Positions 1 to 64,000 of a DNA stretch of 64,000 nucleotides are shown here, one piece after another. Under the pieces are notes generated by a model. The model saw only the letters and a program-made list of their open reading frames with translations, had not been told where the DNA came from and made no database searches. The translations under genes were made by a program, and so were the position numbers. The first letter of the stretch is position 1, and the number at the start of each line of letters is the position of its first letter. Origin of the DNA: Pseudeuparius sepicola (taxonomy: Eukaryota > Arthropoda > Insecta > Coleoptera > Anthribidae). The stretch covers positions 117,615,373 through 117,679,372 of the forward strand of contig OY987299.1 in NCBI GenBank assembly GCA_963920635.1, written 5' to 3'.

Positions 1-1497
1 AAACTGGAAACCTTGAATGTGCCAACAATAACATCTTTTTAAAATCATGAAACAAAACAAGTTGCCTTTGGTAATGTATCTATTCTTATATATCGTTGGA
101 TTCGCCGGTAATTCAATACAGATGAATTATACGGGAAGGAAAGTTCGAGCTATGCCGTATAGATTCGCGATGGCACTCATCTCGGAAAGTATAGGAAGAT
201 TGTTCCTGTGAATAGTTACTCAACCGCAGCTAATTCATACCAGTAAAATTGTTTCAAGGTATTCTTAAAAAGTAGTCACAATTCGTTTTAGTCGTACGTT
301 AAAGTGAATTTAGCGTCCCCTGAGTTTCGTTGATGTGAAGTAACTGCGGTCGAGTAACTATTCCCAAAATAAAAGCAATGATCGGGTGGTGGCGGCAGCA
401 TGTGGTAGGAATGAACAATAATATCGACTGTGGCGTGTAGAGTTCCGCAATTCGCCAGGCATTCCATGAACCTATGGATTAAAGTTTAAAGTAAACAGTG
501 ATGGAGTGTTTTAATTGTGATGCATATTTGAACATTTTGTGCTTTGCTTAGTTTTGTGTTTTGTCTGCTACCGCAGTCTCTGCCAACAACGTACATCCGT
601 TGTGGTAAACTAAGAGGTCCCTCTACTCCCAATTACACACCCACCAATTGACATTGACAAATCAAAAAGTTAATAAATTCAATTCACGTAGACTAGGCAT
701 AAATTTTTTGAAATATCTGGAGAAAGGTGCAAAAAAAAGTAAATTTACGATATGTTGTGCAATTGGCAACTCCGCGCACCGAGGTCGGTAGCCTCGACGC
801 GCGAGCTTAACAGCTGATCTAGTGAACGCCGTTAACAAGGGGTTTTAATACACTTTTGAAAATATTGGTTTCTTTTTTACATTTCGCAGAAAATTCATTC
901 AGAAAATTCATGAATATAAGATAATATAAGAGCTATCTTGCGATCTGAACGTCAATAACGTCTACTGAACGATTTTCTATTCTACGTTTCTATCGCATTT
1001 GCTTGTTTTTTCATAACCGATGTAATTCTCAAAGAATTTTTCAAAGAAAAAGTTACTACTACTTGTTTATTTTTATTAGTAGATATTAATAAAAATTTGA
1101 ATTTCTATGTTCTGTAGTTAAATGTCATATCATTATTTGACGATACCTACAATACCTGCAAGTTAATTAAACATTATGCACAAAATTCCTTCAAAATAAA
1201 TTCCTTCAGTCTGAGACACACGGTGCTTGTGATGTGTAGGCCTGCAGTACCTACCTTAGGAATTGTAAATAAAGTATACATTATAATATTATTTAACATT
1301 AGAGTTAAAAAATTTATTGTAAATACAAAAAACCATTAGACAAAATATCTATTGTTTGCAGTTTTCAAAAAAAGCGTAACTTGTACAAAATCCAAATCCA
1401 AAAACAAAAGAAACAAAAAAGGCAATGCCTATTGATTTTTTTTTTTTCAATTACTTTATTACCTGTTCCGATACCAATCCAAGGACACACTATATTA
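1..1497. other. gene-free stretch, left edge
   Basis: No supportable coding region. A GC-richer patch near 760-840 could be a promoter or non-coding exon of a gene outside the window, but nothing in it can be tied to a gene. The rest is AT-rich with stop codons in all frames. Confidence 0.5.
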
Positions 1498-1499
1498 TA

Positions 1500-2945
1500 C
1501 AGGGTGGCTTATATAAGTGGCTCACTCAAAATATCTCTCCTATTTTTTGACAACAAAAATCGGTGGCGGGTGCGATCGATAGCTCTTCTGAGCGGCCTTC
1601 TTTTGTTATGATGAAAGTTGGTATTCATGACCACCTAGGAAAACTATGGCCAAAAAAATATATCAAAATTTTTAAACCGCTGCAATTTTTATATTTCTAG
1701 AGATACAGAAAAAAATTTAATTAGAAAATTGTTTGCAACAACTGTGAGAATACAACTATTGTATCAATTTTGAAATATTAGATATGACTAGCTTTGGGCT
1801 CTCTTGTGATCAAAAATTAAATTATCTGGAAAAAAATTATTGACGCATTTTTTATAAAGCAAAATATCCCATTTAATTTAATATGTCACACTTGCCAGTT
1901 TGTTCTGTATTTACTTAGGAAATTAAGAAAAATTATTTGTAATATTTGTGATTGGCAGAAGGTCTAGTTACCTATGAAAATAAATAATCGACTATGACGC
2001 TAAATTAAAGTAGGCATAGTAGGCTTTCAAATTTTGAAAATAAAGCGGTTTTTATAAACTTCATCGAATGTCGAATAGGTAATCTAGAATTTTTATTTGA
2101 AATAATAAAAATGCGAAACTCGAAGACATTATTGCCTGTTATGAAAATAAATTAAAAATACTTAATATTTTCAATTTAACGTAACACTTAACAGGTAATG
2201 CCATAGCAATTATCCCTAAAAATGAAATAATAAATGTCTTACCTACTGTTACAATACAATAAATGCTCAGGGAATACCTAGTATTTACACCTACTTTTCA
2301 CAACAAACAACACCTCACATTCTTCAATATTGAACCTTTTCAGCATCTGCATTTCAGCTGTTGCATATTTCATTTTTAGTATTACACATTTTGAGGAGCT
2401 TAGGTAAATATAGGGATGTCATTACTAACGTTGCAACGCTTTCATTGCATATTTATTTTCATGGGTAACTAGATCTTATGTCAACCACAAATAGTACCAA
2501 TATTTGTTCTTAATTTTTTTAAGTAACTACAGAACAAACGGGAAAGTATGGCACTTCAAATTGAATGGGACATTTTGCTTTACAAAACACACATAATTAA
2601 ATATTTTTACAAATAATTTAATTTTCAAGCCCCAAGAGGGTACAAATTTTACGGTATCCCATACGATAAAACTAATATCATATACGTAAATTGTGTCGGT
2701 TCTTGCAAACAATTTTCCTGTTAAACTGTTTGCTATATTTAAAAAAATAAAAAAGTTACAGCAGTTTCAATATTTCCAATTTTTCCGATTTTTGGCCTTA
2801 GTTTTCGTGGATGGCCATGGAAAACAATTTTCATCATGACATAAGAAGGCCGCCTGGAAGGGCTAAGGATCGCACAAGCCACCGATTTTTTGTGCCAAAA
2901 AATAGCCGAGATATTTTGGGTGAGTGAGGACTTTATAAATTGAGT
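1500..2945. mobile_element. large decayed foldback TIR element
   Basis: The left end is TA followed by CAGGGTGGC at 1500. The left arm (to about 2000) reappears inverted at about 2460-2945; for instance the block with GGCCTTCTT near 1598 matches AAGAAGGCCGCC near 2845, and the block reading AGCAAAATATCCCATTT near 1860 matches its inverse near 2560. Arms are about 450-500 bp and well diverged, and the right terminus has lost the ACCCTGTA end. No transposase remains inside. The TA-CAGGGTG end suggests a non-autonomous Tc1/mariner-type element; this is inferred from the terminus only. Confidence 0.7.
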
Positions 2946-4148
2946 GAGTATAGGACTTTCTAAATTTTTTCATTTTTTTCTAAAAATTAAAATTCTTTTT
3001 TTATTAATATTTTTTGTATTCTATCATCTTCATTTTATTTTTTAGGCATAATCTCTATTTTTATTTCAGTAAATTTAAAAACTAGAAGTACTGTATAAAA
3101 TTTAATTAGCTTTTACTTGTGCATTTTATTTTTTCACAAATAAAATTTATCTAAAACGTTTAAGAATTGATATGGGGGCATACATGTTGTATATAACAAT
3201 ATATTTATATATATTTATATAGCTAAACCATTGTAGCGAAAGTAACTTATGATCGATCGATCATTACAATTACGTATGAATAATTCTTGGTCCGCTCCAG
3301 CTGGGGTATTTCCTGTCAAAGGACGCGTTGCGGCAAGATCCTGCTCGAGCGTTTTCCCGCATGTGGAAAAATCGCCCTCGCATGACATTGGAAATCGGAG
3401 ATTTTGCCAGCTCTCTGCCCGTGCCTGATTTAGTGCACGTCGCGCGCACGCAAGGTCAACACAGTACCGACCTGTTACTATTTATTATCTTTCATGAAAT
3501 GTGTACATATAATATGGGTAATGCTTCGTGGTTCGCAGAATTTCCTCGCCAACCTCTTCTTCGGGTTTCCACCAAAATGTTCAAAGCATTTAATGTTCGC
3601 ATAAAAAAATAAACCAACCAGGAACGTGCAATTTGTGTACGGTGAACGTTTTTAATTTTTAAAAATGCATTTTTATAGTCTCTTAGCATATATTTGACAT
3701 TTCATTTGATAATGGCTAATTTGATAACTGGATCAATGAAGTCCAACCGAAGGAAGTGATTTTTAGGGAAATTAATTTCTTTTATGGTACCCCATTAAAA
3801 TTGTATACTGACGTATCCAGAAATAGGTCTTGTCTTTCCATAAATGCGAAGAAAATCATACAATGCCATTAACAAAAATGTTGGTCGTCGTAGCAACGAA
3901 ATTGTTTACGCCAAGAAAAATTTGAATGTTGTCAATTTATGGCAAGAAATATGTCTAAATCTTGTTGAAACACCTTCCATGCTTTTTACTCACCCTGTAT
4001 AAGAGTAAAGTACCTATACCTTTATTTTTGGAGATTCGTCGAAAATATATAAGAAAATGATTTTTGGGCATAAAAGTTACTCCCAAAAATGTATTTCGAT
4101 ACGCTGTTTTTTTTTTAAAGAAAAAGTTTTCTTATTTTCTACTATATA
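2946..4148. other. gene-free stretch
   Basis: No gene supported. A short GC-richer block at 3290-3470 is open in one frame but resembles no family I recognise. At 3987-4000 the sequence CACCCTGTA reads like the right end of another CAGGGTG-type TIR element; its left end was not found. Confidence 0.4.
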
Positions 4149-4530
4149 CAGTGTGGCCCGTTTGGAATGGAGACACCTCTGTAAAATTGTTACTTTTGCT
4201 CCGATTTTGAAAAACTTTTTTTTGTTAGATAGGTCTCTGAAAATACCATTCGACACACCTTCCAGTTGTTTTGAAAACCAAACACCTGGCTAACTGCGAC
4301 ATTTTTTATACCCCCAAAATTCAAGAAATCATATTAGGCATTTTTTTATCAAAAAATTTACTAAAAAAAAGTTGTTTAGAATGAACCAAAAATCGCAAAT
4401 CCAAAGTTTTATCAAAATCAAAAAATAAAAAATTTCCGAAAAAATAAATTTAAGGTCAAAAAATCACATTTTAATGAATTTCTACGGATAGCAAAGTGTG
4501 CCATGGAAATTTGAAGTTAAAAAATTAACC
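4149..4530. repeat. solo arm of Tc1/mariner-like element
   Basis: It starts at TA-CAGTGTGGCCCGTTTGG and so resembles the terminus of the intact element at 32744, which begins CAGTGTGACCCATTTG. The following AT-rich sequence has the same general layout as that element's long TIR (a CTCTGTAAAA block, then a homopolymeric T run), but similarity decays after the first 50 bases. No partner arm was found to the right, so this is probably a truncated copy of a related family. Confidence 0.45.
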
Positions 4531-7500
4531 TTAATATTGCTCTAATATGTGGCTATATAGCGTCTATAAAAAAATAAAAAGGAGAATATTCAACAGAAGA
4601 CAATCATTATACCCTAATTTTTTAGGTGTAAATGTTCTTCACAATTAAAAGTGAAGCGAACTAGATTCTATAGTTTTTTAAGTACTTTTTAATTGCAACA
4701 GAAAATAAGTAGATAAGGCCGAGATTGGTACAGTTGGCGTCAGATGAAACCGAACGACGTAAAGCCATTTTCTTGGGACTTTTAGAGTAATAATACCCAA
4801 AATCCATTCAACAAATGGATCCATGCTCAGACCAAGAGACGAAGCGACCGACGAATTTGATATTGCCAAATGTCAGAACAGAATCCAAATATATCAAGGA
4901 AATGGATTTTTAGCGTTCGGTTTCCTCTGATGACAACTGTACATCATTAGGGTTTTCAATAAATGAGTTTTCGTTAGTCGTTTTCGCTGAAAATTAGAAT
5001 TCTTTTTTTTTTTATTAAAAACAACTTTTTCTAAGTAATAACTATTTACTATAAGCTGCTGCTGACCGAATTTTATAGCGCCAGCGCCGAAATACCTCCT
5101 GTCCTAAATGATTTAAACCTATATTTAAATTCAGAACGTCATACAACTAGGTATTAATAATTCGACTCTACCTTCTATCAAATTTTGTAATTGTAATATT
5201 TCTAACATAAATATAAATACCGAAATCTAATGATGCAAATTAATATGAATAATTAAATTTGTAGTTACTTAATATAATTATTAAATAAACAATGAAGGCC
5301 GTATATTCTCTCTATGTTATTTAAAGCACAGTCGACGGAAAAATGTTGTAAATAACTCCTGTCTTAAATGGCAATTACCGATCTCGATCGTTGGTAGGCC
5401 TTATTAATACACTTGTTGGGTAAATAACTATTAATTGGATTTGATTCGAGCACGTGAGATCCCATTAAATAAATAATCGCTATCTACAATACCGCTAAGA
5501 AAAAAATCCCATTTGTTCCGTTAATTATTGTCTAAAAATAACGTATAAGGAAACACCGAACCGACACTCCTATTAAGCATTCACGACACCTCGCGTTGAC
5601 TTAATCTCGCGCGGTACGCCTCTCCAACAAATTACCCAAGTTACGTCACCGTTGCCCGTAAGCCCCATCCTGTTTGTAAAACAAGACCACCATCGTTTGC
5701 TCGTTGATTCATGGAAATCTGTAGCAACACGGATTTGGTCGAAACCAGATCATCGCCCTTGGTCATCTCCCAAAATATGTATTTTACGGTTTGAAATAAT
5801 CGTTTTATTGTAGCTATTATTTTTCCCATGCTGCACTAAATGATAGTTAATAACAATAAGGAAATGATTTATGGAACGCGTAAGTGAATACAAACTGTAA
5901 TTTGACAGGTATTTATCCGAGAATTAACCTTGAGTTGTATTCTTTAGTCGTGTCGAAATCTCCAGGAATATGTGTATAGATGCTACCGTATTGTTTTTTA
6001 TGCGATTGCTTTTTCCGCCTATATCATTAGTACTTCTTGTGAAAAGAGTTATTAATTTAAATGCGATTTTAATTGAACGTCCAAACAGGTTTTTCTCGCA
6101 CTTTTTTCGGTATTTCGCATGTTCACACAGATTGATAACTTGTAATTATTTTCCGTAATCTCTAAATTTAAAATATTGCGAATCGAATTCTTTCCAAAAT
6201 AATTATTACCTAATTAATCTATAGATTTACAAGATTGATGAACTACGAGCCAAACAACTAACAGCTTAAATTCTTGATTGCCATTTGGAATGTTGGATTT
6301 GATAATTTATAATTTAGTATGTCCGAAGTTTGGCACTTGGCGAGTCTTATGTCAATCCAGACAAATCTCACGTTACTTACTGCAAAATAAAAAACATAAA
6401 AATGAGTGTATGGTTCCCCGAATAGGATCTAGATTACCAGACAAAAAGGTGTGCATTCTTAAGTTAAGGTCATGATCGGATTCCGTAAATGTGTAATATA
6501 AATAATAATCTGCGGTAATAAATTCTCCTGGTAATGCAACAATTATTTAACAATAAATTATTCGGTACAAGACGAATGGGGGCCGGGCACTGGCTCAAAC
6601 GGACATTGTTTATTAATATTAATTTATCAGGTAGTTGGAGATTTAAATTTATAGGTGCAGTTTACAGTCTTCGTGTTTCATATTAGTACCTGTATAGTGT
6701 TATATGTAGAATCAAACTGAAATAATGTGCTTAAAACAAATTTCAAATTCACGTTTCCCAAGGCAGTAGGAAAAAAATATTAAATCCAAATTTTATATTA
6801 TGTAGTTTGTAACATTTTTTGTACCTACTCTCATTATTTTTATTCCCTGTTCATTAGTGCAGTGTTCTCATTTTAACCGCTTTATAAAATTGCCTGATTT
6901 TCATTTTAATTTACGTAGAAACTACCTAAAAATTGCTGAACGCAGATTTAATTGAGAGCGGTCTTTCTGTAGACCATTATATACTTCCGCTTTGACATTC
7001 CAGAAGGTAATAAATTATTATACACTTTACGGACGAATAAAAACAGAATATTATTGATAGTATGACAGAAAGTGCTAAATATACAGAGTTTATCTACCAC
7101 TAGTTATTTTAAAAATCTATGTCAAGGCCCGAACTTTGGGTCTTAGATTGAAAAGTCGAGAAGTAGGTATTTTTAGCGATTTTTTTAGACAATAATTATT
7201 TCTTATTCAGGACGGTCTCAAGCCCAAGTGTACCATTTTATTGTTATTTTTTCATTTTGTTTGAAATTTTATTTGGATTTTTCAAAAATCAAAATAGTTA
7301 GTAACAACGGAGATAGTCGGCACTATTACTAACTTTGTTATTATTGAAGCTACAAAGTCAGTGATTAATCGGGGAAAACACGCGTAGCTATAGATGGTGA
7401 AAACAAAACAAAGAAAATACGTTTTCATGTACTTTGTCTATGTTTTAATGCTTGACATCTTATACGATAAACTCCTTAACTTGGGTGACAGTTTCTGTTG

Positions 7501-7574
7501 CAGTAAAACCTTTATGAAAAGAAAACCGATCGCTTTTTTTGTGAAATTTGGTACCTATACGGTGTTAAATGATA
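4531..7574. other. gene-free stretch
   Basis: AT-rich sequence without a supportable gene. Short open frames here match no family I recognise and lack splice context. No clear paired inverted repeats were seen. Confidence 0.4.
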
Positions 7575-7582
7575 CCGGGGAG

Positions 7583-8445
7583 CAGGGGCGTGCGGTGACA
7601 TTTTAAGTAAGGGAAGCAATGTTTCAAAACTTACATATTTGTAATGTAATTCAATTCTTCGATCACTTTTTGCGAATTCGTCAATAACGTCATCATAAAA
7701 ACGTCGATGCTCTAACATGTTCTGGAGAAGTATATTCTCAATAGACAACAGCGATATCTGTGAAAGTCATTCATTCATTTTTGTGGTTAAATTTTTCATA
7801 GGGGGTTTGGCCCTTCCGTTAGTAATTAATTGAAGCTTATCCGCAAAGTTTAATGATGACAATCCCTTTATTATTAAGGCACACACTACGACACTACACA
7901 TTCACACACACTCTTACTTAATTGCCCAAGGTTAACATTTTCAACGTCATTCCCGACAGCCGAAGTTGACGGTATTTGCATGTCCATGTCCGTATTGTCT
8001 TCCATATCGCCCGAGATACGACACGCGCGACGCACCAACGCAGATATCAAAACCAACTAAACTAAACAAAGAACCTACTGCAACGATAGCTTCCACGCAC
8101 GCTTAAAACACGCGTTCTCATTCGCGTCAGCCAGTACTGTGGAGGTGGAAAGTTCAATAACCTCTCGACTCTCGAACGCTACAGAAAAGCTAGCGGCTGG
8201 CATAGCTTACATTGTACCCCGGTAGGATGGGCGCAGTCGGAGTCAACGCCGCATTTGCTATAGACATAACATATTGTAGGTTTGATATATGATATATAAG
8301 ATAATTTTTAGCCTTTTTGATATACCTAGGTAACTAAACTAATTGCTTCCTGTTTAAAAATTCAAAAATTACATTTTATTATTTTACATTGTTTTGGTTT
8401 AGGGGAAGCACTGCTTCCCTTGCTTCCATGGACTGCACGCCCCTG
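7583..8445. mobile_element. non-autonomous hAT-type element with 8-bp target duplication
   Basis: Termini are inverted: CAGGGGCGTGCGGTGACA at 7583 and the matching GACTGCACGCCCCTG ending at 8445. The flanks are CCGGGGAG (7575-7582) and CCAGGGAG (8446-8453), an 8-bp duplication with one mismatch. CAGGGG-like ends and 8-bp duplications are usual for hAT elements. Next to the ends an inner block with GGGAAGCA is also repeated in inverted form. The 863-bp interior includes a GC-rich segment (7980-8240) and no transposase ORF, so it would need a hAT transposase in trans. Confidence 0.8.
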
Positions 8446-8598
8446 CCAGGGAGTCATATTCTTAGTAAAAGAATTCCTAATATAGTATTCTGAAAATTCA
8501 CAGCTTTAAAAAATTCATAGCTAGCCATGGAATAATCACTCAATCGAAATAGTAGTGACACTCTTCTCTTAGGTCAACCTAAAAAAATATATAATATA

Positions 8599-9452
8599 CA
8601 GGGTGTTAGTAAATAAGTGCGACAAACTTTAAGGGGAGATTCTACATGAAATAGTATATTACACACCGAGGTGGGAAGTGTTTCATTACTGTCGAGAGAT
8701 TAAATAGTTAACCGAGGTGCGAAGCGCCGAGGTTAACTTTAAAAGTAAAAAAATTGACACTTTCAAACTTCTAAAAAGTCAGAAATGTCAACATTACATA
8801 CGTGGTTGTAAATAAAAATAATTACAGTTTGCTATATAAACGTAGGTCCGCAAATGCTTCGTTTCCGATATACAGGGAGTCAATGTTAAAAAAAATGATA
8901 ATTTATTTATTGCGCTGAAACGGATTAAGATATTCAAATGAAATTTGGTGGGTTTAAGAGGACTAGAAAGCGCATTTTTTGACACCCGATTAAAAATTTT
9001 ATGTTAATCAGTGGCGTGCATAGGGGTAATGGCCTCGATATTTTTAAGAAAATAAATGATAGGAAACTGAGATAATTTAATATAAAAATTATTTTTAAAA
9101 TCCTAGTTTAATTAGTGACAAAAAAGCTCTCTTGCCTTTTTTTCACAGGGGCCGCCATTTTTATGCAAAAAAATAAAACAACATAACGCGTATTTAACAA
9201 TATCAAAAACCTGTCCTATACAGCAACAATAAATCAAAACAACAAATGAAAATAAAAATATCTCGAATAAAACATTTTTAGTTAGGTGCGCATAGCTATA
9301 ACAATAAATAAATTATCTTTTTTTTTTAACTTTGACTCCCTGTATATGGGAAACGAAGCATTTGCGGACCTACGTTTATATAGCAAACTGTCATTATTTT
9401 TTCATGTAGAATCACCCCTTAAAGTTTATCGCACTTATTTACTAACACCCTG
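8599..9452. mobile_element. Tc1/mariner-like MITE (CAGGGTGTTAGT ends)
   Basis: Flanking TA at 8597-8598 and 9453-9454. The first ~50 bases (CAGGGTGTTAGTAAATAAGT onward) recur inverted at the right end. A second inverted block inside (around 8825-8890 against 9310-9395) carries ACGAAGCATTTGCGGACC and its complement. At 8707-8737 lies a GC-rich palindromic module bounded by GTTAAC on both sides. No transposase is encoded. Flanking DNA matches the flanks of the element at 48972. Confidence 0.8.
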
Positions 9453-9454
9453 TA

Positions 9455-10698
9455 TAGAGCCGAATTTATCTGAGCTCTTAGAATTCTCGAGTGTCCACAA
9501 GCAAACGCGGACAACCAAGCACATACATTCGAATATTTGTCACTACCAGAGGATTTTGCATCAATACCACCAGAAACTACAAATGTGGCAGCATCCTTAA
9601 GTTCAGAGAAAAGAAGAAACGTAATAAATCAAGGTAAAGGTAGGTGTCGCCTATTCCTACCCGGAATATGTCTTAGGCAGTCATATTTAATAAAATTTGA
9701 AAACTAGCTTTTCTCCATTTTGTACAAACTTCACTCGACGGAATATGTTGTAACTAACTCGTATATTACAAAGCGATCCATATAATCTCAACACTTAAAC
9801 TCTCAATTATTAATCGCTCTACACCGGGAAGAATATTTTTTCCTACTCTGCACAAGAATCAAATATATCTGGCTATCTCTAATTGCGATCGCAGTTACAA
9901 CATAGCACACTTCTCGGAAGATCCAGCATGCCAGCAGCGAATAAACTGCCGTCAAAACATAATATATTTTTTGTGAGGTCAATAATAATTATTATTATCG
10001 CGAAATCTATTGTTCTTGATCACGCCAGACGGGCGTTTACCAAACCAGATGTTATTAAATATGTGGCAAAAAAACTCTTCTGTAAGGCCTCCGCAGCAAA
10101 TTATCAAACTCGAAACGAGAAATATTCAGGAAAGGTCATCCGTGAGACGTTCATTATTTTGTTCACGTATTAAGTGAGCATTGCCCTAAGTTTTTTTGTC
10201 TTTGAATAGTCTTCAATGAAATCATTTTTATAATTGCTGTAAATTGCTGAGACAAATATTGAGTGGCACTTAAAAACTGCGATTTAATATGTGTATTGGA
10301 CATATTTCTCCTCCAAATAGGTAATCTAAAATACGTAATGATGTTGATTGCAACCAAGAAAAATAATGAATGATTTTGAAGGTTTTTAATCCCCTCTCGA
10401 CAATTTTAATGCTCGAATAGCATGTGGTTACAGATTAGTCTGTGGGGCCAATAATTTAAAGTGTATTTTGGTCACATTTATTGTCATTTTGACCTTTGGT
10501 TGTATGCTAGGTAACACACAGGTTCTACCACGCAGAAGCAAAGGAACCAGAGTGCACATCAAAGACCTATTTTATTACCAACTTCCAAAGCAAATGTTTG
10601 CGTAACAGAATATGCCGAAGTTTATCTAGTAAGTGAAACATCTCTGGAATAGTTCATATGAAAATCTATAAAGAATTTATCTTCCTCTTGACATATAG
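9455..10698. other. gene-free stretch
   Basis: The first 90 bases continue the composite repeat also seen right of 50045 (shared ACAAGCAAACGCGGA). The remainder shows nothing I can support as a gene or RNA. Confidence 0.4.
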
Positions 10699-10849
10699 AC
10701 CGTCAGATAGTGACAGATTTAGGTGCCCCATTTTCGCATACAATCCTCGAAGGGGGTTGAAAAGTACATCGATGCTGAGTAGAATGAAGGGAAATTTGCG
10801 AGTGGCCGCTGGGGATAACATACTTATTTATATTATTATATAATATATA

Positions 10850-11942
10850 CAGTGTGTCCCCGGATGGACTTGACGAGGGGAGAAAATTCTTTATTATCTA
10901 TTTTTTCGACAAAAAGTCACTCTTCATAAAAAAGTACTGCTTGTTAAAAAAATAAAATTGCCATATTAAAATTTTTGATTTGATGTACAGGTGGTTAATA
11001 AATTAAGGAAACCTGAAATGTGTCAAGAGAAAACTACCTTTATTTATTACTTCACAGAAAAAATATAAAACAAATTTGTTTAGTATCTAAAATAAAGCCT
11101 AAATACAAATTTTCAAGTTTGAATTTCAAATTTTTATTATTTTGAATAATATTATTTAATGGTTTTGTGCGGCTAAATCAACTTGCCGCACGACAGGGAA
11201 GTATTAAAATATCGTATAAGTGAAGCAATAAATGAACTTAATGAACCAGAAATCATACGTAAAGTGTATGAAAAATTTATAGAAATTACTGAAATAGTAT
11301 ATTTCCTAACAAGTGCGGAAAGTGCCACTTTTCCGCACGCGATTGCAGTTGGCTGAACTCCGCTACGCGTCGCTCAGCCAAGAAATCGAGTGTGGAAAAG
11401 ACACTTTCCGCAAGAGTTAGGAACACTATTTTTTCTACAAGCGTGCGGAAAAGTAAGACACTTTTCCGCACGCATTTACTTTTCCGCACGCATTTTAGTT
11501 TAGAAAGTGTCACTTTTCCGCACTAGTGCGGAAAAGTAGTGCGGAAAGTGACACTTTCTATTCTAAACTAAAATGCGTGCGGAAAAGTGTACTTTTCCGC
11601 ATGCTTGTAGAAAAAATGTGTTGAGGTGGGAGGCAGCTATGTTGGTTGAATGATAATTGCAATTGGAATTTCAACTTGCAAATTTGTATTTAGGCTTTAT
11701 TTTAGATACTGAACAAATTGGTTTTATAGTTTTTTTCTGTAAAGTAATAAATAAAGGTAGTTTTCTCTTGACGCATTTCCAGGTTTTCTTAATTTATTAA
11801 CCCCTGTACATCAGATCAAAAATTTTAATATGGCAATTTTATTTTTTTGACAAGCAGAACTTTTTATGAAGAGTGACTTTTCGTCAAAAAATAGATAATA
11901 AAGATTTTTCTCCTCTCGTCAAGTCCATCCAGGGACACACTG
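10850..11942. mobile_element. Tc1/mariner-like MITE (CAGTGTGTCC family, copy 1)
   Basis: Flanked by TA at 10848-10849 and 11943-11944. Ends are CAGTGTGTCC and its inverse; arms of about 270 bp pair well (10850-11125 with 11680-11942). It encodes no transposase. Its core, 11290-11620, is a nest of short palindromes built from TGCGGAAAAGTG and its inverse. Copy 2 (39447) and a fragment near 38300 share the arm sequence, so a family is present. Confidence 0.85.
11290..11620. repeat. nested GC-rich palindromes inside MITE
   Basis: Multiple copies of GTGCGGAAAAGTG in both orientations form an approximately 200-bp imperfect palindrome centred near 11525, with CTACAAGCGTGCGG on the left and the matching CCGCATGCTTGTAG on the right. 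A second GC-rich hairpin around 11350-11385 joins GGCTGAACTCCGC to GCGTCGCTCAGCC. The composition is clearly unlike the AT-rich element around it. Confidence 0.75.
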
Positions 11943-12317
11943 TATAATATGTTAATTATGTATAATATATGTTTTATTTTTTTTTCGGGCTAGTGACAAT
12001 ATACATTTTCATACTTTCGATGGGCTTGTGTGGAGAAATCGGTCAAAATCTCGATTTTTTCCTTAGAAGATTACGCCCTTATTTCAACCCTTTTGCCACC
12101 TGCAACACTCAAGCCTTGGTTTTCCGAAGCCGGATTCTATTAATTAATCGTTTAGTGAACAGGGCTTGCGTGAAAATATGGGCAACAGACCATATGTTAT
12201 CCCCCATGGGCCATTCGTAAATTTCCCTTCATTCTAATCAGCATCGATGTATTTTTCAACCCTCTTCGTGGCTTGTATGCGAAAATGGGGCACCTAAGAC
12301 TGTCACTATCTGACGGT

Positions 12318-13776
12318 ATAATATTTGTCCCCAAAAACTAACTCAATATTTTTCAGTGGTTTCACAAAAAATAAATGTATGTAAAAACTATTAAAGGGCC
12401 CTAAATAGCCTCCAAATTAAATACGTGAAATAAAAAAAAACAATATTTTCTGTAGAAAAAATAGCGAGAAGTAGTACCTGTAGTACCTGAAGTACCACTC
12501 TTATTCAAACTACTATTGCTTACTCAAATGATATGCTGACTAGAGTATCCATATAAACAAAGATGCTTTCAACATTTGAAAATTAGTTCTACAATTTTAA
12601 TCGTTTTAGTTCTCTCCGTGTAACGTTTGTATAACCTCCTCCTTCCTCCCCATTTTTTCGATCCTCATATTTACATTATGAGCAAACTCCGTTACGGAAC
12701 ATATCTCCAACTATGGAATAAAGCTGGATTTTATTTTGATTGGCAGTTGTTTGGCTCGCCTCACAACAGCGTATATATTAAGTTAGTTAGTAATTTCAAA
12801 TGCATGCAGCTGCCAACACTTATTACATATTCTCATTCTTGGGATAGGTCGGGCAAAAATGTCTTAACATTTTCGCAACAGTTTTGCAGTCCTGTTCGCA
12901 TTTTTGCTGCACAAACAACCGCGAAGATGATGTTGGATAATCTCGAGCAATTTTAAAAGTGTAGCAACGAATTATACCTAATTTGTTTCCAGACCGAAAA
13001 TGGTGTAACAGAAACTGCAACCCGCAAAAAGCAATCTAAGTCAAGGGATTGTTTCTTTCAAAATGTAGTATCTAAACAATAAAATACTTGCAAAAAACTG
13101 ATTAAATTTAATGGGTATAATCAATTATTACACTTGTTAAAGCCGAGTAAGTTTAATAAACATAAATTTCAAATCCACCAGTTCTTGAAAATCTGCAAAC
13201 ATTCCTAAATATAAAATAAGATAATTATATCGTTAACAATAACAAGAGGTGAATTCTAGGATCCTGATATTTTAGAAAGTTTGTTTTGTGGGACAAAAAC
13301 CGGAGCTAGTGTACGACGTATTGTTGCTTTTCCTAATTTTAATACTTCAATTTATTGCCATGATTTCAAGACCAAATTACGTTTTCTATGCAATTTTCCT
13401 GGGCTGTATCTTATTTCCATTGCCGGTATTTCTATTATATCTCTTATCTAAATCCCATATTTCATTCCAAAAGGAGCCTACCTGCGTCACGTAATAAAAA
13501 ATTGAGGTCGCGCAGCAAAAGCTCAAAAAGAAAAACTATATTTTATGAATGAATTATACCGTATAACAAGTTATGTCGCGGTGGACAACCAACGGCAAAG
13601 GCTATTAAGAGCTTGTGTAATTTATGTACTTTTAAGTCTTTGTCTCAATGGAATTCGATATTGCGCGTTTGTTTAAGTATGAAAACGTGGGCAGAAAAGG
13701 CCCAAATGCATTTTTGAAAAGGTAGAATGTAGAGTTTTTTAAAAATGCCTCTTCAAGTTTAACGACTTTATTATTA
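12318..13776. other. gene-free stretch
   Basis: No gene supported. A block at 12420-12475 (GTGAAAT, then TTTCTGT.GAAAAAATAGCGAGA) resembles sequence at 30752-30812, marking an unclassified dispersed repeat. Hydrophobic open frames near 13300 look like chance products of T-rich sequence. Confidence 0.4.
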
Positions 13777-13780
13777 TACA

Positions 13781-14192
13781 TGTTACGGGCGACGTGAAGA
13801 CGAAGACTTTTTAAAAAACTTTTATTTGAGTAACGCGAGTTACAGAGTTTCGGCTTAGACTACAGACAAGACTAGAATTAACACTCTTACTTTACTAGGT
13901 CCTATTTATACAGATCTGTTATGCTGAGGTGTTGTGGTTCTCATGGGAAAAGAATATAAAGACAAAGGGAAGATCAAATTCTGCAATTCTTGCAGTAAGC
14001 AAGTTTTAACAATACTCAAAAGGAATATGATATGTTCTAGTAATCATTCTAGAACAATATACAATGGAAAATGATATCTTTGTAGTAAGCATCTTGAACA
14101 ATAGAGAATGAGAACATAATATCCAACAGTAAACAGAATCAAGGGTAAAAACAAGGTTATGATCAAGGTGATGCTTGAGGTCGGATATAACA
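13781..14192 (-). repeat. 3' LTR of errantivirus
   Basis: 412 bp, begins TGTTACGGGC and ends GGATATAACA on the + strand, bounded by TG...CA. Identical by eye to the copy at 22044-22455. On the minus strand an AATAAA lies at 13826-13821, about 40 bases before the LTR end, and is the likely polyadenylation signal. Confidence 0.95.
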
Positions 14193-14203
14193 CCTTCCCC
14201 CTT
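14193..14203 (-). other. polypurine tract
   Basis: On the minus strand AAGGGGGAAGG abuts the 3' LTR directly. This is the expected plus-strand primer position in a retroelement. Confidence 0.85.
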
Positions 14204-14240
14204 ATATCAAAAATTTGTGTTAACAAATTTTGACATTAAA

Positions 14241-16157
14241 TTAGGCATATGTTTTAGTATTAGAATTTAGTTCAATTTCTTCTTCTTCGCGAGGTTCGTC
14301 CAATCTATACGAAGGTCTTCTTTTGACAGTAACAAATTTTCTTAAATTTTGAAAAACGCGATTTCGTGTTCTAGGAGGTTGTGGAGGATCGTCTCCGTTA
14401 TTAGTAGTAATAATGCCTATTTTAATGTTCCTAGACTTTTTACATTTAAAATAAAAGTACACAATAATTAAAAGTATGATTAAAGCAATGGATAGATATG
14501 TCAATATTGGCGTATACTTATTTACAGTTGGTTCGTTAATAATATTATCAAGATCCTTTGCATATTCGTCTAATTTATGCTTTGCGACATTTAAATCGTC
14601 ATAATTAAATTTATTTAGTTGTAAAGGTTTTAAGTCAGGATATTTTAGTTTATTTGGAGTTTCTTTGCAACATTCAAATGGTATATTAATTGGGTGAAAT
14701 TTATAGGTTTGATTAGATTTATTTAAATTTTTCGTTTGAATTTTAGTACTTCCAATATAAGCAATGCATTCAGATTTTAACGTTAAAATTGAAGTTTTGT
14801 CTAGCATTATAGTCAAAGGATTTTGATTTTTGCACTTAATAGTTATAGGAAATATTTCACTTAAAATTATTAACCATTGATTCTCTTGAATCAATTGTAC
14901 ATTGTAACTTTCAATTGAAATTGTGACTATGTCACAAGTATTAGGTAAATGGGTTTTTACCTCTAATAATTGAGCTTCACATCTTGAATGTGAGTCAATA
15001 GGAGTAGGATATAAATCTTTGCACATTATTAAATCAAATGCTAGTTCTTTACAATTTTTTATATCATAGAGAATTACATAGAGAGTTGGGTCATCGCTTT
15101 TTGCTACAAATTTAGTATCAGTGGATACCATGTGATAAAATCCAGTTTTATTGTCGAAAATTGGAATAGGATAAATTCTATAAAGAGTATACCATTGAGG
15201 TTCTACTAAAGGAATGTCTAATATAAAAACAAGTCTATTTTCTGTTTGAAAAACCTTTAGTTCTATAAAATCAAGATAAGTTGCAACATTTAGAAGTTGA
15301 GGAGTTAAGGGCAAATTATTTTTGTTTAAAGTTTGAGCGATTATTTGCAAATGATGAACCAGGTCTTCAGGAGTTATAACTGACGTGTGAATAATATGTA
15401 ACTTTGCAAAAGTAATAGAGTTTAGAATGTCATTTAAATTGCTTTCGATAAAGGTATAGGATTCTAGGAGTCTTTCGGCCATCTCTAAAACTTGTAATTT
15501 TGCAGTGTAATAATTAAAATTATCAGAAATGTTATAAATGTAATTTTCGATTTGTTTTATGTCATTATTAAAAGTAATTTCATCAATTTGTAATTTGTTG
15601 ATAGAGTCGTTAAAGTTTTTGATAACTGAAGTAGTTACTAAAATTTGTTTTTTCATTAATTTTTCTAATTCGTGTTCGTCTCTGTTAATTTTGTCGATAC
15701 AATCGTTATAATACTGTCCGTCTGAAGCGTCTAAATTTCCGGTAATAAATTTCCAAACTGACCCTAAACCATTAATTAAACCTCTTTTATATCTTCTTAC
15801 ATCAATAGCTAATTCTTCAAATTTGAGCGCAATGTTTTCGGAAAGTTGATTTAGTAAAGTGAGATGTGACTTAACTTCGCTTAGAAAGGCGGCCATTCGT
15901 ACGTCTTTTGGTTGAATTATAAATTGCATATTTTCTAAAATTTTATTATTATTTTCGAATGTTGTTTTTAGAGATGAAATGTCTTTATATACCAATAAAC
16001 TCCACTTGTCATTAGAAATTTTGAGTCCGGATTGCTCTTGATAGAACACGCCTATGGTGTTATTAATTGGTCGCAGTGTATATTGTGCCATAGCGGTAGC
16101 GTACAAAGAAAATCTGTAACGAAGTTTCAGAATTAGGAACTTGGTTCGATATAACAA
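14241..16157 (-). CDS. env: errantivirus Env glycoprotein
   Basis: A 638-residue ORF in the env position, overlapping the end of pol by 25 bases (16133-16157). In this class Env mediates membrane fusion and is made from a spliced RNA; I did not identify the splice sites. Visible features: a dibasic furin-type site RRYKR at residues 121-125, followed at once by a glycine-rich hydrophobic stretch (GLINGLGSVW) that fits the fusion peptide of errantivirus and baculovirus F-type proteins; helical heptad-like segments downstream; and one C-terminal membrane span around residues 545-570 followed by a basic cytoplasmic tail. The N-terminus has no strong signal peptide in the ORF as it stands, so the true start may be supplied by splicing. 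No stop or frameshift was seen. Confidence 0.9.
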   Translation of the reverse strand: MLYRTKFLILKLRYRFSLYATAMAQYTLRPINNTIGVFYQEQSGLKISNDKWSLLVYKDISSLKTTFENNNKILENMQFIIQPKDVRMAAFLSEVKSHLTLLNQLSENIALKFEELAIDVRRYKRGLINGLGSVWKFITGNLDASDGQYYNDCIDKINRDEHELEKLMKKQILVTTSVIKNFNDSINKLQIDEITFNNDIKQIENYIYNISDNFNYYTAKLQVLEMAERLLESYTFIESNLNDILNSITFAKLHIIHTSVITPEDLVHHLQIIAQTLNKNNLPLTPQLLNVATYLDFIELKVFQTENRLVFILDIPLVEPQWYTLYRIYPIPIFDNKTGFYHMVSTDTKFVAKSDDPTLYVILYDIKNCKELAFDLIMCKDLYPTPIDSHSRCEAQLLEVKTHLPNTCDIVTISIESYNVQLIQENQWLIILSEIFPITIKCKNQNPLTIMLDKTSILTLKSECIAYIGSTKIQTKNLNKSNQTYKFHPINIPFECCKETPNKLKYPDLKPLQLNKFNYDDLNVAKHKLDEYAKDLDNIINEPTVNKYTPILTYLSIALIILLIIVYFYFKCKKSRNIKIGIITTNNGDDPPQPPRTRNRVFQNLRKFVTVKRRPSYRLDEPREEEEIELNSNTKTYA

Positions 16158-16570
16158 ATTATTTTAATATCAGTATTTTTGAAAATATATTTGATCATAG
16201 GGAGAACTGTGTCCCAATCTAATTTGTCTAATCCACAAGCTAACTTGGGTATAGCTATAATTTTATCTTTTTCATCAGTGCTCTCGAGACAATTTGTTCG
16301 TAATTCCTTTAAGCAATTAAATAAATTAGCATAAGTTGGTTTATAATAGAAAAATTCTTTAGTTATTAAATAATAAATATTTCTTGTCGGAAGTTGAAGT
16401 ACTGCTATTTCACCAATTGACTTATTTTGATTTTTTAGTTCATCTACGTGTCCAAATTTATTCTTAAATTCTTTTGCAATTCCTGCATTCATTTCTAAAT
16501 CTTTAGATACACAGTGAGCTAATGAAATATTTTCAGGGGCATCAAATAAGTTGCCCAGTTCAATGGAAAC
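16133..16570 (-). CDS. macro domain (TARG1/OARD1-like) fused to C-terminus of Pol
   Basis: Residues 1136-1280 of the pol ORF. TARG1/OARD1 is a macro-domain hydrolase that removes ADP-ribose esters from Glu/Asp and deacylates O-acetyl-ADP-ribose. Shared features seen here in order: an N-terminal GNLF (GDLF in TARG1), LAHCVS (LAHCIS), NAGIA (GAGIA, ligand loop), KFG, GEIAVL (GEVAVL), YYLITK, KPTY.NL, then CGLDKLDW (CGLDRLQW). The Lys of YYLITK (residue 1206, codon 16358-16360) and the Asp of CGLD (residue 1250, codon 16226-16228) match Lys84 and Asp125, the catalytic pair of human TARG1. Length (145) is close to TARG1 (152). It may stay attached to integrase or be released by the protease; neither can be read from sequence. 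Activity is inferred, not shown. Confidence 0.9.
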   Translation of the reverse strand, partial: VSIELGNLFDAPENISLAHCVSKDLEMNAGIAKEFKNKFGHVDELKNQNKSIGEIAVLQLPTRNIYYLITKEFFYYKPTYANLFNCLKELRTNCLESTDEKDKIIAIPKLACGLDKLDWDTVLPMIKYIFKNTDIKIICYIEPSS

Positions 16571-19500
16571 GTTATTATTTTCAATAGGGATTTTTCGATC
16601 TAGAGTATAAAAGAATTCTTTAACCGTTAGTTCTTCTTCCTGTAATTCGTGACATTTCTTTAGCATATCAAAATTCATTTTTGTAGTTTGGTTAGTAATT
16701 GGGTTATGTAGCAAAGCTGAATTCGTATAAATTTCTTTAATTTTATAGGGTCCATTAAATTTGTTAGCTAGTTTATTTTTTATTTGGGACTCCTTGACAT
16801 AAACCTTTTCTCCTACGCGAAATTGTCGCTGCTCCGAAACGTGTGTATCAAATCGCTGTTTCGCCTTTTGTTTGCGCATATCCGTACGCTTTCTTGCCAC
16901 TTCATAATAATGCTTTATTTTATTGTTTAAATCGCGAACGTACTTAGAGATTAATTCTTGCTGATTATACAAAACTTCTGGAGGTCGAGACGAGGTGTGA
17001 CCGAATAGCAATTCGTAAGGAGTAAAACCGTGTGTTTTATTTATAGAATTGTTATATGCTATACAAGTGTAAGGGAGCATTTGAAATGGGTGTTCGTTAG
17101 GATTTTCTGTACTACATGCGCGTATCATTTCAGTTAAGGTGGCATGAAATCTTTCTAAGGAGCCATTTGATTGCGGATGACTAACACTAGAGAAAGTTAA
17201 TTTTATATTGTATAATTTACAAAGATCTTTCATTAATTGATTATTAAATTCTTTACCTACATCGCAATGGATTCTTAAGGGAGTTCCAAAATGTTGAAAA
17301 TAGAGTAACAGAGCGTCTACTACAGATCTCGCTGTTTTATTAGGAAGTGCATAAGCTTGGGTAAATTTTGTTAGTTCGTCTCTTATGGTAAGGATATTAT
17401 TTTTTACTGGGATTTCTAGGATATCGATATTTATTCTTTCGAAAGGAGTTTTAGGAGTTTCGGTAATAACTAAGGGACTGTCCAAGTTTTGTCTACAAAT
17501 TTTTGTCTTTTGGCAGATTTCGCACTGCCGAATAAATGTTTCGACGTCTTTAGTTAGTCCTGTCCAATTATATTTTTGTTTGATGCGTCTAATTGTTTCG
17601 TTTATTCCTCGATGTAAGTTTGTCTTGCCTGAATGAAATTGATCTATTATTATAGGTATTTGGTCTTCGTCTGGTATAGTCACAATGTTCTGACAAATTG
17701 TTAGTTGGAAATTTTTATCTGAGAACAAAAAATTAAACATTTCTAAAATTGGAAAATCTGGATTGTTTTCAATGTAATAAGTTTTATTTTCTTCGAATAT
17801 ATCTTTACTGTAATAAAGAGATATGAAGAGTACTTGTATTGCGGTTTCAAAATTAAAAGGAACAGGAATTATATAATATTTTCTTTTAGCTACGGTTTGA
17901 CTGGAAAGAACATTTGCTTTATTATAGTTAAAATCAGGATTTAGCTCAAGTAAATCATCAATAACTTTTTCGTGAAGGTCTGTTAATTTGTCTTGTTGAA
18001 AAATTAGTACAATGTCCTTGTGTGTTTTGTCTAAAAGTTGATTATTTGTATATTGGATTTTAGAATAGTCGATCATTGAAGTCGTCTTGTATAGATCAAA
18101 AAATCTGTCAAATTCATTACAGATTATAGCAATTTCGTCAGTCTCATTATTGTCAATAGGCGGGTCAATGTCTTGAGGATTATCATGGGAAGTAGATGGT
18201 TCGTCTAGGGAAGTATGAAAGGAAACAGCTTCTTTTATATGATTGATTTTGATTCGAGATAATGCGTCGGCATTTCGATTAATTTTTCCAGGTTTATAAA
18301 TTATTTGATAATTATATTCTTCTAATTTAAGTCGCCAACGTGCTAAACGACTACCGGGATCTTTTATTGAGAAAAGCCAGGTTAAAGGTCTATGATCTGT
18401 AACCAATAAGAATTTTCGTCCGAAAAGATAAGGTCTATAGTTTTTTACGGCAGCAATTATTGCCAAAAGTTCTTTCTCTATAACGCTATATTTCATTTCT
18501 GCTGGACTTAAGGTTCTTGAAAAGTATGCTATGGGAAGATCATTTCCAACAGGTCCTTGCGAAAGTACCGCGCCTACAGCAAAAGCGCTTGCATCTGTAG
18601 TTAAAACAAATTCCTTTTCAAAATTAGGATATATTAGAATTGGTGAAGTTATTAATGCATTTTTAAGTTGTTCGAAAGATTCACGACAATCTTTATCAAA
18701 GTTAAATGGTACGTCTTTTCTTAAAAGTCGAGTTAAAGGCTTTGTCATTTTTGCGAAGTTTGGAATAAACTTCCTGTAGTAACCAGTAAGACCCAAAAAT
18801 TGTTTAATTTGTTTAGTATTGGCAGGTTGAGGAAAATCGATAACAGCTTGTACTTTTTGTGGATTTGGTTTGACCCCTTCAGGTGTAATAACATGTCCTA
18901 AATAAATTACTTCTTTTCGTAAGAATTCACACTTATCTGGCTGTATTTTTAGATTTGAATTTCTTAATCTTTGAAAAACTTCAGTAATACGAGAGATATG
19001 TTCATTAATTGTGGAAGAATAGATAATAATGTCGTCCATGTAAACTAAGCACTTTTCGTTTTGTATTCCCATTAGTATATTATCCATAACCCTCTGAAAG
19101 GTTGAGGGCGCATTACGAAGGCCAAAGGGCATACGTAAATATTCGAAATGTCCATTTTCAACGGAAAAAGCAGTTTTCGAAATGTCTTCTGGATTCATTT
19201 CAATTTGTTGAAAACCAGAAGCCAAATCTAAAGTAGTAAAATAATGGCAATTACCCAACTGATCTAATATATCTGAAATATTAGGCAGTGGATACCTGTC
19301 ATTAACTGTTAATTCATTTAATTTCCGATAATCAATTACGATTCTCCATTTTTGTTTGCCTGAAGCGTCTAATTTTTTTGGAACGACCCATACTGGGGAC
19401 GACCATGGTGAAACAGAAGGTCTAATTATTCCTTGAGAAAGCATTTTATTAATTTGTGTTTTTACTTCTTCCTTGTGAACTTGTGGATATCGATAAGATT

Positions 19501-20590
19501 TAGTAAAAATTGGCTTAGCGTCGCCTGTATCGATAGTATGTTTTATTTCATTAGTAAAACTTAAAAAATCTCCGTCAAAGTAAAATATATCTTCAAAATT
19601 CAAACATAAATTAGTAATTAATTCCTTTTCTTCTTCGTTTAAATGTTCTAGCCTTAATGATTCTTTTATTTCTTCTACTCTGCTTTTCGTTTTATTAAAA
19701 TTACAAATAATATTAGCACTAGCCTTCGTTTCTTTAATGTAAGGCTCAAATTCAAATTCTTCGAAACAAATATCCTTTGTTATGGCATTAGCATTTAATA
19801 TTGTCGTATAAAAATTACCGTCTTCGTTTATTTTTACTATAGCATTTGGCACGTATACCTTTTCTACTCGTTGTGCGCATAAAATCATTTCTTTATTCGT
19901 ATATCTATTCGTATGAAACTTGCATATTTTTTCGCAACGCGGTTCTATCGTAACCTGATTTATATTATAACTCATATTTTCGCTTTCAAAATTATTTATA
20001 TTTTCCGTATTATCATTATTATTATTATTATTTCGTTCATAAGCGTTTATATGAAGGCTATCGTATCTTTCGTCAACATTAACTTGTCTTTTATAAACAA
20101 CTCGATTATTATTATCATTATTATTCGTTAACTCGTTTAATTCATCTCCGTCTTTGAGTAATTCGTGTACCTTATAGTACGTAATTAATTGTTTATTCCT
20201 AAAATCTACTACTGCACCGTACCTTTCTAAAAAGTCAGCGCCTAAAATTCCGTCGAATCCTATATCTAGATCGCAAATATAAACTTTATGGGGAGAAAGA
20301 GGACCCGTAAAAGAAACAAATACCGCTTCAGTAATAGGAATTGATTGGCCAGAAATACCTTTAATTTGAAAATTTTCTGGACATCGATTTAAAAATTGCT
20401 GAACCGTCTCTGGTTTGAAAATTGAAATACCAGCTCCTGTGTCAATTAAAATTTTGTACTTATCGGTATTATCTTTAATATAATATAAGTTACTATTGTC
20501 AACGGTATTTATGCAAACGTTTGGTCCGTATTGGTCATACCAAGATTCTTGAAGTTGGGAATAGGATTCTGGTCCGAGGCTGTTAATTGA
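16133..20590 (-). CDS. pol: errantivirus Pol: protease-RT-RNaseH-integrase plus C-terminal macro domain
   Basis: Open in the -1 frame relative to gag from the slippery site at 20590-20596; the first in-frame ATG is at 19975 and residues below are numbered from it (1280 aa). Order: aspartic protease (LIDTGAG at about 20427-20449, upstream of that ATG); reverse transcriptase with YMDD at 19031-19042; RNase H with the TTDAS motif near 18590; integrase with an HHCC zinc site (HSGKTNLH near 17610-17636, CEIC near 17515) and a DDE triad (near 17418, 17258 and 17152). Usual errantivirus Pol ends after the integrase C-terminal region. Here the frame continues into residues 1136-1280, a macro domain resembling OARD1/TARG1 (separate entry). 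Env begins within the last codons. Confidence 0.95.
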   Translation of the reverse strand, partial: SINSLGPESYSQLQESWYDQYGPNVCINTVDNSNLYYIKDNTDKYKILIDTGAGISIFKPETVQQFLNRCPENFQIKGISGQSIPITEAVFVSFTGPLSPHKVYICDLDIGFDGILGADFLERYGAVVDFRNKQLITYYKVHELLKDGDELNELTNNNDNNNRVVYKRQVNVDERYDSLHINAYERNNNNNNDNTENINNFESENMSYNINQVTIEPRCEKICKFHTNRYTNKEMILCAQRVEKVYVPNAIVKINEDGNFYTTILNANAITKDICFEEFEFEPYIKETKASANIICNFNKTKSRVEEIKESLRLEHLNEEEKELITNLCLNFEDIFYFDGDFLSFTNEIKHTIDTGDAKPIFTKSYRYPQVHKEEVKTQINKMLSQGIIRPSVSPWSSPVWVVPKKLDASGKQKWRIVIDYRKLNELTVNDRYPLPNISDILDQLGNCHYFTTLDLASGFQQIEMNPEDISKTAFSVENGHFEYLRMPFGLRNAPSTFQRVMDNILMGIQNEKCLVYMDDIIIYSSTINEHISRITEVFQRLRNSNLKIQPDKCEFLRKEVIYLGHVITPEGVKPNPQKVQAVIDFPQPANTKQIKQFLGLTGYYRKFIPNFAKMTKPLTRLLRKDVPFNFDKDCRESFEQLKNALITSPILIYPNFEKEFVLTTDASAFAVGAVLSQGPVGNDLPIAYFSRTLSPAEMKYSVIEKELLAIIAAVKNYRPYLFGRKFLLVTDHRPLTWLFSIKDPGSRLARWRLKLEEYNYQIIYKPGKINRNADALSRIKINHIKEAVSFHTSLDEPSTSHDNPQDIDPPIDNNETDEIAIICNEFDRFFDLYKTTSMIDYSKIQYTNNQLLDKTHKDIVLIFQQDKLTDLHEKVIDDLLELNPDFNYNKANVLSSQTVAKRKYYIIPVPFNFETAIQVLFISLYYSKDIFEENKTYYIENNPDFPILEMFNFLFSDKNFQLTICQNIVTIPDEDQIPIIIDQFHSGKTNLHRGINETIRRIKQKYNWTGLTKDVETFIRQCEICQKTKICRQNLDSPLVITETPKTPFERINIDILEIPVKNNILTIRDELTKFTQAYALPNKTARSVVDALLLYFQHFGTPLRIHCDVGKEFNNQLMKDLCKLYNIKLTFSSVSHPQSNGSLERFHATLTEMIRACSTENPNEHPFQMLPYTCIAYNNSINKTHGFTPYELLFGHTSSRPPEVLYNQQELISKYVRDLNNKIKHYYEVARKRTDMRKQKAKQRFDTHVSEQRQFRVGEKVYVKESQIKNKLANKFNGPYKIKEIYTNSALLHNPITNQTTKMNFDMLKKCHELQEEELTVKEFFYTLDRKIPIENNNVSIELGNLFDAPENISLAHCVSKDLEMNAGIAKEFKNKFGHVDELKNQNKSIGEIAVLQLPTRNIYYLITKEFFYYKPTYANLFNCLKELRTNCLESTDEKDKIIAIPKLACGLDKLDWDTVLPMIKYIFKNTDIKIICYIEPSS

Positions 20591-21705
20591 AAATTTTCGC
20601 TTTGGCCCAGATAATGTTGTTGGGGAGTTCTATTTTGATTATTTGGATTTGAATTTGGGAATCTAGGAGTAAAATTTTGATTAGAAGGCTGGAAACCTGA
20701 ATTATTATTAAAAGTTCTTGGGAAATTGTTTCTAGGAATATTATTAGAAAAATTTCTAGGAGGTTGATTTCTTGGTTGGAAGTTTTGAGGGTGGTTCCTA
20801 GGTTGGAAAGAAGGAGTTTGAAAATTATTTTGCTGAGGAAAAGATGGTCTTTGATGGAACCTATTTTGGGAGAAATTATTTCTTTGGGACTTATTTTGGA
20901 AATTGTTAGAGAAGCTAGAAGGATTTGGACCATTTCTGTAATAATTATTTTGATTTTTAGTTCGACATTCATTGATAGTATGTCCATTTCTTTTGCAATA
21001 ATTACAAAATTTTGGAAAACTATTATTAGTTCTCTTAACATTATTATTGAAGACTGGTACACGATTTTGCCTCTGAAATTTTTGATTTTCAAAATAAGAA
21101 AGTTGCAATTCTCTCTTAATTAAAGCTATAGCATCCATCATGTTGGGTGGATTGCTAGCACGAATTAGTTGCCCTATTCTTGGTTCTAAACCTGTCAAAA
21201 CTGTATTTAAACACATGCTATCGATTAAGGTAGCTTGCGATTCTTTTTGTTCCCTAGTGAGAAGGCTTTGTTTTCCTATTGCGGCATACATTTTCGAGCA
21301 GTGAGTTTGAACTCTGCCTACAAAAGTCAAAGCATTTTCATTTTGGGATTGACACATTCTTTGTAAATCTTGAATTAATGAAGTTAGATCGCGAGGATCT
21401 CCGAAATGAACGTTAAGTAATTGTTTGATTTCCCTCCAGGTACTCAAGCCTCTTGAATTAATGAGTTGGGCTGCACGTCCCTTTAATTGATTTTTAATTT
21501 TTATAACAAGTAAAATGGCTTGGTCGCCAACAGTCATTTGCATGGCCCTATCACATGCAATGATAAAAGTATTTAAATTGATTTGATCCCCATCGTATTC
21601 AGGGATGATAGAAAATATTTCGCTTAATTTAAATGGTACTTCGTCGTTATTTGAAGCGTTTGCTTCATTGTTTACATTAGAGTTTATAGCTTCGTTATTA
21701 AGCAT
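20509..21705 (-). CDS. gag: errantivirus Gag
   Basis: A 398-residue ORF upstream of pol. The first ~200 residues are helical and capsid-like; a CCHC zinc knuckle lies at Cys234, Cys237, His242, Cys247, followed by a long Asn/Gln/Phe/Pro/Arg-rich, low-complexity tail suited to RNA binding. Two other open frames overlapping this tail (20583-21092 minus; 20764-21123 plus) are products of its biased composition. The start is the first ATG after the leader, about 320 bases inside the primer binding site. Gag ends at 20509, overlapping the pol frame. Confidence 0.93.
   Translation of the reverse strand: MLNNEAINSNVNNEANASNNDEVPFKLSEIFSIIPEYDGDQINLNTFIIACDRAMQMTVGDQAILLVIKIKNQLKGRAAQLINSRGLSTWREIKQLLNVHFGDPRDLTSLIQDLQRMCQSQNENALTFVGRVQTHCSKMYAAIGKQSLLTREQKESQATLIDSMCLNTVLTGLEPRIGQLIRASNPPNMMDAIALIKRELQLSYFENQKFQRQNRVPVFNNNVKRTNNSFPKFCNYCKRNGHTINECRTKNQNNYYRNGPNPSSFSNNFQNKSQRNNFSQNRFHQRPSFPQQNNFQTPSFQPRNHPQNFQPRNQPPRNFSNNIPRNNFPRTFNNNSGFQPSNQNFTPRFPNSNPNNQNRTPQQHYLGQSENFQLTASDQNPIPNFKNLGMTNTDQTFA
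20590..20596 (-). promoter_or_regulatory. -1 ribosomal frameshift slippery site in gag-pol overlap
   Basis: On the minus strand the gag codons around here read GAA AAT TTT, giving A-AAT-TTT, a canonical X-XXY-YYZ heptamer. A one-base backward slip here enters the pol frame, 81 bases before the gag stop ends, and pol is open from this point on. Gag and pol frames differ by exactly -1. Confidence 0.75.
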
Positions 21706-21876
21706 GTTGAAATGAAAAGTTAATATCGTTATAACGTAGAAAGTTCAATAATAGCAACGTAGAAAGTTCAAAAAAAATCACAAATAAAATTCACTTCAAG
21801 TTTTCACTTACAATAGAAGTAACTTCATGCTCGCTGGATGTCGTTGATGCTGCTGTTGTTGCTGGATGCTGGCCTC

Positions 21877-22015
21877 AGGAGACTGTCCTTCTTAGTGCCT
21901 CCGGATCTTCCTGTCGAAGACCCTTTTCAGCTGGCTCCAATCGTAGTGGTGTGGTGACCCCCGAGGAGACTGTCCTTCTAAGTGCCTCCGGATCTCCCTC
22001 GTTGAAGACCCTTTT
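21877..22015 (-). repeat. tandem repeat in errantivirus leader
   Basis: Two copies of a ~52-bp block, 21877-21927 and 21964-22015, period 87, each holding GACTGTCCTTCT.AGTGCCTC and GAAGACCCTTTT on the + strand. They lie in the untranslated leader between primer binding site and gag, where packaging and insulator-like repeats occur in some gypsy elements. No function can be assigned. Confidence 0.8.
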
Positions 22016-22024
22016 ATCGAGGAT

Positions 22025-22040
22025 CCCACTTCTGACACCA
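22025..22040 (-). other. primer binding site
   Basis: Minus-strand TGGTGTCAGAAGTGGG starts three bases inside the 5' LTR. It begins TGG, as expected for pairing with a tRNA CCA end. The complementary 3' end CTTCTGACACCA would suit a leucine tRNA, but the tRNA identity is from memory of acceptor-stem sequences and is uncertain. Confidence 0.85.
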
Positions 22041-22043
22041 AAT

Positions 22044-22455
22044 TGTTACGGGCGACGTGAAGACGAAGACTTTTTAAAAAACTTTTATTTGAGTAACGCG
22101 AGTTACAGAGTTTCGGCTTAGACTACAGACAAGACTAGAATTAACACTCTTACTTTACTAGGTCCTATTTATACAGATCTGTTATGCTGAGGTGTTGTGG
22201 TTCTCATGGGAAAAGAATATAAAGACAAAGGGAAGATCAAATTCTGCAATTCTTGCAGTAAGCAAGTTTTAACAATACTCAAAAGGAATATGATATGTTC
22301 TAGTAATCATTCTAGAACAATATACAATGGAAAATGATATCTTTGTAGTAAGCATCTTGAACAATAGAGAATGAGAACATAATATCCAACAGTAAACAGA
22401 ATCAAGGGTAAAAACAAGGTTATGATCAAGGTGATGCTTGAGGTCGGATATAACA
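22044..22455 (-). repeat. 5' LTR of errantivirus
   Basis: 412 bp, no difference from the 3' LTR seen by eye. Being upstream on the minus strand it carries the promoter. I did not find a convincing TATA box; an initiator-type promoter is usual for this class. Confidence 0.95.
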
Positions 22456-22459
22456 TACA

Positions 22460-23614
22460 CCTAAAACAATGATTCACAGCACAGAAAACCAGTATGTTTT
22501 TTCTGTTTTTAATCACAATGAGATGAAAGTATAGGCAATTTGTCACTCTGTAGAAAAATATTGCTCTTTTACAAGTGCAAGTTCCAGACAAAATAAGAAA
22601 AAGTACAAAAATCTTTGTTCGTTCTTTCTAAAATATTGCTCAGTAAATGCAATAAATATTCTTAAGACAATAATATTATTGACGATTAATATTATTGGTC
22701 GTGTTCAATTATAATTAAAAATAACGATATAACACTTTGGAAATAATTTTTTTAATTCTATTTTTATATTTATATTTTCACTCCTAATATAAAAAAGGGT
22801 TAATTATTCTTGTTTTGATGATCGTTTGACACATCCTGTAGGCAGTTTTCGTCTATTTGGAATATCATCATTTTAAATGAAGAATCATATTGTTTGTGAC
22901 GGTCCACTTGAAATTTCAATTAGGTATTATTGGTTGAGAGTATCCCAGATATCAAAAATATTTTGACGCCGTGTGTCAATAGTTTTAAGCATTGTTTTTG
23001 GTAATTTAACATAATAAAAAGAATAAAAAAAAGTCGGACCACACAAATTGGCAAATTTACATACATCGAAATAACAAGTAGTTTATTATATATTATTCAA
23101 TATTTGAAAGGAAAAGATACAACGTACCTGAATATCAACAAACAATTGTAAAATTCATAAAATTCCAATCGGCACACAAATTACCTCCGCGTATGGTGGT
23201 GACGGCAATTCAAGCGGAATTTTGTTGGTAGTTACTGAAAATAAATAGATCGCGATGTATCGGGCAAGCCAAAATGTTTTTACTGTAGTAACGGAAGTTT
23301 GCATAAATTCCCTTACATAAAATGGCTCAAGAGGGAAAGAAGATACACCCATATTTGTTCAAATAATAAAAAAAGGTTAGGTATTTAGAAGAGAAGGTAG
23401 CAAAATCACAGCCGACTACTCCGAAAACTTTTTTACATTTTTTTAATTGTTTTCCTACCGTTCTCTGCATAACAGAAAATGGTACTCTTTCTGCAGAGGA
23501 CACTTTATTATCTTATATTATAGGAATTTACTGGAAAAGTCGAATTTCTCTTAGCAATTAGAAATTCGTGCCGAAATTAAGGATAAATATTTCTTCTGTG
23601 CCCAAATAAATTTA
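22460..23614. other. gene-free stretch
   Basis: AT-rich DNA with no supportable gene, RNA or paired repeat. Confidence 0.4.
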
Positions 23615-23878
23615 TAACAGATATAACAAGGAGGGTTTTGTAAAAATAGCGTAATATATGCGCTATTTTTACAATCATAGTAATATTTTTTCTAACTTTG
23701 GTAAGTTCTGATTCAAATTTAGTCTTAAGTGATCAAATTGTACCCATATTATTTCATTTTGTAGCCTGATGAAGCATATATATTATGCGAAAGCTTGCAT
23801 AAGTTGGATTTTTAATTAGTTATCTGCGAGTCTATACGACTGTCCATAACCGAAAAACCCTCCTTGTTATATCTGTTA
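23615..23878. mobile_element. short TIR element (264 bp)
   Basis: Inverted ends TAACAGATATAACAAGGAGG (23615) and its inverse ending at 23878. Inside, 23639-23673 is a second hairpin with AAAAATAGCG and its inverse. No coding capacity. Superfamily not clear. Confidence 0.7.
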
Positions 23879-24333
23879 CTATATTGGACAAATAAAGACA
23901 ATATATATTTAAATTTATAACACACTGTATATGTATATGTGACGTTAGTATTTAATGTGTAAGTTCCGCAGATCGAAATCTCGGACCACAACATTAACGG
24001 GCCCATAAACACGGCATTTAAGTGGCTACAGGTAAGTGGCGTGTCGCTGCTTCATTGGCCGTGCATTTTTCACGGACCTCTGCAGAATCGCCAATGCCTA
24101 ATTAATCGCCGATGTAAATCGAATTCGTTTTGCGTCAATATACGGTTCTTTCTTCACGTGCACGCTTTTTGATGTCGCTGGTAAAGGCAAATCCGTGGCG
24201 TGAGTCTTATATTTAGCGGTCCAGAAACCAATAGTAGGAATGAATGATTAAGAGGGGGTTGCCGACAGCGAAAGTGACGTTAGATTTCGTATTTTTTTAA
24301 GTTGTATAGCGTAAAATCTAATAACATTTTACC

Positions 24334-24509
24334 TGGCAAAAATTTAGTACAAACATCTCTGTCTTCATTTTAATCATAATATCTTAAAAGCATATGCATT
24401 GGAAATATTATTTTTCCCAAGGTTTTCATAACCTATAAAACAAAACACTGCTTGTATTATCTTATGATTAAAATGAAGACTGAGATGTTTGTACTAAATT
24501 TTTGTGCCA
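24334..24509. repeat. foldback repeat
   Basis: The left arm beginning TGGCAAAAATTTAGTACAAA pairs with the inverse ending at 24509; arms are about 50-60 bp and nearly perfect, separated by about 60 bp. GAGGG.GTT at about 24253 and its inverse at about 24522 may be the outer ends of the same element. Confidence 0.7.
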
Positions 24510-24539
24510 GCTGAATTTGACAAACCCTCTCCAACTAAG

Positions 24540-25087
24540 TACTAAGCGTATATGAATGAAAATTACTGTAACAATAATATATTTTTGTATGCAGAAAACT
24601 GATGGTTCCCGGTGAATACCTACTTGGTTGACTATAGATTTTTTGCATAGAGCTTCATTTAACTCGGGGCTTGGATCCTAGTTGATTTCTACATAATGTT
24701 AAAAGACGTTGGTTGAAAGATCAACAGAGTTGGTTTCCCATGTGTAGTTTTGTGATCAGTAGGTACCTGCAAGTTTTATACTTCGGTCGTTTTCGGTTTA
24801 TGACAGATTTAACTAGATGGCGTTGGTATACATCTTACCGTCTACTGCTGGTTAAAGATTAAGTTAAGGCATCAATCGTTACTGAGTCCTAGGTATTTTG
24901 TAGTGACGGGGATAACCGATACATTTTGATATTCGAGTTCGAGTACTCGGTACTTGAGCAATATCAATAATCGAGTAACTCGAGAGAAGTTTCACTCAAA
25001 TTGAAATTATTCATACCCCGCTTTATTATGTTGCAGGAGAGTATAGATTATAACCGAACCCGTAACTCAACGAATCGTTCTGGTATA
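24540..25087. other. gene-free stretch
   Basis: No gene supported. A cluster of CGAGT/ACTCG steps at 24935-24985 is a simple local repeat. Confidence 0.4.
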
Positions 25088-25096
25088 GTAACGAGC

Positions 25097-25548
25097 CACG
25101 ATACACTTACCCACGGTATGTCACTAACGAATCCGAAAACAAAGCAACTCTGCGCATCTACGTCAGTTGCGAATCACGAATTCTAAATAATGCAGCGGCT
25201 GCGGTTGTGTTTTACGATTTTTTATAGTTTACAGTTTAATGTGTCAAGAAAAAAGTGTAAACAACTGACTGATCGTCAGTCCAGCTCGACAGTGCTTTGA
25301 AATAGGCCAAAAATGCCGGGATGTGCAGTCAGCGTATCAAATTAAATGTGTTTTTTATCAACAGAATATTCATTCATTTATCTAATAATAAATTCTACAT
25401 ATTTTTAACAACATTTATTTAAAAGAAATAAACAAAAACCCATAAAAAAGTATCTATTGCTCTGTAAAACATATGGAGCAATTTAAATTCTGGTTCGCAA
25501 CTGACGTCACAAGATGCGCAATGACATACCGTGGGTAAGTCTATCGTG
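25097..25548. mobile_element. MITE with 9-bp target duplication
   Basis: Ends CACGATA.ACTTACCCACGG and the inverse, 26 of 27 terminal bases matching; flanks GTAACGAGC at 25088-25096 and 25549-25557 are identical. Further inside, GACGTCA.TTGCG appears in both arms. The 9-bp duplication suggests a Mutator-type rather than Tc1/mariner element; this is tentative. Confidence 0.8.
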
Positions 25549-25765
25549 GTAACGAGCGATGAACGCGTTATAGGTTCCTACCAAAGTAGCCAATTCTGAA
25601 CGTTAAATTCGGAGTGCTCAATGTGAATAATAATAGCTTTTTCATCACTCGATTTATGAACTCGTTGGTTGTGCAAATAATCGAGAAGTGGTTTAAGTGC
25701 TAAAATGACATTTTATTTTGTGAGAAGTTTTGAACACGACGCCAAACAAAACAATATCCAGTGTC

Positions 25766-25886
25766 TAAATGTCATTTTATGGCACTGGTGTTAAAAGTAA
25801 ATCACTTTTAACACAGTAAATCACTTTTAACAGCTTTAAAAGTGATTTACTTTTAACACCATTGTCATAAAATGACATTTTATACA
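25766..25886. repeat. long imperfect hairpin
   Basis: AAATGTCATTTTATGGCACT, then GGTGTTAAAAGTAAATCACT, pair with their inverses to the right; the centre holds an extra copy of AAATCACTTTTAACA. The whole block could extrude as a cruciform. Confidence 0.75.
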
Positions 25887-26032
25887 TTGAAAGCATGCGT
25901 TAAAAATTATAATGGTGTTTGTAGAAAAACTATATTTTATTGTATATTCATTGTGTATTATCATTGCAAATAAGAATTTTTAGACATATGTATGTAGTTC
26001 CTAGATGAAGCTAGTTTACCCTATATACCTTA

Positions 26033-26470
26033 TCGCTTTGGTAAATCGGGTCATTTTTTTTTACCTATACACTTGGAACAAAATAGAATAAAAAAATATG
26101 AAAGAGCAATCCTTTTTAACTGTTTTTTAAATTTTGCCCTTGAGCGTTTCAATACTTAATATTATTATCTTAAATGCTTTTGGTTGCCTTTTTTACTAAC
26201 AAAAAAGAAAGTAATGCATTTATTTTTAAATTGTGAAGATTACTAAAGTACTACATACATTATATTATCTACTTTAGTTCAGCAACTACTCTATATGGCC
26301 ACCTTCTACCGCAAATTTCTTAAATAAAGTATGTGGGGCGGTAGTTAAGTAATCTACCTATAAAATTAAAAATGATCGCATTAGTTTCTTATTATGATTT
26401 TTTTTGCTCTTTCAATTTTGCTCCAAGTGAACAGGTAAATAGGTAAATATGGACCGATTTTTCAAAGCGA
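26033..26470. mobile_element. MITE with TA duplication
   Basis: Flanked by TA. Ends TCGCTTTGGTAAATCGG and a matching inverse CCGATTTTTCAAAGCGA. Inner blocks ACTTGGA.CAAAAT and GAAAGAGC also pair with the right arm. No ORF. Confidence 0.7.
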
Positions 26471-27404
26471 TAGCATGTAACTATAGCGTCCTCTGGTAAC
26501 TACAAAAAAATATAAAAAAAACTCTTATTTACCATCCCAAAAAACCTAAGTATACCAATTTTCAAGTTGATCCTATGACATAACTTCGAACGCACGGCCC
26601 TCGTAAAATAAACTGGACTGCTTTTCCAATACAATCATTTTTCCGACAGGTCGGCCATATTGGGCCCACACATCATTGGCTGTCCAATACACGAGGGCCG
26701 TGGTTGGCCATCGTCAAATGTCATTTTGTGTTGCCACAACAAATTTCGCTTCTCCCCTAGAATGGACACTGAGTCCCCTAGAATAGGCCCAATATGGCGG
26801 CCATCCAGAAGGACGCCAGCGCCCTCTGCCGGATGGCTAAAAGTTGGTGGAGTGACTAGGCGGCACCGTCGCAAAGACAAGGCCCAGCAGCGGAAAGCGA
26901 TCATCATCGAGGGAGTTAATGCGCGTGCGCACATAATTCTGTGGCAGGAATACGATAAGCGTTGCCACTTGCCACATGTTATTCCTGGTATTAACGGACA
27001 CTTTTGTATTTTAATTTTTTTTTTCGGGTGTTTATGCGTAAATGCACATGCAATAGAATTATGTAGGTACGTCACGTCAATTTAATTCTTCAATACAAAC
27101 CATTCCCCCAATTACACTCTTGTCTGATTATTGTTTATAATAATGGAGGAGCTTGACTTAATCGTGATTTTCACACTCGCAGTTTACGTTTACCCGTTTT
27201 TGTTGCAATATGCGGTGACGATTATCCATCGTCTCAGCTGTTTTCACTAATAACAAGTTTATTATTGCGCTCGAAGGGAAATTATTGTTATTATTGTTAC
27301 GCCACTTTTGAAATTTTAATTAAAATAATAGAGATATAAATCTGCTTAAAGTTTATCTTATTAAGTCAGTTCTTGTAGTCCAAGAAAATTATACATGTAG
27401 AAAA
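26471..27404. other. gene-free stretch with GC-rich patch
   Basis: The GC-richer block 26640-26960 is open on both strands (141 and 146 residues), which points to base composition rather than coding. It contains a duplicated GGCCCA.TATGG.GGCC sequence near 26655 and 26787. A promoter or CpG-like region is possible but nothing adjacent supports it. Confidence 0.35.
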
Positions 27405-27868
27405 GAGTATAACCCCAAAGAATCACAATCGAAGTCGTGTTACGAACCCCGCAATAGGAGTGCTTTTGCAAACATTTTTTTGCAATTTTTTTCTTATCTG
27501 TACATTATTACATTCTCTACAACTTTCCCTTATGAAGTTTTTTTTAACTTCAATACTTCACGAGATATAGCTAAAAGATCACCACTAGCTAAAGTGCTTT
27601 ATATAAGGAGTGCACCCCCAGTTAACCCTGAAAAAATCAGCTTGTTTTAAAGATTTTTTTTTTCACCCTTATAAATCACTTTAGCTAGTGGTGATCTTTT
27701 ACCTATGTCTCGTGAAGTATTGAAGTTAAAAAAAACTTCATAAGGGAAAGTTGTAGAGAATGTAATAATGTACACATAAGAAAAAAATTGCAAAAAAATG
27801 TTTGCAAGACCACCCCTATTGCGGAGTTCGTAACACGACTTCGATGGTGACTTTTTGGGGTTATACTC
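27405..27868. mobile_element. foldback MITE
   Basis: Ends GAGTATAACCCCAAAG and the inverse. Arms of about 200 bp (27405-27610 and 27660-27868) pair over most of their length with scattered changes, leaving a short loop near 27630. No coding capacity. Confidence 0.8.
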
Positions 27869-28059
27869 AGGACGCTACCCACAACCAACCCTGAAAATAT
27901 CTACCTGACAAGAATTTTTTTTCTACCTCTATAAAAAAAATTACAATTTTTTTTGAACTATTGTGGCAAATACGCAAACGCGTTAAACGGATTGCGTAAT
28001 TATTTGTTTGGTTAGCTTTTGTAATACAGGGGATGGGAAAAAATGTTAACACCCACTTA

Positions 28060-28390
28060 CAGTTTTCGGGTGACCCTGTAAAGAGTTTATTAATTGTGCG
28101 ATTTGACCCGGATTTTTTTTAATTGTAGGCCTTGATAAAATGCATTTTTTGAGCAAAAATGACCTATTTCATACAAAATCCAAGACCTACTACTACGGCA
28201 GTTTCTAAGAGCAAAATTTTATTAGAAGTCATATTCGCCACCAAAATAGTACGGCAACATTTAAGTTTTGCAGAAATTAGAAACAAAATGTTTTTTGGCA
28301 TTTTTCGACTCCCTTTGAACTTTTATTTTTTAGGTCTCACATTCACAAAATTTAAATTTCTTCAAAACTTGTTTAAAATTTGATACAAAG
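28060..28390. repeat. solo arm related to the 32744 Tc1/mariner element
   Basis: GGTGACCCTGTAAAGAG, GTGCGATTTG, TTTTTTTTAATTGTAGG, GAGCAAAAATG and AAAATCCAAG.CCTACTA occur in the same order and spacing as in the TIR at 32744-32935. The terminal CAGTGTGACCC itself is altered. No partner arm nearby, so a decayed solo end of a sibling family. Confidence 0.6.
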
Positions 28391-28414
28391 TGAGAGTACA
28401 TGGCTGCATGTATA

Positions 28415-29086
28415 GACCGGGAGATAGTGACAGATTTTTTGACGTGATTTTACTCAGTACTTATGGGGCATTATGTTGCGTATATTCTCACAATAATAAG
28501 GTATGAATCAGAAAGTCATCCTGGGTTCTTCATATGGAAAAGGGAGTTTTCATTTTTCCTCAGAAAACCATAGGGGGCTACTAGTGTCATGTGAACTTTT
28601 AATTTAATACTTAATTTTTCCACGTTTCTGAACAGGCTGTCAGTGATAAGTATGCAAATTCTTGTCATAAAACTACTGAAGAAAAGATGGCATACCGTTT
28701 ACCGTTTAACAGTATGCCATCCTTTTTTCAGCAGTTTCATAACAAGAACTTGCATACTTCTCATTGGCAGCCCGTTCAGAAACGTGGAAAAATTAATTAT
28801 TAAAATACAAGTTCACGTGGCAATAGTAGCCCTTTGGGCCCACGCTAACGGTATGCCTATGGTTTTCCGAGGGATTTTCTATTTATAAAACACATGCGGC
28901 AGCCTGTCTGAAATCATATCAAGACGCATATTTTTCGAATAAATGAAAACTCGGTTTTTCATATGAAGAACCCAGGATGACTCTCTGATTCATACCTTAT
29001 TATTGTGAGAATATACGCAACATGATGCCCTTTGAAAGGCATACTGAGTAAAATCAGGTCCAAAAATAAGTCCCTATCTCCCGGTC
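28415..29086. mobile_element. foldback element, ACCG..AGATAGTGACAG family
   Basis: Ends GACCGGGAGATAG and the inverse CTATCTCCCGGTC. Arms pair over nearly the whole 672 bp; matching blocks include ATTGTGAGAATATACGCAAC, GAAGAACCCAGGATGACT, TTCTGAACAGGCTG and the central ATGGCATACCGTTTACCG. The right arm carries an extra segment near 28820-28930. Terminal sequence matches the element at 10699. Confidence 0.8.
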
Positions 29087-29919
29087 ACTTGCTGTCAGTG
29101 AGGCTGTTTTCTTTTTCCGTCGTCGTTAAAAAAAAACAAAGACTATATCAATCTGCTTGCATGCGCTTCCTTCGTTTGGTCATATTGATTGCACCAAGCT
29201 ATTTTTATATTTCAAATTTTATGAAGTCTTACCTGTAAGTTTGACATTCTTACTCCAAAAATCAGTCATCCACACACTCACACCACCTTTGTCCACACAC
29301 CGATCGAGACGCCCGACAAACCTGCACTTGTCACATTATTGGGTCATTGTAAAATAACTCCAAAAAAGCAATTATTGCATACCAAATAGTGTCTCTCCCA
29401 CTGTATTTCGGAAACCAGTTTTGATATTCGCCGTTTCTAATGTGCATGGCTCGAGGCTGTTTTTGCGAAACGCGGGCCTATATTCGGTTCCATTCTAGTT
29501 GGTATTCCTTTGTGTTGAAGTTGCGTAAGGGTCGTTCGGATTATAACATTGAATCTGAGACATTGACACTGGATTTTTTTTTATTTAGACATGCTAGATT
29601 CGTGGGCGACGGTCCGAGAGTTCATTGGGTTTGGAATGTTTTGGTGTAACCGATGGCCGACGAGGTTTTGCTTTTATATGCGAAATCATTGGGTTTTGTG
29701 GATAAGTAAGAAATAGGTCGTGGCAGAATTTATTAATATAAATTGGAACTAAATAATGTTTCATAATTCGTTTTTCTTGGAGCTGCCTGTGAATTTTTAA
29801 ATTTTGAACTTTTCTAGACTGCGAGTATAATTGTTTCATTTTCAAAACAATAAGTAATAGGGCGCTGTTCACAAAAAAAATTCTGTTTAAGCGGCATAAA
29901 AACCGTAAACAACCTTCAA
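29087..29919. other. gene-free stretch
   Basis: No gene supported; short open frames have no recognisable content. Confidence 0.4.
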
Positions 29920-30744
29920 ATGGGGAACTTGAACAATTTTTTTTATTTGTTTAATATATTTGCCTATCTATAGAAAGAGCACATACCAAATATCAGCCCT
30001 CAAATCGCAATATTTAATTTGCAATAAATAATTAAAGTTGTGACCGCAAGCTATTCATTTGAAACGACACGAAAAGCGCGGGAATGGTTGTGACCTCTTA
30101 TATTTATCACTAATTATCTTTTTTAGTAATAATTGGACAATGATTATTATGAAGATTATTACTCACAATCTTCTCCATAGTGTATTTAAATTCAAAGTAC
30201 TTACCTACCTAATATAAAATTGTCAGTAGCAGGAAAAACGTAATACATTGCGCTCGATGCGTAAGCTCTTTTTGGCATAGGAGAGAGTTTTAAGACCCGA
30301 GGCAACACAGGCGTTAAACAACCTCCTCAGCCAAAAAAGTGCGCTTACGCATCTCGCAATGTAAATAACTATTTAATACAGCACACTCTTTTCAAACATT
30401 ATCAACAATATCAAGACTGAGATAGACTGTATTAAGACAAGGATAGGACGTTCTCGTTGATCTTTCTAAACAAAGCTTTCGTGGTTCTGTAGTTTTTATA
30501 CATGTGCCACCCATATTAGTTTATACATGGTGCCGCCGCCCACCAGAGGCGCCACCACCAACGAGCTACTTGACGTCACAACCAAGGAGGGCGCGTTACA
30601 AGAATGATTTGAATTATGCCGTTTTTAATTGCTTATATTTATTAGAGATTTATGAGTTTTTTGTGAACTGTGGTTCATTTAATGGCCATAAATTATATTT
30701 GAAAGTAATGTTTTTAAAATTTAATTTTTGTGCAAGTTCCCCAT
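29920..30744. mobile_element. ATGGGGAACTTG-ended element, copy 1
   Basis: Termini ATGGGGAACTTG and the inverse CAAGTTCCCCAT. It is an inverted copy of 51588-52674, about 20 kb away, matching over nearly its full length, except that copy 2 has a 274-bp insert. An internal hairpin at 30246-30365 pairs ATTGCGCTCGATGCGTAAGC with CTTACGCATCTCGCAAT. No ORF of note. Confidence 0.8.
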
Positions 30745-31701
30745 TAAATATGTGAAATACAAAAGAAAATCAAACAATACTTTCTGTGGAAAAAAATAGC
30801 GAGACATAAGTATCTGGATTCGTTTGAATTCTCAAAATTCTGCTGTTCTTTGCGCATGTTACCACAGCAGGAACTTAAATATCACAGCATAAATAAATAT
30901 ATTTTCTGTGTATCCACAATAGTAAGAACTTTATTTAAAGCCGTTTTATGATTGATTCATGTTTCTATAGAGAGATTTTGGTTACAATAATAGGAAAGTT
31001 GGCGAACATACCTATTTCTTGAACCTTAGTCTTTTGGTTTTCCTTTAGTTCCCCATTTGTATGTCTGAAAGGCAGCGAGTGGATAAATTACATTTTGAAG
31101 GATGGCATTGGACGCTTCCTTCCACACTACATTCATAAATAATTTTGTCCATGTTGCGTAGACCCCACACCGAGCCTGGATTGGCAATAAATCAGTTTTG
31201 CAAAAAGAGCCGGTGGGTGTCATTTTTCAAATAATTATTTAATTTGCTCGAATCCCGCCAACTCGATTTAAGTGTTTTTTAAATGCACATAACGATCGGT
31301 TGGTGAAGGGCGACTAGGTAATATTTCGTATCAAGAGCCTGAAATCCTTGGTGCACATTGTTTCTGTCAATTATTATAAAAAAAAAATGGCAAAATTACC
31401 ATCTGCGCTTTTTTACATGAAACGAATACCGATAAAGTTTTAAAAAATTCAGCGTGTCGATAGAGAGAAATTTGCGAAAATTTTGTTAAAGATGCATTCA
31501 GTGATTATAGATAGGTACTTATCCATTATTGGTTTTAGTAAAATATTTTAATTTTCAGTTTGATGGTGTGTAAGGGGCGCTATCCTTGTTCACTTAATCG
31601 AATTTCGATATTTCTTACTACTAGAATGAAATTAATCACATAACTCTTTAATTAGTCCCCCTCAGCATCTTTCTCGTCAATACCTAATTTTGTTATTAAC
31701 T
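30745..31701. other. gene-free stretch
   Basis: The first ~70 bases repeat a block also at 12420-12475. Nothing else supportable. Confidence 0.4.
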
Positions 31702-32124
31702 AAAAAAATTAACAAAAAAATTAAAACCGACTTCAAAAATTTGCCTTTACCCATACCCCACTAAAAATTTAAAAAAAATAATAACAAAAAATAACACAGA
31801 CTTCACAAATTTACCCGAATGCACATTTCAACTAAAATTTTAGAAATACTTTTCTCTTTCTTAATTGAGTTATCTTTGGATTTGGTGACAATCAAGGCAA
31901 GGAATTTAAATCTATTTAGATACGAATACATCATATCCTACATTACATCATAACTTACGGTCACCGACTCCAAAGATAATTCAATTTAGAAAGAGAAAAA
32001 TATTTCTAAAATTTTAGTTGAAATGTCGGTGTTATTTTTTGTTATTTTTTTTTTAATTTTTAGTGGAGTGTGCATACGAGCAAATTTTTGAAGTAGGTTT
32101 TAATTTTTTTGTTAAAATTTTTTT
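31702..32124. mobile_element. AT-rich foldback MITE
   Basis: AATTAAAACCGACTTCAAAA at 31719 pairs with an inverse near 32080-32105; the inner arm TCAACTAAAATTTTAGAAAT also pairs with its inverse. Over 80% A+T, no coding potential. Confidence 0.7.
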
Positions 32125-32741
32125 ATTTCTTATTTTTTAGTGAATTATGAATTATCTCGACCGTACAGACACAGGTAGTTGTTTTGTGTCGTGTGTCGTG
32201 TCTATAACAATCTGTGGGCTGGTCATGTCATTCTGTCATTCTTTATTATAAACCGAACTAATAAAACTAATAAATCTTTTTCTGAAAACCTGCAAGATCT
32301 AAAAGTTAAAGTGTATATGGTATGCTGATTTGAAATCAAATTTAATTGGTCTTGTAATAAGGACGGTGCTAGACACTTATTTAGCATTATCAGTATTGTT
32401 ACCTCCCTGAATAACTGAAAAAGTGATAGATCCCGTAATTGAGAGAAAGGGGAAAGGAATATTTTGGTCATCTGGAAAACCTTTTGATAGCCATTTTAGG
32501 GGATGATAGAAAACAAATTCGAGACTTAGCTTTAAGAATGATTGCAAAATAAAGAAGATCAAATTCAAAAAACAACGATGTCAAGAATTTAAAAGTTGGT
32601 GATCATTCTGCAAGTAACTTTTAACTCAAAAAAGAGACAAACATTGCGATTTTTTTATATTGAGGTTATTTTTTTGTTTCTTTTTATGGCCTCTGTTAGG
32701 TACATTTTCTTTTTCTTCAGTCTTAACAAATTTCAAATACC
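32125..32741. other. gene-free stretch
   Basis: AT-rich, no feature recognised. Confidence 0.4.
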
Positions 32742-32743
32742 TA

Positions 32744-34664
32744 CAGTGTGACCCATTTGTTTTGGGGTCAGTCTGTAAAAAGTGTATCAATCGTGCGATT
32801 TGGCTGATTTTTTTTTTAAATTGTAGAGCTCGATGAACTGCACATTTTGAACAAAAATTGCCTGGTTCGCATAAAATCCAAAGCCTACTATGACCGTTTT
32901 TATGAGCAAAATTTTAAGAAACCATATTAGCGTTTTTTTTTGAAAAAATCTGTGTGCGCCAATGGATTGAGCACCCCTCGAAATGGGTATGTACAAAATT
33001 TCATCAAAATATTTCAAGTAATAACGATTTTGTAGAAAAATTAAAAATGCAGTCAAAAATTCAAAGTTGGCCATGGAAAATAATTGAATTGTAATAATAC
33101 AACCTTATGCTTATAAACACAAAACATAAAAACAATTAAAATTATAAAATTTTTGTAACTTCTACCAAGCCTCCATTTTCTACAATGCATTTGTCGTTCC
33201 TCTTGCGTACATTCAAAATTACATTTCGTATTTGCTGTGGAGTAATTTCCTCCCAACTACGGTTTATCCTAGCTTGCAGTTCTTGTAAATTATGGGGTCT
33301 TGACTTATAAACATTTTGCTTAAGTGTACCCCATAGAAAAAAATCTAAAGGAGTTAAGTCCGGAGATCTCGGTGGCCACTCACAGAAAGGACTATTTCGC
33401 CCTATCCAACAGTTTTCAAAATTATTATCTAGCCAGTTTCTGATTAAACGAGCATTATGAATAGGACTGCCATCTAACTGTAACTTTAAATTTAAACGGT
33501 ATCTTAATGGTAACTCATCTAAAGCATTTCTAAATTCAATTTCTAGAAAATTCAAGAAGCCAGCCGCATTCAAATTCCCTTCAAAGAAAAATGGGCCAAT
33601 TATTCTGTCGCGTAGTATTCCACACCAAACGTTAATTTTTTGTGAATATTGTCTCCTTGCATTTATTATAAACTCTGGATTTTCAGCTGACCAGTGACGG
33701 CAGTTTTGACTTGATACTACACCATTTGCAGTAAACGTGGCTTCGTCGGTGAATAAAATTTCATTTAAAAAGTTGCCATTATGGAGATATTCACCTTGCA
33801 GCCAATAGCAAAATTCTAATCTTCTCTCCTCATCTCCTGGTTCCAGGGTGTGCAAAAATTTTGGCTTAAACGGTTTTATTTTGTTTTGTCTCAAACATCT
33901 CCTTATACTCTCTCTGGGTATATGAAGGTCTAAACTAGCCGTTCGAACACTATTTCGAGGATTGTCACTAAAGTATTGCAGAATTTGATTGTTATTTTCA
34001 ACAAGTCCACGGCGTCCATTTTGCCTAGTTTTTAATAAATTTTTAGAAATCGATCCAGTTTCATCAAAAATATTGTTTATACGTTGTACAGTACTTCGAC
34101 TCACTGATCTACCTGGGTGTCTATTGTTAAATTCGGCCGCAGCTTCCGCTGCCGAGCGCTCGTTGTCGCCCACGAGTCGAACAATTTCTATTTTGTCTCT
34201 TATGCTTAAATATTCCATAATTATGATAATTAATTGTATTGAGCACAAACAATTTCTGAACTCAATTTAGACAGTTTGACACTTAATAAAAGTAAACAAT
34301 TCAATTATTTTCCATGGCCAACTTTGAATTTTTGAAAATAAAGACGTACCTTGGCTGCATTTTTAATTTTTCTACAAAATCGTTATTACTTGAAATATTT
34401 TGATGAAATTTTGTACATACCCATTTCGAGGGGTGCTCAATCCATTGGCGCACACAGATTTTTTCAAAAAAAAAACGCTAATATGGTTTCTTAAAATTTT
34501 GCTCATAAAAACGGTCATAGTAGGCTTTGGATTTTATGCGAACCAGGCAATTTTTGTTCAAAATGTGCAGTTCATCGAGCTCTACAATTTAAAAAAAAAA
34601 TCAGCCAAATCGCACGATTGATACACTTTTTACAGACTGACCCCAAAACAAATGGGTCACACTG
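32744..34664. mobile_element. autonomous-looking Tc1/mariner-superfamily element with long TIRs
   Basis: 1921 bp, flanked by TA (32742-32743 and 34665-34666). TIRs are unusually long, about 350 bp (32744-33090 and 34297-34664), starting CAGTGTGACCCATTTG, and nearly identical apart from a T-run length change and a block of about 20 bases near 34330-34350 that is missing from the left arm. One uninterrupted transposase gene fills the interior. High arm identity plus an open gene suggests recent activity. Confidence 0.92.
33142..34248 (-). CDS. Tc1/mariner-superfamily transposase
   Basis: 368 residues if started at 34248; a second ATG at 34218 (residue 11) begins MEYLSIRDKIEIVRL and is the more natural start, because residues 1-10 are a hydrophobic run. 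An N-terminal helix-turn-helix region (about 15-65) is followed by a second DNA-binding segment and a DDE catalytic core: Asp168 in FTDEATFT, Asp259 in QLDGSPIHNA, and Asp302 in SPDLTPLDFFLWG, with 42 residues between the last two. This is longer than the 34 of mariner (DD34D) and Tc1 (DD34E), so it belongs to one of the longer-spaced insect lineages. No frameshift or stop seen. Confidence 0.9.
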   Translation of the reverse strand: MCSIQLIIIIMEYLSIRDKIEIVRLVGDNERSAAEAAAEFNNRHPGRSVSRSTVQRINNIFDETGSISKNLLKTRQNGRRGLVENNNQILQYFSDNPRNSVRTASLDLHIPRESIRRCLRQNKIKPFKPKFLHTLEPGDEERRLEFCYWLQGEYLHNGNFLNEILFTDEATFTANGVVSSQNCRHWSAENPEFIINARRQYSQKINVWCGILRDRIIGPFFFEGNLNAAGFLNFLEIEFRNALDELPLRYRLNLKLQLDGSPIHNARLIRNWLDNNFENCWIGRNSPFCEWPPRSPDLTPLDFFLWGTLKQNVYKSRPHNLQELQARINRSWEEITPQQIRNVILNVRKRNDKCIVENGGLVEVTKIL

Positions 34665-34705
34665 TAGATAACATATCGATATTGCCGTAAATCGTCGCAA
34701 AACAG

Positions 34706-34746
34706 TAGCCAATCAGCTTTTTGGGCCCGTGACGTCACGGGCCCAA
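34706..34746. promoter_or_regulatory. CCAAT box next to a 26-bp perfect palindrome with a CRE core
   Basis: 34721-34746 is a perfect palindrome centred on TGACGTCA, the consensus CREB/ATF site, with GGGCCCG arms. A CCAAT box lies at 34709-34713. The combination looks like a promoter module, but no transcript or coding region follows, and it may be carried by an old repeat. Confidence 0.35.
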
Positions 34747-36460
34747 GGAATTGGAATTTCAAAAACGTTTTAAGGGCATTTCCCGGCCGAAAAAGAAACG
34801 GAAATAGAAAAAATATTTTCATGTTTTATTTACTATTAAGATTCATAAATAAAAATAAAAAAAGTGTGAAACAGGCCCAATGGACATAGCATTGTTAAAT
34901 ATAAAAGGCAGTCTTGACTGATATTTAAAAATTAAAAAGTAAATCCTTTTTGAGTGTGAAAACAATAAGTATCAATATAAAACAACGTAATATTTATAAG
35001 TAGTATAGGCAGCGTCCATATAGGTATAATTTCTTACCATATTTATATTGTTAATTTTTTGTATATTCGATTTGAAATATTTTGTAAATGTCCTTCATTG
35101 TAAGTAATAAGTTACTATGTTTATCTTGAATGAACGCCCATGTGCCATTCACCTATACCCATTTGTTTCGCCTATATCTAAACCATTTAATTATAAATTC
35201 AACTCTGCAATGGCGAAACATTTATTTCCGTATCTTATCGAGTAAACGCGCATAGCCAGAGCCGAGAAATCCCAATGAAAATCAAAATAAATGGCTTCGC
35301 AATGGAGGCCTAACGTTGATGGATCGTTTGTATCTCGGGCGAGATGGATATTACCCATGTAAATTGCGATCTTGACAAAATAAGAATTATCTTATACGAT
35401 CGGTCACCGGAAAATCGATGGCAAACCAGGCAAACTAATGCGATTTAATTATTTTGCATATAAGCATGTGTTAATTGGACTTGAGAGCTATAGTTTTTAA
35501 TGAGATATGTCGCACGATACTCGGAATTCGATCGCCTTGCTACTTGCTACATATCTTGTTTTTCCTGATGATAGATGATCATTTGCGTGTATACAAATTA
35601 CAAGGAAATTGAAATTATTGAAATATAATCTGCAGAATATACAGATAAAACAGATAACAAATGTTCACAAAGCATGCACGAGAAAAAGTTTATTGGCAAA
35701 TGTTCTAAAACACTGAAAATGAATTTTTGTGTTTGATCAAAAAAATGGTGCCTGTTCTGTCTGTGTTCCGCCATATAATTTGAATCGGTTATAGTGCTCC
35801 AAATTTTGCATACAGCAGGGTACTTTGACCATTTTTTGTGTAGTTTTTTCAGACTGATCGGTATCAAAATCGCTTTAAAAAATTTTTAGTTTAAAATGAT
35901 TTTGCCGTTTTATCGTTTAAACAACTCTGACGTCAATGATTTTAAAATAGGGTACATTAAATTAATAAAATACTTTGTAAATTAAGCTGGAGGTGAACAA
36001 ATAAAAGTACGAGAAAGATCCACATGGAAAAAGTAAATGGGGAAGGAAAGAATTGATAAAGGAAAGTAGCAAATTTGTTCAAGTCCAAGTTAGGCGGACG
36101 CGGCAGGCTGGTCATGTCCACCCCTACGACGAGTTACGTGGAAAATTTGAAACTCACAAGATAATTCCATGAGAGTGTAGAAGGTATCTGCAAGTGTTAG
36201 ATAAATCCAGTTTCCAAGTTGGGCGGATATAGCAAAAGCTGGACTTATCCGTCTCAACGATCACCGATTCTTAACATATTTATGTGTCCCAAGGTATATA
36301 CAGAGTCGCGTTCGAATGCAACGTATCAAGCTCCCAATGTATGAAACATTATGCCGGTTAGTTAAGCGCTATTTGAAAATTTGAATACTTATTTTCATAC
36401 AAGCATTGAATAAAGAAAAAGTCAGCAAGCAATCAAAACAAATAACAAATTTCAATATTT
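34747..36460. other. gene-free stretch
   Basis: No supportable gene. Around 36090-36270 the sequence CCAAGTT.GGCGGA occurs twice with similar surroundings (36089 and 36217), an unclassified short repeat. Confidence 0.4.
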
Positions 36461-37466
36461 AAGTTTATAAGTGAAGTGAAACGGCTGACGCTAGAGGAAA
36501 AAAGGAGCAGCTCTGGAACGCGAATTTCTCAGGCACCCGAACGCCTAATAAAAACGCAAGCAAAGTACTCTGGAGTTACTCCGGAGTACTGAAAGCCTCG
36601 CACCCGAAAGCGGCACATATTAACCGCGTTCCTTTTGCCACTTTTCTTGAGAATTCTTACTTTATCTCGGATGGTGGCAGTTCCTTTTATAAATGATGTT
36701 GTGAGCTAAAGTGAGATTTTTTACCTTCCCCCACCCTTTAAGCGCATCCTCGTGAGGACACTCATTATCGAGCGTAATGGCTCAGTTGGCCCGGTTTGGT
36801 GGTAGGGAAAATTCCCCTTTCACAAGATCAGCCTTTGACAGAAAAAACAAACTGAGTGGCTCAGCTAACAACTGAGCCACTGTAGGGCCGAAAGGAATGC
36901 GGCTATTATGTGGTGCTTTCGAGGATGGTTTCATTTTAAAAATTAAATTGTAGAAAAACTTTTAAGTTTATAAGTGAAGTGAAACGGCTCACGCTAGAGG
37001 AAAAAAGGAGCAGCTCTGGAACGCGAATTTCTCAGGCACCAGAACGCCTAATAAAAACGCAAGCAAAGTACTCTGGAGTTACTCCGGAGTACTGAAAGCC
37101 TCGCACCCGAAAGCGGCACATATTAACCGCGTTCCTTTTGCCACTTTTCTTGAGAATTCTTACTTTATCTCGGATGGTGGCAGTTCCTTTTATAAATGAT
37201 GTTGTGAGCTAAAGTGAGATTTTTTACCTTCCCCCACCCTTTAAGCGCATCCTCGTGAGGACACTCATTATCGAGCGTAATGGCTCATTTGGCCCGGTTT
37301 GGTGGTAGGGAAAATTCCCCTTTCACAAGATCAGCCTTTGACAGAAAAAACAAACTGAGTGGCTCAGCTAACAACTGAGCCACTGTAGGGCCGAAAGGAA
37401 TGCGGCTATTATGCGGTGCTTTCGAGGATGGTTTCATTTTAAAAATTAAATTGTAGAAAAACTAAT
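36461..37466. repeat. 503-bp direct tandem duplication
   Basis: Unit 1 starts at 36461 and unit 2 at 36964, offset 503. I counted only about four substitutions (for example GGCTGACG/GGCTCACG and CTCAGTTGG/CTCATTTGG), so roughly 99% identical. Each unit has a hairpin with a 10-bp stem built on GTGGCTCAG (36855-36881 in unit 1) and a near-palindrome AGTACTC..GAGTACT (about 36567-36593). No ORF spans it. A diverged part of the unit recurs at 59903-60035. Confidence 0.9.
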
Positions 37467-38289
37467 TCTGCTTTCGCAGTTTCGAATAGCGCAAAGGCAG
37501 GTACCTACCAATGAGGTAAGGAGACGATGTGGCGTCACCTAAAACGACATCGAGTCGGCCATATTCTGGCATCTATCCGCTGTTGTATCACTGTCTGGCA
37601 TTTAATTTTTAAGTATATTTTTTTTTGTATTTGTGGCTGTTCCGCGAACGATTAATATAATTAAAGTAATAAGTACTTACCTAAATGCACAAGCAGAAGT
37701 GGTATGGACAAAAATAAGCAGGAATCACATATCACAGGTTTGTACAAAAAGCGCAGAGCCGCATCATGCTTAGGTACATAGCATTCTGAACATAGGTGAC
37801 ACACAGTTGAAAATACATGTTGATGGTGTTATTTATTATTATACCATTATTTTTTAGAATTGTTGATTCGTGAAGTTTTGCAATAGTCCGGACCTGGCGA
37901 TTTAGCCATATTAGGCGCGTTTTATTGCTGCTCCATTCTCTACAAGCAGCAACTTGGCTGCGTTTTTTTTTTTATTGCATTATAATTTCTCTATCGACGC
38001 TGCCGACTACTACCTCCTATAAGCAAGTAAAAAAAGTAGGGAAAGTGGCGGAGAGTATCATGATTTGTGTTTTATTTTTATAATAACCTACAACTACAGA
38101 ATAGTTATTACAACCTGCAGCTTTAGCATCCCTTGTAGCCGCACAAGTTATCTAGCAGATTCTTTTACGTTTATTTTTCTGAACTGGTAGAGGTTGACCC
38201 TCCTTATCTTTCTCCATTTTCTCTCTCAGTAGGAAGCAATAAAACGCGTCTATTGATGCATCCCTCGATACCGTTTTATGCTTGGCTGT
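37467..38289. other. gene-free stretch
   Basis: No feature recognised. Confidence 0.4.
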
Positions 38290-38500
38290 AAGAGAAAATT
38301 GTGGGCAAAAAATATGCCCACGGTTATGGAGTTAAAAGTTAGGGCGATAAAAAGTTGTGCTTGTTCTTAAAATAAGATTGGCATAGAAATAATTAACATT
38401 TCAAAATTGAAAAACGTAAAATGGTACAAGAGTAAACTGTCTTTATTTGTGAATATATGGAAAAAAGTTATTAGTAAAAGTTGTTCGAAATTAAAAGGTA
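38290..38500. repeat. fragment of CAGTGTGTCC MITE family
   Basis: The blocks CTTAAAATAAGATTGGCAT, AAGAGTAAACTG and GAAAAAAGTTAT follow the order in the left arm of the element at 39447. Both termini are missing. Confidence 0.6.
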
Positions 38501-39444
38501 GTGAGTCCATAATGTCAATTTTCGAAAGAATCGGCCTGTTTTGATTAAGGGTCGAGATTAAAGACGCCGTTTCTTCAATATCTACCATAGTTGGCCATGG
38601 TCTCAAAAAATCGCATTTTTAGAGCTTTCCGACATAATATTCGATATGGTTATTCGGAGAAATAACCATTAAAAAAACAGAAGTTTGTGTCATATCTCGA
38701 AAATAGCAGCAGTCACGGAAAGTATAGGATATGATAACTGCATTGGGGATACAATTCCCTCAAACTTTTGTATTTACACTTTTTATCGAAACTCAGAAAC
38801 AACGAAGTTAGATGGATCAGATTAAATCGCCAAAATTTCGTTATTTTCAAAATATCTATAAGCCATGACTTTTTTCAAAAATCCACAAGGCGCGTTAAAT
38901 TGGTCCCACAAAACCTCCCTTCTATCTCCGCTAGTTTCCGAGATCCCGATACTGATCATCAAAAAAAACTTACCGTGTATTGGGCAGTTTGGACACCTTA
39001 TAACCGTGGACATACGTCATACAGTATACGGTTTCCGATTTCGGCCAGTCATTGGCATTCCGAAATCTTAACTAGAAGACCCGCATGGAATAGTACCTGG
39101 CGCCACGAACCCATTGACACTGTCGAAAACGACCGTCCGATCCACCTGCCTTGACCCATTCGGATGCGACGCATACATCGTTAGGATCGTGATAAAAAGT
39201 CAATGCTGGACGGTTTTCCGAACGAATCCTAATGAGACCGTCTACCTCGGGTCACGACTGCGCCGTCGAGGTTGAAAATGGAGCTTTTTTCGTTTTTGTA
39301 CCGATGATAGGTACATAAGTACTCCTGAGGAGTGAATTACTATATCGTGAGGTCGCTCTACAAAATTTCAAATTGATACAAAACACTAGTCCAGTGACGT
39401 AGGGTAACAGGTTGAAATGTTATAAATTCATTTTAACGCCAATA
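38501..39444. other. gene-free stretch
   Basis: No gene supported. The GC-richer segment 38880-39260 is partly open on both strands with no recognisable product. Confidence 0.35.
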
Positions 39445-39446
39445 TA

Positions 39447-40715
39447 CAGTGTGTCCACGGATGGACTTACCTATAGATACTGGTAGAAAATTTTATTTTC
39501 AATTTTTCGAGAAAAGTCATTCTTGGCAAAAAAAGTCTGCTTGTCCTTAAAATAAGATTGGCATGGGAAAAGTTAACACTGCTTATACTGGGTGACCAAA
39601 AAATTTAAGAAACGTTAATTAGCATAAGAGTAAACTACCTCTATTTGTAAAGATAGTGAAAAAAGTTATAAAGAAACTTTGCTCGGCGTGGTAAGTTACT
39701 TGGGTGTACCAAATTTCAAAGCGTTAGCCTACTTTGATTTTTTGATTATTTTTTTCTCTTTGTTTGTCAAATAAATGGTTTTCTGTAATTAGTACGACAA
39801 AACTGTATAAAGAAAACTTCCTCACAATGGAAAACTGCGCATGATGACAAAATTTTACGATTCTAGTCCTACTTTGTATTTTGGAAAATATTGGAGGAAA
39901 CTCAAAGTCGACCTAGGGTTGTCAATAGTATATTACATAGCGATAGTTGTAAACAGCTCATTACGTAAGAGTGGAAAAGTTGCGCACGAGCCGCGCAGCG
40001 GCGAGTGCTGTAATTCCACGAGTATGTAATAAGCTTACAACTCGAGTTTTGTATTATAATTTTTCTTCGACGAAAGAAAAACTATTATAATAGATAAACT
40101 ATATTTCTGATTATCTGATAGGCAACAATTAGTATGTTGGTTAGTTGCTATGGTGACGCGGATGCCGCGCTAACAAGGCACCCGTGATAATTGCGTTTTA
40201 ATTAAGAACAGATACGTATTTTTTTTTATTACGTGTCAGTCATTACGTGTCAGTGTTCGTAACAATGGACTTACTTATAACCTAAACCGTCACTTAATAG
40301 GTATGTTACTAGCATAGGAGTAGAAAAAAAAATAATTTCATCATACACAGTTTCCTACTCTGAGTAACTTTCATTTATACAATTTTGTCTTACTACCTAC
40401 AGACAATTATTTAATCGAAGAAAAACAAGAAAAAAAAAATAAAAAATCGAAGTGGCACAACGCATTCAAATTTTGTGCACCTAAGTAACACATCACGCTG
40501 AACAAATTTTCTTTATAACTTTTTCCAATATCTCTACAAATAGAAGCAGTTTACTCTTATGCGAATTAACGTTTCTTCAATTTTCTGGTCACCCAGTATA
40601 AGTAATGTCAACTTTTTCCATGCCAATCTTATTTTAAGAACAAGCAGATTTTTTTATGAAGAACGACTTTTTTCGAAAAATTGAAAATAAAAATTTATAC
40701 AAAAGTACAATTTAA
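39447..40715. mobile_element. CAGTGTGTCC MITE family, copy 2
   Basis: TA then CAGTGTGTCCACGGATGGAC at 39447, the same end as the element at 10850. The left arm to about 39720 pairs with 40480-40700 (blocks GTCACCCAGTATAAG, TTACTCTTATGC.AATTAACG, CCAATCTTATTTTAAG.AC). The right terminus is decayed near 40715. Its core contains a GC-rich palindromic module at 39984-40008. No transposase. Confidence 0.75.
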
Positions 40716-40969
40716 TCCATATGTGCCTTCTCTGATTGGGCCTTCAGACAAGTGCGGAGTTATAATTTTACGACTTTTCAGTGGTCCAATCAAAATGGTA
40801 CCTTTTTCGTGTCGCTGTTTTGTACTCGAGTATGGGCCTATTATACATTATACCTACTTTAATTTTCAACATTTTTTATTACACTTATAATAAAATATTA
40901 CGAAATATAATAATGGGTCCCTAAACTTATGGATTTCAATTTTTTAGATAACTCATCAAATAAAATTGT

Positions 40970-41745
40970 TCATGTTTTTGATGGTTTTGCACTTTTTACA
41001 GGTAATAAATTGTTTGGGGCCCTTGTAACCTGATTCACAATAATTTCTAGTCGAGTTAAATTCTCAATTTCACTCTCACTGTCACATTTTCACCGATTTT
41101 CATTAAAGTTTTAGGAATTTACTAAATAGAGAGTAACTATGAACAAATAATGCAGTTTTTTTCGTCCAATAGTTGTTATGATAAAGTGAAACTCGCGGCT
41201 TTTTGGACATATCAATTTTATTTATTTTTATCAGCGCCAACTTTTCGAAACACTCCCTGTCTTCTTTAGGGCTAGATATAAAACAGAGATTGTGTACAGC
41301 AGGTACAGTTCCCAATGTCTCTTCTTGAGAGATTGTGATTATGATTGTGAGTTTCACTTTATCAAAACTATTAGACAAAAAACTGCATTATCTGTTCATA
41401 GTCACTGTTTATTTAGTATTTTTTATTTTTTATTATTTCTAAAACTTTGTATTTGTGAGAGTAAAATTGAAAATTTAACTGCACCAGAAATTGTGAATCA
41501 GGTTACAAGAGCCGCAAACAATTTATTACCCGTAAAAAGCGTAAACCAGCAAAAACAAGAACAACTTTATTTTTAGTTTATGGATTGCAAAGATTGTGTA
41601 TAGTATGTACAGTTCAATCTCTTTTTTTTTAATTTTGCCTTGAAGAAGACACGGAGTGTGTCGAAACCTTGCCGTTGGTATAAACAAATACAATTTATAT
41701 GTCCAAAAAGCCATGAGTTTCGTTTTATAATAACTATGAACTTTC
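40970..41745. repeat. complex foldback repeat
   Basis: 40975-41190 pairs with 41350-41565 in inverted orientation (blocks GGTAATAAATTGTTTG, TTACTAAATA, GAACA.ATAATGCAG). A further segment 41165-41275 recurs inverted at 41640-41745 (TATGTCCAAAAAGCC, GTGTC.AA). So at least two overlapping inverted pairs are present. No coding region. Confidence 0.7.
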
Positions 41746-44540
41746 AAAATTGATAAATTTTATATTTCATGGTCATGGCAATAAAATACTTTTTGATAAC
41801 TGTACATTTTTCTATTGTTAATAAAATAAATAAATCTCATTAAAGTACTTTAAAGTACTTTACTGTCGTATGTGATTATCTTTCAGCTATCGGGTTTTTC
41901 AATTCCGCTTGCAACCGGGGCCCATTTTATGTTGTTATCGCCGCCCCTTTCGATAGGTGCAGCTAACTATAAAAACAATGTTAAAATGCCAATAACGTTA
42001 TTAAAACATAACAAGACCAAACCTACAAACAATAAATTGTTGCTCCATATGGTACCTACAGTAATATTACAGTGTTAACATAATACCCTAGACCATTATC
42101 CTTCCAAATTGTTAATTAAAATAATAGTCGACCTTGTTTCCCGCTTGTCGCTATCATATATGTTCTAACTGTTTTAGGTAATTTTAAGTGATAGATGGTA
42201 GGTACTTGTGTATGTCGAAGGTAAACGCTTTGTTTTGTGTCTAAGAAACGAATCATTTGTATGTAATTTGGGAGCTTTTAATTTGGTAAATAATACTTTG
42301 TTGCGAGGGCCAAGGTGACTATAATAGGAACTTTTTCTCTCGAAAGTTTCATCTATAAAATGTCTGGGTTATTAGCGCTTCACGCACGGGCAGTCATGAC
42401 TTTCTAAAACATCCCCCACAAAAATGATTCGCCCGCCACTGCCAGAGCAATCAGACCGCGACTGCGTCAGTTCTAGTCATTTTGTTAGTGCCCAGTTGCG
42501 AAAATAGGGTACCAAATGCTGGTCTTGAATGCCCCAATGTTGCGAAACGATTAAATGCATCTTTGGGTGATAGGCTATCCGTGCACTTGAACGAAACGTG
42601 CTTGAAGACTGACAACATCAACAAAATATAAAACATTTTCTAATAAGAATTAGTTTCCAATTGAAATGTCGAGACTGCAATCAAACTGGATCTACAGCGA
42701 GCGCCTGCCGTGGCAGCCGTTTTCCAGATCGTTTAATTTTTCGGCAAAAAACGGGTTTTTATCTTAGGTTTAGCTTTCAAATGCGACGACTAATCGGTAG
42801 GTTTGTTTCCGGTTTGAGAGTGGCATATGGCATACGGTGTGGAAAATACTTATAGAGTAGTAATGATTTGATTTGTATCAATGGGGAAAAGATGCACAAT
42901 CGGCAACAAGGTACCAGTATTCGCCCGGTGGAATCTCCAGTTGATCTGATTCGCGCCATCTCTTATTAGGGAGTAGCAGTAACAGCAATCGAATTTACGC
43001 TTGCGCACGTGAAAAGAAGCCTACATTTTGAATCTTTAGTTCCCTCTAAAATATTAAACCTTTCACATTTTTCCATGCTCAAGAGGATAAGAAGAGTACG
43101 GGTTCCCGCTCTGTAGATTAGATTATCTGTTGCAATCAGGGACTCTTTAAAATAAGGGGACCCAGCACGTCACAGCCTTGAGGGGAAGTTTGTTTTCTGT
43201 AGACTCCAAGGAGACCACAAGGGGGCTGGTACAAGGTTATGTTATATGTCAGTGTCCAACTGCCATCAGGTTTTATGTGACATGCCAGTGCCATAGATTC
43301 TAAAGGAGGCAAAATATTTCTCAACATAATTCACAATTTTTAACTTTTCTAACTTCCAAGTCCAGATACTCAGATGTGTCAATTAATGGTAATGCGGCCG
43401 CCTGTAGTAGGTACTGGAGTAGTCCCAATAATTGCAACCAAATTTTTCCCGTGTAAACTTTAGTAATCCTACAATTCCCATTACGTGGGCATTACGTATA
43501 AGTAGTTTATTAAAACCAAAATCGTATTTCGTAAATTTTAAATTATTAAGCAGGTAGCTTCAGTCAGGTCTTTTTTTAAAGAGTTTTTATCTACGACTAC
43601 AAGTTTATTTTAAGTTTGTGAGGTAAGTACCTTGGGAGAGAAATAAAATTACAAATATTTTATAATGAACACCAAAAACTACCATGATCAGAACTACTAG
43701 ACCTAATCTTATTAGTCCATCCCGAAATCTGTGAAAGTTCTTTGGGTAGATACATTCAATAAGGGAAGAAAGTTCAACTATACGTATTACCAATGGATTG
43801 AGGAACCTGGTAACAAGGTGCAATAGCGACAAATTCTTAAATAAGCAAAATCGGCACTGACTTACCATACTTATTACTTAAATTTCGTGGAAATAATTGC
43901 TGGAAATCAATTTCAACTATAAAATAAATTTGTTTCATTTGACAGTTCTGCACTTGTAGAGACAAAATTGTAAAGCCTGATTTTTAGAAATCATGGAAAC
44001 CATTATTTATTGTTACCAACAATCAAAGTACCTGTTATATTCATAGATTCTCCAATTAAGTGGCATACTTGGCATCACTGATACCATTATAATGAGGAAA
44101 GAATAGGCCTCACTTTGGAAAGTAAATTGCTGGGTCTCCTTACTTTAAATTAATAATAATAATTAAGGAAATTAAGTCTAAGGAAAATTTAAAAATAATT
44201 CGACCTACACTTGTATGTGCGCAGAACAAGAACAAGGTGCATTATACTAATAATAAACAATAACAATAAACAAAATCTAATGAAGCATCTTTTAACAATT
44301 TATTACAACCACATAAATATTCTAATATATTAATATTATGCAAAAAAAGTAGCGTTGTTTTAGTGATTTTAATCTGGAAACAATCTTGACACACATTCCT
44401 CGTGCTAAAAATCTTATCATGTAAATTAAATGATTTTACATTATTTTTGCTCCGCAACTGTTTTGACTTTGTATTTTTTGGGTACCTACCTAGCTACCTA
44501 AATAAATGATTTGACCTAATTATTATTATTTCTATTTCAG
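41746..44540. other. gene-free stretch upstream of the nudC exons
   Basis: Presumably nudC intron, since the exon at 44541 begins mid-gene. I looked for the preceding exon, which in this family encodes a Trp-Thr-Gln-Thr segment, and did not find it here or further left. Confidence 0.4.
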
Positions 44541-47500
44541 TTGAGAGTGCCCTTGAACGTGAACTTCAGGGCAAAACAGAAAGATCTAATCGTCAGTTTG
44601 GGCAAGAAACATTTGATCTGCGGAGTAAGAGGCCAACCACCGATCATCGACGAAGATCTTCAACATGAAATTAAATTAGAGGAGTCTACATGGGTCATTG
44701 AAGATGGAAAGACACTATTGTTCAATCTAGAAAAGGTTTGTGTTAATTCACTAAACATTTAATGAAATAACATCAACCAATTGGCCTGTCTTCAGATAAA
44801 CAAAATGAATTGGTGGAGCAAACTAGTGATCTCCGATCCTGAAATCAGCACTAAGAAGATCAACCCTGAACCTTCGAAATTGAGCGACTTAGATGGAGAG
44901 ACAAGGGGACTTGTAGAGAAAATGATGTATGACCAAAGACAGAAAGATCTGGGCTTACCCACCAGTGATGAGCAAAAGAAACAGGATGTCATCAAAAAGT
45001 AAGTGATATTATTGTTATATTGTTGATATTAAAGTTTGAAGGTTTAGGAAACTTTCCCTGAATGTTTCCGAAACGTTCCTGGAAAGTTTTCCGGGAATTT
45101 ATGTAGAAATTTTAAGTTTGCCGCCAAAAATGCCTGGCCAAGATTCATGACATAACCTAAAAAATACAAAAAGAACAAAGAATAATCATGAACTGTGTGC
45201 TATAATAGACCACAGATCAAATATATTTTACAATATTCTATACACTTTTTGACTTCTGTTTAATGAGTTTAAATTAAATTAAACTAGGTAAATAATAATG
45301 ATAATATGAATATGTGAATTTATTATTCTTTCATATTTGGTTTATCTTTTTTATCGTTGTTTTGTATTTTTTACTTTTGTACAGGGTGACGCAATTAAGA
45401 TGTTACTAGCGTTTGTCTCGGTAATTCTTAAGATACATTGGTGGTTCAAACACTAGACTTGTGTAGTTTTTTCCCAAGGAAGAAAACGAATGCCGCCAAG
45501 AAAAAAAAAAGTTTAATTTCAAACAAAAAAGTTAGCGCCAAATTACCGTTTTTTAATTAAGATGGCGATTTTGTTGCAATTTTTCATTAGACTAGTAAAG
45601 TGTTAAAAAAATCTGCACAGCACGGTTGCATATCACTTTCGATTTACCGGAAATATTTTTTTTTGCCCAGGCAAGTTGAAAAAAAAATAATAGTATTAAA
45701 AAAAAAACTGCCACTTCCTACGTTTTTATTGTAGGTAGTAATTAATTAATAATACTAATAATTTAAAATCTGAAAGTGTAATTTTGAATTATGATCATGA
45801 AATACCAATAATGCAAACCTTTAACATTTTGTGATATTATACCTTTTCTGCAAAGCTCTAAGTGTAACTAATTAAAGTAAACACTAAAAAAAGAAAACTG
45901 AAACTTTCCGAAATTTAACCTTCCTGGAATTTTCGTAGAGTGGTAACTTTCCCATCTCTACTTATAATATAGACAAAGCTACACATAGGCCAAAGTGAAT
46001 AAGAACATAGGCTGTCAGAATCACTGTTGAAATTTCCAGGAGGCCCACCAAATATTTTCCATAAAATTTGATGAATTACCTAGTCTATGCTGGCAAATTG
46101 TTGAAGAATTTAAGGAGAAATAAATGAATTATTCTTCACTTTGTTTTTGTGGTACAAAATGAAGAAAGTCAGTTTTAGGAATTGTGTTATTTTTTTGATG
46201 TTATCAAAGACAAATAATTTTAGAGACGAAATTGATTATTTCCATTGGGTTAAATTAACAAATAAAATTGATGTAACTTCTGGTAAAAGTCACCCAGAAC
46301 AAAAGTAATCCATCTATAGGTACGCTAAAAGATGCCCAATTGAAACTACCTTCCACAAAGAAATTACCACGTATATAACTTCAATGGCAAAGGAAGCTCG
46401 CTGAAACTAACTTTGTATTTTGTGATAGAAATTTCCTACAAGTATAAACAAAATTTTATCTTGGGCGACTTCTGTTTATTTCATCTCTTAAAAATGTTAC
46501 AGATTTTTTGTCATATACCTAATCGATCGTTGCTTCACGATTTTAGTGTGACCATAAAGCAGAATAAAAATGTAGGTATTGGTAAATGTACCTTGGGCTT
46601 TATTTTAAGTTTTCAGCGGTTTTTCTTATAACAAGTTTCTCGTAGCTTCATTTTCCGCATTTACTATTTCTTCACAAGTTTGTTGGAACAAGGTTTCTTC
46701 GCCTAAACAGGAATTTTCTTTAAATTTTTTGCCTCAAAGTCCTATAAGGTCGTATGAAGAGCATTTTCTCATGTTTTTACAGCACAAATATAAAAATCAT
46801 TCTTAAAAATTGTGACACGCCGTTCAACAATGCCTTTGGACATTGTATTAGCAGACCGATTATCTTTACCCAGAATATCAGTATCAGTATGAAATCTGAC
46901 TGCCTGAAAAATGTTAGTGTTAATGTTCTATGCCTTTTTTACTTTGAGTTCGTCAAAACATTTTTTTTATAAACTACCTATTAAGCCAAATGTGACCAAT
47001 TTTAACAAATTAGCATTATAATAATTACTATTAATGGTATAATAGTAAAAATGGTGTAGAAGCATTGAATAATTAAGCAATTTTTTTAATTAAAACACTC
47101 AACTATGCAACGTACTATTATTTTTTAACCTGAAATAAATATGCCTACTGACCATAATATACAATATATAACATAGTGAGGTGTGTAATAGCCAGATTAA
47201 TTTTCGCCATGGTCTTCTATGTAATTTAAGATCGTTTGAAACAATGTCGGTAATTAATGATAGCCGGTCTTTCTTGGAATACGGTGCGGCCTTGTGCCTC
47301 ACATCGAATTTAGTCATGTTCATCAGAGAGCATCACCGATCAAGGAAATCGGCACTAATGATGAGTTAATGGGATGTTTTGTCATATATTATGATAGGTT
47401 CTGGGAAGCCTGATTTGGGCCAGTATTTATTGACACAAGGCAGAATTTTTCTAATTTTATTGCACATTTTACAGTTTGTTTAAATAATAAACCACCAATT

Positions 47501-47562
47501 TTAATTTCAGGTTCATGGAACAACATCCAGAGATGGACTTCTCAAAATGCAAATACAACTAG
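44541..47562 (+). CDS. nudC: nuclear distribution protein nudC, last three exons
   Basis: Exons 44541-44735, 44796-44998 and 47511-47562 (stop TAG at 47560) give 149 C-terminal residues. NudC is a cytoplasmic dynein/LIS1-associated co-chaperone acting in nuclear migration and cell division. Exon 1 here encodes most of the CS (p23-like) domain, starting at LRVPLN after an AG acceptor at 44539-44540; exon 2 starts INKMNWW and holds the conserved SDLDGETR and MMYDQRQK segments; exon 3 ends [12 protein letters not shown]. Introns have GT-AG ends; phases 0, 2 agree across junctions. The family is usually about 320-330 residues, so about 180 N-terminal residues are encoded in exons I could not find in the window. 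The last intron (2.5 kb) holds repeat debris. Convergent with the ODR4 gene, 252 bp away. Confidence 0.93.
44999..47510 (+). other. last intron of nudC
   Basis: Starts GTAAGT, ends TTTCAG. It contains a TA-CAGGGTG terminus at about 45385, likely a decayed TIR element, and sequence near 45995-46070 (CTGTCAGAA.CA.TGTTGAAATTTCC) that also occurs inverted near 56165-56205. Otherwise AT-rich and unrecognised. Confidence 0.6.
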
Positions 47563-47688
47563 AATAGGATAATTATGCTTAACTTTAATAACATTTCTTT
47601 GTGCTGTGCTTAACTTTTGTAATGTATTATTTTCATTTGATACTCCCCATTATTATAATTATAGCACTTTGAATACCTACTTGTTGGT

Positions 47689-47780
47689 TTTATTTTATTC
47701 ACAAAAAAAGAAAACTACTGCGAGTCATGGTAAAATATATTTCACCTTTTTCAAAATAGATTACAAATATAAAAAATAAA
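47689..47780. promoter_or_regulatory. candidate polyadenylation signals of convergent genes
   Basis: A plus-strand AATAAA at 47775-47780 is the nearest good signal for nudC. Minus-strand AATAAA copies at 47689-47699 serve ODR4. If used, the two transcripts would overlap at their 3' ends by roughly 90 bases or more. Confidence 0.45.
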
Positions 47781-47814
47781 AACCAATATCTCTTAAAAAC
47801 ACCTAGTTAACAGT

Positions 47815-50800
47815 TCAAGCATAGATGATTGGTATTAAAATCGCAACAATTAAAATTAGTAGGGCTATCACCATAATTAAATATAATTTGTTTCCTGTAT
47901 TTTCAGATGGCATTTTTGGCAAAATTTCCTCATTTTCACATTCTACTGCTCCATTATAATACTGAGTAATATCTGAAATAGTTGAGACATTATATTATTT
48001 GCATAGAAAAGCAAAATATAATATCTTACCTGCAGTCCCTTCTATATCCTGTATATCAACTTGTTTGTCACTTTTAACATCTAAGATTTCTTCCAAAGAA
48101 AGTTTGACATCTTCTGGACCTTCACCGGGAAATAAATAATCTGAAAGTGTAATTTTACTCTCTGGTAAAGTTATTAAAACTCGTCTGGGAGGTTCATGCA
48201 CACTATTCACATCTAAAACCAAACAATAATAATTAATAATCAAATATTCCAATACACATTTCTTCTTGCCTTCAGAATTTTCCTCTTCAGTCAAACAGTC
48301 CCAGTGCATTTCAAGTCTAGTTGACAAACTTCTCATTATATCCTGTATTAAAGCGTTTCTAGCTTCACTGATTGTTGCTTTGGGATTTAACCAAAGTTTA
48401 GATGCTACTTCACCTACTAACCTAATTTGGCCACCAATATGGCATAATTCAAAAATATGAGACATTTCTTCATCTACACCCTACAAAATAGAAGAAATAA
48501 ACAACTACAACATAGGCTGGTGCAAAAACGGATTTTAAAGGCTAAAAAAATTGTTAACAGGCAAGGACCAGCCGGAAAATTATTTAAGGTCAGCAGTAGT
48601 AACAAAAAGAAACAAAAATTAAACACGACGTCAGTCGATGTTTATGGGCTGAAACTGTTTAAATAACTCAATTCACATGAAATTTAAAAAAGATGTCCAA
48701 CCTATGCCCCGTGGTTTATACAGGATACTTGGGAAAATCCATTTTTTTTTTATTTTGGCCCCATATAACTTATAGAGTATTGATATTTTGTAAGAACGTT
48801 TTGAGCTATGGCCAATTCGATGGCATCATCCATTTTGATCTTAAAATAATGCCTAATATAGTATTCTGAAAATTGGTCATTTAAAAAAATCATAGCCAAC
48901 CATGGAATAATCACCCAATCACAATAGTAGTGTATTTGAGATAATCTTCCCTTAGGTAAATCTAAAATATACAGGGTGAGTCACAATGTATAGTAAATAC
49001 TTTAAAGGGGTGTTTGGCAGGTGGTTTTAAGGGGGTCTTTCATATAACATTTTTCGATTTGGGCTTTCCTTTCCAAGTTATTCGGGTCTACAAGATGACC
49101 CAAAAGTATTTTTTTTTATTTATATCTCAATAACGGCGCTACTTAAAAATTTGAAATTTGGTATGTGTTATCTACTTACTGGAAGATGCCTTAGGGTAAT
49201 TTATTCATTTACACAGTGCCCTAAAAAATGGTAAAAACTAACAACCCCTATTAATTTTTTTGCTCAAACTTTTTTGAGGTTATCTTTTTGGTCTTTAAGG
49301 TCCATCATTTCAGTGTATCTTTTCATTTTACAACAAAAGTGTACTCTAACGATAAAATCAACCGTTTGCGTTGAAATTGGCAAAATGTGCCCCAAAACAC
49401 CCGTGTTAACTTCAACATTCGAAACATAAAATTTTTACCTACCTCTTTCAAACGTTACAGATCGACGGTACATTCAAAATAAGGAAAAAAATACCAATTG
49501 GACATTGGTCAAAACAGCATTGGTTTTATTGAAAAATAGGGTGTTCAAATTTTGTTAAATTATATCATGATGAATATCATGATCTTTGGTTTCGAGTGTT
49601 GAAGTTAACAGGTGTTTTGGGGCACGTTTTGCCAATTTCAACGCAAAGGGTTGATTTTATCGTTATGAAACAAGAGTACACTTTTGTTGCAAAATGAAAA
49701 GATACACTGAAATGATGGACCTGCAAGACCAAAAAGATAACCTCAAAAAAGTTTGAGCAAAAAAATTAATAGGGGTTGTTAGTTTTTACCATTTTTTAGG
49801 GCACTGTGTAAATGAATAAATTACCCTAAGGCGTCTTCCAGTAAGTAGATAACACATACCAAATTTCAAATTTTTAAGTAGCGCTGTTATTGAGATATAA
49901 ATAAAAAAAATACTTTTGGGTCACCTAGACCCGAATAACTTGGCAAGGAAAGCCCAAATCGAAAAATTTTATATGAAAGATCCCCCTTAAAACCACCTGC
50001 CGAACACCCCTTTAAAGTATTTACTATACATTCTGACTCACCCTGTATAATGGCGAGTTTTACTAGTTCCTTCATAGGTTTCTAGATTGTTCACAAGCAA
50101 ACGCGGATACACTGTATGTACAAAAGAATAGTTTAACAAATCTCCGCAATGGCTCCTCTTATGACAAAATGTCAAATTAACAAAATTAAAGAAAACAAAA
50201 TTTACTACATTTCATGTCTTAAACTTTTTTTGTACGTATAATATGTGAAAAGTTACACGGGAAGATATATGAATATTTTTAAAAAAATTGCACCATTTGC
50301 AACAGATTTCCATCCCTACCGTGTGGCATTCCTTGTTGGAGGCAAAGGGGCAAGACTGAATTTACTTTTTGTCGAACATTTTACAAAAAAGTTTATTGTA
50401 GCGGAGTTCTTCCAACGTTTATTTTTCCATGTCGCCGCCATACAAAGCAACAAGACACTATGCTCTTCAATGCTTTCTGGTTTGGCATCAGGTTGTATGA
50501 AGATGTCGATGATGTCATTGTGTTTTGTGTGTTTTTGAACATGCGATAAAAATTTCAGTTTTCCTTGGCTAAAGACGGACGATGTCTTGCAGCCACTAAA
50601 CGCATGCAGGAACAGAATGTTCTCAGCTGCTTCTTTTTCTTTTAGACGTTTTGCAGAATACGGTCTTTGCTTTGCTAAAATAAATGTTGCCTAAATGTGG
50701 TGTCAATGCTGTTAGCAGAGCAGACCTAGATCTTCTCCAATAACGAAAACAGCGTCAAAGATTGAGCACAAGGAAATAGCTGTATTCACAATCATAACTT

Positions 50801-53800
50801 CAGCATCTTCTTCAGCCCGGTCAGCTGTAATGGTAATTGGTAGTTTCTTCAAAAAAAATTTTGCCACCATCTAAATCAGACTTCACGGAATGCAGCCGTG
50901 TCCTGGAGAGGGGAGAAAGAGCTCGGGATAGAGAATATTACACCTGCTCTATAGGGATTTTAAAGAAATAATATTGTCGTATTGACAAAGTTTTAACTTT
51001 TTTTTTAATTCAAAAATGTAGCAAATTTTGTTTTCTTTAATTTCGTTAACTTAATATTTTGTCATAGGATCAACTGTTGCAGAGAACATGTTAAAAACTA
51101 TTTTATTGTACATATAATCCAAGATGGCGGCGAGAGCCCCCCCCCCCCCCCCCAAGGTAGAAAATTTGGATTTTTTTTTTATCAGGTCCTATCCATAAAT
51201 AACAAATGCAAAATAATTATCTCTACTCTACCCCAAACAATTTCTCTGAGCCAATCGCAAGGAGGGTTACTAGTTCATAACCAGTTGGGGATCACTCCGC
51301 GAACATAGCTATTATTGAGAAATTAAAAAGAGCAAGAAAGCCATTTTTAACCCTTTCAGTATGGCTGACCGATATATATATATGTATGTATCTGCCAAAC
51401 ACACAGCCTGCTGACCGATACATCTGATACCATGTTAAACACGCCCTATACGGACTGTCATGAAATTTTGGCTACATCCCTATTTTATTGTCGGGCGACA
51501 ATAGGGGGTAGCCAAAATTTCAAGAAAATTGGGGGGGGTTACACCATTGGAAATAATTACCACTTCTTTCATACGCCAGCGCCTATAATGGGGAACTTGC
51601 ACAAAAATTAAATTTGAAAAATATTACTTTCAAATGTAATTTAAAGCCGTTAAATAAACCACAGTTCACAAAAAACTCATTTTTCATTTTTATGTAATAA
51701 ATATAAGCAATTAAAAACTGCATAATTCAAATCATTATTGTAACGCGCCCTTCTTAGTTGTGACGTCAAGTAGCTCATTGGTGGTGGCGCCTCTGGTAGG
51801 TGGCGGCACCATGTTTAAACTACTAATATGTGTGGCAGATGTATAAAAACTATAGCACCACGCAAGCTTTGTTTATAAAGATCAACGAGAACTTCCCATC
51901 CTTGTGTATCCATCTTAGTTTATATAGTCTTGATATTGTTGATAATGTTTGGAAAGAGTGTGCTGTATTAAATAGTTATTTACATTGTGAGATCCGTAAG
52001 CGCACTTTTTTGGCCGAGGAGGTTGTTTAACGCCCGTATTTCCTCGAGTCTTAAAACTCTTTCAGGCCAAAAAGAGCTTACGCATCGGGCAATGTATTAC
52101 ATTTTTCCTGCTACTGGCAATTTCATCATATGTAGGTAAGTACTTTGAACTTAAATACACTATGGAGTAGATTGTGAGTAATAATCTTTATAATAACCAT
52201 TGTTCAATTATTACTAAAAATGATAATCAGTGATAAATATAAGAGGTAGAATGCAATGATAATTAAAAAAAAACTTCTTGTGCGATTGAACCCGGGACCT
52301 ACGAATTACTAGTCCTGTGGCGTCACCATTGAGTTAAAGAAGTGCTTGTTAAATGTAAACTTTTAGGCGGTTCTTATTTTTGACCTACATCAGATCCCTC
52401 TGGAAATGGGTCACTGAACTGTTTATTTTAAATTTTATGTTAAATTTCCATTCTTCCTTCCCTAATTCTGTGTAGCTGTCACTCCTGTCACTGCCTTCTG
52501 ATCGATCGAGCGGTGTGACATCACAACCATTCCCGTGCTTTTCGTGTTGTTTCAAATGAATGGCTTGCGGATTGCAAATGAAATATTGCGATTTGAGGGC
52601 TGATATTTGGTATGTGCTCTTTCTATAGATAGGCAAATATATGACAAATAAAAAAAATTGTTCAAGTTCCCCATTAGAAAAATGCACTTCCGACGTATCT
52701 AATCAATTTACTTCAGATATGTATGGAGTTAAATGTACATCCAAAGAAGTCACTCAACTCGCCAATGAGAGCGCAAAACATATACCGATTTTTATATAGT
52801 GGGATGTATAAATAGCCACTTTCTGTTAAAAATATGTGGTTTTTCTTAATTGACTTAAGAAAGAAACTTATTTTAGTCCAAAGAATCTGCTTAATGGATT
52901 GACCTATTTTTTTTTTAAACCTTCTAGGTCACTTGCCAATACCTAATCAGTCCAAGGACCGATATATTGTTATCGGACAATTATATAATAAATGATAACA
53001 ATAGATCCATAGAATTAATAAAAATAGTAGGTACACGCGCGGCCTCAGAAATCGTTCCACTAGGCGTGAGAAATGAGCAAGAAATCAAGAATTTCGGGTA
53101 AGTGCGGCAACGTTGCGCCAATTCCATGGCTTCTCAAATCAACAACTTCCCCTACATTCCCTCGTACAGACCCGCTCCTCCCCGTAGAAAATAAAAATTG
53201 CGTTAACTGACGTATTAACACGCCAGTCAACGAAAATAGGTTAGATAATAAATCGCTGCATTCTCATTATAATAAAGTGGATTTAAAGTTTTACACAGTT
53301 TCTTGATGTTTCGAGATTCACGTAACGTGAAATTACGCGGATTTCTTTTATTGTCAAAGTGGTATTAATTAAATAAGCTACCTATAATATCTAAGCAGTA
53401 TAATTGTGTTATTAGGTATAGAAGAATCTCGTAGTGTTTTTTTACATTGGTTTATTACACTTCTTTATCGAAACCGCGAACCAAATCTTTGGGTTATTTC
53501 AATTTTTAAAGCTTCCCTGGAGTCTTCGCCTGAGGTTCTGATGCTTCCCGGGCCCCCGAAAAATCGAGAAATGAGAAAAATAAGCAATTTCCAATAGTAT
53601 GGTTTCAGAGGATTTTCCGTCGGTTTCGTTATTTCTACAATTTCTCTTAGATATCGGATTTTCGAGGTTCTTTTTGGTACTGGAGGAAAGTACGACACCC
53701 AATTAAGAGATTTACCACCTTCTTCGATTTTTATAGAATGGCTCTATTCAAGCTTGTCGAAAGACTTTTGCGAAAAAAGCCGCCAATGTCCGTGGGCAGG

Positions 53801-54925
53801 GTTATAAGATTTTGCACTATTATTCAAGCAATCAAATAAGGCCAACCTAACAGCGCCGAATTTACTGTTTTTTGCACTGTAACTGGCAATGTCACGTAAG
53901 GTAATGTCGCGTAATAAGATGTTAGATTTGCTGTCACTTACGATTTTTTAAGGTTATAGCTGGCTTTCAAACCGCGAGAGAGGTGAGGGGTAATTGCAAC
54001 GTTGTCAGTTGAACGCCTTTGCGTCCGCACGTATTGGAACGATTTCAAGGGCCGCGCGTGTACATTCAGACTTACACATTCCTCAAATATGGACACCTGA
54101 ATTTGCTTCTGCCTTTCGGTATTATCCTGTTTTGCTCCTCTAGCAACTTTTCCACGTTTCTTCCCAATATTCTCCAAACAGTCATCCTCCTGCTTAATAT
54201 CACCATCATACAACACCACAGAATTCTTCAAACTCTCCGCTATATCGTCCAGAATAATTCTCACGTGCTTTTTTAAATGCCAGTCCACCTCATCCGGTTT
54301 CAAATAATATAATTGGTCGACTTCGTATCGACATTCTAAACTCCTCCACTTATTTGCCTTTGGTAAGAACTTGAAGTCCACCGTTTGCACACTAGTAGTG
54401 TTGACATCAAAAGTTTTGGCGTAATACTTCTGAGTTTTAGGATTATACTGCAACACCAGCTTTTCATTGTCACCGTTTCCATACAAGTAGGCATTGCCAC
54501 TCAATAATTTGTTTATACACTGCATAATGCTTCTAACTTTAGCGTTGAATGGCGTTAAACAATCCTCAGTAGTCACTAAAAAAATGCCTAATACATGCAG
54601 TCCCCCTGGCAGCATTCTAGTAGCATGACGAGCTTGGTCCGCTATCCAACTTTCGTTGGTGCCTGAAATAGTTTTCAGAGGACTGAAAGCTTTTCCTTCT
54701 CTTTTCTCTTCTTCGTTTTGGAATGGTGGGGTCTTAGCGAAATGGACAACATTGTATTTGTTCAAACAATACTAGAAAAAAGTGCCCCAAATTAAACATA
54801 TGACTAAGGAAATTATTAATAGTAATTACTTGTCCTAGGATTAAGCCAACAGCACAAGCACCGTCTCCAGCAAGGCGAGAAAGATATTTTAATAAATAGT
54901 CATCTGCTAGGGCACCGCGGACCAT
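47815..54925 (-). CDS. odr-4: ODR4 homologue, complete four-exon gene
   Basis: Exons on the minus strand: 54925-54830, 54771-54076, 48480-48030 and 47972-47815, total 1401 bp, 466 residues (human ODR4 about 450). All introns are GT-AG, and phases 0, 0, 1 keep frame. ODR4 is an ER-membrane protein which in C. elegans is needed to send odorant receptors to cilia, and which works with the UFM1 protease UFSP2/ODR-8. Seen here: N-terminal GLILGQ; KTPPF; a highly conserved RMLPGGLHVLGIF segment; LECRYEVD; in exon 3 CHIGGQIRLVG and RRVLITLP; and in exon 4 a single C-terminal membrane span (LYLIMVIALLILIV) just before the stop, as expected for a tail-anchored protein. The second intron (5.6 kb) is filled with transposons. 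The start ATG at 54925 is the only candidate giving the family N-terminus. Confidence 0.92.
48972..50045. mobile_element. Tc1/mariner-like MITE (CAGGGTGAGTCA ends)
   Basis: TA at 48970-48971 and 50046-50047. Arms of about 470 bp pair almost throughout (for example TTTAAAGGGGTGTT, AAATTTGAAATTTGGTATGT and ACTGAAATGATGGAC blocks). The centre, near 49500, is a short unpaired segment. No transposase. It sits inside the ODR4 intron, in a copy of the same repeat that flanks the 8599 element. Confidence 0.85.
50316..50880 (-). pseudogene. decayed transposon-associated protein fragment
   Basis: Reading the minus strand, 50624-50316 is open and encodes ENILFLHAFSGCKTSS, then FSQGKLKFL, and near the end APLPPTRNATR. 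Upstream, in another frame (about 50826-50715), is a VNTAISL..FVIGEDL segment, and between them GNIYFSKAKT. This order matches a widespread arthropod/mollusc repeat-associated protein family with the signature NILFLHAFSGCDTTS; here the Asp of that signature is Lys. Frameshifts and a missing start make it a pseudogene. The family's own mobile element type I cannot name with confidence. Confidence 0.6.
51588..52674. mobile_element. ATGGGGAACTTG-ended element, copy 2
   Basis: Ends ATGGGGAACTTG and the inverse, flanked by TA on both sides. Same element as 29920-30744 in opposite orientation, about 85% alike by eye. It carries a 274-bp segment (52248-52521) absent from copy 1, which contains a tRNA-like sequence. 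Confidence 0.8.
52273..52343 (-). tRNA. degenerate tRNA-Thr(AGT)-like sequence
   Basis: 71 bases with a perfect 7-bp acceptor-type pairing (ACTTCTT with AAGAAGT), an A-box-like TAACTCAATGG, a loop CTAGTAA that would place anticodon AGT, and a B-box-like GGTTCAATCG, followed on the minus strand by a T run. The D and T stems pair poorly, so it is not a functional tRNA; a tRNA-derived SINE head or pseudo-tRNA is likely. Confidence 0.4.
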
Positions 54926-56509
54926 TTTTAATTAAGAATGAAAAACTACTACCAGACTACCAAAAACATGATTTATTCTGGATGACAGTGACTAACCTAT
55001 AAAATCGAAAGTCAAACGAAATTCAAAGCTTGCCACTTGCCACCTACTTGCGTAGGCAACCACATATGCAAGGTCTGTATTGCGTTGATCAAGTGTCTGT
55101 GCGTCGATGTAAATAGTGCTTTTAGCTAGACGATGAATATAGTTCGGTGGTATATAGGTATTCTACCATATTATTATAGTATGTATACAGTATACAGGTA
55201 TACCTAAAGGTTGGAACAAATTCAATAAAATTTTTATTTTATGGGGCAAGGCAAGGGAAAAAAACGCTCGCCCCACTTTTCATATCGCCATTTGAAAGAG
55301 CTCATTGTCTACATAGGTACATTACATAAACTACCTATTATTATTATTACTATTATTACCTATATTGTATGCAAAACGTATATATAATTTTCGGCAATTT
55401 CCCCTCTTCTAAACCACATCCGGGGACATACTGTACAATGTACAGGGTGTCCCGTTTTCGTCACTTGTAGGCTCTCCCTATTATTTTTAGAGATAGAGAC
55501 TTGCGGTTTTCGCGACACTGCTACTTTTTTATGAAATGAAAGATTCCTCTGCCTCGAACAAAATTTTAATAGCCACCTTTGTTTTTAAGATACAGGGCGA
55601 AATCACGCGAAATTGAAAATTATCAGTTTTTGGATATCCCCTGTACCTCAGTTACCTTTTCACTTATAGGAAAAGTAGAAACGCGGTTTTATATAACTTG
55701 TTCTATAGAAGTGTTGTACACATTGACCTTCTATAACTTTTTTCTGTGTATTAGGCCTATGTTTTTTTTTTAATTTAAATGAATCATTTTTTAAATCCAC
55801 CGTTTATTTTCTGTAATTTTTTACCCTTGTAACATTTTGATTTAAAATTTTGTTTACAATATTTTGCTATTTTATTGGAATTTTTTGTTTATGAAGCTTT
55901 TTATCATATTAAAGGAGCCATAGATAGCCAGAAGCATTGGCGAAACCGTCCATAAAAAATTCCACTACACCACCTTTCAACCTTCAATTTTGGAACAAAA
56001 AAAATTCAAACAGAAAACAAATAAACTGTAATGTCTTACAATTTTTAGGACTTGATACTAAGTTAAGGTATAGGTATTTTTATTTAGTAATTAGTTTTTA
56101 TCATTGACTGAAATATTTAAAATTTCAGTCAACGTTTTTATATAAAATGTTATGAAAAATATTTGGTGTAGCGTGCGGAAATTTCAACAATGGTTCTGAC
56201 AGTATGGGTGTAGCTTATTGCCTATGTTTTTATAAAACGTTATACCCAAAACCCTACTTATTTTCAAAAATACACAAATTGTCAGGTCAGACACTGAAAA
56301 TGGCTCACCCTCTATAACAAAATTCAAATTTGAGAACTCACCTTATATCCTGTGTCTTAATCTCGTTCATTTGCTTCTTTAAAAGTACCTATTTTATAGT
56401 TTTTATTACAGGTACAGAGTAAATATAACAAAAGAAGTTCACCAAAGAATTAAAATAAAAATAAAAACAAAATTATTTACACAAAGGGATCATTCTAAAT
56501 ATTACAATT
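54926..56509. other. upstream region of ODR4 and gene-free stretch
   Basis: Presumed ODR4 promoter directly right of 54925, with no clear TATA box. At 55443 TA-CAGGGTGTCCCGTTTTCG starts what looks like a decayed TIR element arm (about 55443-55640); no partner arm found. 56160-56210 shares a block inverted with the nudC intron. Confidence 0.45.
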
Positions 56510-58756
56510 CTAATCTCTAAATGAAAAATCCATACGTCGGTTTTTGAGCGCAACAAATGTCTCCAACACCTTTTCATCAAAGTTTGGTATTTCATGCACA
56601 AAGTCTTTATTTATTGACATCATTGCCAATGCATCAAATCTATCGCTCGATGTGGAGTTCTGAAGGAAAGTTTTCATCCTCTCAAGTGTTGAAAAGCAAC
56701 GTTCAGATTCGGCGGTATTCATTGGCGTTGTCACAATAATTTTTAGTAGCTTAACGACTTCTGAATATGTGCTTTCCAATTCATTGTTTAAAATGAATTT
56801 TAAGAGACTCGCGGCACCTTGTATTTGTGAAAAGTCGCTTCGTGAATAAACAACTTCCAATTCTGTTTTTAATCGATCCTTTAGGAGCATTGGATACATC
56901 TCTGTGACAGTATCAAAAATGGCATGTGGAAAATTGGCGTGAAAAGACTTAAATGAATTTGTGAGAAGAAAATTTGCTTCTAAGTGCCCTCTATATGACA
57001 GCCTATCTTTCATTTGTGTCACTATAATATCACATATATTTTGTGCACTAATGGTTTTTCTTTCAGTGTCATCTAATCTTTTACGTTTAGAAGCAATTTC
57101 AATGTGCAATAATTCTTGTTTGGTTATTCCTGTTTCAACATCCAATGATTCTTGTTTGATTACTTCAGTTTCAATGTCAAATTTTTGTTTGATTATTTCA
57201 GTTTCATTACGGATGCTTAATATAGAACTCAAATTAGAAATTACCTCTTGCATTTGAATGCCATCAATTTGTCTAGACTGAAATTGATTGTAAAGTGTGT
57301 CAATGTGAGGGAAAATCTTGTGGAAAAACGTCAACCAAAACATAAAATTGGAGTCTTCTAGTATTCTTATTAAATTGTTTGCTTCCCTGCCAGTAATCAT
57401 ATTTTCAGTTTTTTTACAAATTTCCTGAAAACATAGTATCAGGTTTTCTCTATGTTCATAAATAGTGTTAACTATACGTGAATTAGAGTTCCATGTAGTA
57501 GTTCCAACATGCGGCAATCGAGCTTTAACAATTTTCTCTAACATGTCACTTTGGTTAGACGAATTAAAAAAAAAAGCAGGGATTGCAGATAAATCACTGA
57601 AAAAAATCCTCGCTTCTCGAATTTCGCTGGCAGCTTTTTGCATTATTAGATTCAAATGATGGGCGTAGCAATGAACAAAATATGCAAATGGGTATTTTTC
57701 ACGCATTTTTGACTGGACACCATCTACAGATCCGCTCATAACGCTTGCACCATCGTATGCCTGTGCTATTAATTTTTTTGAATCACCTTGTATCATTGGA
57801 TCTATTTCTTGTTGAATACTTTTTACTAAACCATTAGCTGTTTTATCAACGATTCGCAAAAAAGCCCAAAACTTTTCGCAAATGGTGTGACCCACGACAT
57901 ATCGCAATATTATTGCCAATTGGCAATGATTACTGACATCCGCAGTTTCATCGCACTGAATTGCCAAAAATTCAGCACCTGACACTTCTTTCAAAATCTC
58001 ATTTTTACACACTGTTAACATGCAGTCCAAAACGTCATTGAAAATTGATTGTGGGGTTTCTTTAAAAATGGACGAAGTTTCTAGATGTTCTCTCAACACA
58101 TTGTCTAATTCAGCACTAAAATTAATTACGTCTTTAAAAATTCCTTGATTTAAAGACTCCTCTGTTTCACTGTGGACTCTGAGTGCCAAATCAACAATAT
58201 CACAGAACTTTACGCAGCTAATAATTCTACCCAGAATATGTCGATTCTTCTTCACTGTCTCATTACATTTAACAATCTGTTGTTGGTATGCAAAGCTTAA
58301 CTGTTGGGAAATATTGACTTTTCCAAGTAACGAAAGCTCCGTACAAGCTTGGATGTGAGATTTTGCCAATTCGTGTTTTCTTACTATTTGATATTGATAT
58401 AAATTGTTCAAATCAGTAACCCCTATGGTGCTCCAATTCTTATCCACAGATGGGATTGAGGTGCCAAATAGTAAGCATGGAAAACAAAATAAGGCATTTC
58501 TAACATTACATCCACATATCCATTTGGCGATATGAATATACATATCGGCTTTAAAATAATATCTATTGAATGACTCACCGTTCTTGGTTTTAGGGCAACT
58601 TTGAGTTATTAGTTTCAAAAACGGTGTTGGTCTCCCTAACCTTTTAATCTCAACTTTTTTCTCCAAATTAAATGTAGAAAAGTCGTTTTTTAAAAGATAT
58701 GCCACTGAATTTAGTTCTTCATTTTTGGAATCGTCACAACCTGGAGTATTTGCCAT
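56510..58756 (-). CDS. hAT-superfamily transposase (ZMYM1/DUF4371-like)
   Basis: An uninterrupted 748-residue ORF. A TTF-type zinc finger (about 70-135) shows the Trp79/Cys81/Cys83...FC.PC.LF...KHELAKSH pattern. The RNase-H-like catalytic core has Asp269 in QCDETAD and Asp335 in AYDGASVMSG, with HCYAHHLNL at 362-370. The C-terminal dimerisation region (about 645-720) has TPMNTAESERCFS, giving the catalytic Glu at 685. Residues about 519-553, in the inserted helical domain, contain three tandem copies of an ET..IKQE...I unit of 11-12 residues. I did not find paired TIRs or an 8-bp duplication around the ORF, so the element may be end-decayed or the gene host-retained. Starts at the only upstream ATG in frame before the zinc finger. 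Confidence 0.88.
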   Translation of the reverse strand: MANTPGCDDSKNEELNSVAYLLKNDFSTFNLEKKVEIKRLGRPTPFLKLITQSCPKTKNGESFNRYYFKADMYIHIAKWICGCNVRNALFCFPCLLFGTSIPSVDKNWSTIGVTDLNNLYQYQIVRKHELAKSHIQACTELSLLGKVNISQQLSFAYQQQIVKCNETVKKNRHILGRIISCVKFCDIVDLALRVHSETEESLNQGIFKDVINFSAELDNVLREHLETSSIFKETPQSIFNDVLDCMLTVCKNEILKEVSGAEFLAIQCDETADVSNHCQLAIILRYVVGHTICEKFWAFLRIVDKTANGLVKSIQQEIDPMIQGDSKKLIAQAYDGASVMSGSVDGVQSKMREKYPFAYFVHCYAHHLNLIMQKAASEIREARIFFSDLSAIPAFFFNSSNQSDMLEKIVKARLPHVGTTTWNSNSRIVNTIYEHRENLILCFQEICKKTENMITGREANNLIRILEDSNFMFWLTFFHKIFPHIDTLYNQFQSRQIDGIQMQEVISNLSSILSIRNETEIIKQKFDIETEVIKQESLDVETGITKQELLHIEIASKRKRLDDTERKTISAQNICDIIVTQMKDRLSYRGHLEANFLLTNSFKSFHANFPHAIFDTVTEMYPMLLKDRLKTELEVVYSRSDFSQIQGAASLLKFILNNELESTYSEVVKLLKIIVTTPMNTAESERCFSTLERMKTFLQNSTSSDRFDALAMMSINKDFVHEIPNFDEKVLETFVALKNRRMDFSFRD

Positions 58757-59098
58757 GTTAGCATATATTATATAAAGAAATTAATAACAAATAATAACAT
58801 AACTCGGAAAAATAACAACCACTACAGATCATACAAAAATGTGTATAAAATACAAATAAATACTACAGATCAAGATCACGGACAAGGCACAGAAACAGAT
58901 CACAGAATAGATTATCTCCCCTATATGCATAGAATATAAGAAATACGCCCCCTATAGGCTCAATGCTAAACTAGTCTATGCCATGCCAACAATGAACAAT
59001 AACAAAGAATAACCTTCCTCCATCGACGGAATAACGCAGTGTAGTGTAGACCCGGTGGCTAGCACCGTTCACATGGTGACGATGGCCCGTATATTAGC
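58757..59098. other. region upstream of the hAT transposase
   Basis: AT-rich, would carry the transposase promoter. CCTCCATCGACGG at about 59021 recurs at about 61137. No TIR recognised. Confidence 0.35.
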
Positions 59099-59605
59099 GT
59101 TGTTTTATATGCTCTGATATTAGTTCGCATATAGTCCCGTCGGAGCGTTGGCATTTTAAATTCAAACGAGTATTCTGTGGACAAGGTTACTATCAAGGTT
59201 AGTAGAGAACTAGGTTAGGTTACTATAATCAGAGCATATAAAACAACCAGCTGTTATTCTCCCCATGGCGGGAAAATTCTGCGCACCTGTTCGCGCAGCC
59301 GCCATGTGGGAATAGATTCTGTCAAATTGATGCAGTGTCGGGGCGATTGGGCAGTTTTTTTTTGGCTGTATGAGAGATATTACAGTGTCGTGGAGTGTGC
59401 TTTTGTGTAAATCGTGCTTTTTCCTACTATCTTTAAATAAAGAATCCCAGGAAGGAGTAAAAGCTGCTAGTGCTTACCACACACTATATACTTTACTAAT
59501 ACTACTGACTTCTATTCCCCCAATATGGCTCAAGGTCATTGAATTTGCGGATGATTTCTCAAGAGTAAGTTATACTGCTGGTTGTTTTATATGCTCTGCT
59601 ATAAT
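59099..59605. repeat. three alternating copies of a TIR-like motif
   Basis: GTTGTTTTATATGCTCTGAT occurs at 59099 (+), inverted at about 59227-59247, and again (+) at about 59579-59598. The first pair encloses about 150 bp, the second about 380 bp, sharing the middle copy. TTAGGTTAGG blocks lie near the middle and right copies. Probably a nested or rearranged MITE. Confidence 0.65.
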
Positions 59606-59902
59606 AGTTTCGGGCACAAAATATAAAGGTTAGGTTAGGTTTAGTAACCTTGCTACAGATAAAAAAAACATGATTATAAAGTTCCTTCCAACATGGTCCG
59701 TGCAAAAAAACGTACATGTACGGTTGACGCAAAGGCTGTACTTACTTATGCCTTCCAACCAGAGATATGGAGGTGAGGGGAAAGCGTTTAGACCGATTTT
59801 CGCAGCCTAATTTTGTCCGACTCTATGTGTCCGTCATTTTCGAGTACTAACGTCAAAAGATTTATCTCGTTCTCCTATGTATTTTGTGCTCGTTCTCCTT
59901 AG

Positions 59903-60035
59903 CCGCGTTCCTTTTGCCACTTTTCTTAAGAATTCTTACTTTATCTCAGTTGGTGGCCGTTCCTTTTACAAATGAGAATGTGAGCTGAAGTGAGATTTTT
60001 TACCTCCCCCCTTCACCCTTCAAGCACATCCCCAC
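59903..60035. repeat. diverged partial copy of the 503-bp repeat unit
   Basis: CCGCGTTCCTTTTGCCACTT, AAGAATTCTTACTTTATCTC, then GTTCCTTTTA.AAATGA and AAGTGAGATTTTTTACCT match 36627-36755 at roughly 85-90%. Orientation is the same. Confidence 0.8.
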
Positions 60036-61151
60036 GTGGTCCCGAAGGCATAGCGCTCACCGGTTTCGGGCAAATAATTTTTTTGACATTTCGACCCCTC
60101 CACTTTGGAGGTTTTGGACAATTTTGGACGTTGAATACGAAATTCTCGGAAACGACTGGACGAAATCGAATTTAACCTTTATTTCCGACATCTACGGGTC
60201 GAACTACGTCGGAGAGACCTATTTTCGGGGCAGGTTAATATTTTCGGAAATTCACAAACGTGCGCTGGCCGGGCATTTAGAAAATTTTTAGAGGAATTTG
60301 GAGGCCGAGTCCGTGTTCTGCGGGTCATTTTACGTCGGATAGGCTGGTTTTGAAGCTTCCAAGTTTAATTTCGACCGGATTTTCGGTTTCTACGAGCTAA
60401 ACTGTGTCGGATAGGCCCGTTTCCGTCCAATTTTATTTTGATTGCGAAACGGTCAAATTTCAGTTAACAAAAAGGGGTTGACCCCCCGAAAATCTCGGAG
60501 GAATATTTTTGTGTCTACCAAGAGTATAAATATGTAGTAGGCTTTGGACATTTACTACTGTTTAACTATTTAAATAATGCAATTTGTTGCTTTTCATATA
60601 GTTTCCATTAATTTATCTGTCCATTATTTTTTATTTAAAAAATGCAATATCATTTGTGGGGTTTATTATGTTGGTGAGTTAATTTTGTCCAGGAGTTTAT
60701 ATTTATTCATAGAGATAGAAAAAAAAACTTAAAATTTAAAATCGTTTTGGGTAAAAAACAAAACTGACAAATTTTTATAGTAATATTTATTATAATACAT
60801 ACTTGAAAAGCATTTTTTTTTCTTTTACAAAATTACATGTCCTGGGTATCAACCATCGAGATAAAATGTGACTGTGTTATCACAGTAAATTTTTATTTCA
60901 ATTTATTTTCCAGAAATTTTTTGTAATTGCTTACATATTATGTTTCGATCAATTACAACAAATTACTGGAAAAATAATTAAATAAAAATTTATTATTATT
61001 TTTATTTACGAATTTTGCTTGAGCTTGATGCTCCAGAGTTGCTCTTTTTTCCTCCCCCCTGCCCCCTCGAGCACCAGCCGTTTATTACGTATGTACGTGA
61101 CGCTCCGAGTTGAGTTATGTTGTTGATTGAAGAAGGTCCTCCATCGACGGT
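60036..61151. other. gene-free stretch with degenerate repeats
   Basis: Around 60188, 60317 and 60389 a block resembling CTACGGGTC..ACTACGTCGG and then GGCC.GTTTTCG recurs imperfectly. At 60885-60997 an AT-rich hairpin pairs TAAATTTTTATTTCAATTTA with its inverse. No gene. Confidence 0.5.
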
Positions 61152-61153
61152 TA

Positions 61154-62036
61154 TGTCTAGGGCTCAAGGTTATTAATCTGTGGGCTCAAGCAGCCACAAA
61201 TCATCCGACTTGCGCGCGCAACAAAAATCAGATCTATACAATAAAGAACATTCATTTAATCTAAATTCCGATGCAGGATGCAGTAAGGCATTCTAATTAT
61301 GCCCTGAGTGTGGATGCAATGCAGGAAGATCAAATTAACTGTTCTATTCTACAAACCATAAGACCAAGTTTGTGAAGAGCATCCTGAGGCTCAAGATTTC
61401 CTTTTAATAATAATGACTCGAGCCCAATGTGAATTACTAAAACAAAGTTGCTGCCAATAATTGTATATGCATTGATGGTACTCATGGTTTAAACAGTTTT
61501 AACTTTGAGCTAGTACCTAATTAACCTTTAATGACAATAGATGATATGCAACAGGGATTTCCTATTTTAACTTTTCAAAATCTCTCTACTGACATACATT
61601 TCACGTAATGTTAACTGTCAAAATTTTTGACAAATTAAATTTTACCGAGATTAATAAAATCGATGTCGATAAATCTAAAAAAGTTAAGATAGAAAAATTA
61701 AAACCTTCTTTCCCTATCATAAAGCAAAATTTGCCTCCATAACCCTTGAAAGTCAAGAAAGATGCGATTTTCAACTGTTAATATCTAACAGTTAAGACAA
61801 TTTTATTTGATAAACAACGCCTGTCGGAATTTAGATTAAATGATAAATTTAATGTTCTATATTGTATAGATCTTTTTTCGTCAGAAGGTGTATCCTCTCA
61901 AGTTTAAATTCTGTAACTGAGTCACTGAGTCTCTCTCTCTTATTTCATTGAGAATCGTATCAAATGGAATTTTGGCGCTGATTTTTGTTGCGCGCGCAAG
62001 TCGGATGATTTATTGTGACTTCTTGAGCCCTAGACA
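61154..62036. mobile_element. TIR element (TGTCTAGGGCTCAAG ends)
   Basis: Flanked by TA. Ends TGTCTAGGGCTCAAG and the inverse; the inner TIR block ATCATCCGACTTGCGCGCGC is perfect on both sides. The left arm has an extra ~25 bp that repeats GGGCTCAAG. Interior 883 bp without a transposase. Confidence 0.8.
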
Positions 62037-62372
62037 TAAGTTCCGAGTTGCGCAGTAGAATTATTGATTATCAGTTTGATGTTTTATGGACCTTCGCTTG
62101 ATTCTCTTGCAGGGTCAATGCTAATTAACGAAAAATAAAACTTACCTTAACTTCACTATCAACCATTTTTCCATTTCTATTTTCAAATTATAGCATTTGC
62201 AAAGTAAATTTAAGGTTAGTTCATAGACATAAAACAAAAATAATAACTGGATCCTTACAGCGTTCGGATATATGAACGGCACACGAGAAAAACGGAGTCT
62301 CAAACCTGGACCAACACTATATTAAAGTCCCGAGCATGCCCTCATATTTCATTGTTGTTTACGGATCGGGGT
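62037..62372. other. gene-free stretch
   Basis: No gene supported. Confidence 0.35.
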
Positions 62373-63094
62373 GGCGCTACACGACGAAAAAAATGGCGAC
62401 TTATTATAGGTTATAGGGGGTATTCTGTGGCAATTGGGATGTCAGTTTCTGACGTGTTTAAAAAATCCAAAATTTTAAATATCCAGCTTTATTAAGATTT
62501 ATCTTCTTTTTACGGTAACGAATTGTCTTTGCGTCCAGTATTTGGCAGTTTTATCCTATTAATACGGCTTTTCGAGGTAGATTTGTTTGTGATAACATGA
62601 AATTTTTGCGCACATGAAGAAAATGGTATGCACAGACCATTAAGTGAATTGCAGAAGAATCACCCAGCTGAAGAAGCGAAAATTAAAGATATTATTTTGG
62701 AAGAGTATTTTTTAACGTATGCAGGAATGGAAATAGAAAATTTTGTTTATAGCTTCAAAGCGAACCCATAGTCCTCCATATAAAGAAGAAACTGAAAAAT
62801 CTAATGCGTTTTATGCTTTCACATACTACAACTAGCCATGGACTGCGTTTCAAACCAAAAGGTACCAAATACTCTTGCTTGCTTTTTAGACTCGCTTTTC
62901 TTAAGAAAATGTATGGAAATATGCCATATGAACTTGTCAAATTAGAGGGACATAACAAAGAAATATTTTATTTTATTTTGAATATTAACTTCGTTGTAAC
63001 AGATATATTTGCATGTTTTTATTTTATAAAAGATTCTGCAACAATGGTGTTTTAACTAAAACCACCGTGTAAATTTGTTTCGTCGTGTGGCGCC
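62373..63094. mobile_element. possible TIR element with a coding-like fragment
   Basis: GGCGCTACACGACGAAA at 62373 pairs with the inverse TTTCGTCGTGTGGCGCC ending at about 63094, one mismatch. No clear target duplication. On the + strand about 62612-62769 reads as a polar, coding-like stretch (GMHRPLSELQKNHP, then EEYFLTYAGMEIENF) closed by TAG; I do not recognise it, and it lacks a start or splice context. Confidence 0.45.
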
Positions 63095-63121
63095 AGTGGC
63101 TCAAACACACAGAGCTTGACA

Positions 63122-63782
63122 CTCAGAGAAATAACCAAGGATAGAGGGAGCAACAGCCTCAAAATACATACATTTGTAATCAACCAACATCTTATGCAAA
63201 TTTACCGAAGTAAACAAACATTAGGCCCGTGTGTACAACGTTTACCTGAGATAGGTTATGTCCTGAGAAATATCAATTTAGATCATACCACACACTTTCT
63301 GCGTCCCATTGTATACAAAATCAGTCACTATATCCTAAATACTAATAAATAGCCTTTAAATTAACAGAAAAACAATTAAAAACGGGAAAAATTTATACGT
63401 AAACAATCGGAAAACTTGACATGCTGGGCATACACAAAACAAATATCGCTGAGTTAACGGACGCGGCGCCCGCGGCAGCAAAACCAGCGTTGCCATGTCG
63501 GGCGGTTTGAGCTATCTGTGACGATTTTATTAAAGTTATAATTAGATACTATAATTACACTGCAATTTAGTTTTAGTTTAAAATTGTTACAAACAAGAAA
63601 TTAATAACTACATTTGTTAATTTAGCGTTATGGGAGGTGTGCCTTCATTGAATCTCATTATTAAACCCTTCTATTTTGAAATGAAATGCTGTAAACAATG
63701 GAGTACACGGCATCACTCAAAAAGATGTTGGCTTTGTTTACTTTTTGTTCTTACTCCCTCTATCCTTGGTTATTTCTCTGAG
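63122..63782. mobile_element. MITE with 8-bp target duplication (CTCAGAGAAAT ends)
   Basis: Ends CTCAGAGAAATAACCAAGGA and its inverse; inner blocks AACATCTT and GTAAACAAA also pair. The target duplication GCTTGACA lies at 63114-63121 and 63783-63790, and a third copy at 63812-63819. Eight bases suggests hAT or a P-like superfamily. No ORF. Confidence 0.85.
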
Positions 63783-63790
63783 GCTTGACA

Positions 63791-63811
63791 CTCAGAGAAA
63801 ATTTCTCTGAG
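63791..63811. repeat. termini-only 10+1+10 palindrome between target-site copies
   Basis: CTCAGAGAAA, one A, then the exact inverse TTTCTCTGAG, bounded by GCTTGACA on both sides. It equals the two outer ends of the adjacent 661-bp element fused with nothing between. Confidence 0.85.
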
Positions 63812-63819
63812 GCTTGACA

Positions 63820-64000
63820 CATCATACCCGAAAGCGCCTAAGGATGGCTCTCGTGTTCTCCCCGGGTATGACCTGAACTTAGCGGTTGTAAGCAGAGTCA
63901 CAGACTAACGTTGCAAAGCTTTTTTGTCTCAAATTACATGTAAGTTCGATGATTTTATTTACGAATGACTTAAGATTTTAACTTATTCTTATGTGAAATC
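63820..64000. other. right edge of window
   Basis: No feature recognised. Confidence 0.4.

What the first reader, a model, noticed from the sequence alone, without database searches (positions are those of the whole stretch)
16133..16570. TARG1/OARD1-like macro domain fused to the C-terminus of errantivirus Pol
Seen: the pol frame runs without a stop from integrase into 145 residues that keep the order of TARG1 motifs (LAHC, AGIA, GE.AVL, YYLITK, CGLD) and both residues aligned with TARG1 Lys84 and Asp125. Known: macro domains of this class remove ADP-ribose from acidic side chains or from DNA, and several RNA viruses use macro domains against host ADP-ribosylation. Inference: this retroelement captured a host or viral-type ADP-ribose hydrolase, perhaps to counter PARP-based restriction or to act at integration sites, where DNA breaks activate PARP. 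Because LTRs are identical and the motifs intact, it is not decay. I do not know of a described Ty3/gypsy Pol with such a domain.
Basis: partly seen in the sequence, partly recalled or inferred. Interest (0 to 1): 0.95.

Follow-up and report, generated by a model that had tools for sequence, protein, structure and literature searches.

The report
Retroelement with an ADP-ribose-eraser-like domain
A virus-like jumping gene, probably in an insect genome, carries as part of its replication protein a domain that looks like an enzyme that strips ADP-ribose tags, and related elements carry the same kind of domain at other places in that protein, which hints at a hidden conflict over this chemical tag.

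Summary
On the minus strand of an errantivirus-type element (identical 412-nt LTRs, gag, pol, baculovirus-F-like env) the pol frame ends in a 145-residue TARG1/OARD1-type macro domain (16136-16570): PDB search E 9e-37, AlphaFold2 pLDDT 96.5, Foldseek TM 0.92 to TARG1, both catalytic residues kept. It is no assembly error: 150 scored genomic copies (of 907 candidates) match at 99-100%, and 11 of 13 LTR pairs found independently enclose a listed copy. Sister families (RT 82-83% identical) have it before RT, 48% identical to the window's, and none detected after integrase. This resembles retroviral dUTPase, acquired three times in three slots. Likely role: removing ADP-ribose from Pol, cDNA or integration complexes; activity, role and origin (one capture or several) are untested. 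Macro-domain ORFs in fish retroviruses are a precedent; a Ty3/errantivirus Pol fusion was not found in the library searched.

The parts
22044..22455 (-). 5' LTR, 412 nt
   Evidence: identical to the other LTR, TGTA outside both; 40 of 40 scored genomic LTR matches 100% identical, 856 candidates
13781..14192 (-). 3' LTR, 412 nt
22014..22043 (-). primer-binding-site region directly after the 5' LTR (tRNA not identified)
   Evidence: sequence; place by analogy with LTR elements
14193..14203 (-). polypurine tract AAGGGGGAAGG directly before the 3' LTR
   Evidence: sequence
20509..21705 (-). gag ORF, 398 aa
   Evidence: Retrotrans_gag E 0.0068 and zinc knuckle E 0.62, both below cut-off; position
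16133..20629 (-). pol frame, open over 1498 codons plus stop; overlaps the gag end in the -1 frame by coordinates; first ATG 19975
20156..20470 (-). protease region (DTGAG ... GILGADFL)
   Evidence: sequence by eye; 44-46% identical stretch in L119, L121, L122, L128
18896..19435 (-). reverse transcriptase slice used for comparison
18314..18625 (-). RNase H domain
   Evidence: PF17917 E 1.3e-37
17501..17668 (-). integrase zinc-binding domain
   Evidence: PF17921 E 3.2e-16
17174..17449 (-). integrase core
   Evidence: PF00665 E 6.9e-11
16136..16570 (-). TARG1/OARD1-type macro domain, C-terminal end of Pol, 145 aa
16358..16360 (-). codon of Lys71, equivalent of the TARG1 catalytic Lys84
   Evidence: alignment with 4j5r; kept in 27 of 27 element rows
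16226..16228 (-). codon of Asp115, equivalent of TARG1 Asp125
   Evidence: alignment with 4j5r; kept in 27 of 27 element rows
14241..16157 (-). env frame, 638 aa, first in-frame ATG at 16091; overlaps the last 25 bases of pol
   Evidence: PF12259 Baculo_F E 2e-39; sequence

Best explanation
Shown: several lineages of Ty3-type elements, the window's errantivirus-type element among them, encode a TARG1-type macro domain as an extra module of Pol, with the predicted fold and the catalytic residues of an ADP-ribosyl hydrolase. Inferred, likely: it is an active eraser of mono-ADP-ribose on acidic side chains and on single-stranded DNA, as TARG1 is. Inferred, less sure: because it is made with Pol it is delivered in the particle beside RT and integrase, and removes ADP-ribose that a host transferase puts on Pol, on the single-stranded cDNA or on the integration complex, where it would block reverse transcription, integration or expression. 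The slot in Pol hardly matters because the job needs only delivery with Pol; the domain is therefore moved, swapped or replaced between elements, as dUTPase was gained at several places in retroviruses. One capture followed by exchange among elements is the simplest reading of the trees, but not proven.
For: Fold and pocket. Lys71 and Asp115 kept in 27 of 27 element rows, some of them near copies. Recurrence: 8 database Pols (6, 2 new), 7 with the macro between RNase H and integrase, 1 after integrase; own-genome families in three slots. Purifying selection in the better separated pairs: dN/dS 0.11 (L010-L123), 0.17 (L010-L124), 0.12 (L117-L129). Another slot and another macro in sister families: L119, L121, L122, L128 have RT 82-83% identity to the window but a 48%-identical macro before RT, and no macro match behind integrase in 4 of 4 (L130-L133); the AU test rejects window plus the L121 kind as one macro clade (p 0.001) and window plus all four (p 0.00037). 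All 27 element macros as one clade fit as well as the free tree (p 0.53). [quoted passage not shown]). In PARP-1-null flies five of eight significantly changed mobile elements rose and three fell (PMC7712786, passages).
Against: No activity, expression or packaging data. Low macro identity alone does not show replacement: in the same sister loci the protease is 44-46% and env 51-57% identical to the window's. AU does not reject window plus L119 (p 0.0997) or window plus P0005, P0007, P0060 (p 0.066). dN/dS is not low everywhere: window-L022 1.23 on 9 changes, L121-L122 0.47, L119-L121 0.39, L123-L124 0.29, L117-L118 3 nonsynonymous and 0 synonymous. No gene known to be an insect OARD1 was in the trees, so capture from insect hosts, once or more often, is open. 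The PARP-1 paper says the rise of elements may be indirect.
Confidence: 0.5

Rival explanations
1. Independent captures: each lineage took its own OARD1 from its insect host, which explains different slots and low identity between sister families.
For: Three slots; 48% macro identity where RT is 82-83%. In the 48-row tree element rows are not one clade; window/P0002/P0004 and P0003/P0059 hang near standalone proteins.
Against: Holding all 27 element rows together gives a log-likelihood 1.14 higher than the free tree; element rows plus P0018, P0046, P0035 and P0026 stand apart from 17 other OARD1-like rows with 96/91 support; linkers before the macro of L010 and L121 resemble those of three RH-IN elements more than any of 2000 shuffles.
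Confidence: 0.3
2. A reader, not an eraser: the domain binds ADP-ribose at DNA breaks or PARylated chromatin and tethers integrase or Pol there, like the chromodomain at the end of chromovirus Pol.
For: Position after integrase in the window and P0006; the nearest structure 4j5s is an ADP-ribose complex; chromoviruses have a C-terminal chromodomain (PMC12440569, passage).
Against: Both catalytic residues are kept in 27 of 27 rows, which binding alone would not need; in 7 of 8 database Pols and several own-genome families the domain is not behind integrase.
Confidence: 0.2
3. Metabolic or RNA role: it clears O-acetyl-ADP-ribose or ADP-ribose from RNA or cDNA ends and so helps reverse transcription without any host restriction being involved.
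For: PDB entries name the human protein O-acetyl-ADP-ribose deacetylase 1.
Against: Nothing specific; not separable here.
Confidence: 0.15
4. Functionless passenger of recently bursting elements.
For: Copies are so alike that drift could not yet show; dN/dS of near-identical pairs is uninformative or above 1.
Against: Catalytic residues intact across elements that are about 45-56% identical to the window's domain, dN/dS 0.11-0.17 in L010-L123, L010-L124 and L117-L129, and recurrence in many lineages.
Confidence: 0.05

Closest known systems
TARG1/OARD1 (C6orf130), human ADP-ribose glycohydrolase
   Same: Predicted fold (TM 0.92), about 47% identity, catalytic Lys and Asp, GIA and CGLD loops.
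   Different: Here a module of a retroelement Pol, not a standalone cell protein; activity untested.
Retroviral dUTPase (N-terminal of Pro, inside Pol, or after integrase)
   Same: Cellular enzyme taken up as an accessory Pro/Pol module, three acquisitions in three places (PMC1224870, passages).
   Different: Other enzyme and substrate; here slots differ even between families with RT 82-83% identical in one genome; the third slot is before RT, not N-terminal of the protease.
Macro-domain ORFs of fish epsilon-like retroviruses
   Same: Retrovirus with a macro domain protein (review PMC4977317, passage citing Basta 2009).
   Different: Described there as additional open reading frames, not Pol fusions, and not in Ty3/errantiviruses; the 2009 paper is not held, so its macro subclass is unknown to me.
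Insect errantiviruses (gypsy group)
   Same: gag, pol, baculovirus-F-like env, short target duplication, identical LTRs.
   Different: In the library searched no paper holds both 'errantivirus' and 'macro domain' (0 of 11 listed).
Coronavirus and alphavirus macro domains, DarG
   Same: Macro fold; Foldseek hits below TARG1.
   Different: 24% identity or less in the rows shown, against 47-48% for TARG1.

Membership tests
TARG1/OARD1-type macro domain | Sequence closer to OARD1 than to other macro classes | tested here: met
   Five distinct OARD1 sequences at E 9e-37 to 1.2e-36, next distinct PDB sequence E 0.1
TARG1/OARD1-type macro domain | Fold of TARG1 | tested here: met
   predicted model, TM 0.92, rmsd 0.9
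TARG1/OARD1-type macro domain | Catalytic Lys84 and Asp125 | tested here: met
TARG1/OARD1-type macro domain | ADP-ribosyl hydrolase activity on esters or DNA | not testable with these tools
   needs an assay
Errantivirus (Metaviridae with env) | Ty3-type Pol order PR-RT-RH-IN | tested here: met
   (protease by eye)
Errantivirus (Metaviridae with env) | Baculovirus-F-like env as third ORF | tested here: met
   PF12259 E 2e-39
Errantivirus (Metaviridae with env) | LTRs and short target duplication | tested here: met
   412 nt identical, TGTA outside both
Errantivirus (Metaviridae with env) | RT phylogeny with gypsy-group references | not tested
   no named reference elements were in the trees
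Host-derived capture of OARD1 | Element macro nests within insect OARD1 genes | not tested
   the PF01661 search of the own genome did not complete; the P0023 search scored 150 of 841 candidates, and among the few diverged places that I examined none was a host gene; not every place was examined

The most novel reading that the evidence does not exclude
Insects, beetles at least, restrict retroelements by ADP-ribosylation of Pol, cDNA or integration complexes, and retroelements answer with a Pol-borne TARG1-type eraser that circulates among element lineages as an exchangeable module and has been exchanged between sister families at different places of Pol.
Probability: 0.3. Interest if true: 0.92.

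Novelty: new variant of a known kind. Interest (0 to 1): 0.82.

Why it matters
Virus-encoded macro domains are classical tools against host ADP-ribosylation in RNA viruses. Finding the eraser class that acts on DNA inside Pol of young, high-copy retroelements points to ADP-ribosylation as a possible barrier to retrotransposition, and gives natural comparisons to test it (sister families with the domain in different slots). It also resembles the history of retroviral dUTPase and shows Pol as a platform onto which accessory enzymes are added at several places.

Tried and rejected
Assembly error, chimera or single decayed copy: rejected. The domain search scored 150 of 907 candidates, all 150 at 99-100% identity on contigs C1 to C11, 149 without an internal stop, 63 by hand count with open frames of 1400 codons or more; that search finds only places that have the domain. 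An independent LTR search (40 of 856 candidates scored) gave 13 pairs about 8.2 kb apart, and 11 of the 13 enclose a macro place listed; the other two are not in that capped list and were not examined. Chance motif match: rejected. A phage or virus source: the viral-contig scan with A4 kept 80 of 103 relatives, identity 26-42%, and 0 of 80 loci had RT or integrase matches in up to 4 kb on either side; the scan with P0001 alone found none among 15 stretches. A second macro in the window: none in the RH-IN spacer (score -1.0) or the PR-RT stretch (0.1). Linker travelling with the macro domain: supported for L010 and L121 (0 of 2000 shuffles against three RH-IN linkers), weak for L119 (55 of 2000), not shown for the window (51 to 556 of 2000 by training set), L009, L020 or P0006. 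Host OARD1 of this genome: not found. Host identity: not determined; the only named full Pol (P0003) and the partial proteins P0020 and P0037 come from beetles, so a beetle is likely. Rows dropped before trees: one search left out P0014 and P0024; one search also left out seven standalone rows (P0021, P0051, P0053, P0054, P0055, P0057, P0058); one search kept 13 of the standalone rows with 8 OARD1 and 27 element rows; near copies of the window family were not added.
Full report
What is there. On the minus strand of the window lies an LTR element of about 8.7 kb: LTRs 22044-22455 and 13781-14192, 412 nt and identical, with TGTA on both outer sides; a gag ORF 21705-20509 (only weak gag and zinc-knuckle matches); a pol frame open from 20629 to the stop at 16133, overlapping the end of gag in the -1 frame by coordinates; and an env frame 16157-14241 with a baculovirus F match of E 2e-39. 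A protease (DTGAG ... GILGADFL, by eye) lies upstream of the first ATG at 19975. RNase H, integrase zinc finger and integrase core follow in the expected order, and the last 145 residues of Pol, 16136-16570, are the domain in question.

The domain. Pfam Macro scores above its cut-off (26.3 against 22 bits). Against PDB sequences five OARD1/TARG1 sequences match at E 9e-37 to 1.2e-36 and the next distinct sequence only at 0.1. AlphaFold2 on an alignment of 42 sequences gives pLDDT 96.5 and pTM 0.91; Foldseek puts the TARG1-ADP-ribose complex 4j5s first, TM 0.92, rmsd 0.9, 47% identity, then DarG and more distant macro domains. The equivalents of TARG1 Lys84 and Asp125 are residues 71 and 115; both are invariant in those 42 aligned proteins and kept in 27 of 27 element rows, some of them near copies of each other.

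Copies. A search of the window's own genome (769 Mb, 16 contigs) with the domain scored 150 of 907 candidate places; all 150 match at 99-100% identity, 149 without an internal stop, and 63 by hand count lie in frames of 1400 codons or more. That search finds only places that have the domain. An LTR search scored 40 of 856 candidates, all 40 identical to the query over 412 nt; among them are 13 pairs about 8.2 kb apart, the window's included, and 11 of the 13 enclose a macro place listed; the other two are not in that capped list and were not examined. The family is young and numerous, and the fusion is not an assembly error.

Recurrence in other elements. A protein search limited to the macro region found six Pol proteins among 137 candidates, and a second from P0003 found P0003 and two more among 133. 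In seven of the eight (P0002, P0003, P0004, P0005, P0007, P0059, P0060) the macro domain lies between RNase H and integrase; in P0006 it lies after integrase as in the window. P0003 comes from the ladybird Harmonia axyridis; partial proteins with a macro domain come from Rhamnusium bicolor (P0020, directly after an RNase H-like tail by eye), Brassicogethes aeneus (P0037) and Molorchus minor (P0024, interrupted); the first three are beetles by lineage, Molorchus by recall. P0003 and P0059 hold a second, degenerate macro domain behind the first (E 7.7e-8 and 5.2e-9 with a profile made here and 12 sequences), in which the CGLD segment is lost by eye.

Recurrence in the same genome. Searches with an OARD1-like protein (150 of 841 candidates scored) and with a diverged element macro (150 of 880 scored) brought up other families; I examined a small part of these places, piece by piece. 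Macro before RT: L119, L121, L122, L128, each with a protease match upstream; L134, protease not in the fetched piece; L009, L019 and L020, with gag or gag-like ORFs upstream and RT downstream, the protease there only by a weak match or by eye. RNase H-macro-integrase-env: L117, L118, L120, L125, L126 (RT not found in L118). Integrase-macro-env: L021 and L022; integrase then macro: L015. RT not found and slot unassigned: L010, L123, L124, L127, L129. In L010 the macro lies upstream of an RNase H remnant that resembles the window's.

Sister families with another macro elsewhere. L119, L121, L122 and L128 have RT 82-83%, RNase H 72-77%, integrase zinc finger 79-81% and integrase core 73-76% (65-76% when the shorter pieces of L130 and L131 are counted) identical to the window, but their macro domain is 48% identical and sits before RT. 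The protease is 44-46% and env (L130-L133) 51-57% identical, so low identity alone does not single out the macro domain. Behind their integrase no macro match at E 0.001 is found in 4 of 4 (L130-L133). Anchor distances agree in part: protease to RT 915 nt in the window, 1305-1885 nt in the sisters; integrase to env 1613 nt in the window, 1194, 1234, 1284 and 1507 nt in the sisters (the last, of the L119 kind, is only 106 nt shorter). The RT tree joins the window with these two kinds (89/87, unstarred), inside a starred set with the RH-IN families (97/92). In macro trees the window joins P0002 and P0004 instead (92/90, 92/79, 94/89; none starred). The AU test rejects window plus the L121 kind as one macro clade (p 0.001) and window plus all four (p 0.00037), but not window plus L119 alone (p 0.0997) nor window plus P0005, P0007, P0060 (p 0.066). 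So, at least against the L121 kind, slot and tree agree that the two domains are not the same inherited one: one was replaced or gained anew.

One capture or many. Element macro domains cluster apart from many OARD1-like proteins; with four standalone proteins of unknown source they are one side of a branch at 96/91, and all 27 element rows held together fit as well as the free tree (p 0.53). In the 54-row tree the 14 element rows are one side of a branch with weak support (43/77); in the 48-row tree they are not. No gene known to be an insect OARD1 could be added, so one capture with later exchange is the simplest but unproven reading. Linkers in front of the macro domain of L010 and L121 resemble those of three RH-IN elements more than any of 2000 shuffles; the window's linker does not show this.

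Selection. Twelve macro pairs were compared. dN/dS: L010-L123 0.11, L010-L124 0.17, L117-L129 0.12, L117-L121 0.16 (dS 1.9), L019-L020 0.08 (4 changes), L123-L124 0.29, L119-L121 0.39, L121-L122 0.47, window-L022 1.23 (9 changes), L117-L118 three nonsynonymous and no synonymous change, and two pairs with saturated dS. RT of L121-L122, as a comparison, gives 1.32 on 6 changes, so near-identical pairs say little. For L117-L120 the macro domain changed more than RT (dN 0.187 against 0.043).

How it may work. [quoted passage not shown]); cleavage of acidic-residue esters is recalled. A Pol-borne eraser would be present where single-stranded cDNA, RT and integrase are. In PARP-1-null flies five of eight significantly changed mobile elements rose and three fell, with ten more rising below significance, and the authors allow an indirect cause (PMC7712786, passages). 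From this I infer, without test, removal of ADP-ribose from Pol, cDNA or integration complexes. A reader or tether role is the main functional rival.

Against the literature. Retroviral dUTPase was acquired three times, N-terminal of Pro, inside Pol and after integrase (PMC1224870, passages); the parallel is close but the enzyme and one slot differ. A review says that fish epsilon-like retroviruses occasionally have additional ORFs for macro domain proteins (PMC4977317, passage; the cited 2009 paper was not held), so macro domains in retroviruses are not new as such. A survey of NAD-ADP-ribose systems in viruses has no hit for integrase, reverse transcriptase, OARD1, TARG1 or Metaviridae in its text (PMC9503650, passages), nor has a paper on Troyka elements for macro (PMC12440569, passages). 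Searches listed no paper that, by title and abstract start, describes a Ty3/gypsy Pol with a macro domain, and 0 of the 11 papers hold both errantivirus and macro domain; repeat-library reports and subscription papers are not covered.

Noticed in passing
window 47995-54765 (-): Two ORFs matching the two parts of an ODR4-like protein (PF14778), probably exons of a host gene.
   Followed up: no
window 56510-58756 (-): 748-aa ORF with DUF4371 and hAT dimerisation domain, a hAT-type transposase.
   Followed up: no
window 33142-34248 (-): 368-aa ORF with DDE_3 and Tc3-type helix-turn-helix matches, a mariner/Tc-like transposase.
   Followed up: no
window 8595-9456 and 10696-12320: Imperfect inverted repeats (arms 62-142 nt, 85-96% complementary), perhaps non-autonomous DNA elements.
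   Followed up: no
G000:C1:106073422-106079574: Three copies of the macro domain exactly 2859 nt apart, the last two in open frames of 897 codons: apparently a tandem repeat of part of the element.
   Followed up: no
L123, L124 (C7:31168115, C5:24149741): Loci with protease, macro and env matches but no RT, RNase H or integrase match, with an uninterrupted macro domain: possibly a deletion-derived, non-autonomous family.
   Followed up: partly
P0003 residues 632-730, P0059 residues 947-1033: Second, degenerate macro domain behind the first, without the CGLD segment.
   Followed up: partly
P0006 C-terminus and P0037: Weak CCCH-type zinc finger matches follow the macro domain at the C-terminal end.
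   Followed up: no
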